From Gammaproteobacteria bacterium (GTDB lineage Bacteria > Pseudomonadota > Gammaproteobacteria > Steroidobacterales > Woeseiaceae): a stretch of 64,000 bases of DNA. The notes under the pieces are model-generated. The model was not told where the DNA came from and did not search any database. It was given only the letters and a program-made list of their open reading frames with translations. A program made the translations under genes and the position numbers. The stretch is from contig JAOTVR010000005.1 in NCBI GenBank assembly GCA_029863305.1, positions 1-64,000 of the forward strand, read 5' to 3'. Below are positions 1 through 64,000 of the stretch, one piece after another (position 1 is the stretch's first letter; every line of letters starts with the position of its first letter).

Positions 1-1
1 G

Positions 2-649
2 CGCGGCATAGTTCCGACCCTTGTTCACGACGGCAGAGCCATACGCGAATCTCAGGTCATTCTTGAATATCTGGATGATGCATTTCCGCAGCCACCGTTG
101 CGGCCGGAGAGTGCTTATGACAAAGCAACGATGCGCCTCTGGACGAAGCTGATCGATGAAGGCTTGCATGTGCATAGCCGCGTCGTCGGCATGTGCATCG
201 TTGTCCGCCACGCGAAAACCTCGGCAGGCCCTGAGGTGCTGGAGAAATATCTCAACGATATGCCTGAGACTGTTCGCAAGGAAAACGATCGCATCAATAT
301 TGCAAAGGGGCTCGACTCGCCTCTGTTGCCGCCTGCTGTCAGCTATTTCAAGCATGTCTTTGAAGACATGAACGCAGCTCTTGCGAACTCACCCTGGCTG
401 GCCGGCAAGACTTTTTCTCTTGCCGATATATCGCTCGGGGTATACGTCACCCGGTTGACGAGCTTTCAGATGGCGCCCTTGTGGAGCCACCTGCATCATC
501 TGAACGAATGGTACGGACGTTTCATTGCTCGGCCATCCTATGAAGAAGGCGTCACCAACTGGGGTGACAAGACCACCGCAAAACGACAGCGCTATGGAAC
601 TGAGGCTTTTGCAAAGGTCAGTGAACTCTGGAATGCGGATCAACGGTAG
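2..649 (+). CDS. Glutathione S-transferase family protein (5' end outside window)
   Basis: The reading frame is open from base 2 with no stop, so the gene starts before the window and only the later N-terminal thioredoxin fold and the C-terminal helical domain are present. The first visible residues read GIVPTLVHDGRAIRESQVI, the cis-Pro loop (VP) and the ES motif that binds the gamma-glutamyl group of glutathione, followed by EYLDDAFP. The C-terminal domain carries the usual WLAGKTFSLADIS N-capping box (SLAD). The catalytic Ser/Cys/Tyr lies upstream and cannot be seen, so the class is unknown. The gene ends 6 bp before a glutathionyl-hydroquinone reductase gene and is probably co-transcribed with it, which suggests glutathione-dependent processing of an aromatic or electrophilic substrate. 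Confidence 0.9.
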   Translation, partial: RGIVPTLVHDGRAIRESQVILEYLDDAFPQPPLRPESAYDKATMRLWTKLIDEGLHVHSRVVGMCIVVRHAKTSAGPEVLEKYLNDMPETVRKENDRINIAKGLDSPLLPPAVSYFKHVFEDMNAALANSPWLAGKTFSLADISLGVYVTRLTSFQMAPLWSHLHHLNEWYGRFIARPSYEEGVTNWGDKTTAKRQRYGTEAFAKVSELWNADQR

Positions 650-655
650 GTCGCC

Positions 656-1624
656 ATGGGTTATCTGATCAAAGGCGAGTGGCATGACAAGTGGCGGGAC
701 ACCGAGGCAAAAGATGGCAGTTTCATCCGCCCCGACGCCAAGATTCGCAACTGGATAACGGCGACCGGTGAACCGGGGCCGTCGGGCGACGGGGGCTTTA
801 AGGCAGAAGCCGGCCGCTACCATCTCTACATCGCCGACTCCTGTCCCTGGGCCCACCGGACCATGATTTTCCGACATATAAAAGGGCTGGAAGACATGAT
901 CAGCGTATCGGTCGTCAACCCGATTTCGGGCGCGAACGGCTGGACTTTCGAAGCGGGTCACGGTGTCGTTCCCGATCCTGAGTTTGGCGCAAGCTTCCTG
1001 TACGAGATATACCAGCGATCGGATTCGGCTTATACCGGACAGGTGACGGTGCCAACACTTTGGGACAGGGCGCAAAAGAAGCTCGTGTCGAACGAGTCGA
1101 GCGAGATCATCAGGATGTTCAACAGCGCATTTGATGGCATTGGCGCAGTGGACGGCGACTACTACCCCGACGAATTGCGTGCGGAAATCGACGCGATCAA
1201 CGAACTCGTTTACGCGGCCGTGAACAATGGCGTTTACCGGGTTGGATTTGCAACGTCGCAGCAGGCCTACGAAGCGGCGTTCGGCAAGCTCTTCGATGCG
1301 CTCGATCAACTCGAAGAGCGACTGGAATCCCGAACCTATCTCGTCGGAGAACAACTGACGGAAGCCGACTGGCGATTGTTCACGACGCTTGTACGCTTCG
1401 ACTACGTCTATTACGGCGCGTTCCGCTGTAACAAGCGACGCATTGTCGACTATCCGAATCTCTGGCGGTTTGTGCGTCACTTATACAACATGCCCGGCAT
1501 CGCCGGGACGATCGACGTCTGGTCGATCAAGGCACACTACTACGCGAGCGACAAACTGCTGAAACAAACCAGAATCGTCCCGTTGGGCCCTGAGATCGAC
1601 TTTCTTGAGGAGTCCGCGGAATGA
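656..1624 (+). CDS. Glutathionyl-hydroquinone reductase (YqjG/ECM4-type omega-like GST)
   Basis: Reduces glutathionyl-hydroquinones to hydroquinones with a second glutathione, in the cytoplasm. The 322-residue length fits the family. The family signature SCPWAHRTMIFR is present, with catalytic Cys at about residue 63, and an N-terminal segment rich in W and R precedes it as is usual for this family. The NESSEIIRMFN segment is the glutathione-binding ES region. The C-terminal helical domain includes EADWRLFTTLVRFD, typical of the family. It lies 6 bp after a GST gene, and its stop overlaps the start of the tctC gene by 4 bp (ATGA), so the three genes look like one operon. Family assignment is firm; the physiological substrate is not visible. 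Confidence 0.93.
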   Translation: MGYLIKGEWHDKWRDTEAKDGSFIRPDAKIRNWITATGEPGPSGDGGFKAEAGRYHLYIADSCPWAHRTMIFRHIKGLEDMISVSVVNPISGANGWTFEAGHGVVPDPEFGASFLYEIYQRSDSAYTGQVTVPTLWDRAQKKLVSNESSEIIRMFNSAFDGIGAVDGDYYPDELRAEIDAINELVYAAVNNGVYRVGFATSQQAYEAAFGKLFDALDQLEERLESRTYLVGEQLTEADWRLFTTLVRFDYVYYGAFRCNKRRIVDYPNLWRFVRHLYNMPGIAGTIDVWSIKAHYYASDKLLKQTRIVPLGPEIDFLEESAE

Positions 1625-2772
1625 CAGCTCGTGTTGTTACAGTGACAGACAACCTGACCGTGCATCGTCTCCGTTTTCTGCTGCTCGTGCTGAGTTGCAT
1701 CATTTTGATGTCCTGCGATGCTGATCGTGCCAACAACGACAATCCCGCAATTGCTGGTCAACACTCCTTTGCAGGCGAGACGATCACCGTCGTTATCGGC
1801 CTGGATGCCTCTGCCGGCGGCACGACCGTCGGCCGACTGCTCGCCAAACACCTCGAGCTGAATCTGGCTGGAAATCCGACCGTCATCGTCAATAACATGC
1901 CGGGCGCCTCCGGCCTGAACGCGCATCTGCATGTTCTGTTGCGGGCGCCGAAAGACGGAACGACCGTTTATTACGGTCCGCGTTCCTCGCTTGGAGAGTT
2001 GCTCGAGTTACCGGGGTTCTCTTTCAAGTACAGTCAGTTCACGCCACTCGGTGGCGTGCAGATCGGCGGCCTCGTGGTATACAGCCGAACTGACGCAGTG
2101 ACCGGTGGCGTTGCAGGACCTGAAGACATAGTTGCAGCGGAGGCACTGCGGTTTGGCGGGATGCCGCCCGAACATGGTCGCATGATCATAAGCACGATGG
2201 GCCTTGATCTGATCGGGGCCAATTACAGGTACATCGCCGGTTACCCCAGCAGCGGCAACATTCGAGCAGCGATGATCAGCGGAGAAGTGAATACTGCGAC
2301 GGACGCCGCACATGCCTATTTGAATCAGGTGGTGCCGGTGCTGGTGGACGAGGACAAGGCACTGCCGATCTTCAGCATGCCGATGCTCGATAGCAACGGT
2401 GGGTTGATACAAAATCGGCTGGTGCCCGATGTCCCGTCATTACCGGATCTGTACGAGAGGCTGCATGGCGAGGCGCCTTCCGGCATTGTCTGGGACTCGA
2501 TTACTACATTGCTGGAGCTGGATCAGACCATGCAGCATGTGTTTCTGGGTCCACCTGACATGAATCCGGCAGCCACTGATACCTTTCGAGCCGGCCTCGA
2601 AAAGGCGATGGCCTCTGCGGCGTTTCGTGAAGAAGCGCAGCAAGTCCTCAGTTATGTCCCGGAGGCTGTTGGCCACGCGCGCCAGGCTGAAATTCTCGGC
2701 GCGACGCGCAGGGTTACACCGGCAGTTCTCGAGTACATCAAGGCGCACATAGAGAAGAACGGTCGCTACTGA
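1621..2772 (+). CDS. tctC: Tripartite tricarboxylate transporter substrate-binding lipoprotein (TctC/Bug family)
   Basis: Periplasmic binding component of a TTT transporter, which captures a small carboxylate for the TctA/TctB membrane unit. The N-terminus has a hydrophobic stretch ending in the lipobox ILMSC (Cys about residue 31), so it should be a lipoprotein anchored facing the periplasm. The Bug-fold start is recognisable: GLDASAGGTTVGRLLA, then VIVNNMPGASGLNAHLHV, the segment that normally carries the ligand-contacting loops. At 383 residues it is somewhat longer than the usual 320-330. Its start overlaps the preceding stop by 4 bp, and the membrane subunit follows directly. The ligand cannot be read from the sequence. 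Confidence 0.88.
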   Translation: MTARVVTVTDNLTVHRLRFLLLVLSCIILMSCDADRANNDNPAIAGQHSFAGETITVVIGLDASAGGTTVGRLLAKHLELNLAGNPTVIVNNMPGASGLNAHLHVLLRAPKDGTTVYYGPRSSLGELLELPGFSFKYSQFTPLGGVQIGGLVVYSRTDAVTGGVAGPEDIVAAEALRFGGMPPEHGRMIISTMGLDLIGANYRYIAGYPSSGNIRAAMISGEVNTATDAAHAYLNQVVPVLVDEDKALPIFSMPMLDSNGGLIQNRLVPDVPSLPDLYERLHGEAPSGIVWDSITTLLELDQTMQHVFLGPPDMNPAATDTFRAGLEKAMASAAFREEAQQVLSYVPEAVGHARQAEILGATRRVTPAVLEYIKAHIEKNGRY

Positions 2773-2793
2773 CGTTCTTTGGAGCAGCAGGCG

Positions 2794-4818
2794 ATGTTTG
2801 AAGCGCTAATCGAGGGCCTTGGACTTATTTTCCAGTGGCATGTGCTGGCGTATTTCGGGCTTGGATGCGCCATTGGAATATTGATGGGCGCAGTGCCGGG
2901 CATGGGCGGAGCAATCGGTCTGGTGTTGTTGCTGCCGTTTACGTTCAGCATGGAACCTGTTGCCGCGTTCGCCCTGCTGTTGTCATCCTGGGCATCGACC
3001 TCCACGAGCGGCGCCATTACTTCTGTATTACTTGGGGTGCCGAGTACTGCAGCCTCTCAAGCGACCGTGCTGGACGGCTATCCCATGGCAAAGCGCGGCG
3101 AGGCTGCACGGGCGCTTGGCGCGTCATTCACGTCATCAGCCATTGGTGGGGTCTGTGGCGCCGCGGCACTGGGCATTTCGCTACCGTTGATTCTGCCGGT
3201 CATTCTCGCCTTCGAGTCTCCGGAGCAGTTCATGCTCGGTCTGCTCGCGCTGGCGATGGTCGGCTCACTCTCCGGGCAATCCGTCGTTAAAGGCGTCGCA
3301 GCGGCGATGTTCGGGCTCCTGCTCGCAACGATCGGGCTTCCGGAGTCGCAGGCGATTCCACGGTACACCTTCGGTACTCTGTATCTGCTGGATAAGTTGC
3401 CGCTCATTCCGGTGTTGCTGGGAATTTTCGCGATCCCCGAAATCATGGAACTGGCCCTCAAGGACGTCTCGATCGCTCGGACTGGAAAAACCGGCGACTC
3501 ACGCAAAGGCCTGCTCGAAGGAGTTCGCGACGCGTTCAAGCACTGGTGGCTGGTCGTTCGCTGCAGTGTAATTGGCGCCTATATCGGAATGCTGCCCGGG
3601 CTTGGCGCCTCAATCGTCGGCTGGGTCACATACGCCCACGCCAAGCAAAGCGTCAAGGACAATTCGCAATTTGGTCACGGAGATGTGCGCGGGCTGCTTG
3701 CGCCCGAAGCTGCAAACAACGCGCTTCGGGGCGGCGCATTGATTCCGACTTTGACGTTGGGCATCCCCGGCAGTGTCGGTACGGCCATCCTGATGGGCGC
3801 GCTGATCATGCACGGATTACGGCCAGGGCCCGGCATGCTCAGCGCCGAACTGCCCATGACCTTCAGTTTCGTGTGGATGATTGCGATAGCCAGCGTTGCG
3901 GCGACGCTGGTACTGCTCAAGACCGTCAATCAGGTGGCCAAGGTCGCGCTCTTACCAGGGCACCTCGTTGTGCCCGGTGTACTGCTTTTCGTTTTCATGG
4001 GCGCGTGGCTGGGCGGTGCGTCTATCGGAGCGTGGCTGAGTTGTGCAGCGTTCGGTGTCATCGGTTTCTTCATGAAGCGTGGCGGCTGGCCGAGGCCACC
4101 CGTCATACTCGCGCTGGTTCTCGGCGAGATTCTCGAACGCTCATTTCAGATCAGCACCCGAATTCACGAGGGACCGGGCTGGCTCGGCAGACCGATAGTC
4201 ATCTTGTTATTGCTGGTTATCATCACCACGATATTTCTAGCTGTGCGTGGCGTTGCGAGAGAGAAGCTGGCTGGCAAGGTTCCGGTTGGTGAGGCATCTG
4301 AGAAGAACCCGGCCATTTCGCTGCCGTGCTCCATTTTGCTTTTTGGCGTATTTGCCTGGGCCGGCTATACCGCGCTGGAATGGCCACAACCTGTGCGACA
4401 GTTCCCGTTGTTGATCACCGTGTCCGGGGCGTTGCTGTCACTGGTCGTGGTCATTCGGGACCTGTTGCATCTCGTAGCGACGAGAAACGCGGCCGGAACC
4501 TGGACAGCGACATTACAACGGGCTAGCAAGGATGCATGGCTGGCCGAGGCGATGCCGTTTTTCGCCTATATGTTCGGCATGATTGTTCTGACGCTGCTTG
4601 TCGGCCAGAAATTCGCCCTTCCGTTGTTCATCGGCGTTTACCTTGTCCGCTGGGGCCATTACAGCAAACGCGTTGCGCTGGCCTATGCGATCAGCGCATG
4701 GGCGATATTGGTGTTGTTTTACGATCAGGTCATGAACCTGTTATTTCATCCATCGTACCTTGCGCTCTGGCTCCGACCGACACTTCCTGCGGCAGTCCCG
4801 GACTGGCTGTTCTTCTGA
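2794..4818 (+). CDS. tctA: TTT transporter TctA subunit fused to a TctB-like C-terminus
   Basis: Large membrane subunit of the TTT transporter. The first 500 residues or so are TctA. The family glycine-rich loops occur twice, GAVPGMGGAIG near the N-terminus and GMLPGLGASIVG near residue 275, along with LTLGIPGSVGTAILMGAL. After a short hydrophilic linker (about residue 500) come about four further membrane segments ending in ALWLRPTLPAAVPDW, in the size and place expected of TctB, and there is no separate tctB gene nearby. ATG 2794 is chosen as start because GGAG at 2781-2784 sits 9 bp upstream; an in-frame TTG at 2779 would give five more residues. With the preceding lipoprotein it forms a two-gene transporter. 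Confidence 0.87.
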   Translation: MFEALIEGLGLIFQWHVLAYFGLGCAIGILMGAVPGMGGAIGLVLLLPFTFSMEPVAAFALLLSSWASTSTSGAITSVLLGVPSTAASQATVLDGYPMAKRGEAARALGASFTSSAIGGVCGAAALGISLPLILPVILAFESPEQFMLGLLALAMVGSLSGQSVVKGVAAAMFGLLLATIGLPESQAIPRYTFGTLYLLDKLPLIPVLLGIFAIPEIMELALKDVSIARTGKTGDSRKGLLEGVRDAFKHWWLVVRCSVIGAYIGMLPGLGASIVGWVTYAHAKQSVKDNSQFGHGDVRGLLAPEAANNALRGGALIPTLTLGIPGSVGTAILMGALIMHGLRPGPGMLSAELPMTFSFVWMIAIASVAATLVLLKTVNQVAKVALLPGHLVVPGVLLFVFMGAWLGGASIGAWLSCAAFGVIGFFMKRGGWPRPPVILALVLGEILERSFQISTRIHEGPGWLGRPIVILLLLVIITTIFLAVRGVAREKLAGKVPVGEASEKNPAISLPCSILLFGVFAWAGYTALEWPQPVRQFPLLITVSGALLSLVVVIRDLLHLVATRNAAGTWTATLQRASKDAWLAEAMPFFAYMFGMIVLTLLVGQKFALPLFIGVYLVRWGHYSKRVALAYAISAWAILVLFYDQVMNLLFHPSYLALWLRPTLPAAVPDWLFF

Positions 4819-4870
4819 TGCGAATTTGAGTCCTGCCCGACCCGGGTCCACGGCCAAGGGCTGGCAGCAA

Positions 4871-6484
4871 TCAGTTTTGCGTATTCTGCAGAACAAGTAT
4901 TGACGGTGCAGTTGCCGCCAGCGCGCGATAGGTGTCCATGTACGCGAACATCCCGGTTGGGATATTCGCTCCACCCAGCACGATATCAATGTCTGCGTCA
5001 CCGTCGACATCACCCACATCCATCGTCATCCAGCGGCCCTTGAGCAACTCCGGACTGGTGTACGCCCTGAAGTCCATTTCGCCATCGTTTTGCAACAGAG
5101 CAAACGACTCGCGTTCTTCTACTCCGAAGTCCGGGTAGAAGGAGATTGCGGCGATATCCAGATCGCCATCGTTATCGAAGTCGGCCGACCTGGCACCGAA
5201 CGCACCGTACATCGGGTAGAAGTAGCTTTCTTCGAAGCGCAGCTCGCCCCGGTTCAGGTAGATTCGGATGCCATGATAATTCTTGAGGGTGTTGTAAGGA
5301 TCCGAATCGACGTTATCACCGTTTACAGTCATGATGTCCACCAGGCCATCGTCGTTAAAATCCTGCAGCTCGAAATATATGTGACCATAAGACGGGTGGG
5401 TCTCGAACACCGTGGTGCTCTCGAATTCGTTCGACCCATTGTTGATCAGGATATAGAACCCCTCTCTGGCGTCGGACAGCAACACGGCAATATCCAGTTG
5501 CTGGTCACCATTGAAATCATAAAGTTCAGCTTTGACTGCCCCCGGGCGCGTCATGAGTACATGTTCGCGGTAACTACCGTCACTTTGCGACTCATACCAG
5601 GCGAGGTTGCCCTGCCGCATGCCGAATCCACAGACGACGAAATCCGGGGCTCCGTCGCCGTTCAGGTCCGCAACCTCCATGCTGGCCATCCGGTAGATGT
5701 CATCGATGACCACGCTGATACCCGCAGTTGCGATCGTCTGATCGACCAGTGCAAGCCGGCTGATTGTCGCTGTCTTCTGCTCGGAGATTCCGTCGGCGAA
5801 AAGATCACCGATGGATGCCACGAATACGGCATCGTCGGTAAACGCAATGTCCACGGGCATCATTCTGCGACCAAAGACACGTGGCTCCATCGCGAGCTGG
5901 CCGTCCGCGTTGATTACAGCCAGCGTGTTCGACGCCGAATCGCCGATGTACACCTCATTCGTTTCTTCTCTGACATGGACCATGGTAGTCACGGCCGGAT
6001 CAGCGCGGTAATCGGATTGAACGATGTCGAACTGGGGCAATTCCCAGCGCAATGGCGGTTTGCCAATCTGTGGCAGCGGCTCTGCCGCCGCCGACTCTAC
6101 GTAGTAATACCGCAGGGCCTCCCAGTCTCCTGCGTCCAGCAGAGGCGCCTCCGGAAACAGCTTCTCCCTGATGAGATAGGTCTGTTTCGACTTGACATTC
6201 TCTTGCGCGAATTCGGGATGATCCGCGAGATAGTCGATATTCTCCATACCCAACATATAGCCCATGTAAGCAAGCGCTGTTTCCCAACTTCGTTTCGGCA
6301 GAATGTCCGGGCCGGGTTCCAGATGGCAGCTCGCACAGTAAGCGCCGGCCAATTGCTTGCCCGCGGACAGCTTTCGCTCCAGCTGCATCGCGTTAATCTC
6401 GTCGCGAAGCCATGGGGCTGCGATAATGATCAGGCACACCGCAATAAGGGCGAGTCCGATGAAACCTTGCTTGTAGCTAATCAA
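4871..6484 (-). CDS. Membrane-anchored cytochrome c domain fused to FG-GAP/VCBS repeats
   Basis: An N-terminal membrane segment (GFIGLALIAVCLIIIAA) is followed by one c-type heme motif, CASCH. A MGYMLGME segment about 25 residues later may supply the axial Met. The rest is a beta-propeller-like array of Asp-rich FG-GAP/VCBS motifs: DLNGDGAPDFVV, DFNGDQQLDIAV, DFNDDGLVDIMTV, DFDNDGDLDIAA and DVDGDADIDIVLGG, the calcium-binding type. It should be a periplasmic electron-transfer or binding protein. TTG 6484 is preferred because GGAG lies 8 bp upstream; GTG 6490 is an alternative, and a longer form from 6544 would overlap the preceding GST gene and has no good ribosome site. It is the last gene of a four-gene operon and convergent with tctA. 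Confidence 0.8.
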   Translation of the reverse strand: MISYKQGFIGLALIAVCLIIIAAPWLRDEINAMQLERKLSAGKQLAGAYCASCHLEPGPDILPKRSWETALAYMGYMLGMENIDYLADHPEFAQENVKSKQTYLIREKLFPEAPLLDAGDWEALRYYYVESAAAEPLPQIGKPPLRWELPQFDIVQSDYRADPAVTTMVHVREETNEVYIGDSASNTLAVINADGQLAMEPRVFGRRMMPVDIAFTDDAVFVASIGDLFADGISEQKTATISRLALVDQTIATAGISVVIDDIYRMASMEVADLNGDGAPDFVVCGFGMRQGNLAWYESQSDGSYREHVLMTRPGAVKAELYDFNGDQQLDIAVLLSDAREGFYILINNGSNEFESTTVFETHPSYGHIYFELQDFNDDGLVDIMTVNGDNVDSDPYNTLKNYHGIRIYLNRGELRFEESYFYPMYGAFGARSADFDNDGDLDIAAISFYPDFGVEERESFALLQNDGEMDFRAYTSPELLKGRWMTMDVGDVDGDADIDIVLGGANIPTGMFAYMDTYRALAATAPSILVLQNTQN

Positions 6485-6506
6485 TTGCACAACTCCATGA
6501 TTTGAG

Positions 6507-7295
6507 TCAGGTGGCCGATGGCGACCCGGCGTCGGGCGGGCCATCGAACCAGTCGACGATGGCCTTTTGAAAACTCGGACGTGCCGCAGCTGCTCGCGAC
6601 CAGGCTTTCACGTTGGCATGCGCATCAACCGGATACCCGGCGCGCTTCAGCGTGTAGTGCAATGGCACCCAGGTAATCTCCGCCAACGAGAACTGCTCGC
6701 CTGCGAGCCATCTATGCTCACCGAGACAGGCATCGAGCTGTGCGAATGCGGCATGCAGCAGTTGCTCGGCGTTCTCACGATCCTGCCCGGTCAGGCCGGT
6801 GTCGCTAGAATGTCGCGCGTGGAACTCGCGTAGTTGCGCATCGGGTTGCAGGCGGCGATAGCACTCGAGATCCTCAGCCGATTTTCCGCGCCTGTCTTTC
6901 GGCCTGGAGCTGTAAATATAGGTTTTAATCGCGCTGACGTGGATATCCGATGCGAGTTTTCTCCACTTCGCCAGCATTGCACGTCCGGCGGCGTCTGCCG
7001 GAGTGAGCCGCGGGTCGGGAAAAACGCTGTCAAGGTAGCGAATAATGTCATGCGACTCGATCCACACATCGCCATCATGAATGAGCGCGGGCACCAGGCC
7101 GTTCGGGTGTATGCCGAAGTACTCCGGAGTGATGTGCTCGCCGATGCGGGTATTGAGGTGATGACTTGTCCACTGACACGCTTTTTCCTCCAACGTCATA
7201 CGGACCCGCATCGAACAGTTGGACCAGCCCGCATGGAACAGGTGTAACCCCGTGGCGTAACGAATGTCACTGCTTGCTGTTTCGACCTTCGGCAT
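6507..7295 (-). CDS. Glutathione S-transferase family protein
   Basis: A 262-residue soluble GST. The thioredoxin-like domain starts near residue 15 (ATGLHLFHAGWSNCSMRVR). The SNCS segment occupies the catalytic position, so the nucleophile is Ser or Cys rather than Tyr. The HPNGLVPALIHDG loop gives the cis-Pro, and ESHDIIRYLD the glutathione-binding ES motif. The C-terminal helical domain includes WLAGEQFSLAEITWVP. About 40 residues more than usual sit in the middle (KTYIYSSRPKDRRGK region), seen in several environmental GSTs. It sits 7 bp downstream of the DUF5916 gene and 22 bp upstream of the cytochrome/FG-GAP gene, so it belongs to their operon. Substrate unknown; a glutathione-dependent ether-cleaving or dehalogenating role is possible but unproven. 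Confidence 0.88.
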   Translation of the reverse strand: MPKVETASSDIRYATGLHLFHAGWSNCSMRVRMTLEEKACQWTSHHLNTRIGEHITPEYFGIHPNGLVPALIHDGDVWIESHDIIRYLDSVFPDPRLTPADAAGRAMLAKWRKLASDIHVSAIKTYIYSSRPKDRRGKSAEDLECYRRLQPDAQLREFHARHSSDTGLTGQDRENAEQLLHAAFAQLDACLGEHRWLAGEQFSLAEITWVPLHYTLKRAGYPVDAHANVKAWSRAAAARPSFQKAIVDWFDGPPDAGSPSAT

Positions 7296-7302
7296 CAGCT
7301 CT

Positions 7303-9468
7303 TCAGAAACGAAACGTATAGTGAAGCTTCAGCGCTGCTTCGGAAAACGTCGATGTCGTGCTCTTGCTGAACGGATCGACGTCGAACTGGCGATTGACCA
7401 CGAGAAACAGATCCTGGCCCGCCTTCGGATTGTAGCGCAAACGGCTGTTGAAGCCGGCAGAGTTCGAAACATCATCATACTGTGCGACATTCAACCATGA
7501 CCACTTGGCATTGAATGCAACGTCCATGCGCAGGCGCATCAATCGAGTGGTGAATGATCCCTGTGTCAGTTCTACGTCGTTGTATTCGTAGCCGAATTGA
7601 AGATAGACATGCCGGCTGGGGCGCCAATCAACAGCGCCGGCAATTTTCAGGAGTTCACCATCGTAGAAGTCGCCGATTTCCAGGTCGAGATTCAAGGCGA
7701 CGCGTCTCTCCAATGCCGTTTGCAGCACGATCTGAGTGCGTTTAAACGTATAGTCGCCGACCCCAATGACGATGCCCGGAGTTATTTCGAAATCCGCGAC
7801 GAGAACTTCTCGTTGCTCCTTGAACCTCAGTTCAAAGGTATCCCCGAACTGTGACTCAACGACCAGGGGCTTGACAATTATTTCGCGTGACTCGAGTTCG
7901 CCGTCGGTGTTATCAAAATTTTCATAAATCGACTTGAAACCGACATTTCGAAACCATCGACCGTTTGGCGTGAATGTGTAGCCGAGTTCGGCCTTGTCAA
8001 CAGCGATATCAGATCTGTTGACGAATCCCACGGCCGGATTGAAATTATCTTCGATGACCCAGTGGCTCAACTCACCGAACCACTGTTCGCTGTTCGGATA
8101 TTCGATTTTCCAGCCATACGCTTGTTCGTCGGAACTCACGCCCTCCGTATCCGACTGCTGGTACCAGAACATTCCCTGAATCGTCTTGCCGGGAATCAGG
8201 CTCGTATTTCTGTAACGAAAGTCGGCGCCCAGCAACTGGTTATCCAGATTGGACGTCGGATCGCCATTGGTGACGATCAGTCCGACACTGGACTCTTCGA
8301 GAATATTGGCCGACGCACGACCAACAAATATGTTGCTTTGATCAACACCGGCGTATTCATCCTGCAACACATCCAGCACGCCAATATTCCAGCGGCCAAT
8401 TCGACCTGTAATCTTGGCGCCGGCAACAAGGTCAACGCGCTCACCTTCCTCACTGAGTCCGATGCGCCGGGAGAAAAATGGACGCCCGTTTTCCTCGAGA
8501 CCGCCAAAACTGAATATGTCGACATCCTGATTGAAGAACTGCCGCTTCTCCGGAAAGAACAGTGAAAAACGGCTCAGATTGACTTGCCGGTCATCCACTT
8601 CGGTCGCGGAAAAGTCGGTATTCAGGGTCAGTGCCGCTGTCAGGGACGGGGTAACTTTGTAATAGGCGTCCAGTGACGGAACAACCTCGTTACGGCTTGT
8701 TCCATCTGCAAACACCTTTTCAGCTCGCGCCGTGACGGATGGCACGATATCCAGTCCGACGCCCTGTCGCAGACCACGAAGGCATTCGAGGCTACCCGCG
8801 GAACCCGGGCCGATACTGCGATCGAAAGATGACCATGCAATTTCCTCCTTTTTCCTCGCAATGGTGCGAGCTATCGTAAAGCCCCACTCGCTTATGTTCT
8901 CGCTGAAGTTCAATGTCTTGAACGGTATTGCGATTTCGGCCGTCCAACCGCTTTCATCAATCCTTGCCTCGGCAAGCCAGATGCCGGTCCAGTCTCGGTT
9001 GATTTCGGTCGGACTCTCATACAAACCGTCCCGACGTACGCCGTTCGGATTGAGCTGAAACCAGAATCCTGTCCGGCGGGATGCAAACGGATCGAGCAGA
9101 AACTCGATTGCATCATCGAACATCAGTGTTTTTCCCTGGATCAGTTGGCGCGCCCTGATGGCTCCAGGGTCGCTGTCGTACAAGCGCGCCCCGACATAGA
9201 AATAATCCTCGTCGTAGAGCACGAAGAACTCAGACCGTTCGGAAGGAACACCGTGATCGACAGGTTGGAATTGATGCAGATCATCGATGCGCGATGCAGC
9301 ATCCCACGCTGCATCGTCAAGCACGCCATCGATTTCCGGCGGTCGCTCCGTCCGGGGCAAACATATCGAGTCCGCTGCGCTGACACAGGGCGCGCACGAC
9401 AATACGGCTATGCAGATCCTTTTGATCAACTGATCAATGCAGATAAATACGCCGAATCGAACAGGCAC
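7303..9468 (-). CDS. CBM9-like/DUF5916 outer-membrane beta-barrel protein
   Basis: A 721-residue secreted protein of the DUF5916 type. After a signal segment (about residues 10-31, ending SAADS) comes a carbohydrate-binding family-9-like domain. It opens with RPPEIDGVLDDAAWDAA and contains LYDEDYFYVGARLYDSDP and DDAIEFLLDPF, all hallmarks of this domain. The remaining 480 residues are alternating strands ending in an aromatic residue (LKLHYTFRF), typical of a beta-barrel recognised by the Bam machinery. The start is a GTG with only a weak ribosome site. It follows the LVIVD gene by 25 bp and precedes a GST by 7 bp. Family function is poorly known; a surface receptor or uptake protein working with the periplasmic LVIVD protein is inference. 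Confidence 0.85.
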   Translation of the reverse strand: MPVRFGVFICIDQLIKRICIAVLSCAPCVSAADSICLPRTERPPEIDGVLDDAAWDAASRIDDLHQFQPVDHGVPSERSEFFVLYDEDYFYVGARLYDSDPGAIRARQLIQGKTLMFDDAIEFLLDPFASRRTGFWFQLNPNGVRRDGLYESPTEINRDWTGIWLAEARIDESGWTAEIAIPFKTLNFSENISEWGFTIARTIARKKEEIAWSSFDRSIGPGSAGSLECLRGLRQGVGLDIVPSVTARAEKVFADGTSRNEVVPSLDAYYKVTPSLTAALTLNTDFSATEVDDRQVNLSRFSLFFPEKRQFFNQDVDIFSFGGLEENGRPFFSRRIGLSEEGERVDLVAGAKITGRIGRWNIGVLDVLQDEYAGVDQSNIFVGRASANILEESSVGLIVTNGDPTSNLDNQLLGADFRYRNTSLIPGKTIQGMFWYQQSDTEGVSSDEQAYGWKIEYPNSEQWFGELSHWVIEDNFNPAVGFVNRSDIAVDKAELGYTFTPNGRWFRNVGFKSIYENFDNTDGELESREIIVKPLVVESQFGDTFELRFKEQREVLVADFEITPGIVIGVGDYTFKRTQIVLQTALERRVALNLDLEIGDFYDGELLKIAGAVDWRPSRHVYLQFGYEYNDVELTQGSFTTRLMRLRMDVAFNAKWSWLNVAQYDDVSNSAGFNSRLRYNPKAGQDLFLVVNRQFDVDPFSKSTTSTFSEAALKLHYTFRF

Positions 9469-9493
9469 ACATACGCCATGCCTGCCGACGCCG

Positions 9494-11023
9494 CTACTTC
9501 TTGACGCGATTCAGGTCCGGCAGATTCCACTCCGTAACCGCCTGGGTTTCCAGTATCGGGTCACCTAACTCGGGCGTTGTCAGCAGATAGAGTCCGGTGT
9601 CCGTTGCCGCCCAGATCAGCTTTCTGTCCCATTCGATGAACACATTGTCGGTATTGCGCGTGTAACTGCCGGGCTCATCGAGACTGCCGCCCTGGGGTGG
9701 AATGAAGTACGCCGAAATAAACGGATATTCGGGATCCGTGATGTCGTAACACTGCAAGCCGGCGTTGAAGAATGTGTAGCAGGTAAAATTGGGATCGGCC
9801 TTGCCCGGTGCCTTCATATGCGGCGGATTGTGAACCCCGAAACGCCCTCGTTTCTGGCAAAAATTGTCGTACGGCGCTTCCTCTGGCGGACGCGGTATCG
9901 GCAAGGTCGACAGTTCGCGCGGCTTTGATGGATTGCTCACGTCGATGATGTAGGTGTGATGATAGGGCTCGTTGCAGCCCGGGTTCAGCGCCTCAGGTGC
10001 GCCGATGACGAATCCCCTGTCCAGTCTCGAGACATCCACCGAGTGAAACGCGATGCCACCCGGTTTGTAAGGCGCCTGAAATCTGCCGAGCAGCTTCGGC
10101 GCACTGATATCGCTCAGATCATGGACGAATACGCCCAACGAACCCCACGGGCTGAAGCCGAGCTTGCCGCCATTTTCCACTTTCTGTGGAACATAAAAGG
10201 CACCGTGCAATCCGGTGAATGACTCCTGATCACCCTTTTCCCGCCAGGCCGCATAGTCCTCCTGCTCATCCTCACGCTGGCCCGGCAACCACCAGTTCGC
10301 AACATGCTTCGGTGATTCCGGGTCGGACACGTCGATAATGACAAGGCCATGCGTATGCACGCGCACCGGACTTTCCTGGTGTGTAAACGAATCGTCAGGT
10401 GCTGCGTCGAGATACGCGTATTTGCCGCCATCGTAATAGTCCCTGTGGGTACCTCCGCCAGTCTGTCGTTTGCGGTCAGGGTCGCCGAGATCCGTGCTGA
10501 ATTTTGACAGCAGCTTGATGTCGTAAGGATCGCTGGCGTCATAAAAGCGCACACCACGCAAGCCATCATGATTCTTTACGCCCTCATACGCAGTCGGGTC
10601 ATCGTACTTGCCGTGCGGGAACTCGGTTGTCGCCTTGATCAGTGGTGGCGCCGCGCCCGTCATGAGAATCCATTTGCCAATGTCGGCATTGTAGGCAAGT
10701 TGAATCTGCCGGCCATCAAAGGCGCCTTCGTTGACGACCACGGGATTCAGCGGATCGGTCACCTCGATGACACTGCCTTTCGGAATGCCACCCTGAAACA
10801 GGAAGCGGCGCTCTCCCAGCGTCATCATCTGCAGTTTCCAGCGGCGATTCTCACCACCAACATGGGCCCGGATCGCCATATTGCGAATGTAGGTCGACTG
10901 GTCCAGGTACTTCAGGCTGTCCGGCCTCTCGTGCGGGTGCGCGTTGGCAAAAACGACTGCCGGTGCGCCGAGTGAGAACAGTACCAGGATAACGGATAGG
11001 TGCAGCTTGCTGTTGGCGATCAT
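9494..11023 (-). CDS. LVIVD-repeat secreted protein
   Basis: A 509-residue exported protein with a classical signal peptide (LHLSVILVLFSLGAPAVVFANA, cleavage near residue 27). The body contains repeated blade-like motifs in which a short strand is followed by a DxSDP or DPxxP turn: VIEVTDPLNPVVV, GVRFYDASDPYDIKLL, GLVIIDVSDPESPKHV, TYIIDVSNPSKPREL and CYDITDPEYPFIS. This is the LVIVD repeat, which is believed to fold as a beta-propeller. A strong AGGAG ribosome site lies 7 bp before ATG 11023. It is the first gene of the minus-strand operon reaching to 4871, and a putative LacI-type operator sits about 95 bp upstream. Biochemical role unknown. Confidence 0.85.
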   Translation of the reverse strand: MIANSKLHLSVILVLFSLGAPAVVFANAHPHERPDSLKYLDQSTYIRNMAIRAHVGGENRRWKLQMMTLGERRFLFQGGIPKGSVIEVTDPLNPVVVNEGAFDGRQIQLAYNADIGKWILMTGAAPPLIKATTEFPHGKYDDPTAYEGVKNHDGLRGVRFYDASDPYDIKLLSKFSTDLGDPDRKRQTGGGTHRDYYDGGKYAYLDAAPDDSFTHQESPVRVHTHGLVIIDVSDPESPKHVANWWLPGQREDEQEDYAAWREKGDQESFTGLHGAFYVPQKVENGGKLGFSPWGSLGVFVHDLSDISAPKLLGRFQAPYKPGGIAFHSVDVSRLDRGFVIGAPEALNPGCNEPYHHTYIIDVSNPSKPRELSTLPIPRPPEEAPYDNFCQKRGRFGVHNPPHMKAPGKADPNFTCYTFFNAGLQCYDITDPEYPFISAYFIPPQGGSLDEPGSYTRNTDNVFIEWDRKLIWAATDTGLYLLTTPELGDPILETQAVTEWNLPDLNRVKK

Positions 11024-11116
11024 TCTGGTTCTCCTGTCGCTGCGCCATGCCTGCAGCGCCGAAGGGCTCTGCCGCGGCTGAACGCCGTTTCAGTCTAGCC
11101 GATCCGGATCATTTAA

Positions 11117-11130
11117 TGCAATCGTTTGCA
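11117..11130. promoter_or_regulatory. Putative LacI-type operator, site 3
   Basis: On the minus strand it reads TGCAAACGATTGCA, matching the pattern TGCAwACGwkTGCA shared with two sites near 26.1 kb. The central CG dinucleotide and TGCA arms fit LacI-family operators. On the minus strand TTGCAT overlaps the site and is followed after 18 bp by TAGACT, a plausible sigma70 promoter for the LVIVD operon, so a bound repressor would cover the -35 region. Regulator assignment to the LacI protein at 19861-20889 is inference. Confidence 0.5.
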
Positions 11131-11193
11131 CAGGGCCGTCCGGACACGCTAGCCACGACCTTCAGAGCGCCGATATGAAGAGGAACAGAGGCC

Positions 11194-13407
11194 TCAGGCC
11201 TGGCGCACGCGTGCCGGCGTCAATGGCAGATCGCGTATGCGTTTGCCTGTCGCGCGCGCCACCGCATTGGCGATCGCAGCCGCAGTCGGGCCCTGCGCGG
11301 CCTCGCCGGCGCCGAGTGGCAATTCGTCCGGCTGGTCGATCAGGGTAACCTCAACCGCAGGCACTTCTGCAAACGTCAGGACGGGATACGATACCCAGTC
11401 TTTCGATGCAGCTCCATCGCGGTCAAGACGAATCTGCTCCCTGACGGTCCAGCTCGACGCCTGGATGATGCCGCCTTCTATCTGGTTGATCACACCATCC
11501 GGGTTGATGACCAGACCGACATCCACGGCGCAGAGGGCATGCCGAAGCTTAATCTGCCCACTGTCCGGGTTGACGACGACATGCATGGCGACCGCGCAAT
11601 ACGCGCCTGAGTTCTTGTACCGGGCCATGCCAATGCCAACACCGGCTGGCGCCTCGAGTGAGCCGGTCTGCGACGCCGACATTTGCTCACGCAATGTGTT
11701 GAGAACGCCGATCGCGCGCTGGTCGTCAAGATGACGAATGCGAAAGTCAATCGGATCCTCTGCCTGCTCGTGCGCGATCTCGTCCATGAAAGATTCAATG
11801 GCAAACACGTTCGTAAAGGCACCGAGCGCCCGCATTGCGGAGACCCGCAATCGCACGTCCGGTACCAGGTGTTTTGTCACTCGATGGTTGGCGAATGCAT
11901 AACCGGGTACGGCATTTCGATCGCCCCCGCCGCGCGGCTGGGGGATGTTCCCCACCGGCGGAACCGCGAGTGGCTCTGCAAGCTGGCGCGCAGCAAAAAA
12001 CCGACCAGCACCGTTCGCACCACGGGGGCGTGTCGAATGCGAGCCGCTCCAGACGTCGAAGTTCCAGTCCACGATGCGGCCATCGTCATCGATGCCCGCA
12101 TTTATTTCCGTGGTCATGGCCGAGCCATAAGGCTCACCCAGAAATTCGTCGGCTCTGGACCACTGCAATCGAATCGGTCTGCCGGGCACTTGCATTGCGA
12201 TGAGCGCGGCATCGCAGGCTGCGTCATCGGCGCCGTTATGTCCGTAACAACCCGATGCCTGTGCATGTATGCATCGAACACTTTGTTCATCGAGGCCGGC
12301 AATCTTTGCGATGGCCCCACGCAGTGGATAAACGCCCTGCGAATGGCTCCAGACAGTCAGTCGATCGCCTTGCCTGTGTGCGATAGCGGCGGACGGGGAC
12401 AGCGATGCGTGCGCCTGGAAGGCGCGCGAGTAACTCCTGCCAACGTTGCGGGCGATACCGGAGGAACCGACGGCACCGCGCTCTGCCACGACCTTGACTT
12501 CCGCCGGTGCCTCGCGCAGCCACTCGCTGACCGACGACTCGTCGAATGGCAGAGTCGCGTGCTTCCAGTCGCACAACGCCGCGAGTTGCCGGGCTGCATT
12601 GACGGCCTGCTCCTCCCTTTCTGCCACGACCGCCAGAAAAGAACCGTCACGCACGACTTTGACCACACCCGGACTGTCCATGACCGTATCGATGTCTGCA
12701 CGCAACGACAACGTCGCCTCGCAATTGCCCGTGCGTACGACACGCGCATGCAACATGCCATCAAGTCGCATGTCATGGATGTAGACATTCTCGGCGAATG
12801 CTTTCGCCGGTATATCGATACGCTCAGCCGAGCTGCCCACGACCCGATAGCGATCGCGATCTTTGACCGGAACCGTCCCGCTTGCATGGCGCTCGAGCGT
12901 TTTTTCTGCAATGACCGACCAGTAATCGAGTGGTGTCATGGCACCGTCTATCGTGAACACGCCATTGCGCACAGCAATCTTTGCGGGAAGTGTGTCGAGT
13001 TCGTCGGCCGCCAGTTCGACCAGAATTGCGCGCACTTCCGCCGCCGCCATGCGTATCGCCGCGCCACTGTGCTCGATCGAGCGACTGCCGGATGTATAAG
13101 CCTCATCCGGGGAATGACCGGTATCCACGGTCAGGACCTGTATGCGGCCCATATCGACATCCAGTTCTTCGGCTGCGATTTGCGCCAGCGCCGTTTGTAC
13201 GCCCTGCCCGAGCTCACATTTCCCGGGTGATAATGTGACGACCCCATCTGCATCTAGCCGAAGCCATGTATCCAGGCTGCGGTTGGCGGCCAGCGACTGC
13301 GGCAGTTCAGCCGCGCTCGACTGTTGCGCGCTAGCATCAAACGGCATCACATTGAAGTACAGCACGAGCGACCCCGCGCCCTTGATAAAAGTTCGACGCG
13401 TCGTCAT
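11194..13407 (-). CDS. Molybdenum hydroxylase large subunit (IorB/aldehyde oxidase-like), Tat-exported
   Basis: Molybdopterin-binding catalytic subunit of a two-subunit xanthine-oxidase-family hydroxylase, 737 residues, of the isoquinoline 1-oxidoreductase beta/membrane aldehyde dehydrogenase type. The N-terminus carries a Tat signal (TRRTFIKGAG). The body has SPGKCELGQGVQTALAQIAAEEL, the family motif LRVSAMRALGAFTNVFAIES, and near the C-terminus LPLGAGEAAQGPTAAAIANA with the catalytic Glu. It hydroxylates an activated carbon or oxidises an aldehyde using water, probably in the periplasm, passing electrons through the small [2Fe-2S] subunit. Its ATG overlaps that subunit's stop by 4 bp. No FAD subunit is nearby, as expected for the IorAB type, so a cytochrome should accept the electrons. 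Substrate unknown. Confidence 0.9.
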   Translation of the reverse strand: MTTRRTFIKGAGSLVLYFNVMPFDASAQQSSAAELPQSLAANRSLDTWLRLDADGVVTLSPGKCELGQGVQTALAQIAAEELDVDMGRIQVLTVDTGHSPDEAYTSGSRSIEHSGAAIRMAAAEVRAILVELAADELDTLPAKIAVRNGVFTIDGAMTPLDYWSVIAEKTLERHASGTVPVKDRDRYRVVGSSAERIDIPAKAFAENVYIHDMRLDGMLHARVVRTGNCEATLSLRADIDTVMDSPGVVKVVRDGSFLAVVAEREEQAVNAARQLAALCDWKHATLPFDESSVSEWLREAPAEVKVVAERGAVGSSGIARNVGRSYSRAFQAHASLSPSAAIAHRQGDRLTVWSHSQGVYPLRGAIAKIAGLDEQSVRCIHAQASGCYGHNGADDAACDAALIAMQVPGRPIRLQWSRADEFLGEPYGSAMTTEINAGIDDDGRIVDWNFDVWSGSHSTRPRGANGAGRFFAARQLAEPLAVPPVGNIPQPRGGGDRNAVPGYAFANHRVTKHLVPDVRLRVSAMRALGAFTNVFAIESFMDEIAHEQAEDPIDFRIRHLDDQRAIGVLNTLREQMSASQTGSLEAPAGVGIGMARYKNSGAYCAVAMHVVVNPDSGQIKLRHALCAVDVGLVINPDGVINQIEGGIIQASSWTVREQIRLDRDGAASKDWVSYPVLTFAEVPAVEVTLIDQPDELPLGAGEAAQGPTAAAIANAVARATGKRIRDLPLTPARVRQA

Positions 13408-13880
13408 GGCCGCTCTTTATCCTGCTGCTGGCGGGCCGCTTCGCTGATTGCCTGCACGATTCGGCCATGCGCGCCGCAGCGACAAAGATTGCCGATCAGC
13501 GCGGAGCGAATCTGCTCTTCACTCGGACTCGGGTTTTCCTGCAGCAATGCCGCCGCACTCATGATGATGCCGTTGGAGCAGTAACCGCATTGCATGGCCT
13601 GCAATTTTATAAACGCGGCCTGCAACGGGTGCGGTGCGTCACGGCTACCCAGCCCTTCCAGGGTGACCACATCCTTTCCGGCCGCGCTGGCAGCAGGTAG
13701 CACGCAGGATCGAACTGCTTGTCCGTTGACCAGCACGGTGCATGCGCCGCACTGCGCCAGACCGCAGCCGAACTTCGGGCTGTTGAGCTGCAGATCGTTG
13801 CGCAGCACATACAGTAATGCCGAGTCCGGCGGCACATCCAGTTCGACGACTTTGCCGTTCAAATTGAAGTTAATACTCAT
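13404..13880 (-). CDS. [2Fe-2S] small subunit of the molybdenum hydroxylase (IorA/CoxS type)
   Basis: A 158-residue iron-sulfur subunit. The plant-type ferredoxin half has the first cluster motif FGCGLAQCGACTVLVNG with a fourth Cys in VRSCVLP. The C-terminal four-helix half has the second cluster motif CGYCSNGIIMSAAALL and NLCRCGAHGRI. Both match the family exactly. It relays electrons from the molybdenum centre of the large subunit, encoded immediately downstream with a 4-bp overlap. It has no Tat signal of its own and would be carried out with the large subunit, as known for related heterodimers. Confidence 0.94.
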   Translation of the reverse strand: MSINFNLNGKVVELDVPPDSALLYVLRNDLQLNSPKFGCGLAQCGACTVLVNGQAVRSCVLPAASAAGKDVVTLEGLGSRDAPHPLQAAFIKLQAMQCGYCSNGIIMSAAALLQENPSPSEEQIRSALIGNLCRCGAHGRIVQAISEAARQQQDKERP

Positions 13881-13919
13881 GCCCCAACCATACCTGACTG
13901 CATCGAGGTAGCCGCCAAT

Positions 13920-14819
13920 CTAGCTGCCATCCCGACCTTTTCCGTGCACGAGACGCAAGGTATCGATTAACTCGCTGTCGTTGAGATCACCCATGCCATT
14001 ATCCACCATTTGACCAAAGACCTTATTCGTCGCATGGCCGAGAACAGACTGTGCTCCGACACTTTCAATGAGACTTATGCCGTACGTCACATCCTTGATC
14101 CGCATTCTTCCCGAAAACTGGACCGGATCTTCGTGTTTGTTTTCAGCCATGTAAGCGGAATGCCGAACCACATGCGGGCTGCCGGTTGCGCCAGTTGAAA
14201 ATCCCTCGGCCGCTACCGCCAGGTCTATGCCGGCCGCTTCGCAGGCGTGCATGCCTTCGGCACAGGCCGCAACCTGGATCGCGCCCATGACGTTGTAAAT
14301 CAACTTGAAGGAAATTCCGCTGCCGACGCCGCCCACATGCATTACGGCCTTGCTGATGGATTCGAACACCGGACGAATCGCATCCACATCCTCAGCGCTG
14401 CCACCGGCAAACACTTTGAGCTGCCCCGCCTCGGCGACGTCAGGGCGACCGGCAACCGGGCAGTCGAGGAAACGCAAACCCCTTGCCATAGCAAGTTCAC
14501 TGAGCTTCGACACCCATTGCAACGACACTGTCGACGATTCAACAGCAAATGCACCGGCCTTGAGATCGGCTTGCAGTGCGCCATCCGGACCACTCCACGA
14601 AGCGCGCGATGCATCGTCGTTGGTGAGGCTCGACATGATCACATCGGCACCGCTGGCCGCTTCTTTGGGCGTTGCGGCAAGCACAGCGCCTAGTTCCTGC
14701 AACGGCCGCGCCTTTTCCAGCGTCCGGTTATAGACAGTCACAGCATGTCCACCGCGCAAAAAATTACGGATCATTGGCTGACCCATCATGCCGGCACCGA
14801 GAAAAGCTATTTTTGACAT
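13920..14819 (-). CDS. NAD(P)-dependent beta-hydroxyacid dehydrogenase (3-hydroxyisobutyrate dehydrogenase family)
   Basis: A 299-residue cytoplasmic dehydrogenase. The N-terminus has the Rossmann motif FLGAGMMGQPM with the following basic NRT turn, which in this family often signals NADP(H). The substrate-binding signature DCPVAGRPDVAEAGQL and the catalytic Lys helix GSGISFKLIYNVMG are intact. It should oxidise a beta-hydroxyacid or reduce the corresponding semialdehyde. It lies 65 bp downstream of the 6-oxocamphor-hydrolase-like gene and 39 bp upstream of the molybdenum hydroxylase pair on the same strand, so the five genes may form one catabolic operon. Exact substrate is not readable; glyoxylate/succinic semialdehyde reductase is an alternative. 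Confidence 0.88.
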   Translation of the reverse strand: MSKIAFLGAGMMGQPMIRNFLRGGHAVTVYNRTLEKARPLQELGAVLAATPKEAASGADVIMSSLTNDDASRASWSGPDGALQADLKAGAFAVESSTVSLQWVSKLSELAMARGLRFLDCPVAGRPDVAEAGQLKVFAGGSAEDVDAIRPVFESISKAVMHVGGVGSGISFKLIYNVMGAIQVAACAEGMHACEAAGIDLAVAAEGFSTGATGSPHVVRHSAYMAENKHEDPVQFSGRMRIKDVTYGISLIESVGAQSVLGHATNKVFGQMVDNGMGDLNDSELIDTLRLVHGKGRDGS

Positions 14820-14884
14820 TTTTAGTCTCTGTGTATCAAAAGGCCGCGCCGCCTGGTCGCGATCATCGAAAAGTCATTGCTGAC

Positions 14885-15655
14885 CTAGCGCGTAATCGCC
14901 AGACCTTCCAGCGCCAGGCCATACGGCAACAAATCATGCAACTGGCGGCGTAGCTGCTCAGTGAGGAGCAGACGTGTGTAGCGTCGGTTCATTTCCGGCT
15001 GCAACATGATCTGCCGCGCCAGTTCCCAGGCACGTGGCAACAATTCATCCGCCGGCAATACTTCGTTTACCAATCCGACATCTCTGGCCTCGACCGCGTC
15101 GATGACCTGCCCTGTCAGCAAGAAATAGCGGCCGCGATTCAGCCCCATAATCATCGGAAACACAACGTGTACGCCATCTCCGGGAACCAGGCCGCCCGTG
15201 TAATGGGCAGAGTCCTGAAAGGTCGCGGTCTCCGCAGCAAGTACGATGTCGCACATCACCGGCAGTTCGGCATGACGCGCTGCCGGACCGTTAATCGCGC
15301 TTATCATCGGTACGTCGATCGCCAGCAGGTTAGTCAGCAAACGGTTCGACTCCCAACCCAACTCCGCCCACTCATCGGGAGATTGCTTGTGCGCAGCGCG
15401 ATTCGACTCAGGCTCGGCCACCGGGCCGGAAAACTCGCTGCCCGTGCCCGTCATGATCACGACCTGGTTATCGCGATCACGCCCGATGTTCAGAAACGCC
15501 TCTTCGAGTTCGGCGTGCGGCCGGCGACCCCACTGCAGCGGACCGCCATCGGTTCCGAGAGTGATCTGCAGGATACCGTCCTCGCGACGCATGCTGATCG
15601 ACTGATACCTATCGCAGTAATCTTCGAATCGTGCTCTGAGCTTGTCGACATTCAT
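14885..15655 (-). CDS. Crotonase-fold hydrolase of the 6-oxocamphor hydrolase type (beta-diketone hydrolase)
   Basis: A crotonase-superfamily enzyme of 256 residues. Residues I recall as catalytic in Rhodococcus 6-oxocamphor hydrolase (Trp40, His122, His145, Asp154, Glu244) have clear counterparts here: Trp42, His128 (ARHAELP), His151 (DSAHY), Asp160 (VPGDG) and Glu250. The spacings are identical from His128 onward. The hydratase Glu near QPE of true enoyl-CoA hydratases is absent. The segment NRGRYFLLTG and the C-terminal ELLPRAWELAR also fit. It is therefore expected to cleave a carbon-carbon bond of a cyclic beta-diketone by retro-Claisen hydrolysis rather than hydrate an enoyl-CoA. Start 15655 is chosen because GGAG lies 6 bp upstream; a 15-residue longer form from 15700 is possible. 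Confidence 0.82.
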   Translation of the reverse strand: MNVDKLRARFEDYCDRYQSISMRREDGILQITLGTDGGPLQWGRRPHAELEEAFLNIGRDRDNQVVIMTGTGSEFSGPVAEPESNRAAHKQSPDEWAELGWESNRLLTNLLAIDVPMISAINGPAARHAELPVMCDIVLAAETATFQDSAHYTGGLVPGDGVHVVFPMIMGLNRGRYFLLTGQVIDAVEARDVGLVNEVLPADELLPRAWELARQIMLQPEMNRRYTRLLLTEQLRRQLHDLLPYGLALEGLAITR

Positions 15656-15712
15656 TTCCCGCTCCGGAGAATTATCATGGCCCGCTGCAAGACCCGTCAC
15701 TCAGCATTGCCG

Positions 15713-17419
15713 TTACGCTCTCTTTGCGCGGATGTCGTCCAGTCCGTCAAAGAACGTTATCGGCGGGTAGGCTGTCGGGTCGACTGAGACATCGAGAACC
15801 GTCGTTTCATCACATGCAAGTGCTTCGCGCAGCGCCGGCAAATAATCGGCTGCATTTTCGATACGCACGCCGCGGCAGCCGCTTGCTCTTGCAATCGCTG
15901 CATGGTCTACCGGGGAGAAATAACAGCCGGTACTGTGGCGCCCGAATTTCACATCTTCGGCATCTTTCTGATAACCGAGGCAACTGTTGTTGAGGACCGT
16001 TAGTGCCACCGGCGTGCGCCGACGTGCCACCGTTTCAAGCTCAGACCATACGTGCGCGAAACCACCATCTCCCACGACGCACAATACCGGGTCTGCGGGT
16101 CTGGCGACTTTGGCGCCGATCGCAAGTGGCAGCCCCCAACCCAGCCCGGCCAATCCACGCGGGGTAATGAACCGCATCCCTGCCTTGAGGGCCTGCGTGT
16201 AACAGGCCAGCCATAGCGTGGCATAACTCGCATCGGCAACCACGATCGTCTCGGCGGTCAATACCTGTCGAATATCGGCCGCCAGCCTCTCCGGCCTGAT
16301 CGGACTGGCGTCCGACTGCTCCAGGTGCGAAATCTCCGCCGCATGTCGGCGTTTTACCTCGGCAATGCGTTCTTCGAGCTCCGGATTCGGCTTGCGCTGC
16401 CCGCGCAGTTTTTCGTGTATGGCTGCAACGGTGAGTTTGGCATCGCCATTAAGGCGCAGTGCTTCATAATTGCGGCCGATTTCGCCGCCGTCGACATCGA
16501 CGTGGATGTATTGTGCGCCATCAGGATACAGCGTCCACGAATCAGTGCCGTTCTGATTGGTGCGCGTTCCAACCAGCAGGATGACGTCCGCCTCTTCAAT
16601 GATCGGACGCATGTCGCGGGTCGGTGATAGCTTGCCGAGCGCATACCCGGTCACACCGATGGACAGGGGATGCCGCTCGTCAACCACGCCCTTGCCCATC
16701 ACTGTGGTCATCACGGGCACATGTGCATCGCGTTGCAACGCGACTATCTCATCGCATGCCGCAGAGAGATGTACTCCGCCGCCCGCAACGATCAACGGAT
16801 TTCTCGCTGCTGCCAGAAGCTTCACAGCTTGTTCGATACCGGCCGGATCGGCGACAGTGCGATCGAGTGGAAAATAGCCGAGGCACGACGTTCGTGGTTG
16901 CAACTCGGGCAACTCTTCGAGCAACAAGTCGGCCGGAAGGATCAGCGCCACCGGACCGGGACGCCCGCTGGCCGCATTGGCAAAAGCCATATCGAGGTAG
17001 TCAATCACACGGGACGCTTCGGAAACCCGGCGTACCCATTTCGTACAGGACTGGAACAAACCTATGTGATCCAGTTCCTGGAAGGCGTTGCGGTCCGTCT
17101 GTGTTCGAACCACGTCCTGCACGAGCGCAACGATCGGAATCGACGCCTTGAGTGCTTCCGCCATGCCCGGTACCAGCAGGGTTGCCGCGGGACCGTTCTG
17201 TGCCGATACTACACCCACCTTTCCGGAAACGCGGGCGTAACCGTCGGCCATCACGATGCCGGCATTCTCCGTCCGGTACATGAACTGGGTAATGTCGAGA
17301 TCTTCCGCAGCGTGCAACACCGCTGACGGCAATGACTGCGCGAATATCACATCGACATCATGACGCAACAGGTTTTTGCCGATGGCTTCAGCCACGGTTT
17401 GTACTTTTGTCGTTGGCAT
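15713..17419 (-). CDS. Thiamine-diphosphate-dependent enzyme (acetolactate synthase/benzoylformate decarboxylase superfamily)
   Basis: A 568-residue ThDP enzyme with the three-domain layout of the family. The N-terminal PYR domain contains MYRTENAGIVMADGYAR with the ylide-forming Glu at residue 51. The central domain has VAGGGVHLSAA, and the C-terminal PP domain has the ThDP/Mg motif GDGGFAHVWSEL ending in LNN. It carries out decarboxylation, carboligation or C-C cleavage of a 2-keto compound or diketone. The FAD site typical of acetohydroxyacid synthase cannot be confirmed. Its neighbours (beta-diketone hydrolase, hydroxyacid dehydrogenase, molybdenum hydroxylase) suggest a role in opening or shortening an alicyclic or aromatic substrate. 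The 126 bp between it and the divergent FAD oxidoreductase gene should hold both promoters. Confidence 0.87.
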   Translation of the reverse strand: MPTTKVQTVAEAIGKNLLRHDVDVIFAQSLPSAVLHAAEDLDITQFMYRTENAGIVMADGYARVSGKVGVVSAQNGPAATLLVPGMAEALKASIPIVALVQDVVRTQTDRNAFQELDHIGLFQSCTKWVRRVSEASRVIDYLDMAFANAASGRPGPVALILPADLLLEELPELQPRTSCLGYFPLDRTVADPAGIEQAVKLLAAARNPLIVAGGGVHLSAACDEIVALQRDAHVPVMTTVMGKGVVDERHPLSIGVTGYALGKLSPTRDMRPIIEEADVILLVGTRTNQNGTDSWTLYPDGAQYIHVDVDGGEIGRNYEALRLNGDAKLTVAAIHEKLRGQRKPNPELEERIAEVKRRHAAEISHLEQSDASPIRPERLAADIRQVLTAETIVVADASYATLWLACYTQALKAGMRFITPRGLAGLGWGLPLAIGAKVARPADPVLCVVGDGGFAHVWSELETVARRRTPVALTVLNNSCLGYQKDAEDVKFGRHSTGCYFSPVDHAAIARASGCRGVRIENAADYLPALREALACDETTVLDVSVDPTAYPPITFFDGLDDIRAKRA

Positions 17420-17584
17420 TCTTGCCGGATCCCCGGTGTCTCAGTGTGCACTGGCGCCGATTGCAGCAACCAGCATATATCATCACTGCTCAACGCAGAA
17501 GAGCTCGCCCGGGTAGCCAATGCGCGGTGAGTTGCTACAATTGCCGTGAGCGATCGTGGCGCAAAGTCAGTTACGGAGATGTTC

Positions 17585-19231
17585 ATGGATAAAGTATCCC
17601 GCAGGACTTTTCTCGCAGGGGCGACTCTCGGCTCCCTTTCCCTGAATGCGGTCGGTCTGCCGCAGGCTTCCGGCGGGCACTCCGAATTCGACTTTGTGGT
17701 AGCCGGCGCCGGACACAACAGCCTGATCACCGCCGCCTATCTTGCCAAAGCGGGTTTCAGTGTGCTCGTACTCGAGGGCCGACCCACGATCGGCGGCGGC
17801 TGCAAGACATCCGAGGTTTGCCTGCCGGGGTTCAAGGAGGATCTGTGCTCGACCGTACACGGCTTCATACAGGCCAACCCGGTGTTGCGCGATAACGAGC
17901 TCAAGCTGTTCGACTACGGTCTCGAGTACATCGATCCCGATCCGATCATGCACATTTCTTTCCCCGATAAAGCATCGATCACGGTGTGGCAAGACATCGA
18001 CCGGACCTACGCCGAATACGCAAAGCACTCGAAGACAGACGCCGACACATTCAGGCGACTCGTGGCGGAAATACAGGCTTATGGCGCCGCGAGCCAGTCA
18101 GGAGCCGACATTCCGAACAGCGGCGTGTGGCGGCGCAGATTCGCCATGTCAGGCTACGACCTCATCAATGCGACCTTCGAGAATCACTATATTCGTACGT
18201 TTCACCTGGCCGTCGGCCGCTTCGGCAGCGTTCCTGCAGGACATCCGAACACGGGCAAGCAGCTGTTCACCGCGATCCGGCATCAGACCAATGGCCGCCC
18301 CATCGCCAAAGGCGGCTCCGGTATGTTGGCCGTCGCGCTCGGCCGCGTGATCGAGGCACACGGCGGCGTCATAATGACGAACAAGCCCGTGGCGCAACTG
18401 ATGATCGAGAACGGCAAATGCCGGGGCGTCGAATGCGTGGACGGCAGCCAGTACCGGGCTCGCAAGAGCGTGGTATCGACAATCCACATCAAGCACCTGT
18501 TGGATATGGCGCCCAGGAATCTCTGGGGTGACGAATTTGTCGAAAATGTGAGGCTGCTGCAGCCGGAACACGCCATGTTCGCGTTCCATTACGCGATTTC
18601 GGAGCCACCCAAATACGAGCTTGCCGACGGCAGCACGATTTCGCCCGCTGAATCTGCGTTGCTGCCGAATCCGGAACGGGTATTGCGTGCCGATTACGAG
18701 CACGCGAAAGGCGAGATCAACGTGGACGGTCTGCCGTTGCAGATCGTGTGCGCGAGCATCGCCGACTCCACGCGTGCGCCGGCCGGACACCACACGCTGA
18801 AGCTGGAGGGTAATTTGCCCTACGCACTCAAGGAAGGCCCGCAGCATTGGGATAACATCAAGGAACAGGTCGCCGCAGATGTGTTTGACTACTTCCGCGG
18901 CTTCTCGCCCAACCTGACCGCTGACAAGGTTCTCGCCCGCTTCATTCAGAGCCCACTCGATATTGAACGCATGAACCCGGCCATGTGGCGCGGCAGCGTG
19001 CACGCGGCGGCCTACGGCAGTGCACAGTCGGGAGACATGCGCCCCGTGCCGGGATGGGCCGAGTACCGCATGCCAATTCCCGGGCTGTACCAGACCGGCG
19101 GTTGCACCGCACCGGGCGGCTCCGTGACCGGCCGGCCGGGACGCAATGCCGCCAGCGTGATTCTCAAAGACCACGGCAGCAGCCTGGAGGAGGCCGTGCA
19201 CAAGTCAGCCGTGGCTCGGGTGTCATCATGA
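17585..19231 (+). CDS. Tat-exported FAD-dependent oxidoreductase (phytoene desaturase/PYROXD2-like)
   Basis: A 548-residue flavoprotein. It begins with a Tat signal (SRRTFLAGATLG), then the ADP-binding motif DFVVAGAGHNSLITAAYLAKAGFSV followed by an acidic strand end (VLEGRPTIGGG). The C-terminus has the second FAD motif around TGGCTAPGGSVTGRPGRNAA, where related proteins bind the flavin. These proteins form a branch of the amino-oxidase/carotenoid-desaturase superfamily. Start 17585 is preferred: GGAG at 17575-17578 is 6 bp upstream, whereas the in-frame ATG 17579 overlaps it. Its stop overlaps the start of a pentaheme cytochrome c gene (ATGA), so the two are probably translationally coupled and the cytochrome may accept its electrons in the periplasm. 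Substrate unknown. Confidence 0.88.
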   Translation: MDKVSRRTFLAGATLGSLSLNAVGLPQASGGHSEFDFVVAGAGHNSLITAAYLAKAGFSVLVLEGRPTIGGGCKTSEVCLPGFKEDLCSTVHGFIQANPVLRDNELKLFDYGLEYIDPDPIMHISFPDKASITVWQDIDRTYAEYAKHSKTDADTFRRLVAEIQAYGAASQSGADIPNSGVWRRRFAMSGYDLINATFENHYIRTFHLAVGRFGSVPAGHPNTGKQLFTAIRHQTNGRPIAKGGSGMLAVALGRVIEAHGGVIMTNKPVAQLMIENGKCRGVECVDGSQYRARKSVVSTIHIKHLLDMAPRNLWGDEFVENVRLLQPEHAMFAFHYAISEPPKYELADGSTISPAESALLPNPERVLRADYEHAKGEINVDGLPLQIVCASIADSTRAPAGHHTLKLEGNLPYALKEGPQHWDNIKEQVAADVFDYFRGFSPNLTADKVLARFIQSPLDIERMNPAMWRGSVHAAAYGSAQSGDMRPVPGWAEYRMPIPGLYQTGGCTAPGGSVTGRPGRNAASVILKDHGSSLEEAVHKSAVARVSS

Positions 19232-19860
19232 TGGGCTCGATTTGCTCCATCACGGCCATGCAAAATACTGCAATACGACGTGTTGCACGGTGCCTGTTGT
19301 TGCTGGCGCTCCTCGGAGCCACCCAGGTTGACGCGCAACAGACTTCAGGCAAAGCATTGCCCGCGGTCAGCGATAATGTCGGGCCACACCCTGCGCCTGT
19401 ACAGCCGTTGCCGTTCAGCCACAAGACCCACCTGGCCGCCGGATTGCCGTGCCAGAACTGTCACATGAATGCCGGTACTGGTGAGCAAATGGGCTTCCCC
19501 GCCACCGATACCTGCATGATGTGCCACCGTGCAATCGCAACCGATAAACCCGCGATCAAGAAATTGTCGGAATATGCCGCAAGTGGCGAGCCCATTCCCT
19601 GGGTCCGTGTTTACGCGATCGCTCCTGGCATAACATGGAGCCACAGGGTGCACGTCGACGCCGGCATGCAGTGTGATACCTGCCACGGCGACATACACGA
19701 GGCTGACGTTGTCGCCGAGACGAAGTCAACCCGCGCGATGGCCACCTGCATCAGCTGTCACGAGGTCCATGGGGCGGCGGCCGAATGCGTAACCTGCCAC
19801 GCCTGGCCGACGGACCGGTTGCTGGGAATCGAAGCAGCCTCGCCGGGTGCGAAGCCTTAA
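19228..19860 (+). CDS. Pentaheme c-type cytochrome (cytochrome c3/c7-like)
   Basis: A 210-residue exported protein with signal RCLLLLALLGATQVDAQ and five c-heme motifs in order: CQNCH, CMMCH, CDTCH, CISCH and CVTCH. Extra histidines suited to bis-His ligation occur just before clusters (FSHKTH, WSHRVHVD), as in the cytochrome c7/class III family. It should be a periplasmic electron carrier. Start ATG 19228 overlaps the preceding FAD oxidoreductase stop by 4 bp; there is no strong ribosome site, consistent with coupling, though Met at 19258 is a possible alternative. It converges with the LacI gene with no gap between the two stop codons, so no separate terminator exists there. Confidence 0.88.
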   Translation: MMGSICSITAMQNTAIRRVARCLLLLALLGATQVDAQQTSGKALPAVSDNVGPHPAPVQPLPFSHKTHLAAGLPCQNCHMNAGTGEQMGFPATDTCMMCHRAIATDKPAIKKLSEYAASGEPIPWVRVYAIAPGITWSHRVHVDAGMQCDTCHGDIHEADVVAETKSTRAMATCISCHEVHGAAAECVTCHAWPTDRLLGIEAASPGAKP

Positions 19861-20889
19861 CTAACGGGACGCTATTGCTGTCGAGTTACGGATAATGAGG
19901 CGTGGCTGCATTCTCAAAACAACGGGTGCCTTGTTTTCTCCGTCGATGATTCCAAGCAAGGTCTTCGTTGCCTGGCAACCCATCTCGTATTTTGGCACCA
20001 ACACCGTCGTCAATGCGGGACTCATTCGTTCAAGAAACAGAATATCGTCGTAGCCGGTGATCGCTATGTTCTCCGGGACCAGCAGTCCCACGTCCCGCAT
20101 CGCATCCATGCAGCCGAGTGCCAGCAGATCATTACCCGCGACAATTGCAGAGAAACTGTTGTCCCTCGCGAGTAAGCGGCGAAACGCCCTCCTGCCTTCC
20201 TCGATCGTAAACTTGTTTGCCGCTTCGATAAGGTCGGTCGGCATATTGTGGATGCTCAGATAGTCTGAGAAAGCCTTGGCACGCTGAAAGCCGGTCGATG
20301 TGTGCTGTGGTCCGGCAATGTGCGCAATACGCGTATGTTTCAGGCTCATCAAATGATCGATTACCGAACGAATGCCATAATTCTCATCGAGGATCACGGC
20401 GTTGACACCTTCACGATCCACGGTTCGATTGACCAGCACGAGTGGAATATCGTGCTCGATGCATTCTTCGACGATCGGATCTTCACGTCTCGCCGTCGCC
20501 ATGATGACTCCTTCGATCGACCTGCCCTGCATCATCCTGAGCGCATCGCGTTCTTTTTCCGGCTCATCATCCGTGTTCGCCGTAATAACGGTGTAGCCAA
20601 CGGCTTCCGCGGTGTCCTGAATGCCGCGGATAATCGGCGGGAAAACCGGATTCATCAAATCAGGAATCAACACACCCACGGCAAATGAGCGATTCTGTTT
20701 CAGCGATGAAGCGACAATATTCCGATAGTAGCCGAGCTTCTTGGCCGCTTTTTCGACCTTCTTGACGACAGCCGGCGAGATCTTGTCACGCTTGTTGGGG
20801 CTCAACGCGCGCGACACCGTCGAATGATGCACACCGACCGCATCGGCAACATCTCGAATAGTGACTTTTCTTTTTCGCTCGCGTTTCAT
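19861..20889 (-). CDS. LacI/GalR-family transcriptional regulator
   Basis: A 342-residue regulator. The N-terminal helix-turn-helix is canonical (VTIRDVADAVGVHHSTVSRALS) with the hinge helix SPAVVKKVEKAAKKLGYYRN. It is followed by a periplasmic-binding-protein-like effector domain (VGVLIPDLMNPVFPPIIRGI, LVLVNR, ITGYDDI). It would repress genes until a small-molecule effector binds. It is the last gene of the M24-TRAP-GST operon, 23 bp after the GST gene, so it likely controls that operon and feeds back on itself. Three TGCAwACGwkTGCA palindromes (11117, 26063, 26179) are candidate operators. The effector is probably the TRAP substrate or a metabolite of it. Confidence 0.93.
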   Translation of the reverse strand: MKRERKRKVTIRDVADAVGVHHSTVSRALSPNKRDKISPAVVKKVEKAAKKLGYYRNIVASSLKQNRSFAVGVLIPDLMNPVFPPIIRGIQDTAEAVGYTVITANTDDEPEKERDALRMMQGRSIEGVIMATARREDPIVEECIEHDIPLVLVNRTVDREGVNAVILDENYGIRSVIDHLMSLKHTRIAHIAGPQHTSTGFQRAKAFSDYLSIHNMPTDLIEAANKFTIEEGRRAFRRLLARDNSFSAIVAGNDLLALGCMDAMRDVGLLVPENIAITGYDDILFLERMSPALTTVLVPKYEMGCQATKTLLGIIDGENKAPVVLRMQPRLIIRNSTAIASR

Positions 20890-20912
20890 CCGGGCACCCC
20901 GATGTCGACCTG

Positions 20913-21671
20913 TCAGCTTACAGGTTTGTTAACTTCGATGTCTCCATACTGCTCCGACAACAGCGATCCGAAGTAGAAGGACTTCTGTAACGCTTCACGT
21001 TCCTGGAAGCGGGCGAACCAGGCCCCGACGTGACGCTGTGCTGACCAGAGATGGCTCATGCTGATGTCGTTGAGGCGAATGATGACCGGAATTATGCAAA
21101 TATCGGCCAGCGAATATTCACCAAGCAACCAGGGTCGTCCATCGTCGAGTCGACGCTCCATGCGTTCAATGGTCATTGCCAGCCGCGACTCGGCCTGCCG
21201 CATCTCGTCATCGCTGTAGCCCTTACGGCCCATCTTCAAAAAGAAATCCTTGCGCAGGGGCTTCGACTCGCCAAAAGCGATGAACTCTTCGTCTGTCATG
21301 GCCTGAAAATGTCGCAGGAATACCCGATTGTAGGACGGCACGCGAACAGCCGGCGCCGCCACTTCTTCGAAAAAACGCAGCCATTCGCGCATGTGCGCTC
21401 TGCCAATCGGCGTCGCGGGGCTCAACGGGACTTCCGGAAACAACTCGTCCAGGTATTCGATAATCACGGATGAATCGATGATGATCTCGTCATCGTGGAG
21501 CAGGGTTGGCACGACTCCGTTAGGATTGAGTTGCTTGTATTCGGCCGTTAGTTGATCACCCTTGAATAGATCGAGCTTCTTCTCTGTGAACGGCAGCCCC
21601 TTCTCCCAAAGGCAGATCCGTACTTTCTGGCTACAGGTCGACTGAGGTGCGTTGTAAAGAACGAATGACAA
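20913..21671 (-). CDS. Glutathione S-transferase family protein
   Basis: A 252-residue cytoplasmic GST. The thioredoxin domain begins FVLYNAPQSTCSQKVRICLWEKGL. The STCSQ segment puts Ser or Cys at the active position, a pattern shared with beta-etherase-like and MAAI-like groups. The cis-Pro loop is NPNGVVPTLLHD, followed by the acidic DSSVIIEYLDELFP. The C-terminal domain includes WLLGEYSLADICIIPV. A longer linker (residues about 110-150, with RVPSYNRVFLRHFQAM) separates the domains. It lies between dctM (40 bp upstream) and the LacI gene (23 bp downstream), so it should act on the substrate brought in by the TRAP system. Confidence 0.9.
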   Translation of the reverse strand: MSFVLYNAPQSTCSQKVRICLWEKGLPFTEKKLDLFKGDQLTAEYKQLNPNGVVPTLLHDDEIIIDSSVIIEYLDELFPEVPLSPATPIGRAHMREWLRFFEEVAAPAVRVPSYNRVFLRHFQAMTDEEFIAFGESKPLRKDFFLKMGRKGYSDDEMRQAESRLAMTIERMERRLDDGRPWLLGEYSLADICIIPVIIRLNDISMSHLWSAQRHVGAWFARFQEREALQKSFYFGSLLSEQYGDIEVNKPVS

Positions 21672-21711
21672 GACGATCTCCGGGACTGAAGCGGGTGCCC
21701 GAGCTGGCGAC

Positions 21712-22992
21712 TCAGTTCAGCATCATGTTCGGTACGACCAGGGAAATCCATGGCACGTAGGTTATGAGCATCAGTACGGCCAGTAATACGATCAGCCAGG
21801 GGAACGACGCTTTTATCGTCTCCTCCAGCGTCATATTTGCAATGCCAGCCGTAACGAACAGATTGAGACCCACGGGTGGAGTGACCAGGCCGATCTGCAT
21901 ATTGACGATCATCAACACGCCGAGGTGAATTGGATCGATACCCATATCCATCGCAATCGGAAATACGATCGGCGTCAGGATCAGAACCACCGACGTCGGT
22001 TCCATGAAGTTCCCGGCGGCTAATAACAGCACGTTCAGCAACAACAGGAAACCCCACACGGGTAGGCCTAAGCCGACGAGAAATTCGGATGCGAGCTGCG
22101 GAATTTGCTCTGTGGTCAGGAGAAACGCAAACATAAATGCGTTCGCAATGATGAACATCAGCATGACCGTTATCCTGCTCGCGTCGACCAGCACCTCGGG
22201 TACATGTTTGAGCGAAATGTCCCTGTACACGAAAACCGCGATAAAGAACGCGTACACAGCAGAAACAGCCGCAGCTTCTGTCGGCGTGAAAATCCCGGCG
22301 TAAATACCGCCCAAAATGATGACCACCAGCATCAGTCCCCAGAGCGCTTCGCGAAACGTCCTGACGACCTCCTTGAAGCTCACACGTTCCTGCCTCGGCA
22401 TGTTCTCTTTGCGTGCGATAACGACGATCGTCACCATCATGACGAGCGTCAGGAGTATCCCGGGCAGTATGCCTGCGATAAACAGTTTGCCGATCGACGA
22501 TTCGGTAATTGCGCCGTAAACAACCATAACCAGCGAGGGTGGTATCAGGATGCCGAGCGTGCCGGAGTTACAGATGACTCCGGCAGAAAAACTCTTCGTA
22601 TAACCCGATGCAACCATGCCGCCGATCATTACGCTCCCGACGGCGACGACGGTTGCCGGTGCTGAACCCGAAACGGCCGCAAAAAAAGCACTGGCCAGCA
22701 ATGCCGCCATCGCCAGCCCGCCACGAAAATGGCCCACAAGTGCATTCGCAAAATCGATCATGCGCCGAGCCACGCCGCCGGTCGTCATGAATGCCCCGGC
22801 GAGCACAAAAAATGGTACGGCCAGAAGCGGATAGACTTGCATCGTGTGAAAGAACTTCTGCGCATTCGACAACAGCGATTGGTCGCCGAACAGCAGCAAC
22901 GTCAGCATGCTGGCGAGACCGAGTGATACCGCGACGGGCACACCGATAAAAAGCAGGACGAACAGGGCCGCGAGCAGGAATATTGCTGTCAC
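21712..22992 (-). CDS. dctM: TRAP transporter large permease, DctM
   Basis: A 426-residue inner-membrane protein with about a dozen hydrophobic segments, the ion-transporter-fold subunit of a TRAP (sodium-driven) uptake system. The family features are clear: FLLAALFVLLFIGVPVAVSLG at the start, VSGSAPATVVAVGSVM in the first discontinuous helix, SLVMVVYG, and MEPTSVVLILTPIVFPIA plus IVNMQIGLVTPPVGLNLFV in the second half. Its start overlaps the dctQ stop by 4 bp. It works with the DctQ and DctP proteins encoded immediately upstream. Confidence 0.96.
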   Translation of the reverse strand: MTAIFLLAALFVLLFIGVPVAVSLGLASMLTLLLFGDQSLLSNAQKFFHTMQVYPLLAVPFFVLAGAFMTTGGVARRMIDFANALVGHFRGGLAMAALLASAFFAAVSGSAPATVVAVGSVMIGGMVASGYTKSFSAGVICNSGTLGILIPPSLVMVVYGAITESSIGKLFIAGILPGILLTLVMMVTIVVIARKENMPRQERVSFKEVVRTFREALWGLMLVVIILGGIYAGIFTPTEAAAVSAVYAFFIAVFVYRDISLKHVPEVLVDASRITVMLMFIIANAFMFAFLLTTEQIPQLASEFLVGLGLPVWGFLLLLNVLLLAAGNFMEPTSVVLILTPIVFPIAMDMGIDPIHLGVLMIVNMQIGLVTPPVGLNLFVTAGIANMTLEETIKASFPWLIVLLAVLMLITYVPWISLVVPNMMLN

Positions 22993-23537
22993 GACGGCGA
23001 TTCCGGTTGTTCTTCGTGGGTATCGATCAACTTGGTGCTCGCGGCGGCCGCGCTGCCGCCAACGCCGTCGTCATCGCCGCGCAGCAAATGCCAGGCGACC
23101 TCGAGAAATCGAAAGCCGAGCAGCGTGAATCCCAGTGGCATCGTTGCAGTCAGCAACCATTTAGGCGCCGGCACATCTCGTGCGAAGCTGCCCAGAACAT
23201 AAAGTCGGTTAACGAACACGCTCGAGCCATAAAGCATCATAACGGCATACGCAATACAAGCCGCAATGGCGATCAGCTGCACGTAACGACGCACTTTGGA
23301 GGGCATCCGTCGCGTCAGCAGGTCGACCGCGATATGGGTTTTCGTTCGAACGCCATAAGACATGCCGATCAGAACGAGGGCCGCAAAAGAATAGGTCGTT
23401 GCTTCGAGAGACCACACAATGCCGCTGTTGAACGCATAGCGGAGTACCACCTGGACAAATGTCAGCACGGTCATCAGGGCCAGCAAGAAAGCCAGGACAG
23501 CTTCTTCCAGCCGGTTGATGGCGCCGCGTATCTTCAA
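22989..23537 (-). CDS. dctQ: TRAP transporter small permease, DctQ
   Basis: A 182-residue membrane protein with four predicted membrane segments and the DctQ core EAVLAFLLALMTVLTFVQVVLRY, then TYSFAALVLIGMSYGVRTKTHI, a strong family signature. The C-terminal tail (residues 150-182) is hydrophilic, with an alanine- and glycine-rich patch. It pairs with DctM. Its start is 2 bp after the dctP stop and its stop overlaps the dctM start by 4 bp. Confidence 0.94.
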   Translation of the reverse strand: MKIRGAINRLEEAVLAFLLALMTVLTFVQVVLRYAFNSGIVWSLEATTYSFAALVLIGMSYGVRTKTHIAVDLLTRRMPSKVRRYVQLIAIAACIAYAVMMLYGSSVFVNRLYVLGSFARDVPAPKWLLTATMPLGFTLLGFRFLEVAWHLLRGDDDGVGGSAAAASTKLIDTHEEQPESPS

Positions 23538-23539
23538 GC

Positions 23540-24577
23540 TCAGTTTGCTCCTGACTGCCGCGCAGCCAATGCTGCCGCAATCAGTTCAGCGCCTATGTTG
23601 CCTTCGAACTTTTGCCAGACCGGCCGCATTGCATCCTGCCAGTCTGTCAATTCATCCGGCGTCAGCGTGACAACTTCCGAGACCCCGGATTCGATGATTT
23701 TGGCTCGGCCTTCCATGTCGATGATCAACGACTGTTCGTTTGCCCAGGCGGCAACTTCCTTGACGATGTCGTCCAGTTCACCGCGAATATCATCGGGCAG
23801 CGAATTCCAGAAATCCGGATTAACCGCGACCAGGTAGCCGAGATAGCCGTGATTCGTTTCCGTGAGGTAGTCCTGAACTTCGTAGAACTTCGAGGAGTAC
23901 ATGTTGGACCAGGTATTTTCCTGTGCATCGACAGCGCCGGTTTGCAGCGCCTGGTATACCTCGCCGAACGCCATCTTCTGTGGGTTACCCCCGATTTGCA
24001 GCACCTGCGCCTGCAATACGTCCGACTCCATGATACGAAACTTGAGACCTTCCGCAGCCATGGGTGAACGCATGGGTACCGGCCCACCAAACTGCTTCAT
24101 GCCGTTATGCCAGAAAGCCAGGCCCAGGATGCCCTTGTCGACCATCGCGTCCAGCAGGACGCTGCCTTCAGGGCTGGCCTGAAACCGTTCCACGGTCGCC
24201 AGGTCGGGAAACAGGAACGGCAGGTCGAAGATCTGAAACCTGTGCGTCAGGCGGTCCAGTTTCGACAACGACACAGCAATCATCTGCACCTCACCGAACA
24301 CCAGTGCGTCCAACGAATCATCGTCACTCATCAGCTGACCGGACGGATACACCTCGACCACTACCCGTCCTGCCAGCCGTGCTTCCACAATTTCCTTGAA
24401 GCGCTCCGCCGCCTGCCCCTTGGGTGTCGCCGGTGCCGTCACATGCGGAAACTTGATCAGAATGGGCCCGTCGTCTGCCTGCTTGCCACAGCCGCCGATG
24501 ACCAGGGCAATGCAAAACGCAATGACGGCACCATGCAGGCATCCAGGACTGAAGCGTGTGTGTTTATCGCTATTCAT
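23540..24577 (-). CDS. dctP: TRAP transporter substrate-binding lipoprotein, DctP
   Basis: A periplasmic solute receptor of 345 residues. A signal with lipobox ending GGC (ALVIGGCGKQ) indicates a lipoprotein. The DctP fold is shown by IKFPHVTAPATPKGQAAERFKEIVEAR, LPFLFPDLATVERF, and the LKFRIMESDVLQAQVLQIGGNPQKMAFGEVYQALQTGAVDAQENT segment. The Arg in KFRIME, which normally salt-bridges the ligand carboxylate, is retained, so an organic acid ligand is likely. The start is one of two adjacent ATGs (24577 or 24580) with GAGG 6 or 3 bp upstream; 24577 has the better spacing. A 116-bp gap separates it from the upstream M24 gene. Confidence 0.93.
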   Translation of the reverse strand: MNSDKHTRFSPGCLHGAVIAFCIALVIGGCGKQADDGPILIKFPHVTAPATPKGQAAERFKEIVEARLAGRVVVEVYPSGQLMSDDDSLDALVFGEVQMIAVSLSKLDRLTHRFQIFDLPFLFPDLATVERFQASPEGSVLLDAMVDKGILGLAFWHNGMKQFGGPVPMRSPMAAEGLKFRIMESDVLQAQVLQIGGNPQKMAFGEVYQALQTGAVDAQENTWSNMYSSKFYEVQDYLTETNHGYLGYLVAVNPDFWNSLPDDIRGELDDIVKEVAAWANEQSLIIDMEGRAKIIESGVSEVVTLTPDELTDWQDAMRPVWQKFEGNIGAELIAAALAARQSGAN

Positions 24578-24693
24578 CATTTTCCTCAATTGTGAGTTCT
24601 GACTTAGCTTATCAGGAATATGCGGCGGCCCATTGCCTGTACCAACCACATTTATGCCGCATCTAATGCCATTTGCCGCCGCTACGGCTTCGA

Positions 24694-25998
24694 TCAGTAC
24701 TTGTTCGCAATGAACAAATCCTGCGCCGGAAAAAGCGTAATGACCCTGCATCCGTCTTTTGTAACAACGACTTCTTCTTCGATACGCGCAGCGCCGTTGC
24801 CATCAACGGCCGGACAGTAGGTTTCGAGCGCAAAGACCATTCCTTCCTGCAGCTCAAACGGTTTATCGAAAGATACAAGCCGGCTGATGATTGGGCGCTC
24901 GTGAAGGGCAAGACCCAGACCGTGCCCGAACTGCAGACCGAATGCTTCCATTTCGTTCGCGAAGCCGAACTCGGTTGCCTTGGGCCACAACGCCGCAATC
25001 TTGTCCGTGGTGAGCCCCGGGCGCACTATGTTGATCGCCACATCAATCCATTCCCGCGCCTGCTTGTAGGCATCTTCCTGTGCCGGTGTGGACAGCCCGA
25101 CGTTCAGTGTGCGGTAGTAACAGGTTCGATATCCCATGTAGGACTGAATGACATCGAAGAATGCCTGGTCGCCGGGCCGGTACATGCGATCGGTGAAATT
25201 GTGCGGGTGTGGCGCGCAGCGTTCGCCGGATACCGCGTTGATCGCCTCTACGTCATCGGAGCCGTTGTCGTAAAGAAACTTGTTCGCCAGAGCAACCATC
25301 TCGTTTTCGCGTGCACCGGGTTTCAGTTTTTCAGCGATTTCCTGATAACAACCGTCGACGATGGCAGCGGACATATTGAGCAGAATGATCTCATCCATGC
25401 TCTTGATCTGCCGTGCATCCAGAAATACCTGTTGTCCATCGCGAACGTCGAGCCCCTCCTGTTGCAATGCAAACATCATCGGCGGTTCGACGATATCGAC
25501 ACCGACGGGCATATCGGCAACTCCCTCGGCTTTTAGCAGGTCATGAATCTCCCGCGCCGCATTCTTGAAAAGGCTTGCATCCTCCGGCACAGAGCCTCGC
25601 AAGCCCAGCATTCCTGCCTTGCAATGATCGGTCTTGAGCCATGGCGCATAGAGGCGATGATGTGCAGCCGCCGAACCGAAATCCCACAGATAGGGATTTG
25701 CATTGCCGGTAAACAGCGCGTAGCGGCACACCTTGTCGCGGCTCCATTCGCCAATGACGCTGCTCGTCAGATAACGGATGTTGTTATTGTCGAAGCACAG
25801 CAGCGATCCAAGCTGAGAGTTCTCGAGCGCCTGCTGCGCTCGCGCAACACGGTATTTGTGCAGCCGCCTGAAATCGACCCGCTCCTCGAAGTCAACGTGG
25901 GTTCGTCCGGGTGCTCCAATCGGGCGATCCCAGTTCCACCGCGGCTCAATGTCTTCAGGTGTAATGATTACCGGTTCCGTAGCTTCAAGCTCCGTCAT
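24694..25998 (-). CDS. M24 (creatinase/aminopeptidase P-fold) protein with an altered metal site
   Basis: A 434-residue protein with the creatinase-like N-terminal domain (LGSLLCFDNNNIRYLTSS) and the pita-bread C-terminal domain. Of the five metal ligands of M24 peptidases, the first Asp (AFFDVIQSY), the His (FGHGLGLALHE) and the two Glu (ALETYCPA, ARIEEEVVV) are present. The second Asp is replaced: the usual D-x-x-R-T appears as GYRTCYYRT with Cys. It may still bind one metal or, like creatinase, none, so a peptidase role is doubtful; a C-N or C-S bond-cleaving enzyme or DddP-like lyase is possible. Start 25998 has AGGAG 6 bp upstream. It is the first gene of the TRAP operon. Confidence 0.82.
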   Translation of the reverse strand: MTELEATEPVIITPEDIEPRWNWDRPIGAPGRTHVDFEERVDFRRLHKYRVARAQQALENSQLGSLLCFDNNNIRYLTSSVIGEWSRDKVCRYALFTGNANPYLWDFGSAAAHHRLYAPWLKTDHCKAGMLGLRGSVPEDASLFKNAAREIHDLLKAEGVADMPVGVDIVEPPMMFALQQEGLDVRDGQQVFLDARQIKSMDEIILLNMSAAIVDGCYQEIAEKLKPGARENEMVALANKFLYDNGSDDVEAINAVSGERCAPHPHNFTDRMYRPGDQAFFDVIQSYMGYRTCYYRTLNVGLSTPAQEDAYKQAREWIDVAINIVRPGLTTDKIAALWPKATEFGFANEMEAFGLQFGHGLGLALHERPIISRLVSFDKPFELQEGMVFALETYCPAVDGNGAARIEEEVVVTKDGCRVITLFPAQDLFIANKY

Positions 25999-26062
25999 GC
26001 TGACTCCTGCTCGTCTATGCGACTGCTTTGTAACAGAGAGACTGACCGCAGAATGCGGTGCC

Positions 26063-26076
26063 TGCAAACGTGTGCA
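26063..26076. promoter_or_regulatory. Putative LacI-type operator, site 1
   Basis: TGCAAACGTGTGCA, 65-78 bp upstream of the M24/TRAP operon start codon. On the minus strand TTGCAC overlaps its edge and could be the -35 box of that operon, with CATTCT 16 bp on. Centre-to-centre distance to site 2 is 116 bp, close to eleven helical turns, which would suit looping by a tetrameric LacI-type protein. Identification is by pattern only. Confidence 0.55.
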
Positions 26077-26178
26077 AAAAAGCTTAGATCATCTGGCATG
26101 AGGAATCAACTCGCCCGCCGCTGGGGGCAGCGCCGGTCTCGCTGTTGCTTGCGCCAGTCGGCTTGATTTGCTAGTGTA

Positions 26179-26192
26179 TGCACACGTATGCA
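26179..26192. promoter_or_regulatory. Putative LacI-type operator, site 2
   Basis: TGCACACGTATGCA (minus strand TGCATACGTGTGCA), a 14-bp palindrome with central ACGT, 97 bp upstream of the likely start of the divergent beta-hydroxyacid dehydrogenase gene. It lies in the divergent control region shared with the M24/TRAP operon. Confidence 0.55.
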
Positions 26193-26288
26193 TTTGAACG
26201 TACTGCGTCGCCGCCGGCCAAATATAAGCAAGAACAACAATTCAGACGTCAATCTGACAGCAAATACGACAATCGGGAGTATCTAGCA

Positions 26289-27236
26289 TTGGCCACTATC
26301 GAACCGGGATCAAAGACGATTGGGTGGATCGGAACCGGCCGCATGGGCTTTGCGATGGCCGACAACCTCGCGAAGGCGGGCTGTCCGGTGCGTGCCTGGA
26401 ATCGCACCAGAGCCAAGGCTGAACCACTGAGCAAGCATGGCGCCGAAATCGCCGACGAACTGCTGGATCTGGCGGATCGGGACATCCTGTTTACGATGGT
26501 CGCTACACAAGATCATTTGCGAGACGTCCTGTTCGGCGAATCCGGCGTGTTATCCGGCGATGCCGCGCCGAAAATCGTCGTCGATTGCACCTCGATATCC
26601 GCCGAGGTCTCCGCCGAAATTCGCGACCGTCTGGCACAGCGCGGCTCGCAGTTCATAGCGGCACCGGTAAGCGGCAACGCGAAGTGCGTCAAGGCAGGCA
26701 AGCTGAGCGTTGTTGCGTCAGGGCCGGAAGAGGTATTCAACCAGGTGCTCCCTTATCTCGAGATTATCGGCCGTCTTGGCGCGACTTATGTGGGTGAAGG
26801 AGAGCTGTCGAGAATCGTCAAAATCTGCCATAACGTCTTCCTCGGCGTCGTAACACAATCACTTTCCGAGTTGACCATTCTTGCGCAGCAAGCTGGGGTA
26901 CCGCGGCACGCGTTCCTGGACTTCATCAACAAGAGCGTGATGGGTTCTGTGTTCAGCCGGTACAAAACACCGGGCTGGGTCAACCTGGATTGGTCGGTTA
27001 CTTTCACTCCCGAACTCATGCGCAAAGACATGGATCTCGGGCTCGCACTCGGGCGCAAATTCGAAGTCCCGATGCCGACCGCGAGCGTGTCGCGGGATGT
27101 CATGCAAGCTTCCATGGGGCACGGCAATACCGAGACAGTCGACTTCAGTATTGTCATGGATTACATGGCCAAATGCTCAGGCGTAACACTCGAATCGGAA
27201 AATATTGACGTTGCGACCGGTCTGGAGACAGACTAG
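26289..27236 (+). CDS. NAD(P)-dependent beta-hydroxyacid dehydrogenase (3-hydroxyisobutyrate dehydrogenase family)
   Basis: About 315 residues. The Rossmann motif is GWIGTGRMGFAMADNLAKAG followed by NRTRAKAEPL, suggesting NADP(H) preference. The substrate loop reads APVSGNAKCVKAGKLSVVASG, and the catalytic Lys is in LSRIVKICHNVFLG. It is a second family member in the window, only distantly similar to the one at 13920-14819. TTG 26289 is preferred as start because GGGAG lies 9 bp upstream; an in-frame ATG at 26178 would add 37 poorly conserved-looking residues and would place the start inside operator site 2. It is transcribed divergently from the M24/TRAP operon and probably co-regulated, so it may process the imported acid. 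Confidence 0.86.
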   Translation: MATIEPGSKTIGWIGTGRMGFAMADNLAKAGCPVRAWNRTRAKAEPLSKHGAEIADELLDLADRDILFTMVATQDHLRDVLFGESGVLSGDAAPKIVVDCTSISAEVSAEIRDRLAQRGSQFIAAPVSGNAKCVKAGKLSVVASGPEEVFNQVLPYLEIIGRLGATYVGEGELSRIVKICHNVFLGVVTQSLSELTILAQQAGVPRHAFLDFINKSVMGSVFSRYKTPGWVNLDWSVTFTPELMRKDMDLGLALGRKFEVPMPTASVSRDVMQASMGHGNTETVDFSIVMDYMAKCSGVTLESENIDVATGLETD

Positions 27237-27261
27237 CAACATCAGATTGCGGACCGATTAC

Positions 27262-27510
27262 ATGCCTACCTATGTATACGAAACCGTTCCCGACAGCCCG
27301 GAAGAAGAGCCCCGGCGCTTCGATGTTTTTCAACGCATGAGTGATCAACCGCTGACGCACGATCCCGAAAGCGGCGCGCCGGTGCGTCGAATCATTACGG
27401 GGGGTATCGGCTTGAAACTCGGCGTACTCAAACGCAGCACGACGGTAGACAAAAGCAGTCCTGCCGCGACCGCCTGTGGTTGTGCCACCGGGCGCCCTCA
27501 TCGACATTGA
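27262..27510 (+). CDS. FmdB-like small protein lacking the zinc-ribbon cysteines
   Basis: An 82-residue protein that follows the FmdB (putative regulatory, zinc-ribbon) pattern: MPTYVYETVP at the start, FDVFQRMSDQPLTHDPESGAPVRRIITGG in the middle. In the normal family the first CxxC follows MPTYEYRC and the second is in the CPECGGPVRR segment. Here these positions are ETVP..EEEP and DPESG, so all four cysteines are gone. Two Cys (ACGCATG) occur only near the C-terminus. It lies 25 bp after the dehydrogenase gene and 35 bp before a hydrolase gene on the same strand. Function unknown. Confidence 0.72.
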   Translation: MPTYVYETVPDSPEEEPRRFDVFQRMSDQPLTHDPESGAPVRRIITGGIGLKLGVLKRSTTVDKSSPAATACGCATGRPHRH

Positions 27511-27545
27511 CTCTATGACGCCTGGTGAAAATATTGGAGGTTCCA

Positions 27546-28721
27546 TTGCGACTTAAACAAGCTCTCCTGGGAATGGTTTTTTGCTGCGCAATCGCGCCGT
27601 TCCCGTCGCTGGCGGACGACGATCAGCACGATGCGGAATTCGTTGAGGAAAGACGGCTGCGGCTTTGGAGTGCACAAACACAGAATCAGGACCTCGTTCA
27701 TTCGACCTACAGGCGTATCAATCACATGCGGGGTACGGACCCCGGTTCCTGGGTCTACGAGTGGTCACAAATAGGCAAGTACTTCGCCGACCGTGGTGAG
27801 GCGTTGGCCGCCGCTAATCAAATCGATGCGGCACGTAAAGCGTTCCTGAATGCATCCAAGTTTTACGGCATTGCGCGGTTCCCGGCGAAGACGCTTCCCG
27901 GTCAGGCAGAGGCTTATAACAAGCACTTACAATACTACAAACGAGCCGGCGAGTTTTTTGATCCGAAATTGGTGATCATCGACATTCCCTATGACAAACA
28001 GACCATTCAGGCCTACCTGCATATGCCGTCCGGTGTCGAAAAACCGGCACTGATATTGTGGAATGGTGGCATCGATACCTGGAAAGGCGACGTTTACAAC
28101 AACATTCAGCCCTATGTTGATCGCGGCTTCGCTGTGCTGACCTTCGACGTGCTCGGCACAGGGGAAAATTCCGCGTGGGCGGCGCAGAACGATTCCAATA
28201 AATTGCACAGCGCGGTTATCGATTACATGCAGAATCACCCGCTCATTGATGGTCGGTACATCGCCCACGTGGGTTTCAGTTTTTCCGGCTACTACGCCGC
28301 GCGTAATGCGATTACGGAAGACCGCTTGTTTGCTGTCATATCAGCTTGCGGTCCGGTCCACGACGGCTGGCGAAACACCGATCGTCCGTGGGAAATTCAG
28401 GAGGCCCTGTCAGCCGCGATTCATATAGCACCCGATGACAACGATGCGATCAATCAGTACATGCTGGGTTTTTCGCTCGTTACCCAGGGTCTTCTGCGCG
28501 GACCCGACAGCGTAAAGCGGCCGACGCTCATTGTGAATGGTGATCTCGATCATCTTGCGCCGGTATCGGATCTGCGTCTGTTGGCGGACTCGGGTAAGGA
28601 AACAGACCTTTGGATCATGGGCGGAGATCAGCACTGTTTCGGCCAGTACCGGTCCATCGTCATGCCCAAGATGGCCAACTGGCTGGCGCAGAAACTGGCG
28701 GCCAGCAGGGAAGCGCAATAA
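27546..28721 (+). CDS. Secreted alpha/beta hydrolase (FrsA/dienelactone hydrolase-like)
   Basis: A 391-residue exported serine hydrolase. After a signal peptide (LLGMVFCCAIAPFPSLADD) comes a helical region to about residue 140, then the alpha/beta core: KPALILWNGGIDTWKGD (oxyanion strand), nucleophile elbow GFSFSGYYA with Ser, acid in VNGDLDHLAP and His in MGGDQHCFGQ. It resembles the esterase FrsA/2,6-dihydroxypseudooxynicotine hydrolase group, which acts on C-C or ester bonds. TTG 27546 is taken as start because a perfect GGAGG lies 5 bp upstream; GTG 27525 is the longer option. The gene converges with the giant OmpA-barrel gene at 28740, 18 bp away. Confidence 0.83.
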   Translation: MRLKQALLGMVFCCAIAPFPSLADDDQHDAEFVEERRLRLWSAQTQNQDLVHSTYRRINHMRGTDPGSWVYEWSQIGKYFADRGEALAAANQIDAARKAFLNASKFYGIARFPAKTLPGQAEAYNKHLQYYKRAGEFFDPKLVIIDIPYDKQTIQAYLHMPSGVEKPALILWNGGIDTWKGDVYNNIQPYVDRGFAVLTFDVLGTGENSAWAAQNDSNKLHSAVIDYMQNHPLIDGRYIAHVGFSFSGYYAARNAITEDRLFAVISACGPVHDGWRNTDRPWEIQEALSAAIHIAPDDNDAINQYMLGFSLVTQGLLRGPDSVKRPTLIVNGDLDHLAPVSDLRLLADSGKETDLWIMGGDQHCFGQYRSIVMPKMANWLAQKLAASREAQ

Positions 28722-28739
28722 CGCAAGCCCGGTCAGGGC

Positions 28740-31700
28740 CTACATCGACCCGGTTACGTTGAGGAATACTCCGTGGTGATCGTAGCTGAGATCGGTCAGG
28801 TCGTCGGAGAAATCCGTAAAGTTATAGCCGATGCCGATCTTCAGGTGGTCACCGAGGTAACGTGAGACTGCCGCCAGCGCACCGCTGCGCTGCTCGTTCA
28901 GGTCCGACATGTCGAGCAGGCGTCCTTCCACGAGAAGTTCCCAGTTCTTGCGGAAGCGGTAATCACCGCGGATGACGTACAGACTCGCATTGTTTTCGAA
29001 GAATTCGGGGTTGTCGCGATCAAGGCTGACCTGCCCCAGGCGATAGGCGTATTTGCCGCCGATCGAGAAGTTCTGCGTGATGTCATAGCTGACATCGACT
29101 GCCGCGATGTGGCTCTTCTGAATGAATTCGGCCGCGACATTTTGCAGACCGATCTGCTCCGTTGTCGGCAGGTTGTAGAAGTACGTGTACTTGACGAGCG
29201 CATTGAGCCGATCGTGACGCACCGGCCGATAGGCGTAGCCAAACACGGCTTCGGTGTAACCGCCGTCGTAGAACGTTCCGAGCGAACTTTCGCTGTCGGA
29301 GTGATTCAGTTTTCCGAGTAAACGGGCAGCAGGGCTGATCTGATACTTGAAGCTGTTGCGAAACAACCAGGTCTTTCTCTCGGTCGTGCTCAGGTCCGGC
29401 TGTTGCGCGTCGTCGTTGCGGTACTCGATACCGCTCGATATCTGCAGCTCGTCCGTCGCGTAGCCGAGTTGCAGCCCGCCGGCCAGGCGCTCAGTCTCGG
29501 CACCCGTCTGTATATCCTGCAGCGTGCCGATGTCGGTCGTGATGCCCAGACTCCATTTCTGCGTCGGCGCAAAGTTGATGCCGGTGCCATGTGTCAACCC
29601 GGTCATCGTCTCGTTATGCTGGTAACGCTCTTCGAGAAACACACTGGTACTGTCTGCAATCCGCGATTTCACACCCGCGACGAGATTGCCTTCGCTGCCA
29701 CGCCCGCTCGGCAAGCCGTTTACGGTACGCTCGTTCTCGAGTGCGTAGTTGAGGTACATGCTCGTGTGGTCGGAGTGTACGTAGTTCGTACCGAGCCGAC
29801 CGCCCGCACCGAGATCGCCATCGGACAGCTCTGCCTCCATGCGGAATTTCTCGGTGAAACGATACGACCCGCCCACGCCGAAGCGGCTGTTCTCGCGGCG
29901 ATCGCCCGTTGTCGACAGCGTACCTTGTGTAAACAGATAGGTATCCCATGTCGACTTGGAGTCGTAACCTACCTGCAGCACTGCATCCACCCGCTCACCC
30001 TGCTCCTGTGTAAGCGGCACGATTATCGAGCCATCAACGCGCTCGTCCCTGCGGTAGCCGGCGCTTACATCCCAATGCTCGGTGAACTTGTAGCCGATAT
30101 TCAGTTCCTGCGCCCGGACCTCGATGCCCTGTTCCTGAATTCGATGGTCGACCTTGGTGCCGAGCGAGAATCGCTCGCCGATCGGCAGGCTGAAGGTGCC
30201 ACCGTAACTCTTTGTGTCGCTAAGTGCCGTCAAGCCCGGCGCCGAGTAACCGGCTTCGGCTTCCTGCACGTACATTGTTAACGAGCCGTCGCTAAAGCTG
30301 ACAAAGTCGTCGAAGTTGATGCTGATATCTGCCCGATGGGCGTCTGCCTCGGCGTTAACGAAGGATACCGGGTCGAAAGCATTAAATTCGAAACCACCAT
30401 CGTCGGATACCTGTGGCAGAGCAACCAGCCCTTCACTGCTGGATTGCTGTAGTTTCAGCCAGGATCCGGCGGTCCATCGGAATGTCACGTCGGCGGCTTG
30501 CAGGCTGCTGTCGGTATCGTCCTGTTCGTTCACATTCGCAGTCACGCCGAGTTTTACGTGATCGCCAAACCAGTAGTGGGCCTGACCGCCAGTCGACAAG
30601 GCATCGATATCGTCAAAACCGGGTGTGTACTCGTAACGGACGACCAGGTACGCCTCATCGCCCGAGATTGCGCCGCTGCGCACCAGCAGGTTGTCTGCAG
30701 CGTTCGATGCAAGCGGCTCGGCGAGCACGACGCGACCCTGCAGATAGTCGATATCGTAATCCATGGCCGGCGTCAGGTTGAGTACACCCGTGACGATTCC
30801 CGAGACCTTGTCGCGCAATTCGATGCGCACACGCTCGGAGCCGGCAAGGATGTCCTGGCGCTGCAGGTAATACAGCGACCCGCCGGTACCACGGAATTCC
30901 TCGCGGCTGGCGATCGTGCCCGGCTCGGCCGCAAAGGCATCTATGGCCAACCGTCGCTCACCGAACTCGGTGGTCGTGTCCGACTGATAGTGCAGATTCG
31001 CGCCATACAGTCCACGGTCGACCTGTGCCAACTCGTTGTTCATGTAGGCAATCTTGAAGTTGCCCCACTGGCCGTAGTCATCGCCCTTGCCAAGGCGGAC
31101 GAAGAACTTGCCCATACTCGGCGCCATCTCTTCCACCGTGGCGTCGTCGCCAAACGTCGGATAGTAGTAATCGGGATCCATGCGTCGGAATAACTGATCG
31201 GGCGACTTGTCCATGAAGTTGCTGAAGATATTGTCCAGCGAACCTTCCCGGGTATCGGCGCTCGCCGTCAGTTTCCAGTGGTCACCGAATTTTCCATTGA
31301 CGAAGAACGCGAGCCGTCCGTCGATATTGGAATCATAGTCGTAGTCCGAATTTTCTCCCTGTAGCAAGTCGATCGGCCCGCTCGCAGAATTTTCGGCCAG
31401 CGTGAGATCGGCCATGCCGACGTAGAACCAGTCGTTCTTCTTGAATTCGAGGTCACGGAGGTACAACTCACCGCTGCCTTCCTTATCGACCAGAGCAACT
31501 TCGACCGTGTGTGCGCCCTCCGGCAAAATCTCTTCGGTCACGAAACTGCCGCTCTCATCGACCGGGATCGGGCGCCCGGCAACCCAGACGTCTTGCTGCG
31601 GCGAAATGCCGTTGCCACGGACGCTCACGGTACCGCTGCTAAGACCGATATTGTGCACGTTCAAGCCGTTTTCACCGTACGCAGCGAGCAACTCGGGGTC

Positions 31701-33857
31701 GGTATCTGCCGCGGACCCATCGTCTGTCTGCTTCAACGTGTCGTGGACGACCCACAGTGGCTGCGCAACTGTTTCATCGAAGTTTCCATCCGTTCCATAA
31801 GCGCGCAGCACGTAGGCCAGCTCCAGCACCGGGCCCGAGATTTCGGCCAGCAACGGATTCCAGGTGGCGATACCGTCTACCCCGATTCTGATGACATCGA
31901 GCGGCTCAGACTCAATCGACTGGCCGTTCGCGAATACGCGTATCTCGGCACGGTCGATGAAGTGCGAATAATTCGTGTACATCCTGAATTGCACCGGCGT
32001 TGCTTTCGTCTGCACCCAGATATCGGCAGGCGACAAACCGGGTCCGAACTGAAACACCTTCGACAGTGCAATGCGGTCAGGCTTCGCGGCAACACTGAGC
32101 CTGGGAGAGGAGCGCAGATTGTCGTAACCAAACTGAATGTCGACGTTCTCGAACGCAACGTCGGTACAGCGCTGAATATCGGATGAGCTCCGCTTTGGAT
32201 CATCGATCGGCTCACCATCGACGGTGATGCGCATAAGATTGAGTCCGAGCGGGTTCTCGGGGCTCAGCTCGCGTGTAACCCGGGTGATATCCACGCCTTC
32301 GTAATCATCGAGAATGGCCAACTCGTCGTAGACGACCTGAACCGCCACATGCGACGTGTCACCCTGAACGAATCCGGCATTGACGACGTCGTCGGAGTGC
32401 ACGTAACCGCGGCCTTCGAATTCGGTTTTCGCCGTCTCGAGTTTTGTGTCCTGGGCAATCAGGTCCATCGCACGTCGCGCGCGTGATGCGGACAGCCCGA
32501 TGTCATCGCCGTAAACTGCCGCGGTCCGACGTTGCAATCGTTCATTGCGCGTGTAGCCAACAAAGCGCAGACGCGGGTTGGTCTTGTCGGCAACGTCTGC
32601 CAGCGCTCTCACCAGGTCGTCGGTGTAGCCTGGCGGCACCAGCGGCTGTCCGTCCACGAATTCGAGATCAGTGATGCGGCCCCACGGCGGATCGTAGGTC
32701 CTCGTTACAATTTCGGCGCCGGCGTCCTCAGGACACAGCTGCGGTTCATCGGGTAACTCCTGGAGGGGATCGTCGTACCAGAACTCGACCTCGACACGTC
32801 GATTCAGGGCTCGACCGCGAGCTGTCTCGTTGGAGCCCAGCGGCCTCTCCGATCCACGGCCATCACTGGCGATCGCATACGTCGGTAGATTCAGGCTGTC
32901 CTGAACCGCCAGCGCGACACGCCGCGCGCGCGCTTTCGACAACCCTACATGGTCGCCGTAGATGCGCTCGGTTCTGCCGGACAGAGGAATATTGTCGCTG
33001 TAGCCGACAAATTTGACGAGAACGTTCTGTTTGTCGCCGAGATTCCCGAGAGCCTGCTGCACTCGCTCGATGAAGCTGGCATCGACCTGAATGGCCTCAT
33101 CGTCAAAGTGCAGCGGCGCAACCAGGTTTTGCACCCGGGCGCGGTGTGCGTGCCCTTCGACATAGCGCAGCTTGCAGACCGTTTCCATACGACACACTTT
33201 TACGCGCTTGATCTCGTGCGGCACCAGGAATTCTTCGAGCGCCAGCCGCTCCACGACCTCGTCATACCAGACTTCGACTTCGACACGTCGGTTCAGCGAG
33301 CGACCTTCTTCGGTCAGGTTCGTCGCGACGGGGTCGGTGTCACCAGCCCATTCATAGGAAATCGCCTCGGCAGGTAATGCCAGCGCCGTCTGAAAGTGCT
33401 CGGCAACCTTTCCGGCCCGCTCTCGCGAAAGCCCTGCGTTATCGCCGTAGATCTGCTCGAGCCGATGGGACAGAGGCCTGGTATCGGCATGACCGATCAG
33501 GTGCAGACGCACGTTGATTCGATCGCGCATTCGCGCCAGGATCGCACCCAGCGACTCGACCGTCGTGTCCGGAATGTTGGCGAAGCCGGACTCGAAGCGA
33601 ATCGGGGGCACAAGATTACTGAGCTTGACGGTCTCGAGCCCGTCCGTAACTGTTTCGCGCGTATCGATCGTATCGCCCATTTCCGTCGCGACGCGATCAG
33701 GGTCCTGCACCCACTGCTCAAACGGTTCGTCAGTCGACAGGTGGCGCTCGACTGCCTCTCCGATCGGCGCTTCGTCGACATTCGTTGCTGCGAGTCCAGG
33801 CGATGCCGTTGTCGCGAATACCAGTGACAGATACCCGAGTCTGCGAATCATGTTCAT
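28740..33857 (-). CDS. Giant outer-membrane protein: three OmpA-like domains plus large beta-barrel
   Basis: A 1705-residue exported protein (signal to about residue 24). Residues about 85-200, 245-360 and 392-510 are three tandem OmpA-like domains, each with the helix motif YGDxxGLSxxRAxR that carries the peptidoglycan-binding Arg. The binding Asp is present in the first two (GHADTRP, GYSDNIP) but lost in the third (GYTRNER). Residues about 600-830 are beta-sandwich-like, with an FlgD/Ig-like segment. From about 860 to the end amphipathic strands alternate with acidic turns, typical of a large barrel, finishing GVFLNVTGSM. It could link the outer membrane to peptidoglycan and act as a secretion or anchoring pore for the 2215-residue protein, whose stop overlaps its start by 4 bp. 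That role is inference. Confidence 0.85.
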   Translation of the reverse strand: MNMIRRLGYLSLVFATTASPGLAATNVDEAPIGEAVERHLSTDEPFEQWVQDPDRVATEMGDTIDTRETVTDGLETVKLSNLVPPIRFESGFANIPDTTVESLGAILARMRDRINVRLHLIGHADTRPLSHRLEQIYGDNAGLSRERAGKVAEHFQTALALPAEAISYEWAGDTDPVATNLTEEGRSLNRRVEVEVWYDEVVERLALEEFLVPHEIKRVKVCRMETVCKLRYVEGHAHRARVQNLVAPLHFDDEAIQVDASFIERVQQALGNLGDKQNVLVKFVGYSDNIPLSGRTERIYGDHVGLSKARARRVALAVQDSLNLPTYAIASDGRGSERPLGSNETARGRALNRRVEVEFWYDDPLQELPDEPQLCPEDAGAEIVTRTYDPPWGRITDLEFVDGQPLVPPGYTDDLVRALADVADKTNPRLRFVGYTRNERLQRRTAAVYGDDIGLSASRARRAMDLIAQDTKLETAKTEFEGRGYVHSDDVVNAGFVQGDTSHVAVQVVYDELAILDDYEGVDITRVTRELSPENPLGLNLMRITVDGEPIDDPKRSSSDIQRCTDVAFENVDIQFGYDNLRSSPRLSVAAKPDRIALSKVFQFGPGLSPADIWVQTKATPVQFRMYTNYSHFIDRAEIRVFANGQSIESEPLDVIRIGVDGIATWNPLLAEISGPVLELAYVLRAYGTDGNFDETVAQPLWVVHDTLKQTDDGSAADTDPELLAAYGENGLNVHNIGLSSGTVSVRGNGISPQQDVWVAGRPIPVDESGSFVTEEILPEGAHTVEVALVDKEGSGELYLRDLEFKKNDWFYVGMADLTLAENSASGPIDLLQGENSDYDYDSNIDGRLAFFVNGKFGDHWKLTASADTREGSLDNIFSNFMDKSPDQLFRRMDPDYYYPTFGDDATVEEMAPSMGKFFVRLGKGDDYGQWGNFKIAYMNNELAQVDRGLYGANLHYQSDTTTEFGERRLAIDAFAAEPGTIASREEFRGTGGSLYYLQRQDILAGSERVRIELRDKVSGIVTGVLNLTPAMDYDIDYLQGRVVLAEPLASNAADNLLVRSGAISGDEAYLVVRYEYTPGFDDIDALSTGGQAHYWFGDHVKLGVTANVNEQDDTDSSLQAADVTFRWTAGSWLKLQQSSSEGLVALPQVSDDGGFEFNAFDPVSFVNAEADAHRADISINFDDFVSFSDGSLTMYVQEAEAGYSAPGLTALSDTKSYGGTFSLPIGERFSLGTKVDHRIQEQGIEVRAQELNIGYKFTEHWDVSAGYRRDERVDGSIIVPLTQEQGERVDAVLQVGYDSKSTWDTYLFTQGTLSTTGDRRENSRFGVGGSYRFTEKFRMEAELSDGDLGAGGRLGTNYVHSDHTSMYLNYALENERTVNGLPSGRGSEGNLVAGVKSRIADSTSVFLEERYQHNETMTGLTHGTGINFAPTQKWSLGITTDIGTLQDIQTGAETERLAGGLQLGYATDELQISSGIEYRNDDAQQPDLSTTERKTWLFRNSFKYQISPAARLLGKLNHSDSESSLGTFYDGGYTEAVFGYAYRPVRHDRLNALVKYTYFYNLPTTEQIGLQNVAAEFIQKSHIAAVDVSYDITQNFSIGGKYAYRLGQVSLDRDNPEFFENNASLYVIRGDYRFRKNWELLVEGRLLDMSDLNEQRSGALAAVSRYLGDHLKIGIGYNFTDFSDDLTDLSYDHHGVFLNVTGSM

Positions 33858-36800
33858 CGGCTCGACTCCTTCGGCTTATCTGGCGGCGTCCCGAGTCGCC
33901 AGTAAATCTCAGGTTCGATGACGAGTTCATAACAGCAGTTCAAATCCTGCCAGGCGGTCATGATCTGGTCTTTCATTGCATCCAGGCGTTGCTCGACAAG
34001 CGCCTCGGCTTCGACGTCGGCGACATAGGACAGTCGCAGTACGGCCGGTCCTTTCTGCAGCTCCTGCAGCAATAACCCGATGCGGCTTCGCCACAGATCG
34101 CGCATCTCTGTCGAGCCCGGCTCGAAGACCGCATCGGCCATGTCAAGACCAACAACGCGATGAATCGAGGCACCGAAGTTGATGCGTAAGGCCTTACCAC
34201 GCGTTGCCCGCTGAACCTGTACCGGCCTGGTCGAAACCCGGAAGCCACTCGGCAGTGTCCTGTCGTCGAGCTTCAGGACGAAATTGCTGCCGCGACTCTC
34301 ATGCGGCGTAATAGCACAAGTAATGTGGTAACGGCCGTGTGTGTCCGTCGTCGCCGCCAGTCCTCTGGCGGTAACCACTCGCACGCCGGCCAGTCCGGTT
34401 TCATCGCCGTCCTGGAAACCATTACGGTTGGCGTCATCAAATACCTTGCCGGTCACATCGGTACAATCGAAAGTTGCATCGGGGACGAGACGCACTGTCG
34501 CTTCTGCTTCCTCCGACATGACCGTGCCGGTCAACGAGTTGATAGCCTGCGCACGATTGACGAACTCTCCTTCGCTGACACCGGCGCCGACGGCGAGCAA
34601 CAGCTTGATCGAATGGCGGCCATCCGTGTCCAGCGAGAGGTTGTTCCAGAGCAGTTCGCGACCGACGACGGCAGGTTCTGTCTCGACGCCATCGAAACGC
34701 GCGGAACCCTCGACGTAACGGAAACCGGCCGGGAAACGATCGACGACAGTCACATCCTGCAGGTCGACGCCGAACGAATTACTCACCGTAATTACGTATG
34801 GCACCATCTGACCCCGGTTGACATTCAATAGCGGTGTCGTCTTGGTGACGGCAACCGCGCCATCAAGCCGTGGATCGAGCGGAATGTGGTTGTTGAACAA
34901 CTGAGATGAGCCCGGTATCCCGGTGTTATCGAGGTTCAGGAACGAGTGATAATTCGTTGCTGCGCTTCTCGCGGGCACAGAGGGCGGCGGCGCAAACTCC
35001 GAGGGCTGTGCCTCACACGTTTGTGCTGTTGCGAGCACCGCATCATTTCCGGACCCCGGACATGCGGGCACGTCGAACGGCAGCGTATTCTGGTCCGATG
35101 TCGGCGGAATCAGCTCGGATACACCTGCGACGTAGCTGCTGTCCGGCGGTACGACCTGAATCAGGTAGTGCGGCCCGCCCGGACACGAGGGATCGGAGAA
35201 GTTGATGTCGAACTTGTAGTAACCGCTCGCGACAGTACGTTGATCCTGCTGATTCGGATCATCGAAACATCTGCCCGGTATGGCTACACCGTTGCGCACA
35301 TCGACGAGCGTTACCGTCGCACCGGCAACCGGCGTCCGTGACACCGAATCGTAGATCACACCATTCGGATCGACCGGCATATTCAGGGCCAGGAGGTTGC
35401 TGCCTTCCTGAACATCGATGTCATCGATGCGCTGTTGCCCGTCGGTAAAGTCGGAATCGGTCTGACCAAGCATTGCTGTCGTGGCATTGGCACCCGGCGC
35501 AGCAAATCGCAGCGAGTATGTTTCACCCGGGACGTAATTCGGCGTGACATTGGTAAACAGGTAATAACCGTCTACGTCTGTCAGCATCGAGCGGACCGCC
35601 TGGTCGTTGAACAGGAGTTCGACAGTCCAGCCTTCCAGTGGACGTTCGACGCCACCGGGTGTGTTGTCGTGGTCGGCATCGTGCCAAACGTTGCCGCTGA
35701 GCATTCCGGCGTCCGGCATGGCGCCGACGTCGATCGATACGCTTGCCTCCGCCCACTTGAGCGGGTCGTCCCACGACACCTGACCCGTGTTGGTTATGGT
35801 TGTTCCCTCGAGAAGGGTTGGATTGATGATCGCCCGGAAGCGCAGCGTGATCGTCTCGTCAGGATTCAACGGGCCGTACTCATTGAAGTAGTCGCCGGTA
35901 ATCAGCGTGCCGGCGACGGTGACGCCATCCATCAGCCCGTTCATCGTTGCGGACTGATCGACGTAAGTCAGGTACCCCGGGTTGACCATATCGAGATCGT
36001 CATAGATCGTGACGTAGAAAGCCGGCACAGTGCCGACATTTCGTACCGTTACGACGTATTCGAGTTCGGCGCCAGCAAGTGCCGGCCCGCCGTTGACTAC
36101 CGACACTTCCTTGATGATCGCGAGTTGTTGCGCAGCACCCACGACCACAACGGTCGGTTCCGGTCCGGTCGCCGGGTTGCCGTCACCATCGGTCAGCGTG
36201 GTCGGCACCTCGACGCTGTAAACCACGGCCTGGTTGGTAATCAGAGTTCCAGGGAGCACGCCGGCATTGACCTGCAGGTCGAACTGCACGACTGCCGCCT
36301 GGCCCGGACTCAACACGCCCCCACCAGCACCGGGCGCCGGCGGCGCCAGGTCGGAGGAACTGACCGGGATGCCGTCGATCAGCGGGAACACCCCGCCGTC
36401 GGGTTGCCCGACCGGCAGTCCGTTCAGCGTCACCGAATTGGCGACGTAAGTCGTATCCGCCGGAACCATGTCGGTCAGGTCGACAGCAGTGGCCGGCACC
36501 GTGCCGTTGTTGTACATCGTAATCGTGTAGCGCAGCACGTCACCCGGATCGACGATGCCGGGCGAGCCGAGGTCGACTTCGAGGGCCGCGGATTTCGGCG
36601 CGAACAACAGCGGGTAATTACCGACGACGTCTCGGGTCGGGTCGTCGGCAAGCGGTGTGCGCGGATCGTCCGAGGGTACATCCGCAATTCCGTTGTCGAC
36701 GGCACTGACGAACGCCTGGTTCGAGATTATCGTGCCGTCGGGCGCGTCGGGATAAACAACGACGTCAAACACGATTGTTGCGACATTATCCGCAACAGCC

Positions 36801-39800
36801 GCATTCATGACCCCGGGATTCGGATCCTGTGGTGCGTTGATCAGAATGCCATCGGTCAATGGCGAGGCGCCGCCGCCCGCATCTGGAACTGCGATACCGT
36901 TCAGCGTCGTGCTGCCGGCGACATAGGTCGTATTGGCGGGCACCAGGTCGACGACATCGACGCCGGTCGCATTGTCCGTACCGACATTCTGCACGGTGAT
37001 CGTATAACGCAGCGTCTCGCCCGCCAGCAGCACGGTCGGGTCGCCGCTGATGTACGAAGAAACTTTCTCGACGCGGAACGCTGCCGCGGACTGGATCAGG
37101 ATCTGTGTGGGATCTTCGTCACCCTCGATATTCGGATCGGCCACACCGTTAACGTAAGGATCGTCACTCAGCGCAATCGGGTTGCCGGCGTAGAACATCT
37201 GAGATTGGTTGTAGACGAAGCTGCCGTTGGCTATCACAGGAGCCAGCTGGATCTCGAATTCGATCAACACGCTGCTACCGAGGCCGCCGAGGCTGAGATC
37301 GCGAACATCCAGCAAGCCCGTGCCATCTGCACCGCCGTCCGGATCGGTATTGCTGGCATCGGCACCGGGCGGCAGCATTACCACCGTCAACGTGCCCGGC
37401 TGGAACATCGGGGCCGCGTTCAGCGCATCCAGTTCATCGACGATGCTGAAGTTATCGACCGGCGTATCGCTGGCGTTCTCGACTCGCAGGGCATACCGAA
37501 TTGTGTCTCCGGGTGTGGCCACGGTGGCGGGATCTTCACCGCTGGTCACGTTGATCGCTGTCTTTTCGAAGATCAGCAGCGGTGAGAACTCGACGATCGT
37601 GTGTGCGTCTTCGTGATCCAGCACGCCGACGGTACCGTCGGTCAACGCGCGTGTGTACGTGCGCGCATAGCCGTTCGGTGTCGATTGGTCGAGACTGAAC
37701 CACTCCGTCGCGCCGGCTATGTTGGTCAGTACGACATCGTCCTGCGAGCCTGCATCCAGCGATGCCTGGTACGCGACGATCAGTCGTTGATCGGGGCCAA
37801 TCGCGGCGGCTGTCGTCAGCATTTCGAGTGTAAACGTGCAGGCCGGATCACCGTTGAACGTGACCGCAAAGTCGCTGCCGGCAGTCAGCGGCGGCGCGGC
37901 CGGCGTGACACCGTCCGCCTCGAACAGCTGCACGGTGACTGCGGCAGGCGCGACATCACACATGCCGCCTGTGGCGATATTCGGCAACACATCAGTCAGG
38001 TACGTTCCAAACGCCGGCGAAGAGCCGATGTTGTGGACGTTCAGCGTGAACATGTCCGGTATGCCGACGCGCATCCGCAGCGGCCCGCCTTTCTCGAGCG
38101 TCAGCTCCGGCTCGACGATGGTCATCGGCGCTGTTGTGCCGGGGTCGCCCGGCCTTTCGGTCGCGGTGTCGTTATCGACGAGGTTGTAGGTGTACGCGGC
38201 TGTGTTCGTAAACGTGAGCCCCGCCACATTCGTCGGGGTATCGGACAGTCTCACGGTGATCTCGATAACGGCCTGATCGCCGATCGGGATATCGATGCCG
38301 TTGACCGGATCCTCGATAACGAGATTCGTGGCTGTTCCCGTGTTGACCGGATTCCAGCCGCCCGCGCCCGACACTTTAGTGACGCCGACGAACTCCAGGT
38401 CGGCAGCGATTGCTGCCAGGTCATCGAGGATACGAACATCGTAGGACGGTGACGTGTGTGGCACGGACGGCACGGTGATCAGGTAGCTGAACTCCTCGCC
38501 TATTGTTGCCGTAGCTTGCGTGTTTGCTTTCGCCAGCGCGGCCGGCGGCGGCCCTTCGATCAATACGCGCGTCGGATCTTCATCACCAGCGATGCTGGGG
38601 TCGGACTGGCCGTTGACGTACGGATCGTCGCTATCGGCAAGCTTGATCGCGCCGAGCAGCTCTGCCTGGTTGGTAACGACCGTGCCGTTGACAAGTGGCG
38701 ACGCCAGCGTGATGTCGAATTGTATCGAGACCTCGCTTGCGGCAGGCAGGCTCAGGTTGCGGACATCGAGGATGCCGGCGCCGTTAGTGCCACCGTTCGG
38801 GTCCGTGTTGGATGTATCGGCGCCAGGCGGAATCGTGGCGGGAACGAGCGTCAGACTACCCGGCACGAAAACCGGCACCGCGTTAAGTTCACCCAGATCG
38901 TCGTAGAACGTGACGTTATTGAGCGGGCCATCGGTGGTCTGCAGGCGCAGGGTGTAGCGAAGTGTGTCTCCCGGGGCGGCAATCGTGGTCGGGTTTACGC
39001 CGGTCGTCAGGTTTGCGACGGTTTTCTCGAAGAAGTAGCCGAACAGCGCCGTTGTGACGGTATGCGCGTCCTGGTGATCGAGAACGCCGACCGTGCCGTC
39101 GGTCAGCGTGCGTATGAAACTCAGGCGGTCGGGGTTGCTGCTGTCGCCGTTGAACCACTGCGTCGCTCCAACAACGTTCGTGAGCGTGATGCCGTCGTCC
39201 GTGTCGGCATCGAGACGGGTGCGATAATTGATGATCAGTCGCTCGTCCGCGCCTATCGCAGCGGCGGGTGTCAGCATGTTCAGCGTGAGTTCGCACGCTG
39301 GTGCGCCACTGTAGCTGAGTGAGTAATCGGTGCCGGCCGTCAGCGGGCCCTTGCCGGGTACAGGCGTAACACCGTCGACTGCGAATACGCGGGCGTTTTG
39401 TATCTCGGGGGCGATATCGCACATGCCGCCCGTCGGGCCGTCGGGGAGCCGGTCGACGAGTGTAACGTCCCAGGCATCGCTGAGCCCGGTGTTGTGCACG
39501 TCGACCGCGAAGTCGCCCCATTCGCCGAGGTTGAGCGTTCTTCCCAGGGTTGCCGGACCGGTCTTCGTGACGATGAGTTGCGGCGCGGCAATCGTCATGG
39601 GCTCCGTAATGCCCCACTCGCCCGGGAGGGGCTCGTAAAATACGCCTTCGATGAGGCGTCCGAAATCCCACTTGGCGGTGTTGATGAACTGCGTTCCCGG
39701 TGCGTTCGCCGGCGTGTCGTCGAGCACCACCGTGATCTCGACGATGAACTGCTCGCCCGCCGGGACGATCGGGAAGTTGTCGAAGGTCAGGAAGCCACCG

Positions 39801-40501
39801 ACGTTCGAAAATGTGTGCGGTATCGGCGCGCCGCTACCCCGCCAGTACGCGGTGTAGCCGACGAACGTCATGTCGACGCCGGTCGCGTTAAGGTCGTCCC
39901 AGATCGTGATGCCGTGCAGGTCATTGACCGAACCTGCAACGTTGATCACGGTTTCAGTCGCCGGGTCAAACAGCACCGGGCTCGTCAGCGAGTAGGTAAA
40001 CGGTACACCGACCGCGGCCGTCGTCTGGCCCGCCGGGTTCTGCTTGTCGATCTTCTCGACGGGGATCAGCAGATTCTGGCAACCGTCCTGGATAGATGTC
40101 GACGAACCGTTCGTGAACCAGATCTTGTGTTCAAGGACAGCGTTACAGGACATCTGTCCCGTATGCACGACGTTGTCGAAGACGATGAGCCAGCGCTCGT
40201 TGGTCTGGCCGGGTTGTGTGAAGAAGCTGAAGTTCGTGTTCAGCGGATTATTCGCCGGAAAGTTCCGCACCGTGCAGTTCGTGTCGATGTTGATATTCGA
40301 CGGCGGATTCGGATCAACAAAACCATCGAGTGTGGCGTTCGGGAATGCCGAGCAGTCCGTTGCCTGCGCCTGTGCCGGCGTGGCGGCCAGCGATAACAGG
40401 GCCACGGCAAACAGCGCGGCGGTCCGCCGCACGGATATCTGTCGTCTCGCTAACGAGACATTGCCGCGCAGTGCTCGCGAGGTGTTATCGATTTGGGCCA
40501 T
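33854..40501 (-). CDS. Giant DUF11/SdrD-like repeat surface protein with OmpA-like C-terminus
   Basis: A 2215-residue secreted protein (signal about residues 26-48, cleavage after PAQAQA). It is built from DUF11-type beta-sandwich repeats marked by LRYTITVQNVGT, VVDLVPANTTYVAGSTTLNG and similar, from residue 150 to 1540 and again near 1885. Two blocks of about 340 residues, starting near 305 and 797, are clearly homologous, both containing TLTDGTVGVLDHxDAHT-like and SDDPYVNGxxDPxIxGDEDPT segments, so an internal duplication is evident. SdrD_B/Cna-B-like domains lie near 1595, 1712 and 2015 (KVFDDANRNGFQDGDE). The last 100 residues resemble a degenerate OmpA domain (DAVFEPGSTEMRD). A stalk-like adhesin or sheath protein is likely. 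Overlaps the downstream barrel gene by 4 bp. Confidence 0.85.
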   Translation of the reverse strand: MAQIDNTSRALRGNVSLARRQISVRRTAALFAVALLSLAATPAQAQATDCSAFPNATLDGFVDPNPPSNINIDTNCTVRNFPANNPLNTNFSFFTQPGQTNERWLIVFDNVVHTGQMSCNAVLEHKIWFTNGSSTSIQDGCQNLLIPVEKIDKQNPAGQTTAAVGVPFTYSLTSPVLFDPATETVINVAGSVNDLHGITIWDDLNATGVDMTFVGYTAYWRGSGAPIPHTFSNVGGFLTFDNFPIVPAGEQFIVEITVVLDDTPANAPGTQFINTAKWDFGRLIEGVFYEPLPGEWGITEPMTIAAPQLIVTKTGPATLGRTLNLGEWGDFAVDVHNTGLSDAWDVTLVDRLPDGPTGGMCDIAPEIQNARVFAVDGVTPVPGKGPLTAGTDYSLSYSGAPACELTLNMLTPAAAIGADERLIINYRTRLDADTDDGITLTNVVGATQWFNGDSSNPDRLSFIRTLTDGTVGVLDHQDAHTVTTALFGYFFEKTVANLTTGVNPTTIAAPGDTLRYTLRLQTTDGPLNNVTFYDDLGELNAVPVFVPGSLTLVPATIPPGADTSNTDPNGGTNGAGILDVRNLSLPAASEVSIQFDITLASPLVNGTVVTNQAELLGAIKLADSDDPYVNGQSDPSIAGDEDPTRVLIEGPPPAALAKANTQATATIGEEFSYLITVPSVPHTSPSYDVRILDDLAAIAADLEFVGVTKVSGAGGWNPVNTGTATNLVIEDPVNGIDIPIGDQAVIEITVRLSDTPTNVAGLTFTNTAAYTYNLVDNDTATERPGDPGTTAPMTIVEPELTLEKGGPLRMRVGIPDMFTLNVHNIGSSPAFGTYLTDVLPNIATGGMCDVAPAAVTVQLFEADGVTPAAPPLTAGSDFAVTFNGDPACTFTLEMLTTAAAIGPDQRLIVAYQASLDAGSQDDVVLTNIAGATEWFSLDQSTPNGYARTYTRALTDGTVGVLDHEDAHTIVEFSPLLIFEKTAINVTSGEDPATVATPGDTIRYALRVENASDTPVDNFSIVDELDALNAAPMFQPGTLTVVMLPPGADASNTDPDGGADGTGLLDVRDLSLGGLGSSVLIEFEIQLAPVIANGSFVYNQSQMFYAGNPIALSDDPYVNGVADPNIEGDEDPTQILIQSAAAFRVEKVSSYISGDPTVLLAGETLRYTITVQNVGTDNATGVDVVDLVPANTTYVAGSTTLNGIAVPDAGGGASPLTDGILINAPQDPNPGVMNAAVADNVATIVFDVVVYPDAPDGTIISNQAFVSAVDNGIADVPSDDPRTPLADDPTRDVVGNYPLLFAPKSAALEVDLGSPGIVDPGDVLRYTITMYNNGTVPATAVDLTDMVPADTTYVANSVTLNGLPVGQPDGGVFPLIDGIPVSSSDLAPPAPGAGGGVLSPGQAAVVQFDLQVNAGVLPGTLITNQAVVYSVEVPTTLTDGDGNPATGPEPTVVVVGAAQQLAIIKEVSVVNGGPALAGAELEYVVTVRNVGTVPAFYVTIYDDLDMVNPGYLTYVDQSATMNGLMDGVTVAGTLITGDYFNEYGPLNPDETITLRFRAIINPTLLEGTTITNTGQVSWDDPLKWAEASVSIDVGAMPDAGMLSGNVWHDADHDNTPGGVERPLEGWTVELLFNDQAVRSMLTDVDGYYLFTNVTPNYVPGETYSLRFAAPGANATTAMLGQTDSDFTDGQQRIDDIDVQEGSNLLALNMPVDPNGVIYDSVSRTPVAGATVTLVDVRNGVAIPGRCFDDPNQQDQRTVASGYYKFDINFSDPSCPGGPHYLIQVVPPDSSYVAGVSELIPPTSDQNTLPFDVPACPGSGNDAVLATAQTCEAQPSEFAPPPSVPARSAATNYHSFLNLDNTGIPGSSQLFNNHIPLDPRLDGAVAVTKTTPLLNVNRGQMVPYVITVSNSFGVDLQDVTVVDRFPAGFRYVEGSARFDGVETEPAVVGRELLWNNLSLDTDGRHSIKLLLAVGAGVSEGEFVNRAQAINSLTGTVMSEEAEATVRLVPDATFDCTDVTGKVFDDANRNGFQDGDETGLAGVRVVTARGLAATTDTHGRYHITCAITPHESRGSNFVLKLDDRTLPSGFRVSTRPVQVQRATRGKALRINFGASIHRVVGLDMADAVFEPGSTEMRDLWRSRIGLLLQELQKGPAVLRLSYVADVEAEALVEQRLDAMKDQIMTAWQDLNCCYELVIEPEIYWRLGTPPDKPKESSR

Positions 40502-40894
40502 GGTCAGTCGCTACTTATCCGTGTGCGCTTACCTCACCAGCGCGGACGACTCGATCACGTTTGCGATACGAGCGGTCCCCGCTGCTGCAGAACCTGCATG
40601 CCTTTCAGGCCGGTGACGATCCGTCGGCACCTTCCGCCGGGTCTGCGTTTGTCTTAATCAGAGTGAGACTATCGCTCAACACACGTGCGCAATAGGTGAA
40701 CTGCATCACAGCTTCGATAGCCGGCGGTGAATCCTTTGCGCCACTGGGATGGTCACGACCTGTCAGCCTGAAAGCCAGCATTGCTGCGGTGTCCAGGCGA
40801 CACGATCGTGACGATGTCAGTTCACCGGCGACATCCGGAGACGAAGCCAGCGCCGCATGTGCTCTAATCGTGATTATGTCGAATGCGTGTTGCT
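40502..40894. other. 393-bp intergenic region between AgmX-like gene and the giant-protein pair
   Basis: No convincing coding sequence. It must hold the promoter or leader of the 40501-28740 transcript unless that is read through from the TolQ/TolR operon. The part nearest the start codon contains four small hairpins in a row (see 40572-40639). No strong ribosome site precedes ATG 40501, and no clear Rho-independent terminator follows the AgmX-like gene. Confidence 0.6.
40572..40639 (-). other. Tandem micro-hairpins in the leader of the giant-protein genes
   Basis: On the minus strand, in order: CGGC/GCCG around a 7-nt loop (40625-40639), GCCTgaaAGGC (40600-40610), GCAGgttCTGC (40587-40597) and GCGGggaCCGC (40572-40582). 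The last three are each 4-bp stems with 3-nt loops and lie 2-4 nt apart. They end about 70 nt before the start codon. They may form a structured 5' leader; no known riboswitch consensus is matched by eye. Confidence 0.35.
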
Positions 40895-42313
40895 TCAGGC
40901 AGCCGGCAAAAAGTCGATCGGGTAGATGATGGTCATCGCGACGATGTCTTCCTTGGCGCCGAAATCGAAGCTCTGCACACGTTCGACGACCTGTTGCGCG
41001 AGTGTCGGTGCGTCCATGTCGGACGAGTGCAGCTGACACAGTGACACCGAACCGTCCGGCTCTATGGTCAAGCGCAGGACCAATTGCCCGCGCAGCGTCG
41101 GATCTTTACGCAATTCGCGATTGTAAAGCCGGTACAACGCCGCCTTGTATCGATCGAATACGATCTGAATTTCCTCGTCAGTTCGTCCGGCCATCGCACC
41201 GCCGCTGAGCGGTCGGGCCGGGCCGTCGCCGCCACCAATGGAACTCGCGACGCGCGTTAGCTGCACGCCCTCGATACCGTCTCCACCACCACCGCCGACA
41301 TCCCGACTGATATCCGACAGGTTGATTCCGCCGCTTGAGCCCGGCGCCAGACTGGCAACCATCATTCGCTCCGGACGGCCGACGGCATCCTCGCCAGCGC
41401 GCTTGACGCGTGCCTGCGAACCCAGCCTGGCGGTCGGCCTCAGGTTCGCGCGACTGGCGAAGCTGTCGCGAAATGCCAGAATACCCTTCGACTTGACCTG
41501 CTCCTTGCTTTCGGTCTGCTCGACACTCGCGAGCTTCGGTTCCTGGATGGACTCAGGCAGCTCTTCAGGGGGTTGTTCTTCAACGACCTTCGGATCGGGC
41601 TCCGGTGGCTCTTCTTCCGGGATAACCGGCTCGGCAACCGGCGGAGGCGGCAGCGCGCGCTCCTGGCGGACGAGTTTCGCGACGCGCTCCGGCAGTTCAT
41701 TGACCGTTGCCCGCTCCATGATAGGCAGTGCGATAGTGCTAACAAGCAATGCGATGACAAGTGAAGCTGCAAGCGAGGTACCGAGAGACTTGCGAAAGCG
41801 CTGGTCCTCCTCGCATCCCCGCGACCACGGCATGACCTGAGATCGATTCGGCAGCGCGTCAAGCTCGCGTTCGACAAGCCACTCGTTCCTGCGGGCTTCC
41901 TCTCTCTCGATTGCATCCTGCAAGTCATAGTGGAGATAATCGAGAACGTCGTTCTGTTTCCCGACCTTTTGCAGAATCGACTCGCGGCGTTCTTCGACCA
42001 GCGCAACTTCTTCTCCAAATTCGCTTATTCTGCGGCGAGCGTTGCGAAGATACTCGGCTGGATTATCGGTACCGCTGCTCGCGTCCCAGAACAGATGCGC
42101 TGCACCGATGCCGTCGAGCTCCTCGAGCGAGCGGCAGACATCGGCCAGAACATCGTATCGATGATTCCGCTGCGCAAGCTCCTCGAGTTCGGCATTGACC
42201 TCTTGCAGTTCAGTTTCGAGGCCATCGAGCACGCGCTCGGACTGCTCGACCTGCTGCCGCAGTAACCGTTCTTCTTCAGCGTGTTCTGAACTCACCGTGT
42301 CACCTTGGTTCAT
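40895..42313 (-). CDS. TonB-like protein with AgmX/PglI C-terminal domain
   Basis: A 472-residue inner-membrane energy transducer. Residues 1-150 are an acidic coiled coil in the cytoplasm (EERLLRQQVEQSERVLDGLE). One membrane helix lies near 184-206 (SLVIALLVSTIALPIM). A periplasm-spanning Pro/Glu-rich stretch follows (about 222-265, LPPPPVAEPVIPEEEPPEPDP), then a Gly-rich linker. The last 95 residues form an AgmX/PglI-type TonB-C-like domain (FDRYKAALYRLYNRELRKDP, LTIEPDGSVSLCQLHSS, VVERVQSFDF). In Myxococcus, proteins with this domain (GltG, GltJ) couple the AglRQS motor to periplasmic and outer-membrane parts. Here it follows a TolQ-TolR-TolR trio at 6 bp, an equivalent layout. ATG 42313 is used; GTG 42295 with AAGG upstream is possible. 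Confidence 0.85.
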   Translation of the reverse strand: MNQGDTVSSEHAEEERLLRQQVEQSERVLDGLETELQEVNAELEELAQRNHRYDVLADVCRSLEELDGIGAAHLFWDASSGTDNPAEYLRNARRRISEFGEEVALVEERRESILQKVGKQNDVLDYLHYDLQDAIEREEARRNEWLVERELDALPNRSQVMPWSRGCEEDQRFRKSLGTSLAASLVIALLVSTIALPIMERATVNELPERVAKLVRQERALPPPPVAEPVIPEEEPPEPDPKVVEEQPPEELPESIQEPKLASVEQTESKEQVKSKGILAFRDSFASRANLRPTARLGSQARVKRAGEDAVGRPERMMVASLAPGSSGGINLSDISRDVGGGGGDGIEGVQLTRVASSIGGGDGPARPLSGGAMAGRTDEEIQIVFDRYKAALYRLYNRELRKDPTLRGQLVLRLTIEPDGSVSLCQLHSSDMDAPTLAQQVVERVQSFDFGAKEDIVAMTIIYPIDFLPAA

Positions 42314-42319
42314 CGGGTG

Positions 42320-42823
42320 CTAGCTCGAAGCTACCTGCGTTGGTTTCTGAATTACCGCCAGGGATACATCTTCATAACCCCCATCAGTGCAGGTCGACAT
42401 GATCTTCCTGATAACCACAAAGGGCACCGACTTGTCGGCAAGTATCGTGACCTCCTGACTGCCTGCGATCGCCATCGTGCTTGGCCCGACAATGTTTTCC
42501 TTCAACTCCTCGAGACGCGCGCTAATCGGGTCGGTTGTTCCCGCGCGTCCTTCGAGAATATCGCTTACACGTGCGACGATTTGGCCCTGTACAAACACGT
42601 CCTCCTTGCTAACGAAGATCACAACTGTTTCACGTGGTTTCGTTTCGACGCGCGACTCAGGTAGCGTGACATTCTTTGGCGCCTCGACCAACTCGACGGA
42701 ACCGGAATTTACCAGCAGAAAGAATACGAGAATCGTGAAGACATCCATCAAAGACGTTAGATTCATCTTCGTAATTTTCACGCGGTTTCGTGACATGCGT
42801 TTGATGCGGCGTGAGTTTCTCAT
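42320..42823 (-). CDS. ExbD/TolR family protein (motor stator, intact channel Asp)
   Basis: A 167-residue bitopic inner-membrane protein: a basic cytoplasmic tail, one membrane helix, and a periplasmic domain. The helix reads KMNLTSLMDVFTILVFFLLV, with Asp27 at the position of the proton-carrying Asp of TolR (Asp23) and ExbD (Asp25). The periplasmic part has the family pattern around VILADKSVPFVVIRKIMSTCTDGGYEDVSLAV. It should pair with the TolQ-like channel encoded two genes upstream. Its start overlaps the other TolR's stop by 4 bp. Confidence 0.92.
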   Translation of the reverse strand: MRNSRRIKRMSRNRVKITKMNLTSLMDVFTILVFFLLVNSGSVELVEAPKNVTLPESRVETKPRETVVIFVSKEDVFVQGQIVARVSDILEGRAGTTDPISARLEELKENIVGPSTMAIAGSQEVTILADKSVPFVVIRKIMSTCTDGGYEDVSLAVIQKPTQVASS

Positions 42824-43311
42824 GGCGCGTCTCCCACGGAAATTTCGGAAAACAACGCCACGAGTTCGAATTCTCCCTCGGCTTCCGCCTCAATCTCTAC
42901 ACTCCTGACCACGTCCATTACCTGGATCAGGTAATCATAGGGAATGCGCGCTTCCATCAGCACAGATGCAGCATCATGTCGAGGGTATCCCTGCTTCAGC
43001 TCAACCATGTAATCTGACAAGGTTTGCAGATCGAATTCATCATCCTTTTTGGGAATCGTCGCGATGACGTTCTTGCCATTGGTTATCTCGATACCCGCTT
43101 CACGCACGATTACCTCAACACGAAATCCATCTTCTTTGTTGGCCGCGCCGCCGGCTGCGCTCGGCAGATTCAGTTCGACGATCGTAAGCCTCGAGAACAC
43201 TGCTGTTATCAGCAGGAACGGAACGAGCACCACCATGAGATTCAGGAAAGTGGTTACGTCAAGTTCGTGTGCCGGCTTCGTGCGGCGCTTGTAGTGATGC
43301 CGTCTGGCCAT
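42820..43311 (-). CDS. ExbD/TolR family protein with Asn at the channel Asp position
   Basis: A 163-residue second TolR homologue. The membrane helix segment reads ELDVTTFLNLMVVLVPFLL. Aligning ELDVTTFLN with the TolR motif EINVTPLLD places Asn24 where the essential Asp normally sits; an Asp (Asp18) is instead found six residues earlier, at the membrane edge. The periplasmic domain (LQTLSDYMVELKQGYPRHDAASVLMEARIPYDYLIQVMDVVRS) is typical of the family. The pair of TolR proteins, one intact and one altered, recalls AglQ/AglS of Myxococcus. It is 5 bp downstream of the TolQ gene. Confidence 0.9.
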   Translation of the reverse strand: MARRHHYKRRTKPAHELDVTTFLNLMVVLVPFLLITAVFSRLTIVELNLPSAAGGAANKEDGFRVEVIVREAGIEITNGKNVIATIPKKDDEFDLQTLSDYMVELKQGYPRHDAASVLMEARIPYDYLIQVMDVVRSVEIEAEAEGEFELVALFSEISVGDAP

Positions 43312-43316
43312 GTCGG

Positions 43317-43967
43317 CTAAGCCTCGACCGGTCGCATCGCCCTTCTTGAGAACACGTTGAGGGCTTTGACGGTCGCCATTTCGAGACTATCGACAATGTC
43401 GCCGGTTTTGCTCGTCAATATCGCGTGAACGACGAGCAACGGTATTGCAACCATCAGCCCGAAAGCAGTGGTGTTCATTGCTACCGAAATACTTGCGGAC
43501 AGAAGGTCCGCCTTTTCCGCCGGATTTGCGTTTGCGACTGCCGTGAACGCCTGGATCAATCCCATGATCGTGCCGAGCAGACCCAACAGCGTAGCGATGC
43601 TCGACGCAAGGGCCACGTACGGCGTCCGCTTTTCAAGACGCGGAACGATTTCCATCATGCTCTCTTCCATCGCGATCTCTATGTCTTCACGACGTCGGAC
43701 CGCACCCTGCAACGACAAACCCATGTTCAGGACCTGCGAAATTGTCGATTCGTCCTTGCTGGTCATGTCGCGCGCCTTGTCGAAGTCGCCCTGAGCAAGC
43801 AGTGGCTGTACCTTGTCCCACACTGCCTGATTCTTGTTTGTCACGACGGCCAGCGTTATGTAGCGTTCGACTGCAACCGCGACGCCGAAGGCAAACACGA
43901 TCAGTATCGGATACATGAATACGCCACCTGACGCGAAGAAACCTACAATCGAATAGAAGAAATCCAT
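43317..43967 (-). CDS. MotA/TolQ/ExbB proton-channel family protein
   Basis: A 216-residue inner-membrane protein with three membrane helices: about 12-35 (GVFMYPILIVFAFGVAVAVERYI with the conserved ER), about 118-140 (LASSIATLLGLLGTIMGLIQAF) and about 155-180 (ISVAMNTTAFGLMVAIPLLVVHAIL). The Thr pair in MNTTAFGL matches the channel threonines of ExbB/TolQ. It would form the pentameric channel around a TolR dimer and convert proton flow into motion or force. It is the first gene of the four-gene operon TolQ-TolR-TolR-AgmX. A 186-bp gap precedes it, with an inverted repeat at 43992-44012. Confidence 0.94.
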   Translation of the reverse strand: MDFFYSIVGFFASGGVFMYPILIVFAFGVAVAVERYITLAVVTNKNQAVWDKVQPLLAQGDFDKARDMTSKDESTISQVLNMGLSLQGAVRRREDIEIAMEESMMEIVPRLEKRTPYVALASSIATLLGLLGTIMGLIQAFTAVANANPAEKADLLSASISVAMNTTAFGLMVAIPLLVVHAILTSKTGDIVDSLEMATVKALNVFSRRAMRPVEA

Positions 43968-43991
43968 TACCTAGTCCTCATTTGACAATAA

Positions 43992-44012
43992 GTCCTGAGT
44001 CACTCCCAGGAC
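43992..44012 (-). promoter_or_regulatory. Inverted repeat in the leader of the TolQ/TolR operon
   Basis: GTCCTG (43992-43997) and CAGGAC (44007-44012) form 6-bp arms around a 9-nt spacer, 25-45 bp upstream of the TolQ start codon. It could be an operator or a leader hairpin; there is no T-tract to make it a terminator. Confidence 0.3.
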
Positions 44013-44153
44013 AAGAGCAAGAATAGTTGTCGATCACGGTCTTGAATGTGACGCAGCGCACGTTCAGACCTTATGTCCGCTGGCAATAGCTGTTGACTTG
44101 ACCTGGCTCACAGGTTTGACGGTTTTTTGGCGCCGAACTCGCCGCAGAGCCGG

Positions 44154-44504
44154 CTATTGCGCCGCGCGTGCTTGTTCTTCGCCAGCGCGAATCTCGTAGA
44201 AACTCAGTTCGCGCAGAAAGACTTCTTTATCCACGGGCCGCGCACGATCGTCCAGGGTATCTGAGAGGCTGATGTCGTCACCGAGTTCGGACGATTTCCA
44301 GGGGACTATAACGAGCGACTTGGGCGCCTCCTCGTTGCCGAGAATCGACATGCCCGACAAGGTCTTGGGCTTGTCGATGCCGTCGCCCTGCTCGTTCGCT
44401 GCCTGCCCGGTATCGCTTGCGGCTTCCTCGGCCGGTGCTTCCTCAGCGCTGGCGGTCGCATACGCCAATAACATCACCACTCCAATGGCAAATAATCTCG
44501 GCAT
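44154..44504 (-). CDS. Small secreted protein of unknown function
   Basis: A 116-residue exported protein: signal peptide LFAIGVVMLLAYATASAEE, then an acidic low-complexity stretch (EEAPAEEAASDTGQAANEQGD) and a compact C-terminal part containing LVIVPWKSSELGDDISLSDTLDD and LRELSFYEIRAGEE. I do not recognise a domain. Start 44504 has GGAG 6 bp upstream and its ATG overlaps the stop of the TPR lipoprotein gene (TAATG), so it is translationally coupled to it and ends the first half of the envelope cluster. It may be a periplasmic accessory of the motor machine. Confidence 0.72.
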   Translation of the reverse strand: MPRLFAIGVVMLLAYATASAEEAPAEEAASDTGQAANEQGDGIDKPKTLSGMSILGNEEAPKSLVIVPWKSSELGDDISLSDTLDDRARPVDKEVFLRELSFYEIRAGEEQARAAQ

Positions 44505-45157
44505 TACTGCTCTCCTTGCCCCATGCGATAGCGGAGGTCTGTTACCCACATCGAAGCCTCGTCATCGATCGGCACTGTCGCGAGATAAGCTTCGTAATTA
44601 GCCAGCGCGCAGTCCAGATCACCGAGGTACAGATCACACAAGACCGCAAGATTGCGTCGCGCGTAGTGGTAGCCTGGATAGACAGACAGCGCAGCCTCGT
44701 AACTACGCCGCGCTGCATCAAAGCGACCGGTCTTGCGGTACACAATACCCAGCTCGTTGTGCGCGATGGGATGTTCCGGATTCGATTCAAGGGCGAGCAG
44801 CAGGTTGCGTTCTGCAGCATCGAGATTACCTGCGACATGGTAGGCAATACCGAGATCGATTCTTGGTGCACTCAAATCAGGTGCCGCCTCGATGACCGCC
44901 TCCAACTTCTGAATACCTGGCTCGACCTCACCCTGTTCGAGTAACTTCAAGGCCTGATCGTAATCAACGCGAATATTGCTGCTCACGCGTGCCTCTTCCG
45001 TGATCGTAAAACCGACCGCCTCCTGAATTTCGATTTTGGCGGCAGGCGTACGCGATGACTCTGTTGTGGTGCATGCAGCAATTACGATCGCCGCAAGCGG
45101 CAATACCGCGACGCGGATTGCTGATGGACGATAACGATTTGCATTGGCTGCGTGCAT
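44504..45157 (-). CDS. TPR lipoprotein (GltE-like candidate)
   Basis: A 217-residue protein with lipobox signal (LAAIVIAAC, Cys about 29). About four TPR units follow: DYDQALKLLEQGEVEPGIQKLE, PDLSAPRIDLGIAYHVAGNLDAAERNLLLALESNP, HPIAHNELGIVYRKTGRFDAARRSYEAALSVYP and YHYARRNLAVLCDLYLGDLDCALANYEAYL. It is probably anchored in the outer membrane facing the periplasm and works as a scaffold. Small TPR lipoproteins of this kind (GltE, NfsE) belong to the Myxococcus Glt and Nfs complexes. It lies 17 bp after the large TPR lipoprotein gene. Confidence 0.85.
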   Translation of the reverse strand: MHAANANRYRPSAIRVAVLPLAAIVIAACTTTESSRTPAAKIEIQEAVGFTITEEARVSSNIRVDYDQALKLLEQGEVEPGIQKLEAVIEAAPDLSAPRIDLGIAYHVAGNLDAAERNLLLALESNPEHPIAHNELGIVYRKTGRFDAARRSYEAALSVYPGYHYARRNLAVLCDLYLGDLDCALANYEAYLATVPIDDEASMWVTDLRYRMGQGEQ

Positions 45158-45174
45158 GATAAGACCCTCGGCGG

Positions 45175-48100
45175 CTAGTCCTGCCTGCTTTCCGAACCCG
45201 CGGATAATTGCACGGCGGCTTCCGTTATCGCTGCCGAATCGTCTGACTCGGCGGCGTCGACGTTATCCTGCTCCTCGATTCCGAGTGGCGCAGCGATCGG
45301 CATCCGGTAGGCATACGTGTCGATCGATCGCAGAAACCCACCGCTGATCTCATTCTTGGCATATCGTCCCGGCATCAGAACCGCCAGCTGGTCGAGACTC
45401 TTTTGCACCCAGGGGTTATAAATACCGCCAGCGAGTAACTCGAAGTTTTCCTCGTGAACATCGATGGCCCGTTCCTCGAACGGATACGCTTCCTCTTCGA
45501 TCACCAGCTCGTAGTCAACCTTTTCGGCTTCGCTCAGACCGGACGGACGCTCCGACTCCATCAAAGCCGTGCTGAATTCCATGTAGATCTCGGCAATATA
45601 GAAAGTCGCAGCTGCCGTGACCTCAGCGACTTCGTAGGCGACGAGATTTTCGAAAGCCTCCATCGCCGCATCCATTCGCTGCTGTTTATCTGCCAGGCTT
45701 TGCTCGAAGGGCTGGACCAGCCTGAGGCCCGCGAAGTGCTCGTAGCCCAGCTCCGCGAGTACCAGCGCAGCTTTCGCTGCAAGATATCTGCTGCGGTCCG
45801 TCCGCCCGTCTCCGGCCTCAGAATCCGCGGCGACGATTTCGTTCAGTTGCTCGTGATATCGCGTGTAGTCGAGTTCGGCTTTGAATATCTCGGCGAGTCG
45901 GGTTCGGGTTTGCATCGCGATATCAAGCGGTCGCGGATACTCGCTGACGTAGCGTTCGTACACACGAATCGCGTCGCTCAGAACGCTAACCTCGTCGTAC
46001 AGCTCCCCTGCGGTGAGCAGTGCCTCACGACTCAGCACAGGATCTGTTGCCTCGGCGGCGATTCGCTCGTGCTCGGCCGCAGATCGTGCAACCTGCCCGT
46101 CCTCGCGATAGACGAAAGCCAGCTGTTTCGTTGCCTCGGCGCGCAGTTCGTGTTCCGGGTGCGACAGCCGAAATTCTTCGAGCACCCCGGACGCCAGTGC
46201 CCAGTCCTGAAGCTTGATCAAAGCGGCCGCGGCATCGTATTCAGCCGACGTACGAATATCCGACGTTGGGGCGACATCCTTGATTCGCAGGAAGTGTTCG
46301 GCGGCCGCGCGATAGTCCTCCAGGAGGTTGGCCTGCTCTCCTTGTTTGTAAATAGCCGCAGCCAGCCCATCGACGACCGCGGCCCGTGATTCGTCATCGT
46401 CTGACGTAAGCGCCAGCACATTCATGTAGGCATGCTCTGCATTCTGGTAATCGGCAATATCGATCGACGAATGTGCGATGACGGCCCAGGCCGAACGCAA
46501 TAACGCAGTATCCGTTCCGGGATACCGGTCGATGAGTTTCTGCGCCGATGCTATTGCGGCCTCGAAGTCTTTCATCTCGTAAAGGTCGTCGGCGGCCGCC
46601 CCAAGAACGACCGGCGCCTGCTCATGGTCCGCAAAGGTGTCGGCGAATCTGAGCGAACTCCTGACCGTCGATTTCTTGACCTCGAGCCGACGCGCCCCGG
46701 TTGCCTGTTCGAGATCCTGCCGATGTGCAAAAACGGCAGCATAGCCCGCAGCCGAGGCCTGCTCATGTTGCTCGTACTCGTATGCTGTTCGCTCATATTC
46801 GACAGCTGCCTCGCCAAAATCCTTATTCTCCAACAGTAAATCGGCGAGTTGATAATTAACCTGCGGCGACTGCTCATCCCTGGGAAATGAATACAAGAAC
46901 TGGCGGTACCAGCGTTGCGACTCAAAGAAGTTCGCCGCCTGATCGTCAACGAGGTTTACGTTTTGGTAAAGCGCGTGATAGTGGCCGGCCAGATCTGTCA
47001 GATTCGTCTTGAGAAACCCGACGACCTCCCCGGTTTCGTCAACATCGAAGTAATTCCAATAGTCCGCATCCAGCGCATAGTTCAGCGCGAACTCCTTTTT
47101 TGCCTCGACGACGAGCAGCGGGAACCCGGCCTCGCCGAATATTTCGACCACACGCATACTGAAATGCGGAGCAACCTTGTGGAACGGATTGAGTCGGACG
47201 AAGGATTTGTACACCGACGCCGCGTCGTCATAGCGAAGCTTGCCAAAGTAGAATTCTCCCAGATTGCCGTAGATCTTGTCGGCATAGCTGCGGTGACCGT
47301 TAGCCGAAAAGTACTCGTCCACGACTTCGGCGCCGCCGATATTCGAGAAACTGAGGCTGATTACGCGAAAAGTGTCCGCTACCCGGTGTTCATCGTTTTC
47401 TGCATAATCCTCATCGAAGTCGTAGCCAATCGACAATCGGTAGTCGAGCATGGCCATATAATTGTGCAGCGCCTCTACATACATGCTCTGCTTGTACAGT
47501 GTCCACCCGAGCTTATATAAGGCCAGTTCAAAATAGGATGAGGTGCTGCCCATCCTGATGATTGCGCCGTAGGCGTCTTCAGCGTCGAGGAATTTTTTCC
47601 GCACGAAGAAATACTCGCCTCGCCGGAACTGAACCTCGTCGACGTAATTCGAGTATGGGTACTCGGCCACAAGGCGATCCATTACAACCATGGCATCATC
47701 AGGCTGCCCGATCTCATCGTACGCACGTGACATCTGGTAAAGTACTTTGTCGTTGCGTTCGTAGTTCGGATACTTCTCGAGTATTTGTCGATAGGTCTTG
47801 ATTGCTTCGCGTGGTCCGGTCGGGACGGCACCGTTGCCCGCCTCCGGCAGCTGCACGTCGAACTGCGTCTTGGTCGACAGTAGTTCTTCCCGTCCCGTCG
47901 CCCGCCTTTCGAAATCCTGATCGGACTCCGACGGTTCGACCGGCCCGGTCGTTTCTGCTCCGGTCACAGTCGCCGCGGATTGCTGTGCGGCTTCCGGCGC
48001 CGCCATCTCGACGATGTCCCCGCTGCCGAGCACACCGTAAGCCTGCTCGATCTGCAAGTCGGCAAGACGTCGCATTGCCTCGGGCGTTCGCGCGCTTTCC

Positions 48101-48285
48101 GACGTCTCTTCCAGATAGCGGCGATAACTTTGTGCCGCACGATCGAGGCTGTCTTCGAGGTATACCTCTTCGACGTCCGCCGTGACATCCTGTAGTTCGG
48201 CGAGCGTGCCCTGGGGACTCGTCGTTGCACAACCACTGGCCGCCAGACAGGCAACGGCGATGATGACGTTGCGCTGCCGCATCAC
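45175..48285 (-). CDS. Large TPR lipoprotein (GltD/AgmU-like candidate)
   Basis: A 1036-residue protein with a lipoprotein signal (VIIAVACLAASGC, Cys about 19) and then almost entirely helical repeats of TPR/YbgF type. Typical units: AIKTYRQILEKYPNYERNDKVLYQMSRAYDEIGQPDDAMVVMDRLVAEYPYS, LDAEDAYGAIIRMG, EAAVEYERTAYEYEQHEQASAAGYAAVF and AIASAQKLIDRYPGTDTALLR. An acidic linker rich in T, E and S lies near residues 90-150. Size and repeat type resemble AgmU/GltD (about 1200 residues) of the Myxococcus gliding machine, a periplasmic TPR scaffold. Start overlaps the preceding stop by 4 bp. Homology to GltD itself needs a profile comparison; the TPR content alone is weak evidence. Confidence 0.85.
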   Translation of the reverse strand: MMRQRNVIIAVACLAASGCATTSPQGTLAELQDVTADVEEVYLEDSLDRAAQSYRRYLEETSESARTPEAMRRLADLQIEQAYGVLGSGDIVEMAAPEAAQQSAATVTGAETTGPVEPSESDQDFERRATGREELLSTKTQFDVQLPEAGNGAVPTGPREAIKTYRQILEKYPNYERNDKVLYQMSRAYDEIGQPDDAMVVMDRLVAEYPYSNYVDEVQFRRGEYFFVRKKFLDAEDAYGAIIRMGSTSSYFELALYKLGWTLYKQSMYVEALHNYMAMLDYRLSIGYDFDEDYAENDEHRVADTFRVISLSFSNIGGAEVVDEYFSANGHRSYADKIYGNLGEFYFGKLRYDDAASVYKSFVRLNPFHKVAPHFSMRVVEIFGEAGFPLLVVEAKKEFALNYALDADYWNYFDVDETGEVVGFLKTNLTDLAGHYHALYQNVNLVDDQAANFFESQRWYRQFLYSFPRDEQSPQVNYQLADLLLENKDFGEAAVEYERTAYEYEQHEQASAAGYAAVFAHRQDLEQATGARRLEVKKSTVRSSLRFADTFADHEQAPVVLGAAADDLYEMKDFEAAIASAQKLIDRYPGTDTALLRSAWAVIAHSSIDIADYQNAEHAYMNVLALTSDDDESRAAVVDGLAAAIYKQGEQANLLEDYRAAAEHFLRIKDVAPTSDIRTSAEYDAAAALIKLQDWALASGVLEEFRLSHPEHELRAEATKQLAFVYREDGQVARSAAEHERIAAEATDPVLSREALLTAGELYDEVSVLSDAIRVYERYVSEYPRPLDIAMQTRTRLAEIFKAELDYTRYHEQLNEIVAADSEAGDGRTDRSRYLAAKAALVLAELGYEHFAGLRLVQPFEQSLADKQQRMDAAMEAFENLVAYEVAEVTAAATFYIAEIYMEFSTALMESERPSGLSEAEKVDYELVIEEEAYPFEERAIDVHEENFELLAGGIYNPWVQKSLDQLAVLMPGRYAKNEISGGFLRSIDTYAYRMPIAAPLGIEEQDNVDAAESDDSAAITEAAVQLSAGSESRQD

Positions 48286-50165
48286 TGTTCGCCCACTTTG
48301 GCCTGGGCCTGGGTCGCGCGGTCGTAACTGTCGGCCAGTGCGAACCGCGCCTTGTCCCTGTAATTCTCGAGTCGCCCGCGTCGCGCAATCAACTCTTCGA
48401 TGGCCACGACCTCCAGCAGGTGTCCCTGACGGGCCATGAGCCGGTCGATCTTCTCGACGGCCATCTGTGCATGAGCGCGTAGCCGCTTGATCGGCTTCTC
48501 ATAACCCACAAAGCTGTGCGTCGCGGCCTGCCGGGCACGCACGTATTGATCGTATTTATCCTGCAGGATTGCCATGGCACTGTCGAGGCCACGCAGGTTC
48601 TCGTCGAATTTTGTCAGGCGATCGTGAAACTCGGTCTCGAGCGTCCATGTCAGCAGACCCTTGAGGCGCGCCAGTCGCCTTTTCGAGGACTCCGCAGCCG
48701 GCGAGCTCAGGCCATGCAACTGCGTTTCGATTTGCTCGATCCGCCGCATAATGGCCTGCTCTTCGCGCGTCGCGAGAAACTTCGGTTGTGGTTTGGTGAG
48801 CATGTCGTCACGGCGTTGCACGAGCATTTTGTGTTGCTCGATACGCAAGCGCATTCTCGAATCCAACTCGCGAAATTCTGTGTCCACATCCGGCAGGAGC
48901 GGCTCGTAATGAGCGTGGCGGATGTCCACCATTTCATCGAAGGAGTCGAAACTGCCGTTCCAGGCGATCAGCTTGCGGCGCAGGTCCGCAAGATCCAGGT
49001 AATTCTGCAAGCCGGTCTGAAAATCGTGCGATGCGAGCAATTGCATCAGGTAGTACGTTTCCGGTGTTTCGGGCAGAGCGCGCAGGCGAATAACCCAATC
49101 CTTGTCCTTGCGGATTTCCTCTCGGATCAATGCCTCCAGGAACTTGCCTTCCCGGATGCTCTCGATCGAAGCATTGAGCTTGTCGACTTCGGCTCCGAAT
49201 GAATCCAGCGCGCGTCCGTAGAATACTGCCGCGCGGCCGTGCACGTTCAGTTTGCCGTAGGCATACGGCAACGCGAGCATCGCCTCCTGCGTGGCCCGAT
49301 CCGTAACTTCACGGTCGGCCAGTATCTTCCACGGAACCACAGCTCTTTCGAAGTTGTCGATCGACAGGTTGGCCCAACCCGAACTCAGCAGCGCCTGGTT
49401 GGAGAACGGACCGTCGAGACGTACGCGATTCAGAAACGGGACGGCTTTGTCGTATTCGCCGTCCTCGAGAAAGATTGTCCCGAGTACGAGATTTGATTTG
49501 TCACGAATTGCCATTTCGGCCGGATCATCTGTCGTGACCTGTCCGGCTCTCTCCAGTTGTTCAAGCGCTGCCTGCCGCTGATTGTCCTGCAGATAGGCGA
49601 TGCCGAGATTGTAAGCCGCGAAAGCACCAAAACTGTCCGAACCCTGCAAGCCCTTGAGAACGTCAATCGAGTCCGCCGCACGCCCCTCTGCCAGATAGAT
49701 ATTCGCCCGCAGGAATTCGATATCGTCGCGAATCGATGCAGGTATTTTGCCATCGATACGGCCGAGTGCTCGCAGCGCGTCCGTGATCTGGTTCTTTTGA
49801 AAGTGGATTCGGGCCAGTCTGTACGCCGCATCGTTGCGCACGACTTCATCGACGGCGCCTTCGAGAACAGCCTTGATCGCACGACCTGCGCGATGGTGCA
49901 TTCGATAACGCAGCTCGAAATCGCCAAGCGAGAATTCGGCGTCGTCGATATGATAATAGAGAGTGTCGAGTTCGGGCTCGTCGATCTCGTCGTACTGTTT
50001 GACTTCGGTATCAAGCCGTTCGAGGGCCTCGAAGAATTGCCCCTGGTGTGCATAGTAAAGCGCTTCGCCGAAGTACAAATCCTTCAGATCTTCACCTCGA
50101 CTTGGACTCGTTGCCAGACCAACAGACAGCAGCAGCCCGATCACACACAGCGGTGCCCGGCCCAT
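48282..50165 (-). CDS. Secreted TPR/coiled-coil protein (GltC-like candidate)
   Basis: A 627-residue exported protein (signal CVIGLLLSVGLATSPSRG). Residues 25-330 contain TPR-like helical pairs (GEALYYAHQGQFFEALERLDTEVKQYDE, AAYNLGIAYLQDNQRQAALEQLERAGQVTTDDP, LVLGTIFLEDGEYDKAVPFLNRVRLDGPF). The C-terminal half (about 400-627) is a long charged helical region likely to form coiled coil (EQAIMRRIEQIETQLHGLS, LRAHAQMAVEKIDRLMARQGHLLEVVAIEELIARRGRLENYRDKAR). Length matches GltC-type periplasmic TPR proteins. It starts 3 bp after the small coiled-coil gene's stop and overlaps the next gene by 4 bp. Confidence 0.82.
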   Translation of the reverse strand: MGRAPLCVIGLLLSVGLATSPSRGEDLKDLYFGEALYYAHQGQFFEALERLDTEVKQYDEIDEPELDTLYYHIDDAEFSLGDFELRYRMHHRAGRAIKAVLEGAVDEVVRNDAAYRLARIHFQKNQITDALRALGRIDGKIPASIRDDIEFLRANIYLAEGRAADSIDVLKGLQGSDSFGAFAAYNLGIAYLQDNQRQAALEQLERAGQVTTDDPAEMAIRDKSNLVLGTIFLEDGEYDKAVPFLNRVRLDGPFSNQALLSSGWANLSIDNFERAVVPWKILADREVTDRATQEAMLALPYAYGKLNVHGRAAVFYGRALDSFGAEVDKLNASIESIREGKFLEALIREEIRKDKDWVIRLRALPETPETYYLMQLLASHDFQTGLQNYLDLADLRRKLIAWNGSFDSFDEMVDIRHAHYEPLLPDVDTEFRELDSRMRLRIEQHKMLVQRRDDMLTKPQPKFLATREEQAIMRRIEQIETQLHGLSSPAAESSKRRLARLKGLLTWTLETEFHDRLTKFDENLRGLDSAMAILQDKYDQYVRARQAATHSFVGYEKPIKRLRAHAQMAVEKIDRLMARQGHLLEVVAIEELIARRGRLENYRDKARFALADSYDRATQAQAKVGEQ

Positions 50166-50168
50166 GGT

Positions 50169-50699
50169 CTACCAGTCTCCGACCTGAATTCCGCTCGCTC
50201 CGAGACCGGGCCCGGCCAGGGTGATGCCAAGCGCTTTTGGCTTGACACCCTTGGCAAAACCAAAAGTGTCCGACAGGCTGAAGTCCTTGCCGCTCTTCAG
50301 CTTGCCCATCATGGTGACGCGCAGTTCGTGGTCGCCGGTGACGATGTTGCCGGTATAGACACGCTGCACGCCGCCTTTTTGCAGCGCCTCCAGTTCCTGA
50401 AAACTGTAGATGTGGTGGGTGGCCATTTCTCCGTTAATCTCGATCTGTAGCGCATCGAGCCGAAATGCCTCATCCTCGGCCATCGAGACGAAAACCGCGA
50501 TTTGCGTGTTCGATGGGTACAGTAATCGTTCTTCGAGATTGCTGAGCTCCGACGCGATATTCAGTACGTCGGATTTGATTTCCTGAACCTGGCCATCGAG
50601 GCTGCGCAGCTCGTCGCCGGATATGTCCTGCGCGCTGCCGGGGGCTGCCAGGCCCGCGGCCAACAGCGCGAGCACGAACGTACGTATCGGTGTCGACAT
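50169..50699 (-). CDS. Secreted coiled-coil/beta protein of unknown function, first gene of the envelope cluster
   Basis: A 176-residue exported protein: signal FVLALLAAGLAAPGSAQD, then a heptad-like segment (LDGQVQEIKSDVLNIASELSNLEERLLYP), then a beta-rich domain with QIAVFVSMAEDEAFRLDALQIEING and HELRVTMMGKLKSGKDFSLSDTFGFAKG, ending GASGIQVGDW. The C-terminal part looks like a small beta-sandwich. I do not recognise the family. ATG 50699 is taken as start with AGGGA about 8 bp upstream; a TTG 6 bp earlier is in frame. A perfect 7-bp inverted repeat lies just upstream. It is translated 3 bp before the TPR/coiled-coil gene and should be a periplasmic partner of it. Confidence 0.75.
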   Translation of the reverse strand: MSTPIRTFVLALLAAGLAAPGSAQDISGDELRSLDGQVQEIKSDVLNIASELSNLEERLLYPSNTQIAVFVSMAEDEAFRLDALQIEINGEMATHHIYSFQELEALQKGGVQRVYTGNIVTGDHELRVTMMGKLKSGKDFSLSDTFGFAKGVKPKALGITLAGPGLGASGIQVGDW

Positions 50700-50715
50700 C
50701 TCCAAAGTCCCTTTA

Positions 50716-50738
50716 ATTTACATAATCCATTTGTAAAT
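50716..50738. promoter_or_regulatory. Inverted repeat upstream of the envelope cluster (candidate operator)
   Basis: ATTTACA and TGTAAAT, perfect 7-bp arms with a 9-bp spacer (23 bp in all), 17-39 bp upstream of ATG 50699 in the divergent region to the winged-helix-like membrane protein gene at 50871. The AT-rich arms and two-turn spacing suit a dimeric regulator. It may also overlap the promoter: on the minus strand TTGCCG is followed after 16 bp by TATGTA. Confidence 0.4.
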
Positions 50739-50870
50739 GCCGGCAAGGCTAAACCTCGCGGCAGCGCTGCGGGCAATCGATAGTGTTGAGGAATTGACTT
50801 GCTTTATCTGTGAACTGCGACACAAATCCACGGCACTGCAGAATCATAGTATTCGGCGTGGAACAGGATC

Positions 50871-51497
50871 GTGCCGTTGAATGCAATCTTTCAGGAAGTT
50901 GGAACTACCATTTACGACGCCTTCGTATGGCCCGGTAATTTCCTTCTGTCAGAGCTTGTCGGACTTGCTCCGCATCTGGCGGCGGATCTCGGGCTTGTCG
51001 ATCCGCAGCGCTCAGCCGTGCTGCTGGCATTTGTCTCACTCGCGGCCTGGACATTGTTGATCCTGGTTGTTCTGAAAATCGTCAAGCTACTGCAAGGCTT
51101 CGTCAGAATCGTCAATTCAACGCTGCGGATTATCGTCTTTCGCATCTCATTGGTGCTGGCAAATGCGAAGACGAGGCTCGTGTGCAAACTTCGGCAGTTG
51201 ATTCCGCGTCGATCACAAGATGCTGCTGCCCTTCTGGAGGTGGAGCTCGACGACCGCGACATGGCGGTGCTGCGATCTGCCGCGGCGCGCGGACCCGGAT
51301 TTACAACCTCCGCACCCGAATTGGCTGAACAATTACCACTGCGGCCAGCTCAGATCCAGCGGAGCCTCGACCGCTTGAGAGGAAACAAAATGCTCGAGTA
51401 CGTCATCGGCTCGACCGACGGCTTCGACAATTATCGTGTCAGCCAAATGGGCACGGCGTTTGTCCTGAACTGGGAGCGTCAGGCGCGCAAACCGTAA
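50871..51497 (+). CDS. Membrane protein with C-terminal winged-helix-like domain
   Basis: A 208-residue protein with a GTG start preceded by AGGA. A hydrophobic helix lies around 47-75 (SAVLLAFVSLAAWTLLILVVLKIVKLL), and a second amphipathic stretch around 82-100 (TLRIIVFRISLVLANAK) may lie on or cross the membrane. The C-terminal 85 residues resemble a winged helix-turn-helix: LDDRDMAVLRSAAARGPGFTTSAPELAEQLPLRPAQIQRSLDRLRGNKMLEYV, then a wing-like YRVSQMGTAFVLNW. This suggests a membrane-anchored regulator or a protein-interaction domain of wHTH fold. It is transcribed divergently from the 22-kb envelope cluster and could control it, but this is inference. Confidence 0.68.
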   Translation: MPLNAIFQEVGTTIYDAFVWPGNFLLSELVGLAPHLAADLGLVDPQRSAVLLAFVSLAAWTLLILVVLKIVKLLQGFVRIVNSTLRIIVFRISLVLANAKTRLVCKLRQLIPRRSQDAAALLEVELDDRDMAVLRSAAARGPGFTTSAPELAEQLPLRPAQIQRSLDRLRGNKMLEYVIGSTDGFDNYRVSQMGTAFVLNWERQARKP

Positions 51498-51525
51498 TTT
51501 CCCGGTCATTCGATCCTGTTACTCC

Positions 51526-51531
51526 TATAAT
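51526..51531 (+). promoter_or_regulatory. Perfect -10 element upstream of the 51615 gene
   Basis: TATAAT, 84 bp upstream of the ATG at 51615. The -35 region at 17 bp spacing (CGGTCA) is poor. A GAGGAG ribosome site precedes ATG 51615 by about 7 bp. Confidence 0.4.
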
Positions 51532-51614
51532 CTGTCTGTCGGATCGCGCGTGCTACGTATCCGCGCAACAATGACCCAACAAAAGACCCGTAATTAATGA
51601 TTGAGGAGTAGACC

Positions 51615-52067
51615 ATGAAGTCACGACTTGTAGCTGTTCTAGGCATTATTCTGCTGGCGACACTGGGTAGCAATTCTGTATCGGCGCAAGACCACGAGCG
51701 CAACTGGGAGACCGGCAACATTGTCCAGGTAACGAACGTCCACATAAAGGACGGTATGTTCAACGCCTACATTAATGATTTGAATAATGTCTGGCGTAAA
51801 TTCCTTGACGAGCAAATGAAAGACGGATCGGTCATCGATTATGGCGTCTACTCGAACCCGAATTCGCGCAGAGGCGAGCCTGATCTCATCCTGACCGTAA
51901 CCTACGCCAACTGGGCCGCATTCGATCGTGGCGTCGAGTACTTCGAGGAAATCGGATCCAGGGTCCTTGGCTCGCCGGAAGACATGCGAAAGGCCAATAT
52001 CGATCGCGGCGAATTACGCGAGATTGGTAGCACCACGGTTCTCCAGGAAATAAAATTCAGGGACTGA
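51615..52067 (+). CDS. Small secreted protein, possibly ferredoxin-like (ABM/NIPSNAP-like) fold
   Basis: A 150-residue exported protein with signal LVAVLGIILLATLGSNSVSAQD. The mature part has VQVTNVHIKDGMFNAYINDLNNVWRKFLDEQMKDGSVIDYGVYSN, then DLILTVTYANWAAFDRGVEYFEEIG and a final strand TVLQEIKFRD. This alternation of strand, long helix and strands is like the dimeric alpha-beta-barrel (antibiotic biosynthesis monooxygenase/NIPSNAP) fold, though no catalytic motif is visible. A TATAAT box and strong ribosome site suggest good expression. It is followed after 37 bp by the nucleotidase-like lipoprotein gene. Function unknown. Confidence 0.72.
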   Translation: MKSRLVAVLGIILLATLGSNSVSAQDHERNWETGNIVQVTNVHIKDGMFNAYINDLNNVWRKFLDEQMKDGSVIDYGVYSNPNSRRGEPDLILTVTYANWAAFDRGVEYFEEIGSRVLGSPEDMRKANIDRGELREIGSTTVLQEIKFRD

Positions 52068-52104
52068 TGACTCAGAGATCGCCTATCGTATGGAGTAGCG
52101 CGCT

Positions 52105-53694
52105 GTGAGAACCGGAGTCTCCAGGCAGGCGCGCCGACTTGTCGTCGGCATCGGCGTCATTTGGCTGCTGGCCGCGTGCGGCCAGCAGAGCCATGCCGAC
52201 GCGGCGCCCGATAAGGTGGTCACGCTGTTATTTACGAACGACATCGAAAGCGCCTACGAATCGGTGCCCGCCTGGTGGCTGGAAGACATAGAACGCATCG
52301 GTGGCATCCCCGAACTGGCAACACTGATCAACACGATTCGTGACGAGGAACCGAATGTATTCCTCTTCGATGCCGGCGATATTTTTACCGGCGCGCTATC
52401 GCGCCTCACCGATGGCGCCCTGATGTTCGAATTCATGATTTCCATGGGCTACGACGCCATGGCGATCGGCAACCACGAGTTCGACTACGGCGAGGCAAAG
52501 CTCGAATGGCAGAAGAACCGTGTGCCTTTCCCGGTTCTGGGCGCAAATCTGTATTACAAGGACACCAAGTTCCCGTTCGCGCAACCGCATGCAATTATCG
52601 AACGCGACGGCATTCGCATCGGCGTCGTTGGTATTCTCGGCCAGGATGCCGCCAGCACCGCGGTCGCACGCGACCACATCGATGAACTGGATGTTACCGA
52701 CCCGGCAGAAGCCGTCGCCCGGTCTGTCAAGGAACTCCGCGATGATGTGGACCTGATCGTATTGCTGACGCACATGGGGCACACGGCTCCGATGCAAACC
52801 GATGCGGAAGCAGACCCGCGCCTCGCGCGCGATATCGATGCGGATCTGGCGCTGGCCGGCTCGGTGGAAGGAATTGACGTGCTGTTTGGAGGCCATGCCG
52901 ATGCGGGCACCCCGGAGCCCGTTGTGCAACCCGAGACCGGCACGATTGTGATGCAGACCTACGGGCAGGCCACCTACCTGGGCTTCCTGCAATTGACGCT
53001 CGATGGCCTGAGTGGCGAAATAAAAAGTTACGACGGTGGCCTGATCCCTGTCGATGCGACCAGTCTCGAGCCGGATCCCGTCATTGTTGCGAAGAACGCG
53101 CGCTACGAGCAGGCGTTTCCGGAGATCATGCAAGTCGTCGGTCGCAACGAAGCGCGACTTAACCGCAAGTACTTTGACGAATCCGATATCGGCAATCTCA
53201 TTGCCGATATCAAGGTATATAGTACCGGCGCCGATATCGGCCTGATGCATCCCGGCGGTATTCGCAAAGACTTGCCGAAGGGGGATATCCGCATTCTGGA
53301 CATCCTGGATACGAGTCCTTTCGTCGATGATGTCGTTGTTGTCGAGATGACAGGCGCGTTGCTGAAGCGCGCGCTCGAGCAGTCATTTTCGCATTTGCGC
53401 GGCCTGATGCAGGTCGCCGGCATTGAAACCGTCTACGACACCTCCCGGCCGGTCGGTACTCGACTCATCTCGGTCACTCATCGGGGCCGAGCGATTCAGG
53501 ATACGGATACATTCGAAGTCGCAGTATCGGGCATCATCGCGCGCGGTGGCGACCACTTCGACATGTTTCTCGAGACGAAAACCTTACGGGAATACGTGCC
53601 ACTGTCCGAACTGATGATCGCCTACTACCGTGAACATGGCAGCGTTGCGGTACCTGTCGCCGGCCGCCAGAAAGACCTGGCCACAAACGACTGA
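52105..53694 (+). CDS. 5'-nucleotidase/UshA-family metallophosphoesterase lipoprotein
   Basis: A 529-residue exported hydrolase with GTG start (GGAG 7 bp upstream) and a lipobox near residue 27 (WLLAACG). The metallophosphoesterase blocks are FTNDIES, DAGDIFTGA, IGNHEFDYG, LLTHMGH and FGGHADAG. Compared with UshA, the DxH of block one is DxE here (Glu for His43) and the HxQ of the last block is HxD, so two metal ligands are substituted by other possible ligands. The C-terminal nucleotide-specificity domain is present (SDIGNLIADIKVYSTGADIGLMHPGGIRKDLPKGDI). It should act in the periplasm on nucleotides or other phosphate esters. Start-site and family assignment are good; substrate is open. Confidence 0.88.
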   Translation: MRTGVSRQARRLVVGIGVIWLLAACGQQSHADAAPDKVVTLLFTNDIESAYESVPAWWLEDIERIGGIPELATLINTIRDEEPNVFLFDAGDIFTGALSRLTDGALMFEFMISMGYDAMAIGNHEFDYGEAKLEWQKNRVPFPVLGANLYYKDTKFPFAQPHAIIERDGIRIGVVGILGQDAASTAVARDHIDELDVTDPAEAVARSVKELRDDVDLIVLLTHMGHTAPMQTDAEADPRLARDIDADLALAGSVEGIDVLFGGHADAGTPEPVVQPETGTIVMQTYGQATYLGFLQLTLDGLSGEIKSYDGGLIPVDATSLEPDPVIVAKNARYEQAFPEIMQVVGRNEARLNRKYFDESDIGNLIADIKVYSTGADIGLMHPGGIRKDLPKGDIRILDILDTSPFVDDVVVVEMTGALLKRALEQSFSHLRGLMQVAGIETVYDTSRPVGTRLISVTHRGRAIQDTDTFEVAVSGIIARGGDHFDMFLETKTLREYVPLSELMIAYYREHGSVAVPVAGRQKDLATND

Positions 53695-53711
53695 AGTAGT
53701 CGGTTTCCTGA

Positions 53712-54155
53712 TCAGTCGTCGACATCCTCAACGTTGATCTGTCCCGTGATCCTGCGCCAGACATGTGACCAGGAGACACCGACGGCAAGCACAATGGCGA
53801 AACCAACGAGCAATATCCAGGTGACCGCGGACACCGATTCAATTTTCAGCAAGCCGATATCGACTAGTAACCAGATAAGCGCGCCCAGTACCAGGCCCGC
53901 GAGCGCCACGCCAAGCGTGCCCAGCGCCCTCCACGTCGCGATCCAGTACACAACCCAGCCGATCAGCAATACGGCAACCAACAGAAGGTGCAATGGGCCG
54001 AATGCGCTGTCGGCAATAGCCGCCGTTATCCAGTGATACGCGGATTGTCTGCTCGGGTTATACGTCAGCAAGACCAATGCCAATGCGGCGACAAACCGCC
54101 ATAAGAAGCCGATGGCCGTCAAGCCGCCGGAATGCGTGTCATTCTTGTCTGCCAT
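53712..54155 (-). CDS. Small inner-membrane protein with four membrane segments (DUF6524-like)
   Basis: A 147-residue hydrophobic protein with four predicted helices: AIGFLWRFVAALALVLLTY, GPLHLLLVAVLLIGWVVYWIATW, GVALAGLVLGALIWLLVDIGLL and WILLVGFAIVLAVGVSW. It carries the TYNPSRQSAYHWI segment that I associate, from memory, with the DUF6524 family. The C-terminus is acidic (NVEDVDD). No catalytic motif is visible. It lies 27 bp downstream of the Na/Pi cotransporter gene on the same strand and is probably co-transcribed with it; it converges with the nucleotidase gene. Confidence 0.7.
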   Translation of the reverse strand: MADKNDTHSGGLTAIGFLWRFVAALALVLLTYNPSRQSAYHWITAAIADSAFGPLHLLLVAVLLIGWVVYWIATWRALGTLGVALAGLVLGALIWLLVDIGLLKIESVSAVTWILLVGFAIVLAVGVSWSHVWRRITGQINVEDVDD

Positions 54156-54182
54156 CTCGGGTTCCTTTCTCGGTATCGAAGC

Positions 54183-55934
54183 TCAGGCGCTCGCCTGGGT
54201 GACCGTTCTTGCCATCCTTCTCGCGAAAAAATATATGCGTTGCAGCTTTTCCGCAATGTCCATTTCGATTGTATAAGCTTCGATCCGATTCGGTTCGTTA
54301 AGGACCAATCGCTTCGCTTCATGGATAGCGGCCGAGTTCGCAATGCGCGCGATCTCTTTTTTCATGTCGGTCACCGATCTCGCCGCTTCCACGCTGTTTT
54401 CGGACACGGCCTGAATGGCGGCATCCACAGAGCGCGTGACGATTTCATGAAAACCGTTCAGAACCTTTTGAGTTGGCGTGCTCACCGATACCTGTTTTTC
54501 GATTCGGCGGCGGCCGAGTTCAACCAGGTTTGTCTCGATCACGTCGCCGATATTTTCAAGATCATTAACAGCATCCATGAGACGCAACAACTCCTCGGTC
54601 TGCTTCTCGGAAAGCTCCAGGCGGCTGATCTTGCCCAGATAGGTCACGATCTCGGCATGCAGCGCGTCCACTCGCTCGTCAATCTGTTGTATTTCCTGCA
54701 GCGTCGCAGTATTGCCATGCAGGATCGCCGGCATGATTCTCGACAGCATCTCCTGCGCTTGTTCGCCCATGTGCCTGATTTCAAGGCGCGCATGATCGAG
54801 GGCGAGCGAAGGCGTCGCCAGCAAACCATCATCCAGGAATCTGGGCCTGATAATGGCCTCCTCGTCCAGTGGCCGGTCCGGTACCAGCCATTCCACGAAA
54901 CGGGCAATCAGTGTCGTAAACCAGATGAAGATCAGGGTATTCGCGATATTGAAGACCGTGTGGGCGTTGGCGATCTGTCGGGGCGCCTCGGCGGCCAGCC
55001 GTTCGGTACCAACCAGTTCAGCATGAAGCGGGGAAATCGTTGTCACGAAAGCGGCCAGTTGATCGACGAAGCCCACCCACAGCAAGACGCCAGCAACGTT
55101 GAACAGGATATGTGTCGTAGCGGCACGGACTGCCTCTCGCGTCTTGCCGATGGCAGCAAGCAATGCAGTGACGCAAGTTCCGATGTTGGCACCAAAAGCC
55201 AGCGCAATGCCCGCCGGCAGGGAGATGAAACCCTGGCCTGCCATGACGATGACGATGGCTGTGGTGGCCGATGATGACTGGATCAGCGCGGTGAAAGCCG
55301 CCGCAACCAGTATGCCGATGAAGGGGTTCTCCATCGTTATCATCAGATCCAGAAATGGCTGAAAGCTGCGCAACGGCTGCATGGCATCGCTCATGACGCT
55401 CATGCCGAAAAACACGAGACCCAGGCCCATCAGGATCCCGCCATAGTGACGAATCATTCCCTTCTTCGAGAAGAACAGGAAACTAAAGCCGACAGCAATC
55501 ATCAGCAATGCCGTCTTGGTGACTTTGAAAGCGACGATCTGTGCGGTGATCGTGGTGCCGATGTTGGCTCCCATGATCACGCCAATGGACTGGGAGAATG
55601 ACATCAACCCGGCGGTTGTGAAGCCGACAACCAGCACAGTTGTAACCGACGAGGACTGGATGACGGAAGTTACAATTGCGCCGGTTAATGCTCCGGTGAA
55701 ACGACTGGACGTCAACTTGGTTAGAATCGTCCTCATTCGATCGCCTGCGACGGCTTTCAGGGACTCGGTCATCTGATCGATGCCGAACAGAAACAAGGCG
55801 AGTCCACCGAAGAGCTCCATCGCCATCTGACCGACTGCCATCGTCGACGAGTCGCTCGCGGCGAACGCTGCCGTACAGCACAGCAGCATCACCGTCATCA
55901 TGGACATGCGCTTGAGTTCCGCGGCTTGGATCAT
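54183..55934 (-). CDS. Na+/Pi cotransporter family protein with PhoU-like C-terminal domain
   Basis: An inner-membrane protein of about 583 residues. Two inverted Na_Pi_cotrans repeats carry the QSSS signature (TSVIQSSSVTTVLVVGF and TALIQSSSATTAIVIVMAG). Each is followed by a GANIGT motif (GVIMGANIGTTITAQ, AFGANIGTCVTALLA), as in NptA/SLC34-type transporters. From about residue 370 a soluble PhoU-like helical domain follows (EQAQEMLSRIMPAILHG, LRLMDAVNDLENIGDVIETNL). It should import phosphate with sodium. The start is uncertain: ATG 55934, a later ATG at 55907 or GTG 55958 are all in frame. The universal stress protein gene lies directly upstream. Confidence 0.88.
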   Translation of the reverse strand: MIQAAELKRMSMMTVMLLCCTAAFAASDSSTMAVGQMAMELFGGLALFLFGIDQMTESLKAVAGDRMRTILTKLTSSRFTGALTGAIVTSVIQSSSVTTVLVVGFTTAGLMSFSQSIGVIMGANIGTTITAQIVAFKVTKTALLMIAVGFSFLFFSKKGMIRHYGGILMGLGLVFFGMSVMSDAMQPLRSFQPFLDLMITMENPFIGILVAAAFTALIQSSSATTAIVIVMAGQGFISLPAGIALAFGANIGTCVTALLAAIGKTREAVRAATTHILFNVAGVLLWVGFVDQLAAFVTTISPLHAELVGTERLAAEAPRQIANAHTVFNIANTLIFIWFTTLIARFVEWLVPDRPLDEEAIIRPRFLDDGLLATPSLALDHARLEIRHMGEQAQEMLSRIMPAILHGNTATLQEIQQIDERVDALHAEIVTYLGKISRLELSEKQTEELLRLMDAVNDLENIGDVIETNLVELGRRRIEKQVSVSTPTQKVLNGFHEIVTRSVDAAIQAVSENSVEAARSVTDMKKEIARIANSAAIHEAKRLVLNEPNRIEAYTIEMDIAEKLQRIYFFARRMARTVTQASA

Positions 55935-55964
55935 CAGCCTAAGTGGCGACCAGGACACTGCGCC

Positions 55965-56513
55965 TCACTCTTTCTTTTTTACTTTTTTGCTCTTGACGAC
56001 AGTCACCGGCACAGGGCAAAGCTGCACGATCTGAGCGGCCTTGGACCCGATGAAGAGATGTTGCATTCCTGTGCGCCCCTGGCTGCCGACAACTACCATC
56101 CAGGGATCCAGCTCCTCCACCACCTCCAGGATGCGAGTCACCGGGAGCCCAACGACCATCAGCCGCTCTGCCTCTTGCAGGGCTTTGAGTTTCGGGTGAG
56201 CGGCACTCACGCGAACGATGAATTCGTCGAATGCTTCCGCGGCGGTGTCCTGGATTCGGCCAACACGCTTTTTCTTGATCAGCTTCGAGTAGTAGCCGGG
56301 CATCTCGCCCGGATCATGAACCACGTGCAGCACCATGACTGCAACCGACATGATGTCCGCCAGCTCGCACGCGTGGACCAGTGCGGCCTCGGAATGGAAC
56401 GAAAAATCCACCGGTACGAGAATGACCCGGCCGCCGCCCTTGCTCCGGGCGGCGTGTGCGCGTTCAGATATTTCTTCGCTCGTTGTTGCGAGATGCACGC
56501 TTGGTGTGTTCAT
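55965..56513 (-). CDS. Universal stress protein (UspA family, ATP-binding type)
   Basis: A 182-residue cytoplasmic protein. The N-terminal 25 residues are an extension; the Usp domain begins ILVPVDFSFHSEAALVHACELA. The ATP-binding signature G-2x-G-9x-G-S is intact in GSQGRTGMQHLFIGSKAAQIV, followed by CPVPVTVVKS. An inserted charged loop (KLIKKKRVGRIQD) lies mid-domain. It precedes the phosphate cotransporter gene on the same strand, with the two probably co-transcribed, so it may modulate the transporter or respond to the same stress. Confidence 0.9.
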   Translation of the reverse strand: MNTPSVHLATTSEEISERAHAARSKGGGRVILVPVDFSFHSEAALVHACELADIMSVAVMVLHVVHDPGEMPGYYSKLIKKKRVGRIQDTAAEAFDEFIVRVSAAHPKLKALQEAERLMVVGLPVTRILEVVEELDPWMVVVGSQGRTGMQHLFIGSKAAQIVQLCPVPVTVVKSKKVKKKE

Positions 56514-56601
56514 GTAGCTGTCGCAGTGTCGCAGTCGTGTCAGGCCAACATCATAACCCGGATCATTATTCCTCGGGCATCACCTGTGCGGACTCGATGT
56601 G

Positions 56602-57246
56602 TTACGCCTTGACACTGGCTTTCATAAAGGCCTTGATATACGGCTCCGCTTCGCTAATTACGCGTTGTATTGACGGTCGCGAGGCCAGCCGATCCCAGTA
56701 GGCGCTGATGTTCTCATACTGATCGAACGGGGCGCTTCGCTGAGCGTAAAACAGGGCAGGCGTCGCAGCACAGTCGGACATGCTGAATTTCTCACCGTTT
56801 GCGTACGGCTGATCAGCCAGTTCCTGTTCCATAAGTCCGTACATGGTATCGATGCGAAACTTCGACGTATCGATGCGCTCCGGGTCGCGTTCAGACTCCG
56901 GTTTCATAGACTGGAATAACAGGGTGCTTACGGAGTCGTTCAGGTACAGATCGAACATGCGGTCATTGAACCGAATCTTTCGCTGCTGCTCCGCATCACC
57001 GAAAATAAGTTTGGGCTCCGCGATTTCATCCAGATACTCGATGATAATGCTCGACTCCGGAATCAAGTGATCGTCATCGGCGACCAGCACGGGTACCTTG
57101 CCCAGCGGGTATACATCCCGGAATTGAGCCCGCTTCTCGGGATCCATAAGCTCTACGACGTGCCGCTCGAATTCCAGTCCCTTCTCGTACATTGCGACCA
57201 GAGCTTTCTGACAATAGCTGGATATCGGATGGTAATAGAATTTCAT
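56602..57246 (-). CDS. Glutathione S-transferase family protein (SspA/GstA-like)
   Basis: A 214-residue soluble GST. The N-terminus is KFYYHPISSYCQKALVAMYEKGLEFE with the Ser-x-x-Cys-type active site (SSYCQKA). The cis-Pro loop is YPLGKVPVLVADD, the glutathione-binding motif ESSIIIEYLDE, and the C-terminal N-cap ANGEKFSMSDCAATPALFYA. It resembles environmental GSTs related to stringent starvation protein A rather than the GSTs of region 1. It stands alone between the stress-protein gene and the phosphorelay operon, so no pathway is implied. Confidence 0.88.
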   Translation of the reverse strand: MKFYYHPISSYCQKALVAMYEKGLEFERHVVELMDPEKRAQFRDVYPLGKVPVLVADDDHLIPESSIIIEYLDEIAEPKLIFGDAEQQRKIRFNDRMFDLYLNDSVSTLLFQSMKPESERDPERIDTSKFRIDTMYGLMEQELADQPYANGEKFSMSDCAATPALFYAQRSAPFDQYENISAYWDRLASRPSIQRVISEAEPYIKAFMKASVKA

Positions 57247-57306
57247 TGCTCAACTCCTCAAGCGAATACGATTCGGTGTCAAGCTAACAATAAGTGAAAT
57301 GGCAGC

Positions 57307-57343
57307 GCAGGGCGAGTTCGACTTTGATCGCGTCGAATCCTGC
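57307..57343 (-). terminator. Hairpin downstream of the phosphorelay operon
   Basis: GCAGG/CCTGC outer arms and TTCGAC/GTCGAA inner arms with small bulges around a 9-nt loop, about 46 bp past the stop of the response regulator gene at 57390. No T-tract follows, so termination would be weak or Rho-assisted; a processing or regulatory hairpin is also possible. Confidence 0.35.
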
Positions 57344-57389
57344 ATGCTGATGTCTTTCAGCGCAGGCGCGACATGAGCACCGGCAAAAA

Positions 57390-58529
57390 TTACTTGCCGT
57401 GTATCACCAGGACCTCGTTGCTGATCAAGCCCTGAATCAGGAAGTTTTGCAGGTGACGACGCACTGATGACGTCGCCTCCTGCCCTTTAGCCACCAGCAG
57501 CACATCCGTGGATGTGCGAACGTCATCGGCGAGAATCATGACGTCCGTCAAGCTGCCAATGGTAGTCAGCACGGGCGCTGCAGTCGCCGCATCGCCGAGC
57601 AAGGATTCGAGCGCCGCGAGTATGGCGGGATCGTAACATTGCTGTTGCTTCCTGAGTCGATGCAGCGCATCTGCACTGCTTGCGCCCGAAGACTCAAAAG
57701 CGTCGAAATCCAGGATCACTCTCATCAGTCTCGCACCCAGTGGGATATCCTCACCACTCGGGCCGTCCGCCGGGTGGCCGGTGCCGTCGAAGTTACGCTC
57801 TTGATACCGAACCGATTCGGCGATGACATCCATTCTTGGAATGGCGGCCAGCAAATCAGCGCCCACTTTGGCGTGCGCGACGAACTCCTGCAGATCCTCG
57901 GCCGACAAATGAAATCCGCCCGCCTTCCGTTTGACGAGTTCCTCAGCCACGGTCACACATCCCAATTGCGACAACAGCGCAATACTCTCGAGCTGCCAGA
58001 TGTCCGCAAGCTTCATGGCGGTCGCAAGGCGATGCATGAGGTGCTTATGGCGCGTCGTACGGCCGAAGACTTCCGGATTTGTCAGTGACAGAATTTCTGC
58101 AAGCGCCTTGATGCTGCCGCGTAATGTGTTTTCCAGGAGGTCACGTTCCGCAACAATCAGCATATGCCGGCGAATACCTTCCTTGACGGCCTCGCTAAGC
58201 GCAGTGTTTTCACACGGCTTGTTGAGGAATCGGAAAATATCGCCATGGTTCACCGCATCTACAGCGGTTTCCTGATCGGCGTTTCCCGTCAGCATCATGC
58301 GAACTGTGTCTGGCCAAAGCTGTTTGACTCGAGACAGGAGTTCAACACCGTTCATGCCGGGCATGCGCATGTCCGAAACGATGACAGCGAAATTATGCTC
58401 TCCGTGCAGCAACTGCAGCGCCGCTTCGCCGCCTTCGGCAACATGGACGTCGAATTGCTTGCGGAGACCCCGTCGAATCGACTGCAGGACGTTGGGTTCG
58501 TCATCGACAAAGAGCACTTTTTCAGTCAT
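57390..58529 (-). CDS. Response regulator with degenerate HD-GYP output domain
   Basis: A 379-residue cytoplasmic regulator. The receiver domain is complete (VLFVDDEPNVLQSIRRGL, phospho-acceptor Asp in VIVSDMRMPGMNG, LTGNAD, FLNKPC). The output domain follows RpfG-like HD-GYP proteins (TRHKHLMHRLATAMKL, HAKVGADLLAAIPRM, QERNFDGTGHPADGPSGEDIPLGARLMRVILDFDA), but key residues are lost. The HD pair of LLHDIGK is LLSQLGC, and GYP is GHP. It probably does not hydrolyse cyclic di-GMP and may act by binding. It overlaps the HDOD regulator gene by 8 bp and is the last gene of the kinase operon. Confidence 0.85.
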   Translation of the reverse strand: MTEKVLFVDDEPNVLQSIRRGLRKQFDVHVAEGGEAALQLLHGEHNFAVIVSDMRMPGMNGVELLSRVKQLWPDTVRMMLTGNADQETAVDAVNHGDIFRFLNKPCENTALSEAVKEGIRRHMLIVAERDLLENTLRGSIKALAEILSLTNPEVFGRTTRHKHLMHRLATAMKLADIWQLESIALLSQLGCVTVAEELVKRKAGGFHLSAEDLQEFVAHAKVGADLLAAIPRMDVIAESVRYQERNFDGTGHPADGPSGEDIPLGARLMRVILDFDAFESSGASSADALHRLRKQQQCYDPAILAALESLLGDAATAAPVLTTIGSLTDVMILADDVRTSTDVLLVAKGQEATSSVRRHLQNFLIQGLISNEVLVIHGK

Positions 58530-59730
58530 CTGCCTTCACCTCACCGTCGACAGCAAGATCCTGATACAGCCTCTGCCACGCATCCAGGCGATCAGCAACA
58601 TGCAGGGTCTCAAGGTACTCGACATCCACACCCTGCGCGGCGCCGCTACCATCGCCCGTTACAATCGCCAGGGCGGCGTGCACGGCGGTCAACGGCGAAA
58701 ACTCACTGCAGGAATAGGCGGACGGCGTGTGGTGGTAGGCAACTGCGGCAATTATCGGATCGGGCAGCCCCCAGAGGCCGACTAGATACGCCCCGACCTC
58801 CATGTGACTCTGACCGAACACGTCTCGCTCGACTTCCCAGTCGGACGCTCCGGGTCGCCGGGCGGCTTGCCACGCGTCAACAGTCTCGTTTGCCAAATTG
58901 CTGGCCAGCACGAACAAGCCGACATCCATCAGCATGCCTGCCATGAATGCGTAATCCCCTGTCAATTTGTCCTGCGTTTCCTGTATGGCAATCGCTTTGG
59001 CCAGTGCGCCAACCTGTGCGCTTCTCGACCAAATGGACTGCAAGTCCATCTTCTTGCTTATGTTTTCATCGAATTGAGAAAAGACACCAGACGTCAAAAC
59101 CAGCGTTCGGATCACGTCGACACCCAACAGCATTGTCGCTTGAGCCGGCGTAGCAACATGCTGTGTCAGCCCGAAGAATGCAGAGTTGACGAGCTGCAGG
59201 ATCTTCGCCGTCATTGCAACATCCGACTCGACAATTTCGCCGATTTTTTGCAGCGAGGCATCGTCGGACTGCAATTCCTCCATGATCCTCGCGTATTGTT
59301 CCGGCAGGCTGGGAATCGAAGACATTTCTTTTACGCGAGTCGCAAGTTCCTCATCCTCGAGCAACTCGCGCAGCATGCACGCCCGGCGCACTGTTTCGAT
59401 GAGAACTCCGGCATCGCAGGGCTTTGCAAGGTATTGGTGGGCATTCTGGATGCAGCGATAGATCATCTTTTGATCTGTCTGACCCGACAGGGCAATTCGG
59501 ATCGCGCCGGGCAGCTTGTCTTTTACCGTCGACAGCAACTGCGCACCATCCATTCCCGGCATGCACATGTCGCTGACGATAACATCGCACGGCGTCACTT
59601 CAATTTTCGCAAGCGCCTCCGCGCCGCTGCCGACAAAGTCCATCTCCCAGTCGTTGCGCATGGAGCGCATCATGCGTCGAATGCCGCTCAGGATGTTCGG
59701 CTCGTCATCGACAAACAGCACACGCATCAT
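58522..59730 (-). CDS. Response regulator with HDOD output domain
   Basis: A 402-residue cytoplasmic protein. The receiver domain (VLFVDDEPNILSGIRRMM, Asp in VIVSDMCMPGMDG, LSGQTD, LAKPCD) is linked to an HDOD domain (SIPSLPEQYARIMEELQ, SDVAMTAKILQLVNSAFFG, LLGVDVIRTLVLTSG, GDYAFMAGMLMDVGLFVLASNL and GAYLVGLWGLPDPIIAAVAYHHTP). HDOD domains are usually catalytically inactive relatives of HD phosphohydrolases and act in signalling. It overlaps the kinase gene by 4 bp and the next regulator by 8 bp, so all three are translationally coupled. Confidence 0.92.
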   Translation of the reverse strand: MMRVLFVDDEPNILSGIRRMMRSMRNDWEMDFVGSGAEALAKIEVTPCDVIVSDMCMPGMDGAQLLSTVKDKLPGAIRIALSGQTDQKMIYRCIQNAHQYLAKPCDAGVLIETVRRACMLRELLEDEELATRVKEMSSIPSLPEQYARIMEELQSDDASLQKIGEIVESDVAMTAKILQLVNSAFFGLTQHVATPAQATMLLGVDVIRTLVLTSGVFSQFDENISKKMDLQSIWSRSAQVGALAKAIAIQETQDKLTGDYAFMAGMLMDVGLFVLASNLANETVDAWQAARRPGASDWEVERDVFGQSHMEVGAYLVGLWGLPDPIIAAVAYHHTPSAYSCSEFSPLTAVHAALAIVTGDGSGAAQGVDVEYLETLHVADRLDAWQRLYQDLAVDGEVKADD

Positions 59731-61715
59731 GCAACCACCTGCATCGCTTCCTCGACATCAACTTCCAGCGGTAGCGAGATCACAAAAGTGGTGCCCTCTC
59801 CTTCAGTTGTCTCAAACCTCAGATCGCCCTTGTGTCCACTGACAATAGTCTTGTACGCCATTGTCAATCCCTGCCCGGTCCCCTTACCCACCTCCTTGGT
59901 CGTGAAGAACGGATCAAAAACGCGATCTCTGATGTGCTTCGGTATGCCGCCGCCGGTATCCGTTATTCGAATCTCGGCAAAGTCTGGCGTGCAAGCGGTG
60001 CTGACGGCAATCGTGCCCTTGGCATCGGATCCATCTTCCAGGACATCGGCGATCGCATGTGCCGCGTTCACGATCAGGTTCAGGACGACCTGGCTGATCT
60101 CCTGCGGCATGCAGGAAACGGCCGGCATATTCTCATCGAAATCGGTTCGGACCTCGGCGACATACTTCCACTCGTTCGACGCCACTGTGATCGTGCTCTG
60201 CACAGTCTTGTTGATGTCGACCAGCTCCTGGTTCTTGCCACCGGGGTGCGAGAATTCCTTCATTGCGCGGACGATATTCGTGATGTGCGTTATGCCCTCC
60301 AGCGACTGATCTATGGCCGCTGGCACTTCCTCGGCGAGGTATTCGGGATCCACTGCCTGGATCAAATCGCCCGCTTCCTGAATCAGTTCAGGCGTTAGTG
60401 TGTTGTCACGAGCCGCTGCGTGCAGTCGTTGAAATACGCTGATGAGATCAATGACCTCGACCATCGTTTCCTTGATGAAGCGCGTATTGTCCCCAACGTA
60501 TTGCGCCGGCGTATTGATCTCATGCGCAATTCCAGCAGCCAGCTGTCCTATCGACTCGAGCTTTTGTGCCTGCATAAGCTGATCTTCGAGTGTCTTTCTT
60601 TGTGTGATGTCCGACACGATCGCCAGGGCAACGGGTCGATCAAGAATATTTGACAGCTGTAAATTAATTTCCACCGGATACGTTGAGCCGTCTGCGCGTC
60701 GGTGAACGGACTCATATACAACGAGTTTCCGGTGGCTTTCCGCAAGATCCATTAGCCGGTCGCAGAGCTGCTCCTCGGTGAGTTCCGGGGTGATATCTAT
60801 CGGTGACATCTCTTTCAGTTCGTCGCGCCCGTAGCCAAGATGCTCACACGCACCCTTGTTCACATTGATTATGCGTAGCGTGGGAATATCGATGACAAAC
60901 ATTTCGTTGAGTGATTCATCGAGTAATTCGCTTAGCTGGGAAGCGTGCTTCTTCGCCTCCAGGCTGAGTGTGTGCTCGGCCGCGATGCGCACATCGAAAA
61001 ATATTGTCAGGTGTGTAACGCCGAGTATGAGCAACGCTGCGAGCGCCAGCTCCATAGCCATCGATGGATTACTCACCGGCTGGCTTAGCAGATGGGCACT
61101 GTCCAACGGTTCGTAGCTGACTGCGGCCATGCCGGTGTAGTGCATCCCGCAGATCGCCAGTCCCATGGTCAACGCTGCGGCCAGTTTGAGCCGCGTTGGG
61201 TTTCTGGCACTCGATGTATTCTGCACCAGTGTAAAAATGATCCAGATTGCCGCCGTTGCCGCCACTACGGCGATGACTACCGAGATAGCCAGGATCGTCG
61301 GATCGTAGACCATCTTCGCTTCCATGCGCATGGCCGCCATCCCCGTGTAATGCATGGTAGCGATGCCGCCGCCCAGCAAGACGCCGCTAAGGCCGATCTT
61401 CATGAAGCTCGTTGTTTTTCGAGAGGCAACCCAGATGGCAAATGCCGAGGCGATGATCCCGACAAGAAGTGAGAGCATTGTGATCGAAATATCGTACGTG
61501 TACGACATGCGCATTTCGAAAGCCAGCATGCCAACAAAATGCATGGTCCAGATGCCAATACCCATCGAGACACTGCCCGCAGCCAGCCAGAACAGCGCAG
61601 CCTTACTACTGTGCCTCGCGACACGAGCTGACAATTCAAGCGCTGTATAAGAAGCGATTACCGCGACCATAAAGGACACGGCAACCAGTGTGGGATTGTA
61701 CGTTCCGGTCATCAT
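59727..61715 (-). CDS. MHYT-PAS sensor histidine kinase
   Basis: A 662-residue inner-membrane kinase. The N-terminal MHYT sensor has seven hydrophobic segments with MHFVGMLAF, MHYTGMAAM and MHYTGMAAV, proposed to bind a metal and sense a diatomic gas or redox change. Then a PAS domain (LSELLDESLNEMFVID, VHRRADGSTYPVEI), a short coiled coil, the phospho-acceptor His in GIAHEINTPAQYV, and the ATPase domain (VVLNLIVNAAHAI N-box, ITDTGGGIP G1, FFTTKEVGKGTGQGL G2). It should phosphorylate the two receiver proteins encoded downstream by 4-bp and 8-bp overlaps. The control region 61716-61947 precedes it. Confidence 0.94.
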   Translation of the reverse strand: MMTGTYNPTLVAVSFMVAVIASYTALELSARVARHSSKAALFWLAAGSVSMGIGIWTMHFVGMLAFEMRMSYTYDISITMLSLLVGIIASAFAIWVASRKTTSFMKIGLSGVLLGGGIATMHYTGMAAMRMEAKMVYDPTILAISVVIAVVAATAAIWIIFTLVQNTSSARNPTRLKLAAALTMGLAICGMHYTGMAAVSYEPLDSAHLLSQPVSNPSMAMELALAALLILGVTHLTIFFDVRIAAEHTLSLEAKKHASQLSELLDESLNEMFVIDIPTLRIINVNKGACEHLGYGRDELKEMSPIDITPELTEEQLCDRLMDLAESHRKLVVYESVHRRADGSTYPVEINLQLSNILDRPVALAIVSDITQRKTLEDQLMQAQKLESIGQLAAGIAHEINTPAQYVGDNTRFIKETMVEVIDLISVFQRLHAAARDNTLTPELIQEAGDLIQAVDPEYLAEEVPAAIDQSLEGITHITNIVRAMKEFSHPGGKNQELVDINKTVQSTITVASNEWKYVAEVRTDFDENMPAVSCMPQEISQVVLNLIVNAAHAIADVLEDGSDAKGTIAVSTACTPDFAEIRITDTGGGIPKHIRDRVFDPFFTTKEVGKGTGQGLTMAYKTIVSGHKGDLRFETTEGEGTTFVISLPLEVDVEEAMQVVA

Positions 61716-61781
61716 CTGGCAGCCTCACAATCAGATTCCGCGAACAACCGTTGCGACACTGACTATCAGGATCATTCGTAA

Positions 61782-61900
61782 AACACAGAACAAGCTGCGA
61801 TGAGAGCAATCAACGGCTGGGGGGTTCTCTGTGTTCGGTTATCGGCCAAAATCAAGCGTTCTTGAGTCCTAAACGAACAAATGTCGAATTCGCGCTTGAT
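61782..61900. promoter_or_regulatory. Two spaced inverted repeats upstream of the MHYT kinase gene
   Basis: First pair: AACACAGA (61782-61789) and TCTGTGTT (61828-61835). Second pair: ATCAAGCG (61851-61858) and CGCTTGAT (61893-61900). Both have perfect 8-bp arms with spacers of 38 and 34 bp in the 232-bp gap between the DapA-family gene and the kinase operon. They could be leader structures or paired binding sites. Confidence 0.3.
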
Positions 61901-61947
61901 GAGCTATGAGTGTCGGCCGCTAATCCTCTTGTTCGGCGAAGCCAGGG

Positions 61948-62889
61948 TCAGGACCCGGACCATGACTTCCACCAATTTCGGAAGCGTCGCCATTCGACCT
62001 CGACGTGGTCGCGCTGCGACTGGTCGAGCCTGTCGCCGCTGTTGATATGATGCTCGTACTCCGGGTTGCCTTCCAGCACCATCAGGTACTTGTAGTAAAG
62101 AACGAGGTCCGGCCCCTCGTCGAACTTTGAAAGTACGGCAAGCGCCTGATCAAGCTCGTTGGCAAGTTGCAACGCCGCGGCATCTCCTTTCGCTGCCTGC
62201 AGGCTCAGATCGATCAGCCGCAGTACTTGATTGGGTAAAGCGTTTCCGACCCCTGTAATCGCACCCTTCGCACCACAATGAACGAAACCGTGAACAACCT
62301 GCGTATCGACACCAACCATGAGTGTCAATTCGCTATTGTTGTTTGTAATATTTTCGGCGGCATAACTGAGGCCGGCGGCACCGCCAAACTCTTTAAACCC
62401 GACCAGGTTGGGATGCTCGTTTCTCAATTCGAAAAACAGATCCGCCTTTGTTTCAAAGCCGTAATACGGGCTGTTGTAGATAACGGCAGGCAGATTATCC
62501 GCCGCCTTAAGCACGGCTTTGAAGTGCATCCTTTGGGCGGGCAGCGACGTACTTCTGGACAGCACCCGAGGTATGACCATCAATCCGTCGGCGCCGCAGT
62601 CCCTCGCATGTTCCGCCAGCCGCACGGCCCGGGCGGTATTCTGAGCGCCGGTACCGACAATGACAGGAACTCGCGCCTGAACGAGAGCTTCGACACCCGT
62701 CCTGCGCTGAGCGTCGCTGAGTAGTGGCCAATCGCCCATCGATCCACAATAGACGACGGCCCGCATACCAACGTTGATCAGCTCTGAAGCCTTGGCAGCC
62801 AGGGCGTCGAAGTCGGGCTTTCCCGCGGCATCGCATGGCGTCATCAGTGCGGGTATACAACCGGAAAAAACAGTCTGGCCGGATAGCAT
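61948..62889 (-). CDS. DapA-family lyase/aldolase (dihydrodipicolinate synthase superfamily)
   Basis: A 313-residue cytoplasmic TIM-barrel enzyme. The substrate loop reads CGSMGDWPLLS, where family members have GTTGE, so its carboxylate-binding residues differ from true DapA. The catalytic Tyr lies in IYNSPYYG and the Schiff-base Lys in VGFKEFGG. An extended C-terminus (EVEWRRFRNWWKSW) is present. It should catalyse a pyruvate-related aldol cleavage or a deamination/decarboxylation such as that of 1-pyrroline-4-hydroxy-2-carboxylate, but the reaction cannot be fixed from sequence. It starts 3 bp after the S9 peptidase gene, suggesting a peptide or amino acid (for example hydroxyproline) degradation operon that continues beyond the window. 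Confidence 0.86.
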   Translation of the reverse strand: MLSGQTVFSGCIPALMTPCDAAGKPDFDALAAKASELINVGMRAVVYCGSMGDWPLLSDAQRRTGVEALVQARVPVIVGTGAQNTARAVRLAEHARDCGADGLMVIPRVLSRSTSLPAQRMHFKAVLKAADNLPAVIYNSPYYGFETKADLFFELRNEHPNLVGFKEFGGAAGLSYAAENITNNNSELTLMVGVDTQVVHGFVHCGAKGAITGVGNALPNQVLRLIDLSLQAAKGDAAALQLANELDQALAVLSKFDEGPDLVLYYKYLMVLEGNPEYEHHINSGDRLDQSQRDHVEVEWRRFRNWWKSWSGS

Positions 62890-62892
62890 GGT

Positions 62893-64000
62893 CTAAGGCT
62901 CGGAGGCTGCGCGCAGCGGCAGCTTTTCGTGCAGAAAATCGGTCATGAGCCCGTAAAGATGGCGCTTGGTGTTCGGTTTTTCGTCGATTGAGTGACTGCG
63001 ATCCGGATAAGGCATGAAAGAAAATGTCTTATTGAGTTCTATGAGTTTGTCGACCAGTTGTTCGGCGCTCTGATAGTGAACGTTGTCGTCGGCGGTACCG
63101 TGGATGAGCAGCAGATCACCCTCGAGACCTTCGGCATGCGTTATTGGCGATCCCAATCGATAGCCCTCTTCATTGTCATCGGGCAGACCCATGAACCGCT
63201 CCTGGTAAATCGTATCGTACAGCCGCTGATCACTGACAAAAGCGATCGCAATTCCTGTGCGATAGATGTCCGGATAGCGAAACATCAGGTTCAATGTCAT
63301 CTGGCCACCGCCACTCCAGCCCCAACTGCCAACGCGTTCCCCGTCCAGGTAGGCCCGCTCGGATAGCAACGCCCTGACTGCCGCGACCTGGTCGGCGGGC
63401 GACTGAATTCCGATCTGTCTGTAGATCGACTTTCTCCAGGCACGCCCCCGCGGCGCCGGCGTGCCCCGGCTGTCGACACTGGCAACGATAAAGCCTTGCT
63501 GCGTCAGCATCAGGTGCCAGAGATGGCGATCCGTGCGCCACTTCTTTGTCACTGTCTGGGCCGCCGGTTCGCCGTACACGAACACGAGCAACGGGTACTT
63601 TTTCTGCGGATCGAATTCCGGCGGTTTCATCATCCAGCCGTCCAGCTCGACCCCACCGCCGATTCCGATTTTGAAAAACTCTGTCTCTCCTCTGGGCGTG
63701 GCTTGTAACAGGCTTTCCACATTCCGATTGTCGACAATCACCCGGCGCGACGCATGATCCGGCAACGAAATCAAATCAACGGCTGGCGGCTTGTCCAGTG
63801 TCGAGAAAGTATGAAACGCCCATTTCGAATTTGGTGAGATCTCGTATTCGTGAAATCCGGAATCACCAAGAGGCGTTAGTCGCTCTACGCGAGGTTCGTC
63901 GAGCAGCGGCGACCTGAACAAATATCGGGCCGCATTATCGTCAGGTGAAGCGATGTAGTACACCCAGCCACTATGCGTATCGATATGCTCGACGCTAATA
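62893..64000 (-). CDS. S9 prolyl oligopeptidase-family peptidase (DPP4-like, N-terminus outside window)
   Basis: The frame stays open to the window edge (upstream residues read DTHSGWVYYIASP), so the start lies beyond base 64000. Visible are the end of a DPP4-type beta-propeller and the complete alpha/beta hydrolase domain. The catalytic Ser is in GWGWSGGGQMTLN, Asp in HGTADDNVHYQSAEQL, and His in YPDRSHSID. Surrounding features such as VYGEPAAQTVTKKW and DSRGTPAPRGRAWRKSIY fit the DPP4/S9B branch. It should remove dipeptides or cleave after Pro in the periplasm or outside the cell, though the signal sequence is off the edge. Its product may feed the DapA-family enzyme encoded 3 bp downstream. 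Confidence 0.9.
   Translation of the reverse strand, partial: ISVEHIDTHSGWVYYIASPDDNAARYLFRSPLLDEPRVERLTPLGDSGFHEYEISPNSKWAFHTFSTLDKPPAVDLISLPDHASRRVIVDNRNVESLLQATPRGETEFFKIGIGGGVELDGWMMKPPEFDPQKKYPLLVFVYGEPAAQTVTKKWRTDRHLWHLMLTQQGFIVASVDSRGTPAPRGRAWRKSIYRQIGIQSPADQVAAVRALLSERAYLDGERVGSWGWSGGGQMTLNLMFRYPDIYRTGIAIAFVSDQRLYDTIYQERFMGLPDDNEEGYRLGSPITHAEGLEGDLLLIHGTADDNVHYQSAEQLVDKLIELNKTFSFMPYPDRSHSIDEKPNTKRHLYGLMTDFLHEKLPLRAASEP

What the first reader, a model, noticed from the sequence alone, without database searches (positions are those of the whole stretch)
40895..50699. Agl-Glt/Nfs-like force-transducing envelope machine in a putative gammaproteobacterium
The cluster holds a TolQ-type channel, two TolR-type stators, an AgmX/PglI-domain TonB-like protein, three periplasmic or lipoprotein TPR proteins (627, 1036 and 217 residues) and two small secreted proteins. 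All are co-directional, with overlaps or a few bp between most genes. The parts list and sizes parallel the Myxococcus gliding (AglRQS with GltC, D, E, G) and spore-coat (Nfs) machines. No gliding GTPase (MglA) or polarity gene is present, so a different use of the motor is likely, for example moving or exporting a surface protein or polymer.
Basis: partly seen in the sequence, partly recalled or inferred. Interest (0 to 1): 0.88.

Follow-up and report, generated by a model that had tools for sequence, protein, structure and literature searches.

The report
Ion-driven motor with giant surface protein
A marine-type bacterium carries genes for an ion-driven envelope motor, related to the one that moves gliding myxobacteria, next to genes for a giant adhesin-like protein and its outer-membrane anchor, and this pairing recurs across many bacteria, which suggests what this long-unexplained class of motor may act on.

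Summary
They match the Agl-Glt 'core complex' that Luciano et al. (2011) reported, function unknown, in Gammaproteobacteria, so the machine class is not new. What is new here is that the unit is larger. Directly downstream lie a 2215-residue DUF11-repeat protein (33854-40501) and a 1705-residue protein with three OmpA domains and a very large outer-membrane barrel (28740-33857). This pair marks a motor subtype, which also has a long cytoplasmic extension on the TonB-like protein and an extended GltD-like protein. Of 80 named subtype loci, 47 have sequence past the motor, and all 47 carry the pair or a giant frame: 33 downstream with DUF11, 4 downstream without a DUF11 hit, 10 upstream. Among ordinary-type loci, 0 of 34 carry it downstream. 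In 369 genomes the subtype's GltD-like protein and barrel share 13 genomes, each with one more alone. Linkage survives rearrangement: downstream in most Gammaproteobacteria, upstream mainly in Desulfuromonadales and Desulfobacterales, divergent in a Curvibacter MAG. The giant-barrel module also exists in genomes without any such motor, so the motor is probably not needed for export. My best reading is that the motor mobilises a wall-anchored giant adhesin. Function is untested.

The parts
50169..50699 (-). small secreted protein 'sec178' (176 residues from the ATG at 50699)
   Evidence: relatives in 43 of 54 loci; no Pfam or NCBIfam match
48282..50165 (-). 627-residue periplasmic TPR protein, GltC-like by place and size
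45175..48285 (-). 1036-residue TPR lipoprotein, GltD-like by place and size, long type
44504..45157 (-). 217-residue TPR lipoprotein, GltE-like
44154..44504 (-). small secreted protein 'sec131' (116 residues from the ATG overlapping the previous stop)
   Evidence: relatives in 51 of 54 loci
43317..43967 (-). TolQ/AglR-type channel
   Evidence: PF01618
42820..43311 (-). TolR1, membrane position Asn24 where Asp is usual
   Evidence: PF02472; Asn in 107 of 108 rows
42320..42823 (-). TolR2, membrane Asp27
   Evidence: PF02472; Asp in 111 of 111 rows
40895..42313 (-). AgmX/PglI-domain TonB-like transducer with a long cytoplasmic N-terminal extension
   Evidence: NF033768; extension in 79 of 80 subtype rows and 0 of 37 ordinary rows
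33854..40501 (-). giant 2215-residue DUF11-repeat protein with SdrD-B-like C-terminal region
28740..33857 (-). 1705-residue protein: three OmpA domains, middle region, large outer-membrane barrel

Best explanation
An eleven-gene, motor-driven giant-adhesin machine: a subtype of the Agl-Glt core complex with its own load. SHOWN by sequence: a TolQ-type channel with two unlike TolR subunits (one with the usual membrane Asp, one with Asn); a TonB-like transducer with a long cytoplasmic extension; three TPR proteins; two small secreted proteins; a giant repeat protein; and a barrel protein with three OmpA domains. The last two are tied to this motor subtype. INFERRED: ion flow through the channel works the transducer across the periplasm, the TPR proteins pass the force on, and the force loosens and shifts a cell-wall-anchored outer-membrane barrel that carries the giant protein. 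The giant adhesin is thereby moved or repositioned on the cell surface, for attachment, surface movement or particle handling. The first OmpA domain would be the wall grip, and the motor would release it, much as Tol releases Pal (recalled).
For: Linkage: of 80 named loci found with the subtype's GltD-like protein, 47 had at least 1.5 kb after the AgmX gene and all 47 have the pair or a giant frame (33 DUF11 downstream, 4 giant frames downstream without a DUF11 hit, 10 upstream or divergent); 9 more show it upstream; 24 were cut by contig ends. Ordinary-type loci: 0 of 34 with 1.5 kb after AgmX. In 369 genomes, 13 of 14 shared each way (Fisher p 6e-22); 9 loci have both genes on one contig. 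Order differs between groups. The barrels of the subtype form one clade, support 100. GltD and barrel distances correlate over 24 linked loci, r 0.90, 0 of 2000 permutations. Three OmpA domains in 26 of 26 barrels of the subtype whose front end is present, 0-1 in the 15 others. The first OmpA keeps Asp and Arg at the two wall-binding positions in 26 of 26. Giant and barrel are fused in one open frame in L135. The giant's C-terminal region resembles SdrD adhesin domains and its N-termini vary.
Against: No functional data of any kind. The giant-barrel module occurs in genomes with no GltD-like hit at all (G066, G309, G345, G145, G165, G224), so it can do something unaided. Surface exposure of the DUF11 part is inferred; its C-terminal end may be periplasmic. 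OmpA domains 2 and 3 are degenerate at the wall-binding positions. The barrel model is of middling confidence and matches no barrel family specifically; the adhesin-fold match covers one domain at low TM (0.30). One of 14 named subtype genomes (G373) had no barrel. G214 has a barrel of the clade but no long-type motor was seen. One locus (L049) has a multihaem cytochrome gene, not a DUF11 gene, next to AgmX. The distance correlation does not correct for shared species descent. Linkage cannot tell movement from export or tethering.
Confidence: 0.45

Rival explanations
1. Export energiser: the motor powers passage of the giant protein through, or its assembly on, the outer-membrane barrel rather than later movement.
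For: Giant and barrel genes overlap by 4 bases and can be fused; a large barrel could be a conduit; the giant has a signal peptide by eye.
Against: The same giant-barrel module occurs in six near-complete genomes without any GltD-like hit, so export should not need this motor.
Confidence: 0.22
2. Envelope tether or coat builder: a Tol-Pal-like or Nfs-like machine that links outer membrane, wall and a protein coat, with no movement over the surface as output.
For: Three OmpA domains on the barrel protein, first one with intact wall-binding positions; TolQR family; Nfs precedent (PMC3858216, passages).
Against: Restricted to 14 of 369 genomes, so not a general envelope need; OmpA 2 and 3 are degenerate.
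Confidence: 0.18
3. A TonB-like importer: the barrel is a receptor for a large nutrient and the giant protein captures it.
For: Motor and transducer families are Ton/Tol-like; some distant barrel relatives are annotated TonB-dependent receptor.
Against: No TonB-receptor plug or barrel domain by Pfam; TPR set is foreign to known Ton systems (recalled).
Confidence: 0.07
4. Neighbourhood without function: the giant-barrel pair merely travels with the motor.
For: The two have related histories, as plain co-inheritance would also give.
Against: Downstream, upstream and divergent arrangements keep the pair beside this subtype only; OmpA number and AgmX length change together with it.
Confidence: 0.08

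Closest known systems
Agl-Glt core complex ('Group B' genes gltC, D, E, G, aglR, Q, S) of Gammaproteobacteria and Geobacter (Luciano 2011, PMC3169522)
   Same: Same kind of parts list and clustering: TolQ plus two TolR, AgmX/PglI-type transducer, TPR proteins.
   Different: The giant-linked subtype adds a giant DUF11 protein, a triple-OmpA barrel, a 161-271-residue front part on the transducer and an extended GltD-like N-terminus. None is mentioned in the passages seen; supplementary Figure S1 was not seen.
Myxococcus Agl-Glt gliding and Agl-Nfs spore-coat machines (PMC3858216)
   Same: Proton-driven TolQR-type motor coupled through a GltG/NfsG-type protein to periplasmic and outer-membrane parts.
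   Different: No MglB found in the held genome; the candidate load is a protein rather than slime or Exo polymer.
Flavobacterium type 9/gliding motor and adhesin SprB (PMC8986121, abstract start seen in a listing)
   Same: Works like it in the proposed reading: proton motor, very large outer-membrane barrel, surface adhesin that moves.
   Different: Different protein families; the barrel profile finds no PDB sequence at all.
Tol-Pal and Ton systems
   Same: Motor and transducer families; OmpA/Pal-type wall-binding domains.
   Different: No TolB and no TonB-receptor domains among the 11 cluster proteins scanned.

Membership tests
Agl-Glt core complex (Group B, PMC3169522) | AglR-type TolQ/ExbB channel plus two TolR/ExbD-type subunits, adjacent | tested here: met
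   channel relatives in 45 of 54 loci
Agl-Glt core complex (Group B, PMC3169522) | GltG-type transducer with AgmX/PglI C-terminal domain | tested here: met
   NF033768 in 30 of 30 members, GltG model in 29 of 30, best 1.7e-18; the window protein does not reach the full-length GltG cut-off (33.5 of 650 bits)
Agl-Glt core complex (Group B, PMC3169522) | GltC homologue | tested here: inconclusive
   GltC model in 4 of 33 members, best 1.1e-5; MamA and YbgF each in 23 of 33
Agl-Glt core complex (Group B, PMC3169522) | GltD homologue | tested here: inconclusive
   no GltD model matched; no Myxococcus sequence was fetched for a direct comparison
Agl-Glt core complex (Group B, PMC3169522) | GltE homologue | tested here: inconclusive
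   GltE 3.7e-11, but PilW 6.3e-13 and Tgl 5.5e-13
Agl-Glt core complex (Group B, PMC3169522) | all genes in one cluster | tested here: met
Myxococcus gliding machine | MglB polarity partner (Robl_LC7) | tested here: not met
   0 hits in the held genome, 90% complete; rings in 3 of 14 control genomes
Myxococcus gliding machine | MglA GTPase | tested here: inconclusive
   one Arf-type hit of 44 bits, but the model rings in 12 of 14 controls, so it is not specific
Myxococcus gliding machine | Group A genes gltA, B, F, H, I, J, K | not tested
   only GltJ was seen, through the shared C-terminal domain
Nfs spore-coat machine | sporulation role and Exo polymer partner | not testable with these tools
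   needs experiments
Ton system | TonB-dependent receptor plug and barrel domains in the outer-membrane partner | tested here: not met
   Pfam lists only OmpA and, below its cut-off, DUF2490 for the 1705-residue protein
Tol-Pal | TolB in the cluster | tested here: not met
   none among the 11 cluster proteins scanned
Type 9/Gld SprA translocon | homologous SprA-type barrel | tested here: inconclusive
   Foldseek and VIA-align list SprA among many barrels at low TM and high rmsd; no sequence-profile match

The most novel reading that the evidence does not exclude
A further, independent kind of bacterial machine that drives a giant adhesin across the cell surface: an AglRQS-type motor with an asymmetric TolR pair (one protonatable, one Asn), coupled through TPR lipoproteins to a wall-gripping barrel of about 40 strands that carries an adhesin of 1600 to more than 3700 residues. 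It would be spread over Gammaproteobacteria, Desulfuromonadales and relatives, and would give the 'core complex of unknown function' a defined protein cargo, as SprB is for the Gld motor.
Probability: 0.3. Interest if true: 0.86.

Novelty: new variant of a known kind. Interest (0 to 1): 0.62.

Why it matters
The Agl-Glt core complex was reported in non-gliding bacteria in 2011 with unknown function (PMC3169522), and its authors later suggested that specialisation follows the transported cargo, possibly protein (PMC3858216, section 20). A subtype that comes with the same kind of giant protein and outer-membrane barrel names a concrete candidate cargo. Carriers include isolates such as Alcanivorax, so an open question becomes a gene-deletion and microscopy experiment. 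If motion is confirmed, it would also show how a motor was fitted to an adhesin module, because the module is found without the motor too.

Tried and rejected
NCBIfam models stood in. A plasmid search with the GltD-like protein found nothing; with the barrel it found 21 records with distant relatives (under 60% identity), mostly alphaproteobacterial among the 20 listed. PDB sequence searches gave TonB, capsid-like low-complexity and TPR or BamD matches for the AgmX and GltD-like profiles, OmpA-type domains for the whole 1705-residue protein and nothing for the middle-plus-barrel profile. The structural second look at the barrel gave FimD ushers, TonB receptors, MOMP and porins, often with rmsd above 14, so no family is claimed. 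The large frames near AgmX in L058 and L084, first suspected as giants, carry no DUF11 or barrel domain. Flagellin was not found and PilT-type ATPases were; this neither proves nor excludes gliding.

Weak points to tell. My first tally filed one upstream locus, L214, under downstream; one search corrects it to 33 downstream, 4 large frames without DUF11 hit (L186, L216, L225, L231), 10 upstream. Of the 24 untestable loci, 12 had at least 3 kb upstream without the pair. The 34 ordinary loci were tested downstream only (in 35 of the 36 ordinary loci with a recognised first gene, under 3 kb upstream was held); on the upstream side I rely on the tables, in which, by my reading, no barrel match lies near an ordinary GltD on the same contig. 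Six barrels labelled 'motor' in the tree lie on other contigs than the motor (L135, L137, L139, L142, L155) or in a genome without a long-type motor (L103); the label there rests on co-occurrence and cut contigs. Only fetched barrels were in the tree; weaker matches (for example G038, 410 bits) were counted as outside. Bit score alone does not separate the two kinds of barrel. In the distance test, L198 was dropped because its barrel is split. In the set of 54 next frames, at least L049, L201, L226 and L233 are other genes. AgmX row L165 (80 residues before the membrane block) is the one exception. 'Motorless' means no core gene in the fetched neighbourhood; some of those genomes (for example G126, G112, G157) have an ordinary core elsewhere. 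Paper searches that named DUF11 and those on the core showed no paper joining the two, but only open-licence papers are held.
Full report
WHAT IS THERE. The window is bases 1-64000 of an 85-kb contig in a 4.25-Mb, 200-contig assembly. After 393 bases, on the same strand, comes a 2215-residue DUF11-repeat protein and then, overlapping by 4 bases, a 1705-residue protein with OmpA domains. The organism is probably near Woeseiaceae: its GltD-like protein is 80% identical to that of an unplaced gammaproteobacterial MAG and 66-78% to those of MAGs titled Woeseiaceae (inference).

THE CORE IS KNOWN. Luciano et al. 2011 (PMC3169522; passages seen) described a clustered 'core complex' of gltC, D, E, G and aglR, Q, S homologues in non-gliding Gammaproteobacteria and Geobacter, with one extra gene and unknown function. 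PMC3858216 (passages and section 20 seen) proposed that specialisation follows the transported cargo, possibly including proteins. In my survey the GltD-like protein occurs in 43 of 185 genomes at E 1e-8 and 88 of 369 at E 1e-15, both drawn from the class. In 54 loci (53 fetched plus the window) my profiles find TolQ in 45 and AgmX in 44, and most loci show the same order. At least eight (L048, L057, L059, L070, L072, L074, L077, L088) hold the TPR half without a motor beside it, some of them without one of the small genes; in M. xanthus, too, Glt and Nfs share one motor (PMC3858216). Profile support for GltC, GltD and GltE homology is weak or unspecific; for the GltG-type C-terminal domain it is good.

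A SUBTYPE WITH A GIANT LOAD. GltD-like matches fall into two groups: 15 loci in 14 of 369 genomes at 834 bits or more, aligned from residue 1-118, and the rest at 712 bits or less, mostly aligned from about residue 150. In the first group 13 of 15 loci show a DUF11 gene as the next gene after AgmX, one (G265) is cut there by the contig end, and one (G086) has a multihaem cytochrome gene next. For G086 the end of another contig carries similar haem repeats and then the DUF11 giant and barrel, so the cytochrome gene is probably inserted between (inference). Barrels of the subtype's clade are found in 14 genomes, 13 of them shared with the long-type GltD (Fisher p 6e-22). The exceptions are G318 (79% complete; DUF11 gene beside the motor, no full barrel) and G214 (barrel fragment on a 3.5-kb contig, only an ordinary GltD seen). 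Nine loci have GltD and barrel on one contig, 9-20 kb apart.

NAMED RELATIVES. A scan of the named genome collection with the long-type GltD alignment gave 222 relatives, of which the best 80 were returned. Of these, 47 had at least 1.5 kb after AgmX, and each has the pair or a giant frame: 33 with DUF11 downstream, 4 with a large frame downstream that my DUF11 profile does not hit (all four genomes or contigs have a barrel elsewhere), and 10 with giant and/or barrel upstream. Nine more show it upstream; 24 were not testable. The upstream arrangement (giant, barrel, then the core, same strand) is mostly that of Desulfuromonadales and Desulfobacterales, with a Chromatiales MAG (L203) and one titled Methyloceanibacter (L223); a Curvibacter MAG (L226) has the pair divergent. 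Of 14 named genomes then searched, 13 have the barrel, one of them only in pieces; the miss is a 2.5-Mb Thiobacillus MAG whose motor contig ends inside GltD. Isolates among the carriers are two Alcanivorax strains and, by its title, bacterium 005FR1. Ordinary-type loci: 0 of 34 testable carry the pair downstream.

OTHER MARKS OF THE SUBTYPE. Before the membrane block, AgmX has 161-271 residues in 79 of 80 subtype rows and at most 57 in 37 of 37 ordinary rows; the extra part looks like a coiled coil by eye. All 26 subtype barrels whose front end is present have three OmpA units; the 15 others have none or one. The first unit keeps both positions taken as wall-binding (recalled from OmpA structures), Asp and Arg, in 26 of 26; the second keeps Asp in 26 and Arg in 11; the third keeps Asp in 2 and Arg in 26. 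Across subtype and ordinary loci alike, TolR1 has Asn where TolR2 has the membrane Asp: 107 of 108 rows against 111 of 111. Whether M. xanthus AglS shows the same I could not check; a review notes an essential proton-binding site on AglQ (PMC9120999, passages).

WHERE THE PAIR CAME FROM. In a tree of 45 barrels the 30 of the subtype are one side of a branch with full support and the 15 others lie on the other. GltD and barrel distances over 24 physically linked loci correlate at 0.90, 0 of 2000 permutations reaching it. Outside the subtype the module is either split in two genes or fused in one frame (L148-L150, L153, L154, L157, L158), and one subtype barrel is fused too (L135). Six near-complete genomes with the module have no GltD-like hit at all (G066, G309, G345, G145, G165, G224). 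So the module can probably reach its place without this motor, which speaks for movement over export as the motor's contribution (inference).

STRUCTURE. The middle-plus-barrel model (pLDDT 75.9, pTM 0.71) has about 40 long strands and matches barrels in general, none specifically. The giant's last 266 residues (pLDDT 84.5, pTM 0.52) match SdrD and UafA adhesin domains best, over part of their length (TM 0.25-0.33), and end in a strand-helix-strand-helix-strand unit of OmpA-like order; only 1 of 40 members hits the OmpA model, 34 of 40 the SdrD_B model. N-termini mostly carry signal peptides by eye and differ between loci; 35 of 54 next frames share one N-terminal family. A variable front and a conserved rear is what a surface adhesin with a fixed anchor would show (inference).

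MECHANISM AND JUDGEMENT. Shown: parts, order, linkage, subtype marks. Inferred: ion drive, force transfer through AgmX and TPR proteins, wall grip by OmpA1, surface exposure and motion of the giant. I put 0.45 on a motor that mobilises the anchored giant, 0.22 on export, 0.18 on tethering or coat building. The machine class is known; the subtype with its load did not appear in the papers listed by searches that named DUF11. Hence 'new variant of a known kind'.

Noticed in passing
L049:2-2176 (G086) and L253: A frame with 21 CXXCH haem-binding motifs in 725 residues, running off the contig, directly after AgmX; a similar stretch with 10 motifs lies at the end of another contig before the DUF11 giant.
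   Followed up: partly
L048, L057, L059, L070, L072, L074, L077, L088: Half clusters: the TPR half of the core without TolQ, TolR or AgmX beside it; a motor encoded elsewhere may serve it.
   Followed up: no
window 42320-43311: The two TolR subunits are split into an Asn form and an Asp form in nearly all loci, a built-in asymmetric stator pair.
   Followed up: partly
G000:C18, C91, C25: The held genome carries three core clusters: two giant-linked ones (GltD-like proteins 72% identical) and one ordinary (42%).
   Followed up: partly
L200, L201, L211: A second TolQ-like gene (210 residues where complete) follows AgmX in these Desulfuromonadales/Desulfobacterales loci.
   Followed up: no
L149 (G112:C2): A DUF11-plus-barrel fusion in one huge frame, 11777 residues in the whole-genome search, with 24 DUF11 units seen in the fetched part.
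   Followed up: no
hits H1-H20: Barrel relatives on mostly alphaproteobacterial plasmids, annotated TonB-dependent receptor, OmpA family or hypothetical protein; no plasmid matched the GltD-like protein.
   Followed up: no
L058:6814-10641 and L084:8667-12185: In these two loci of one family a large protein whose start looks, by eye, like a cyclic-nucleotide-binding domain follows AgmX instead of a giant.
   Followed up: no
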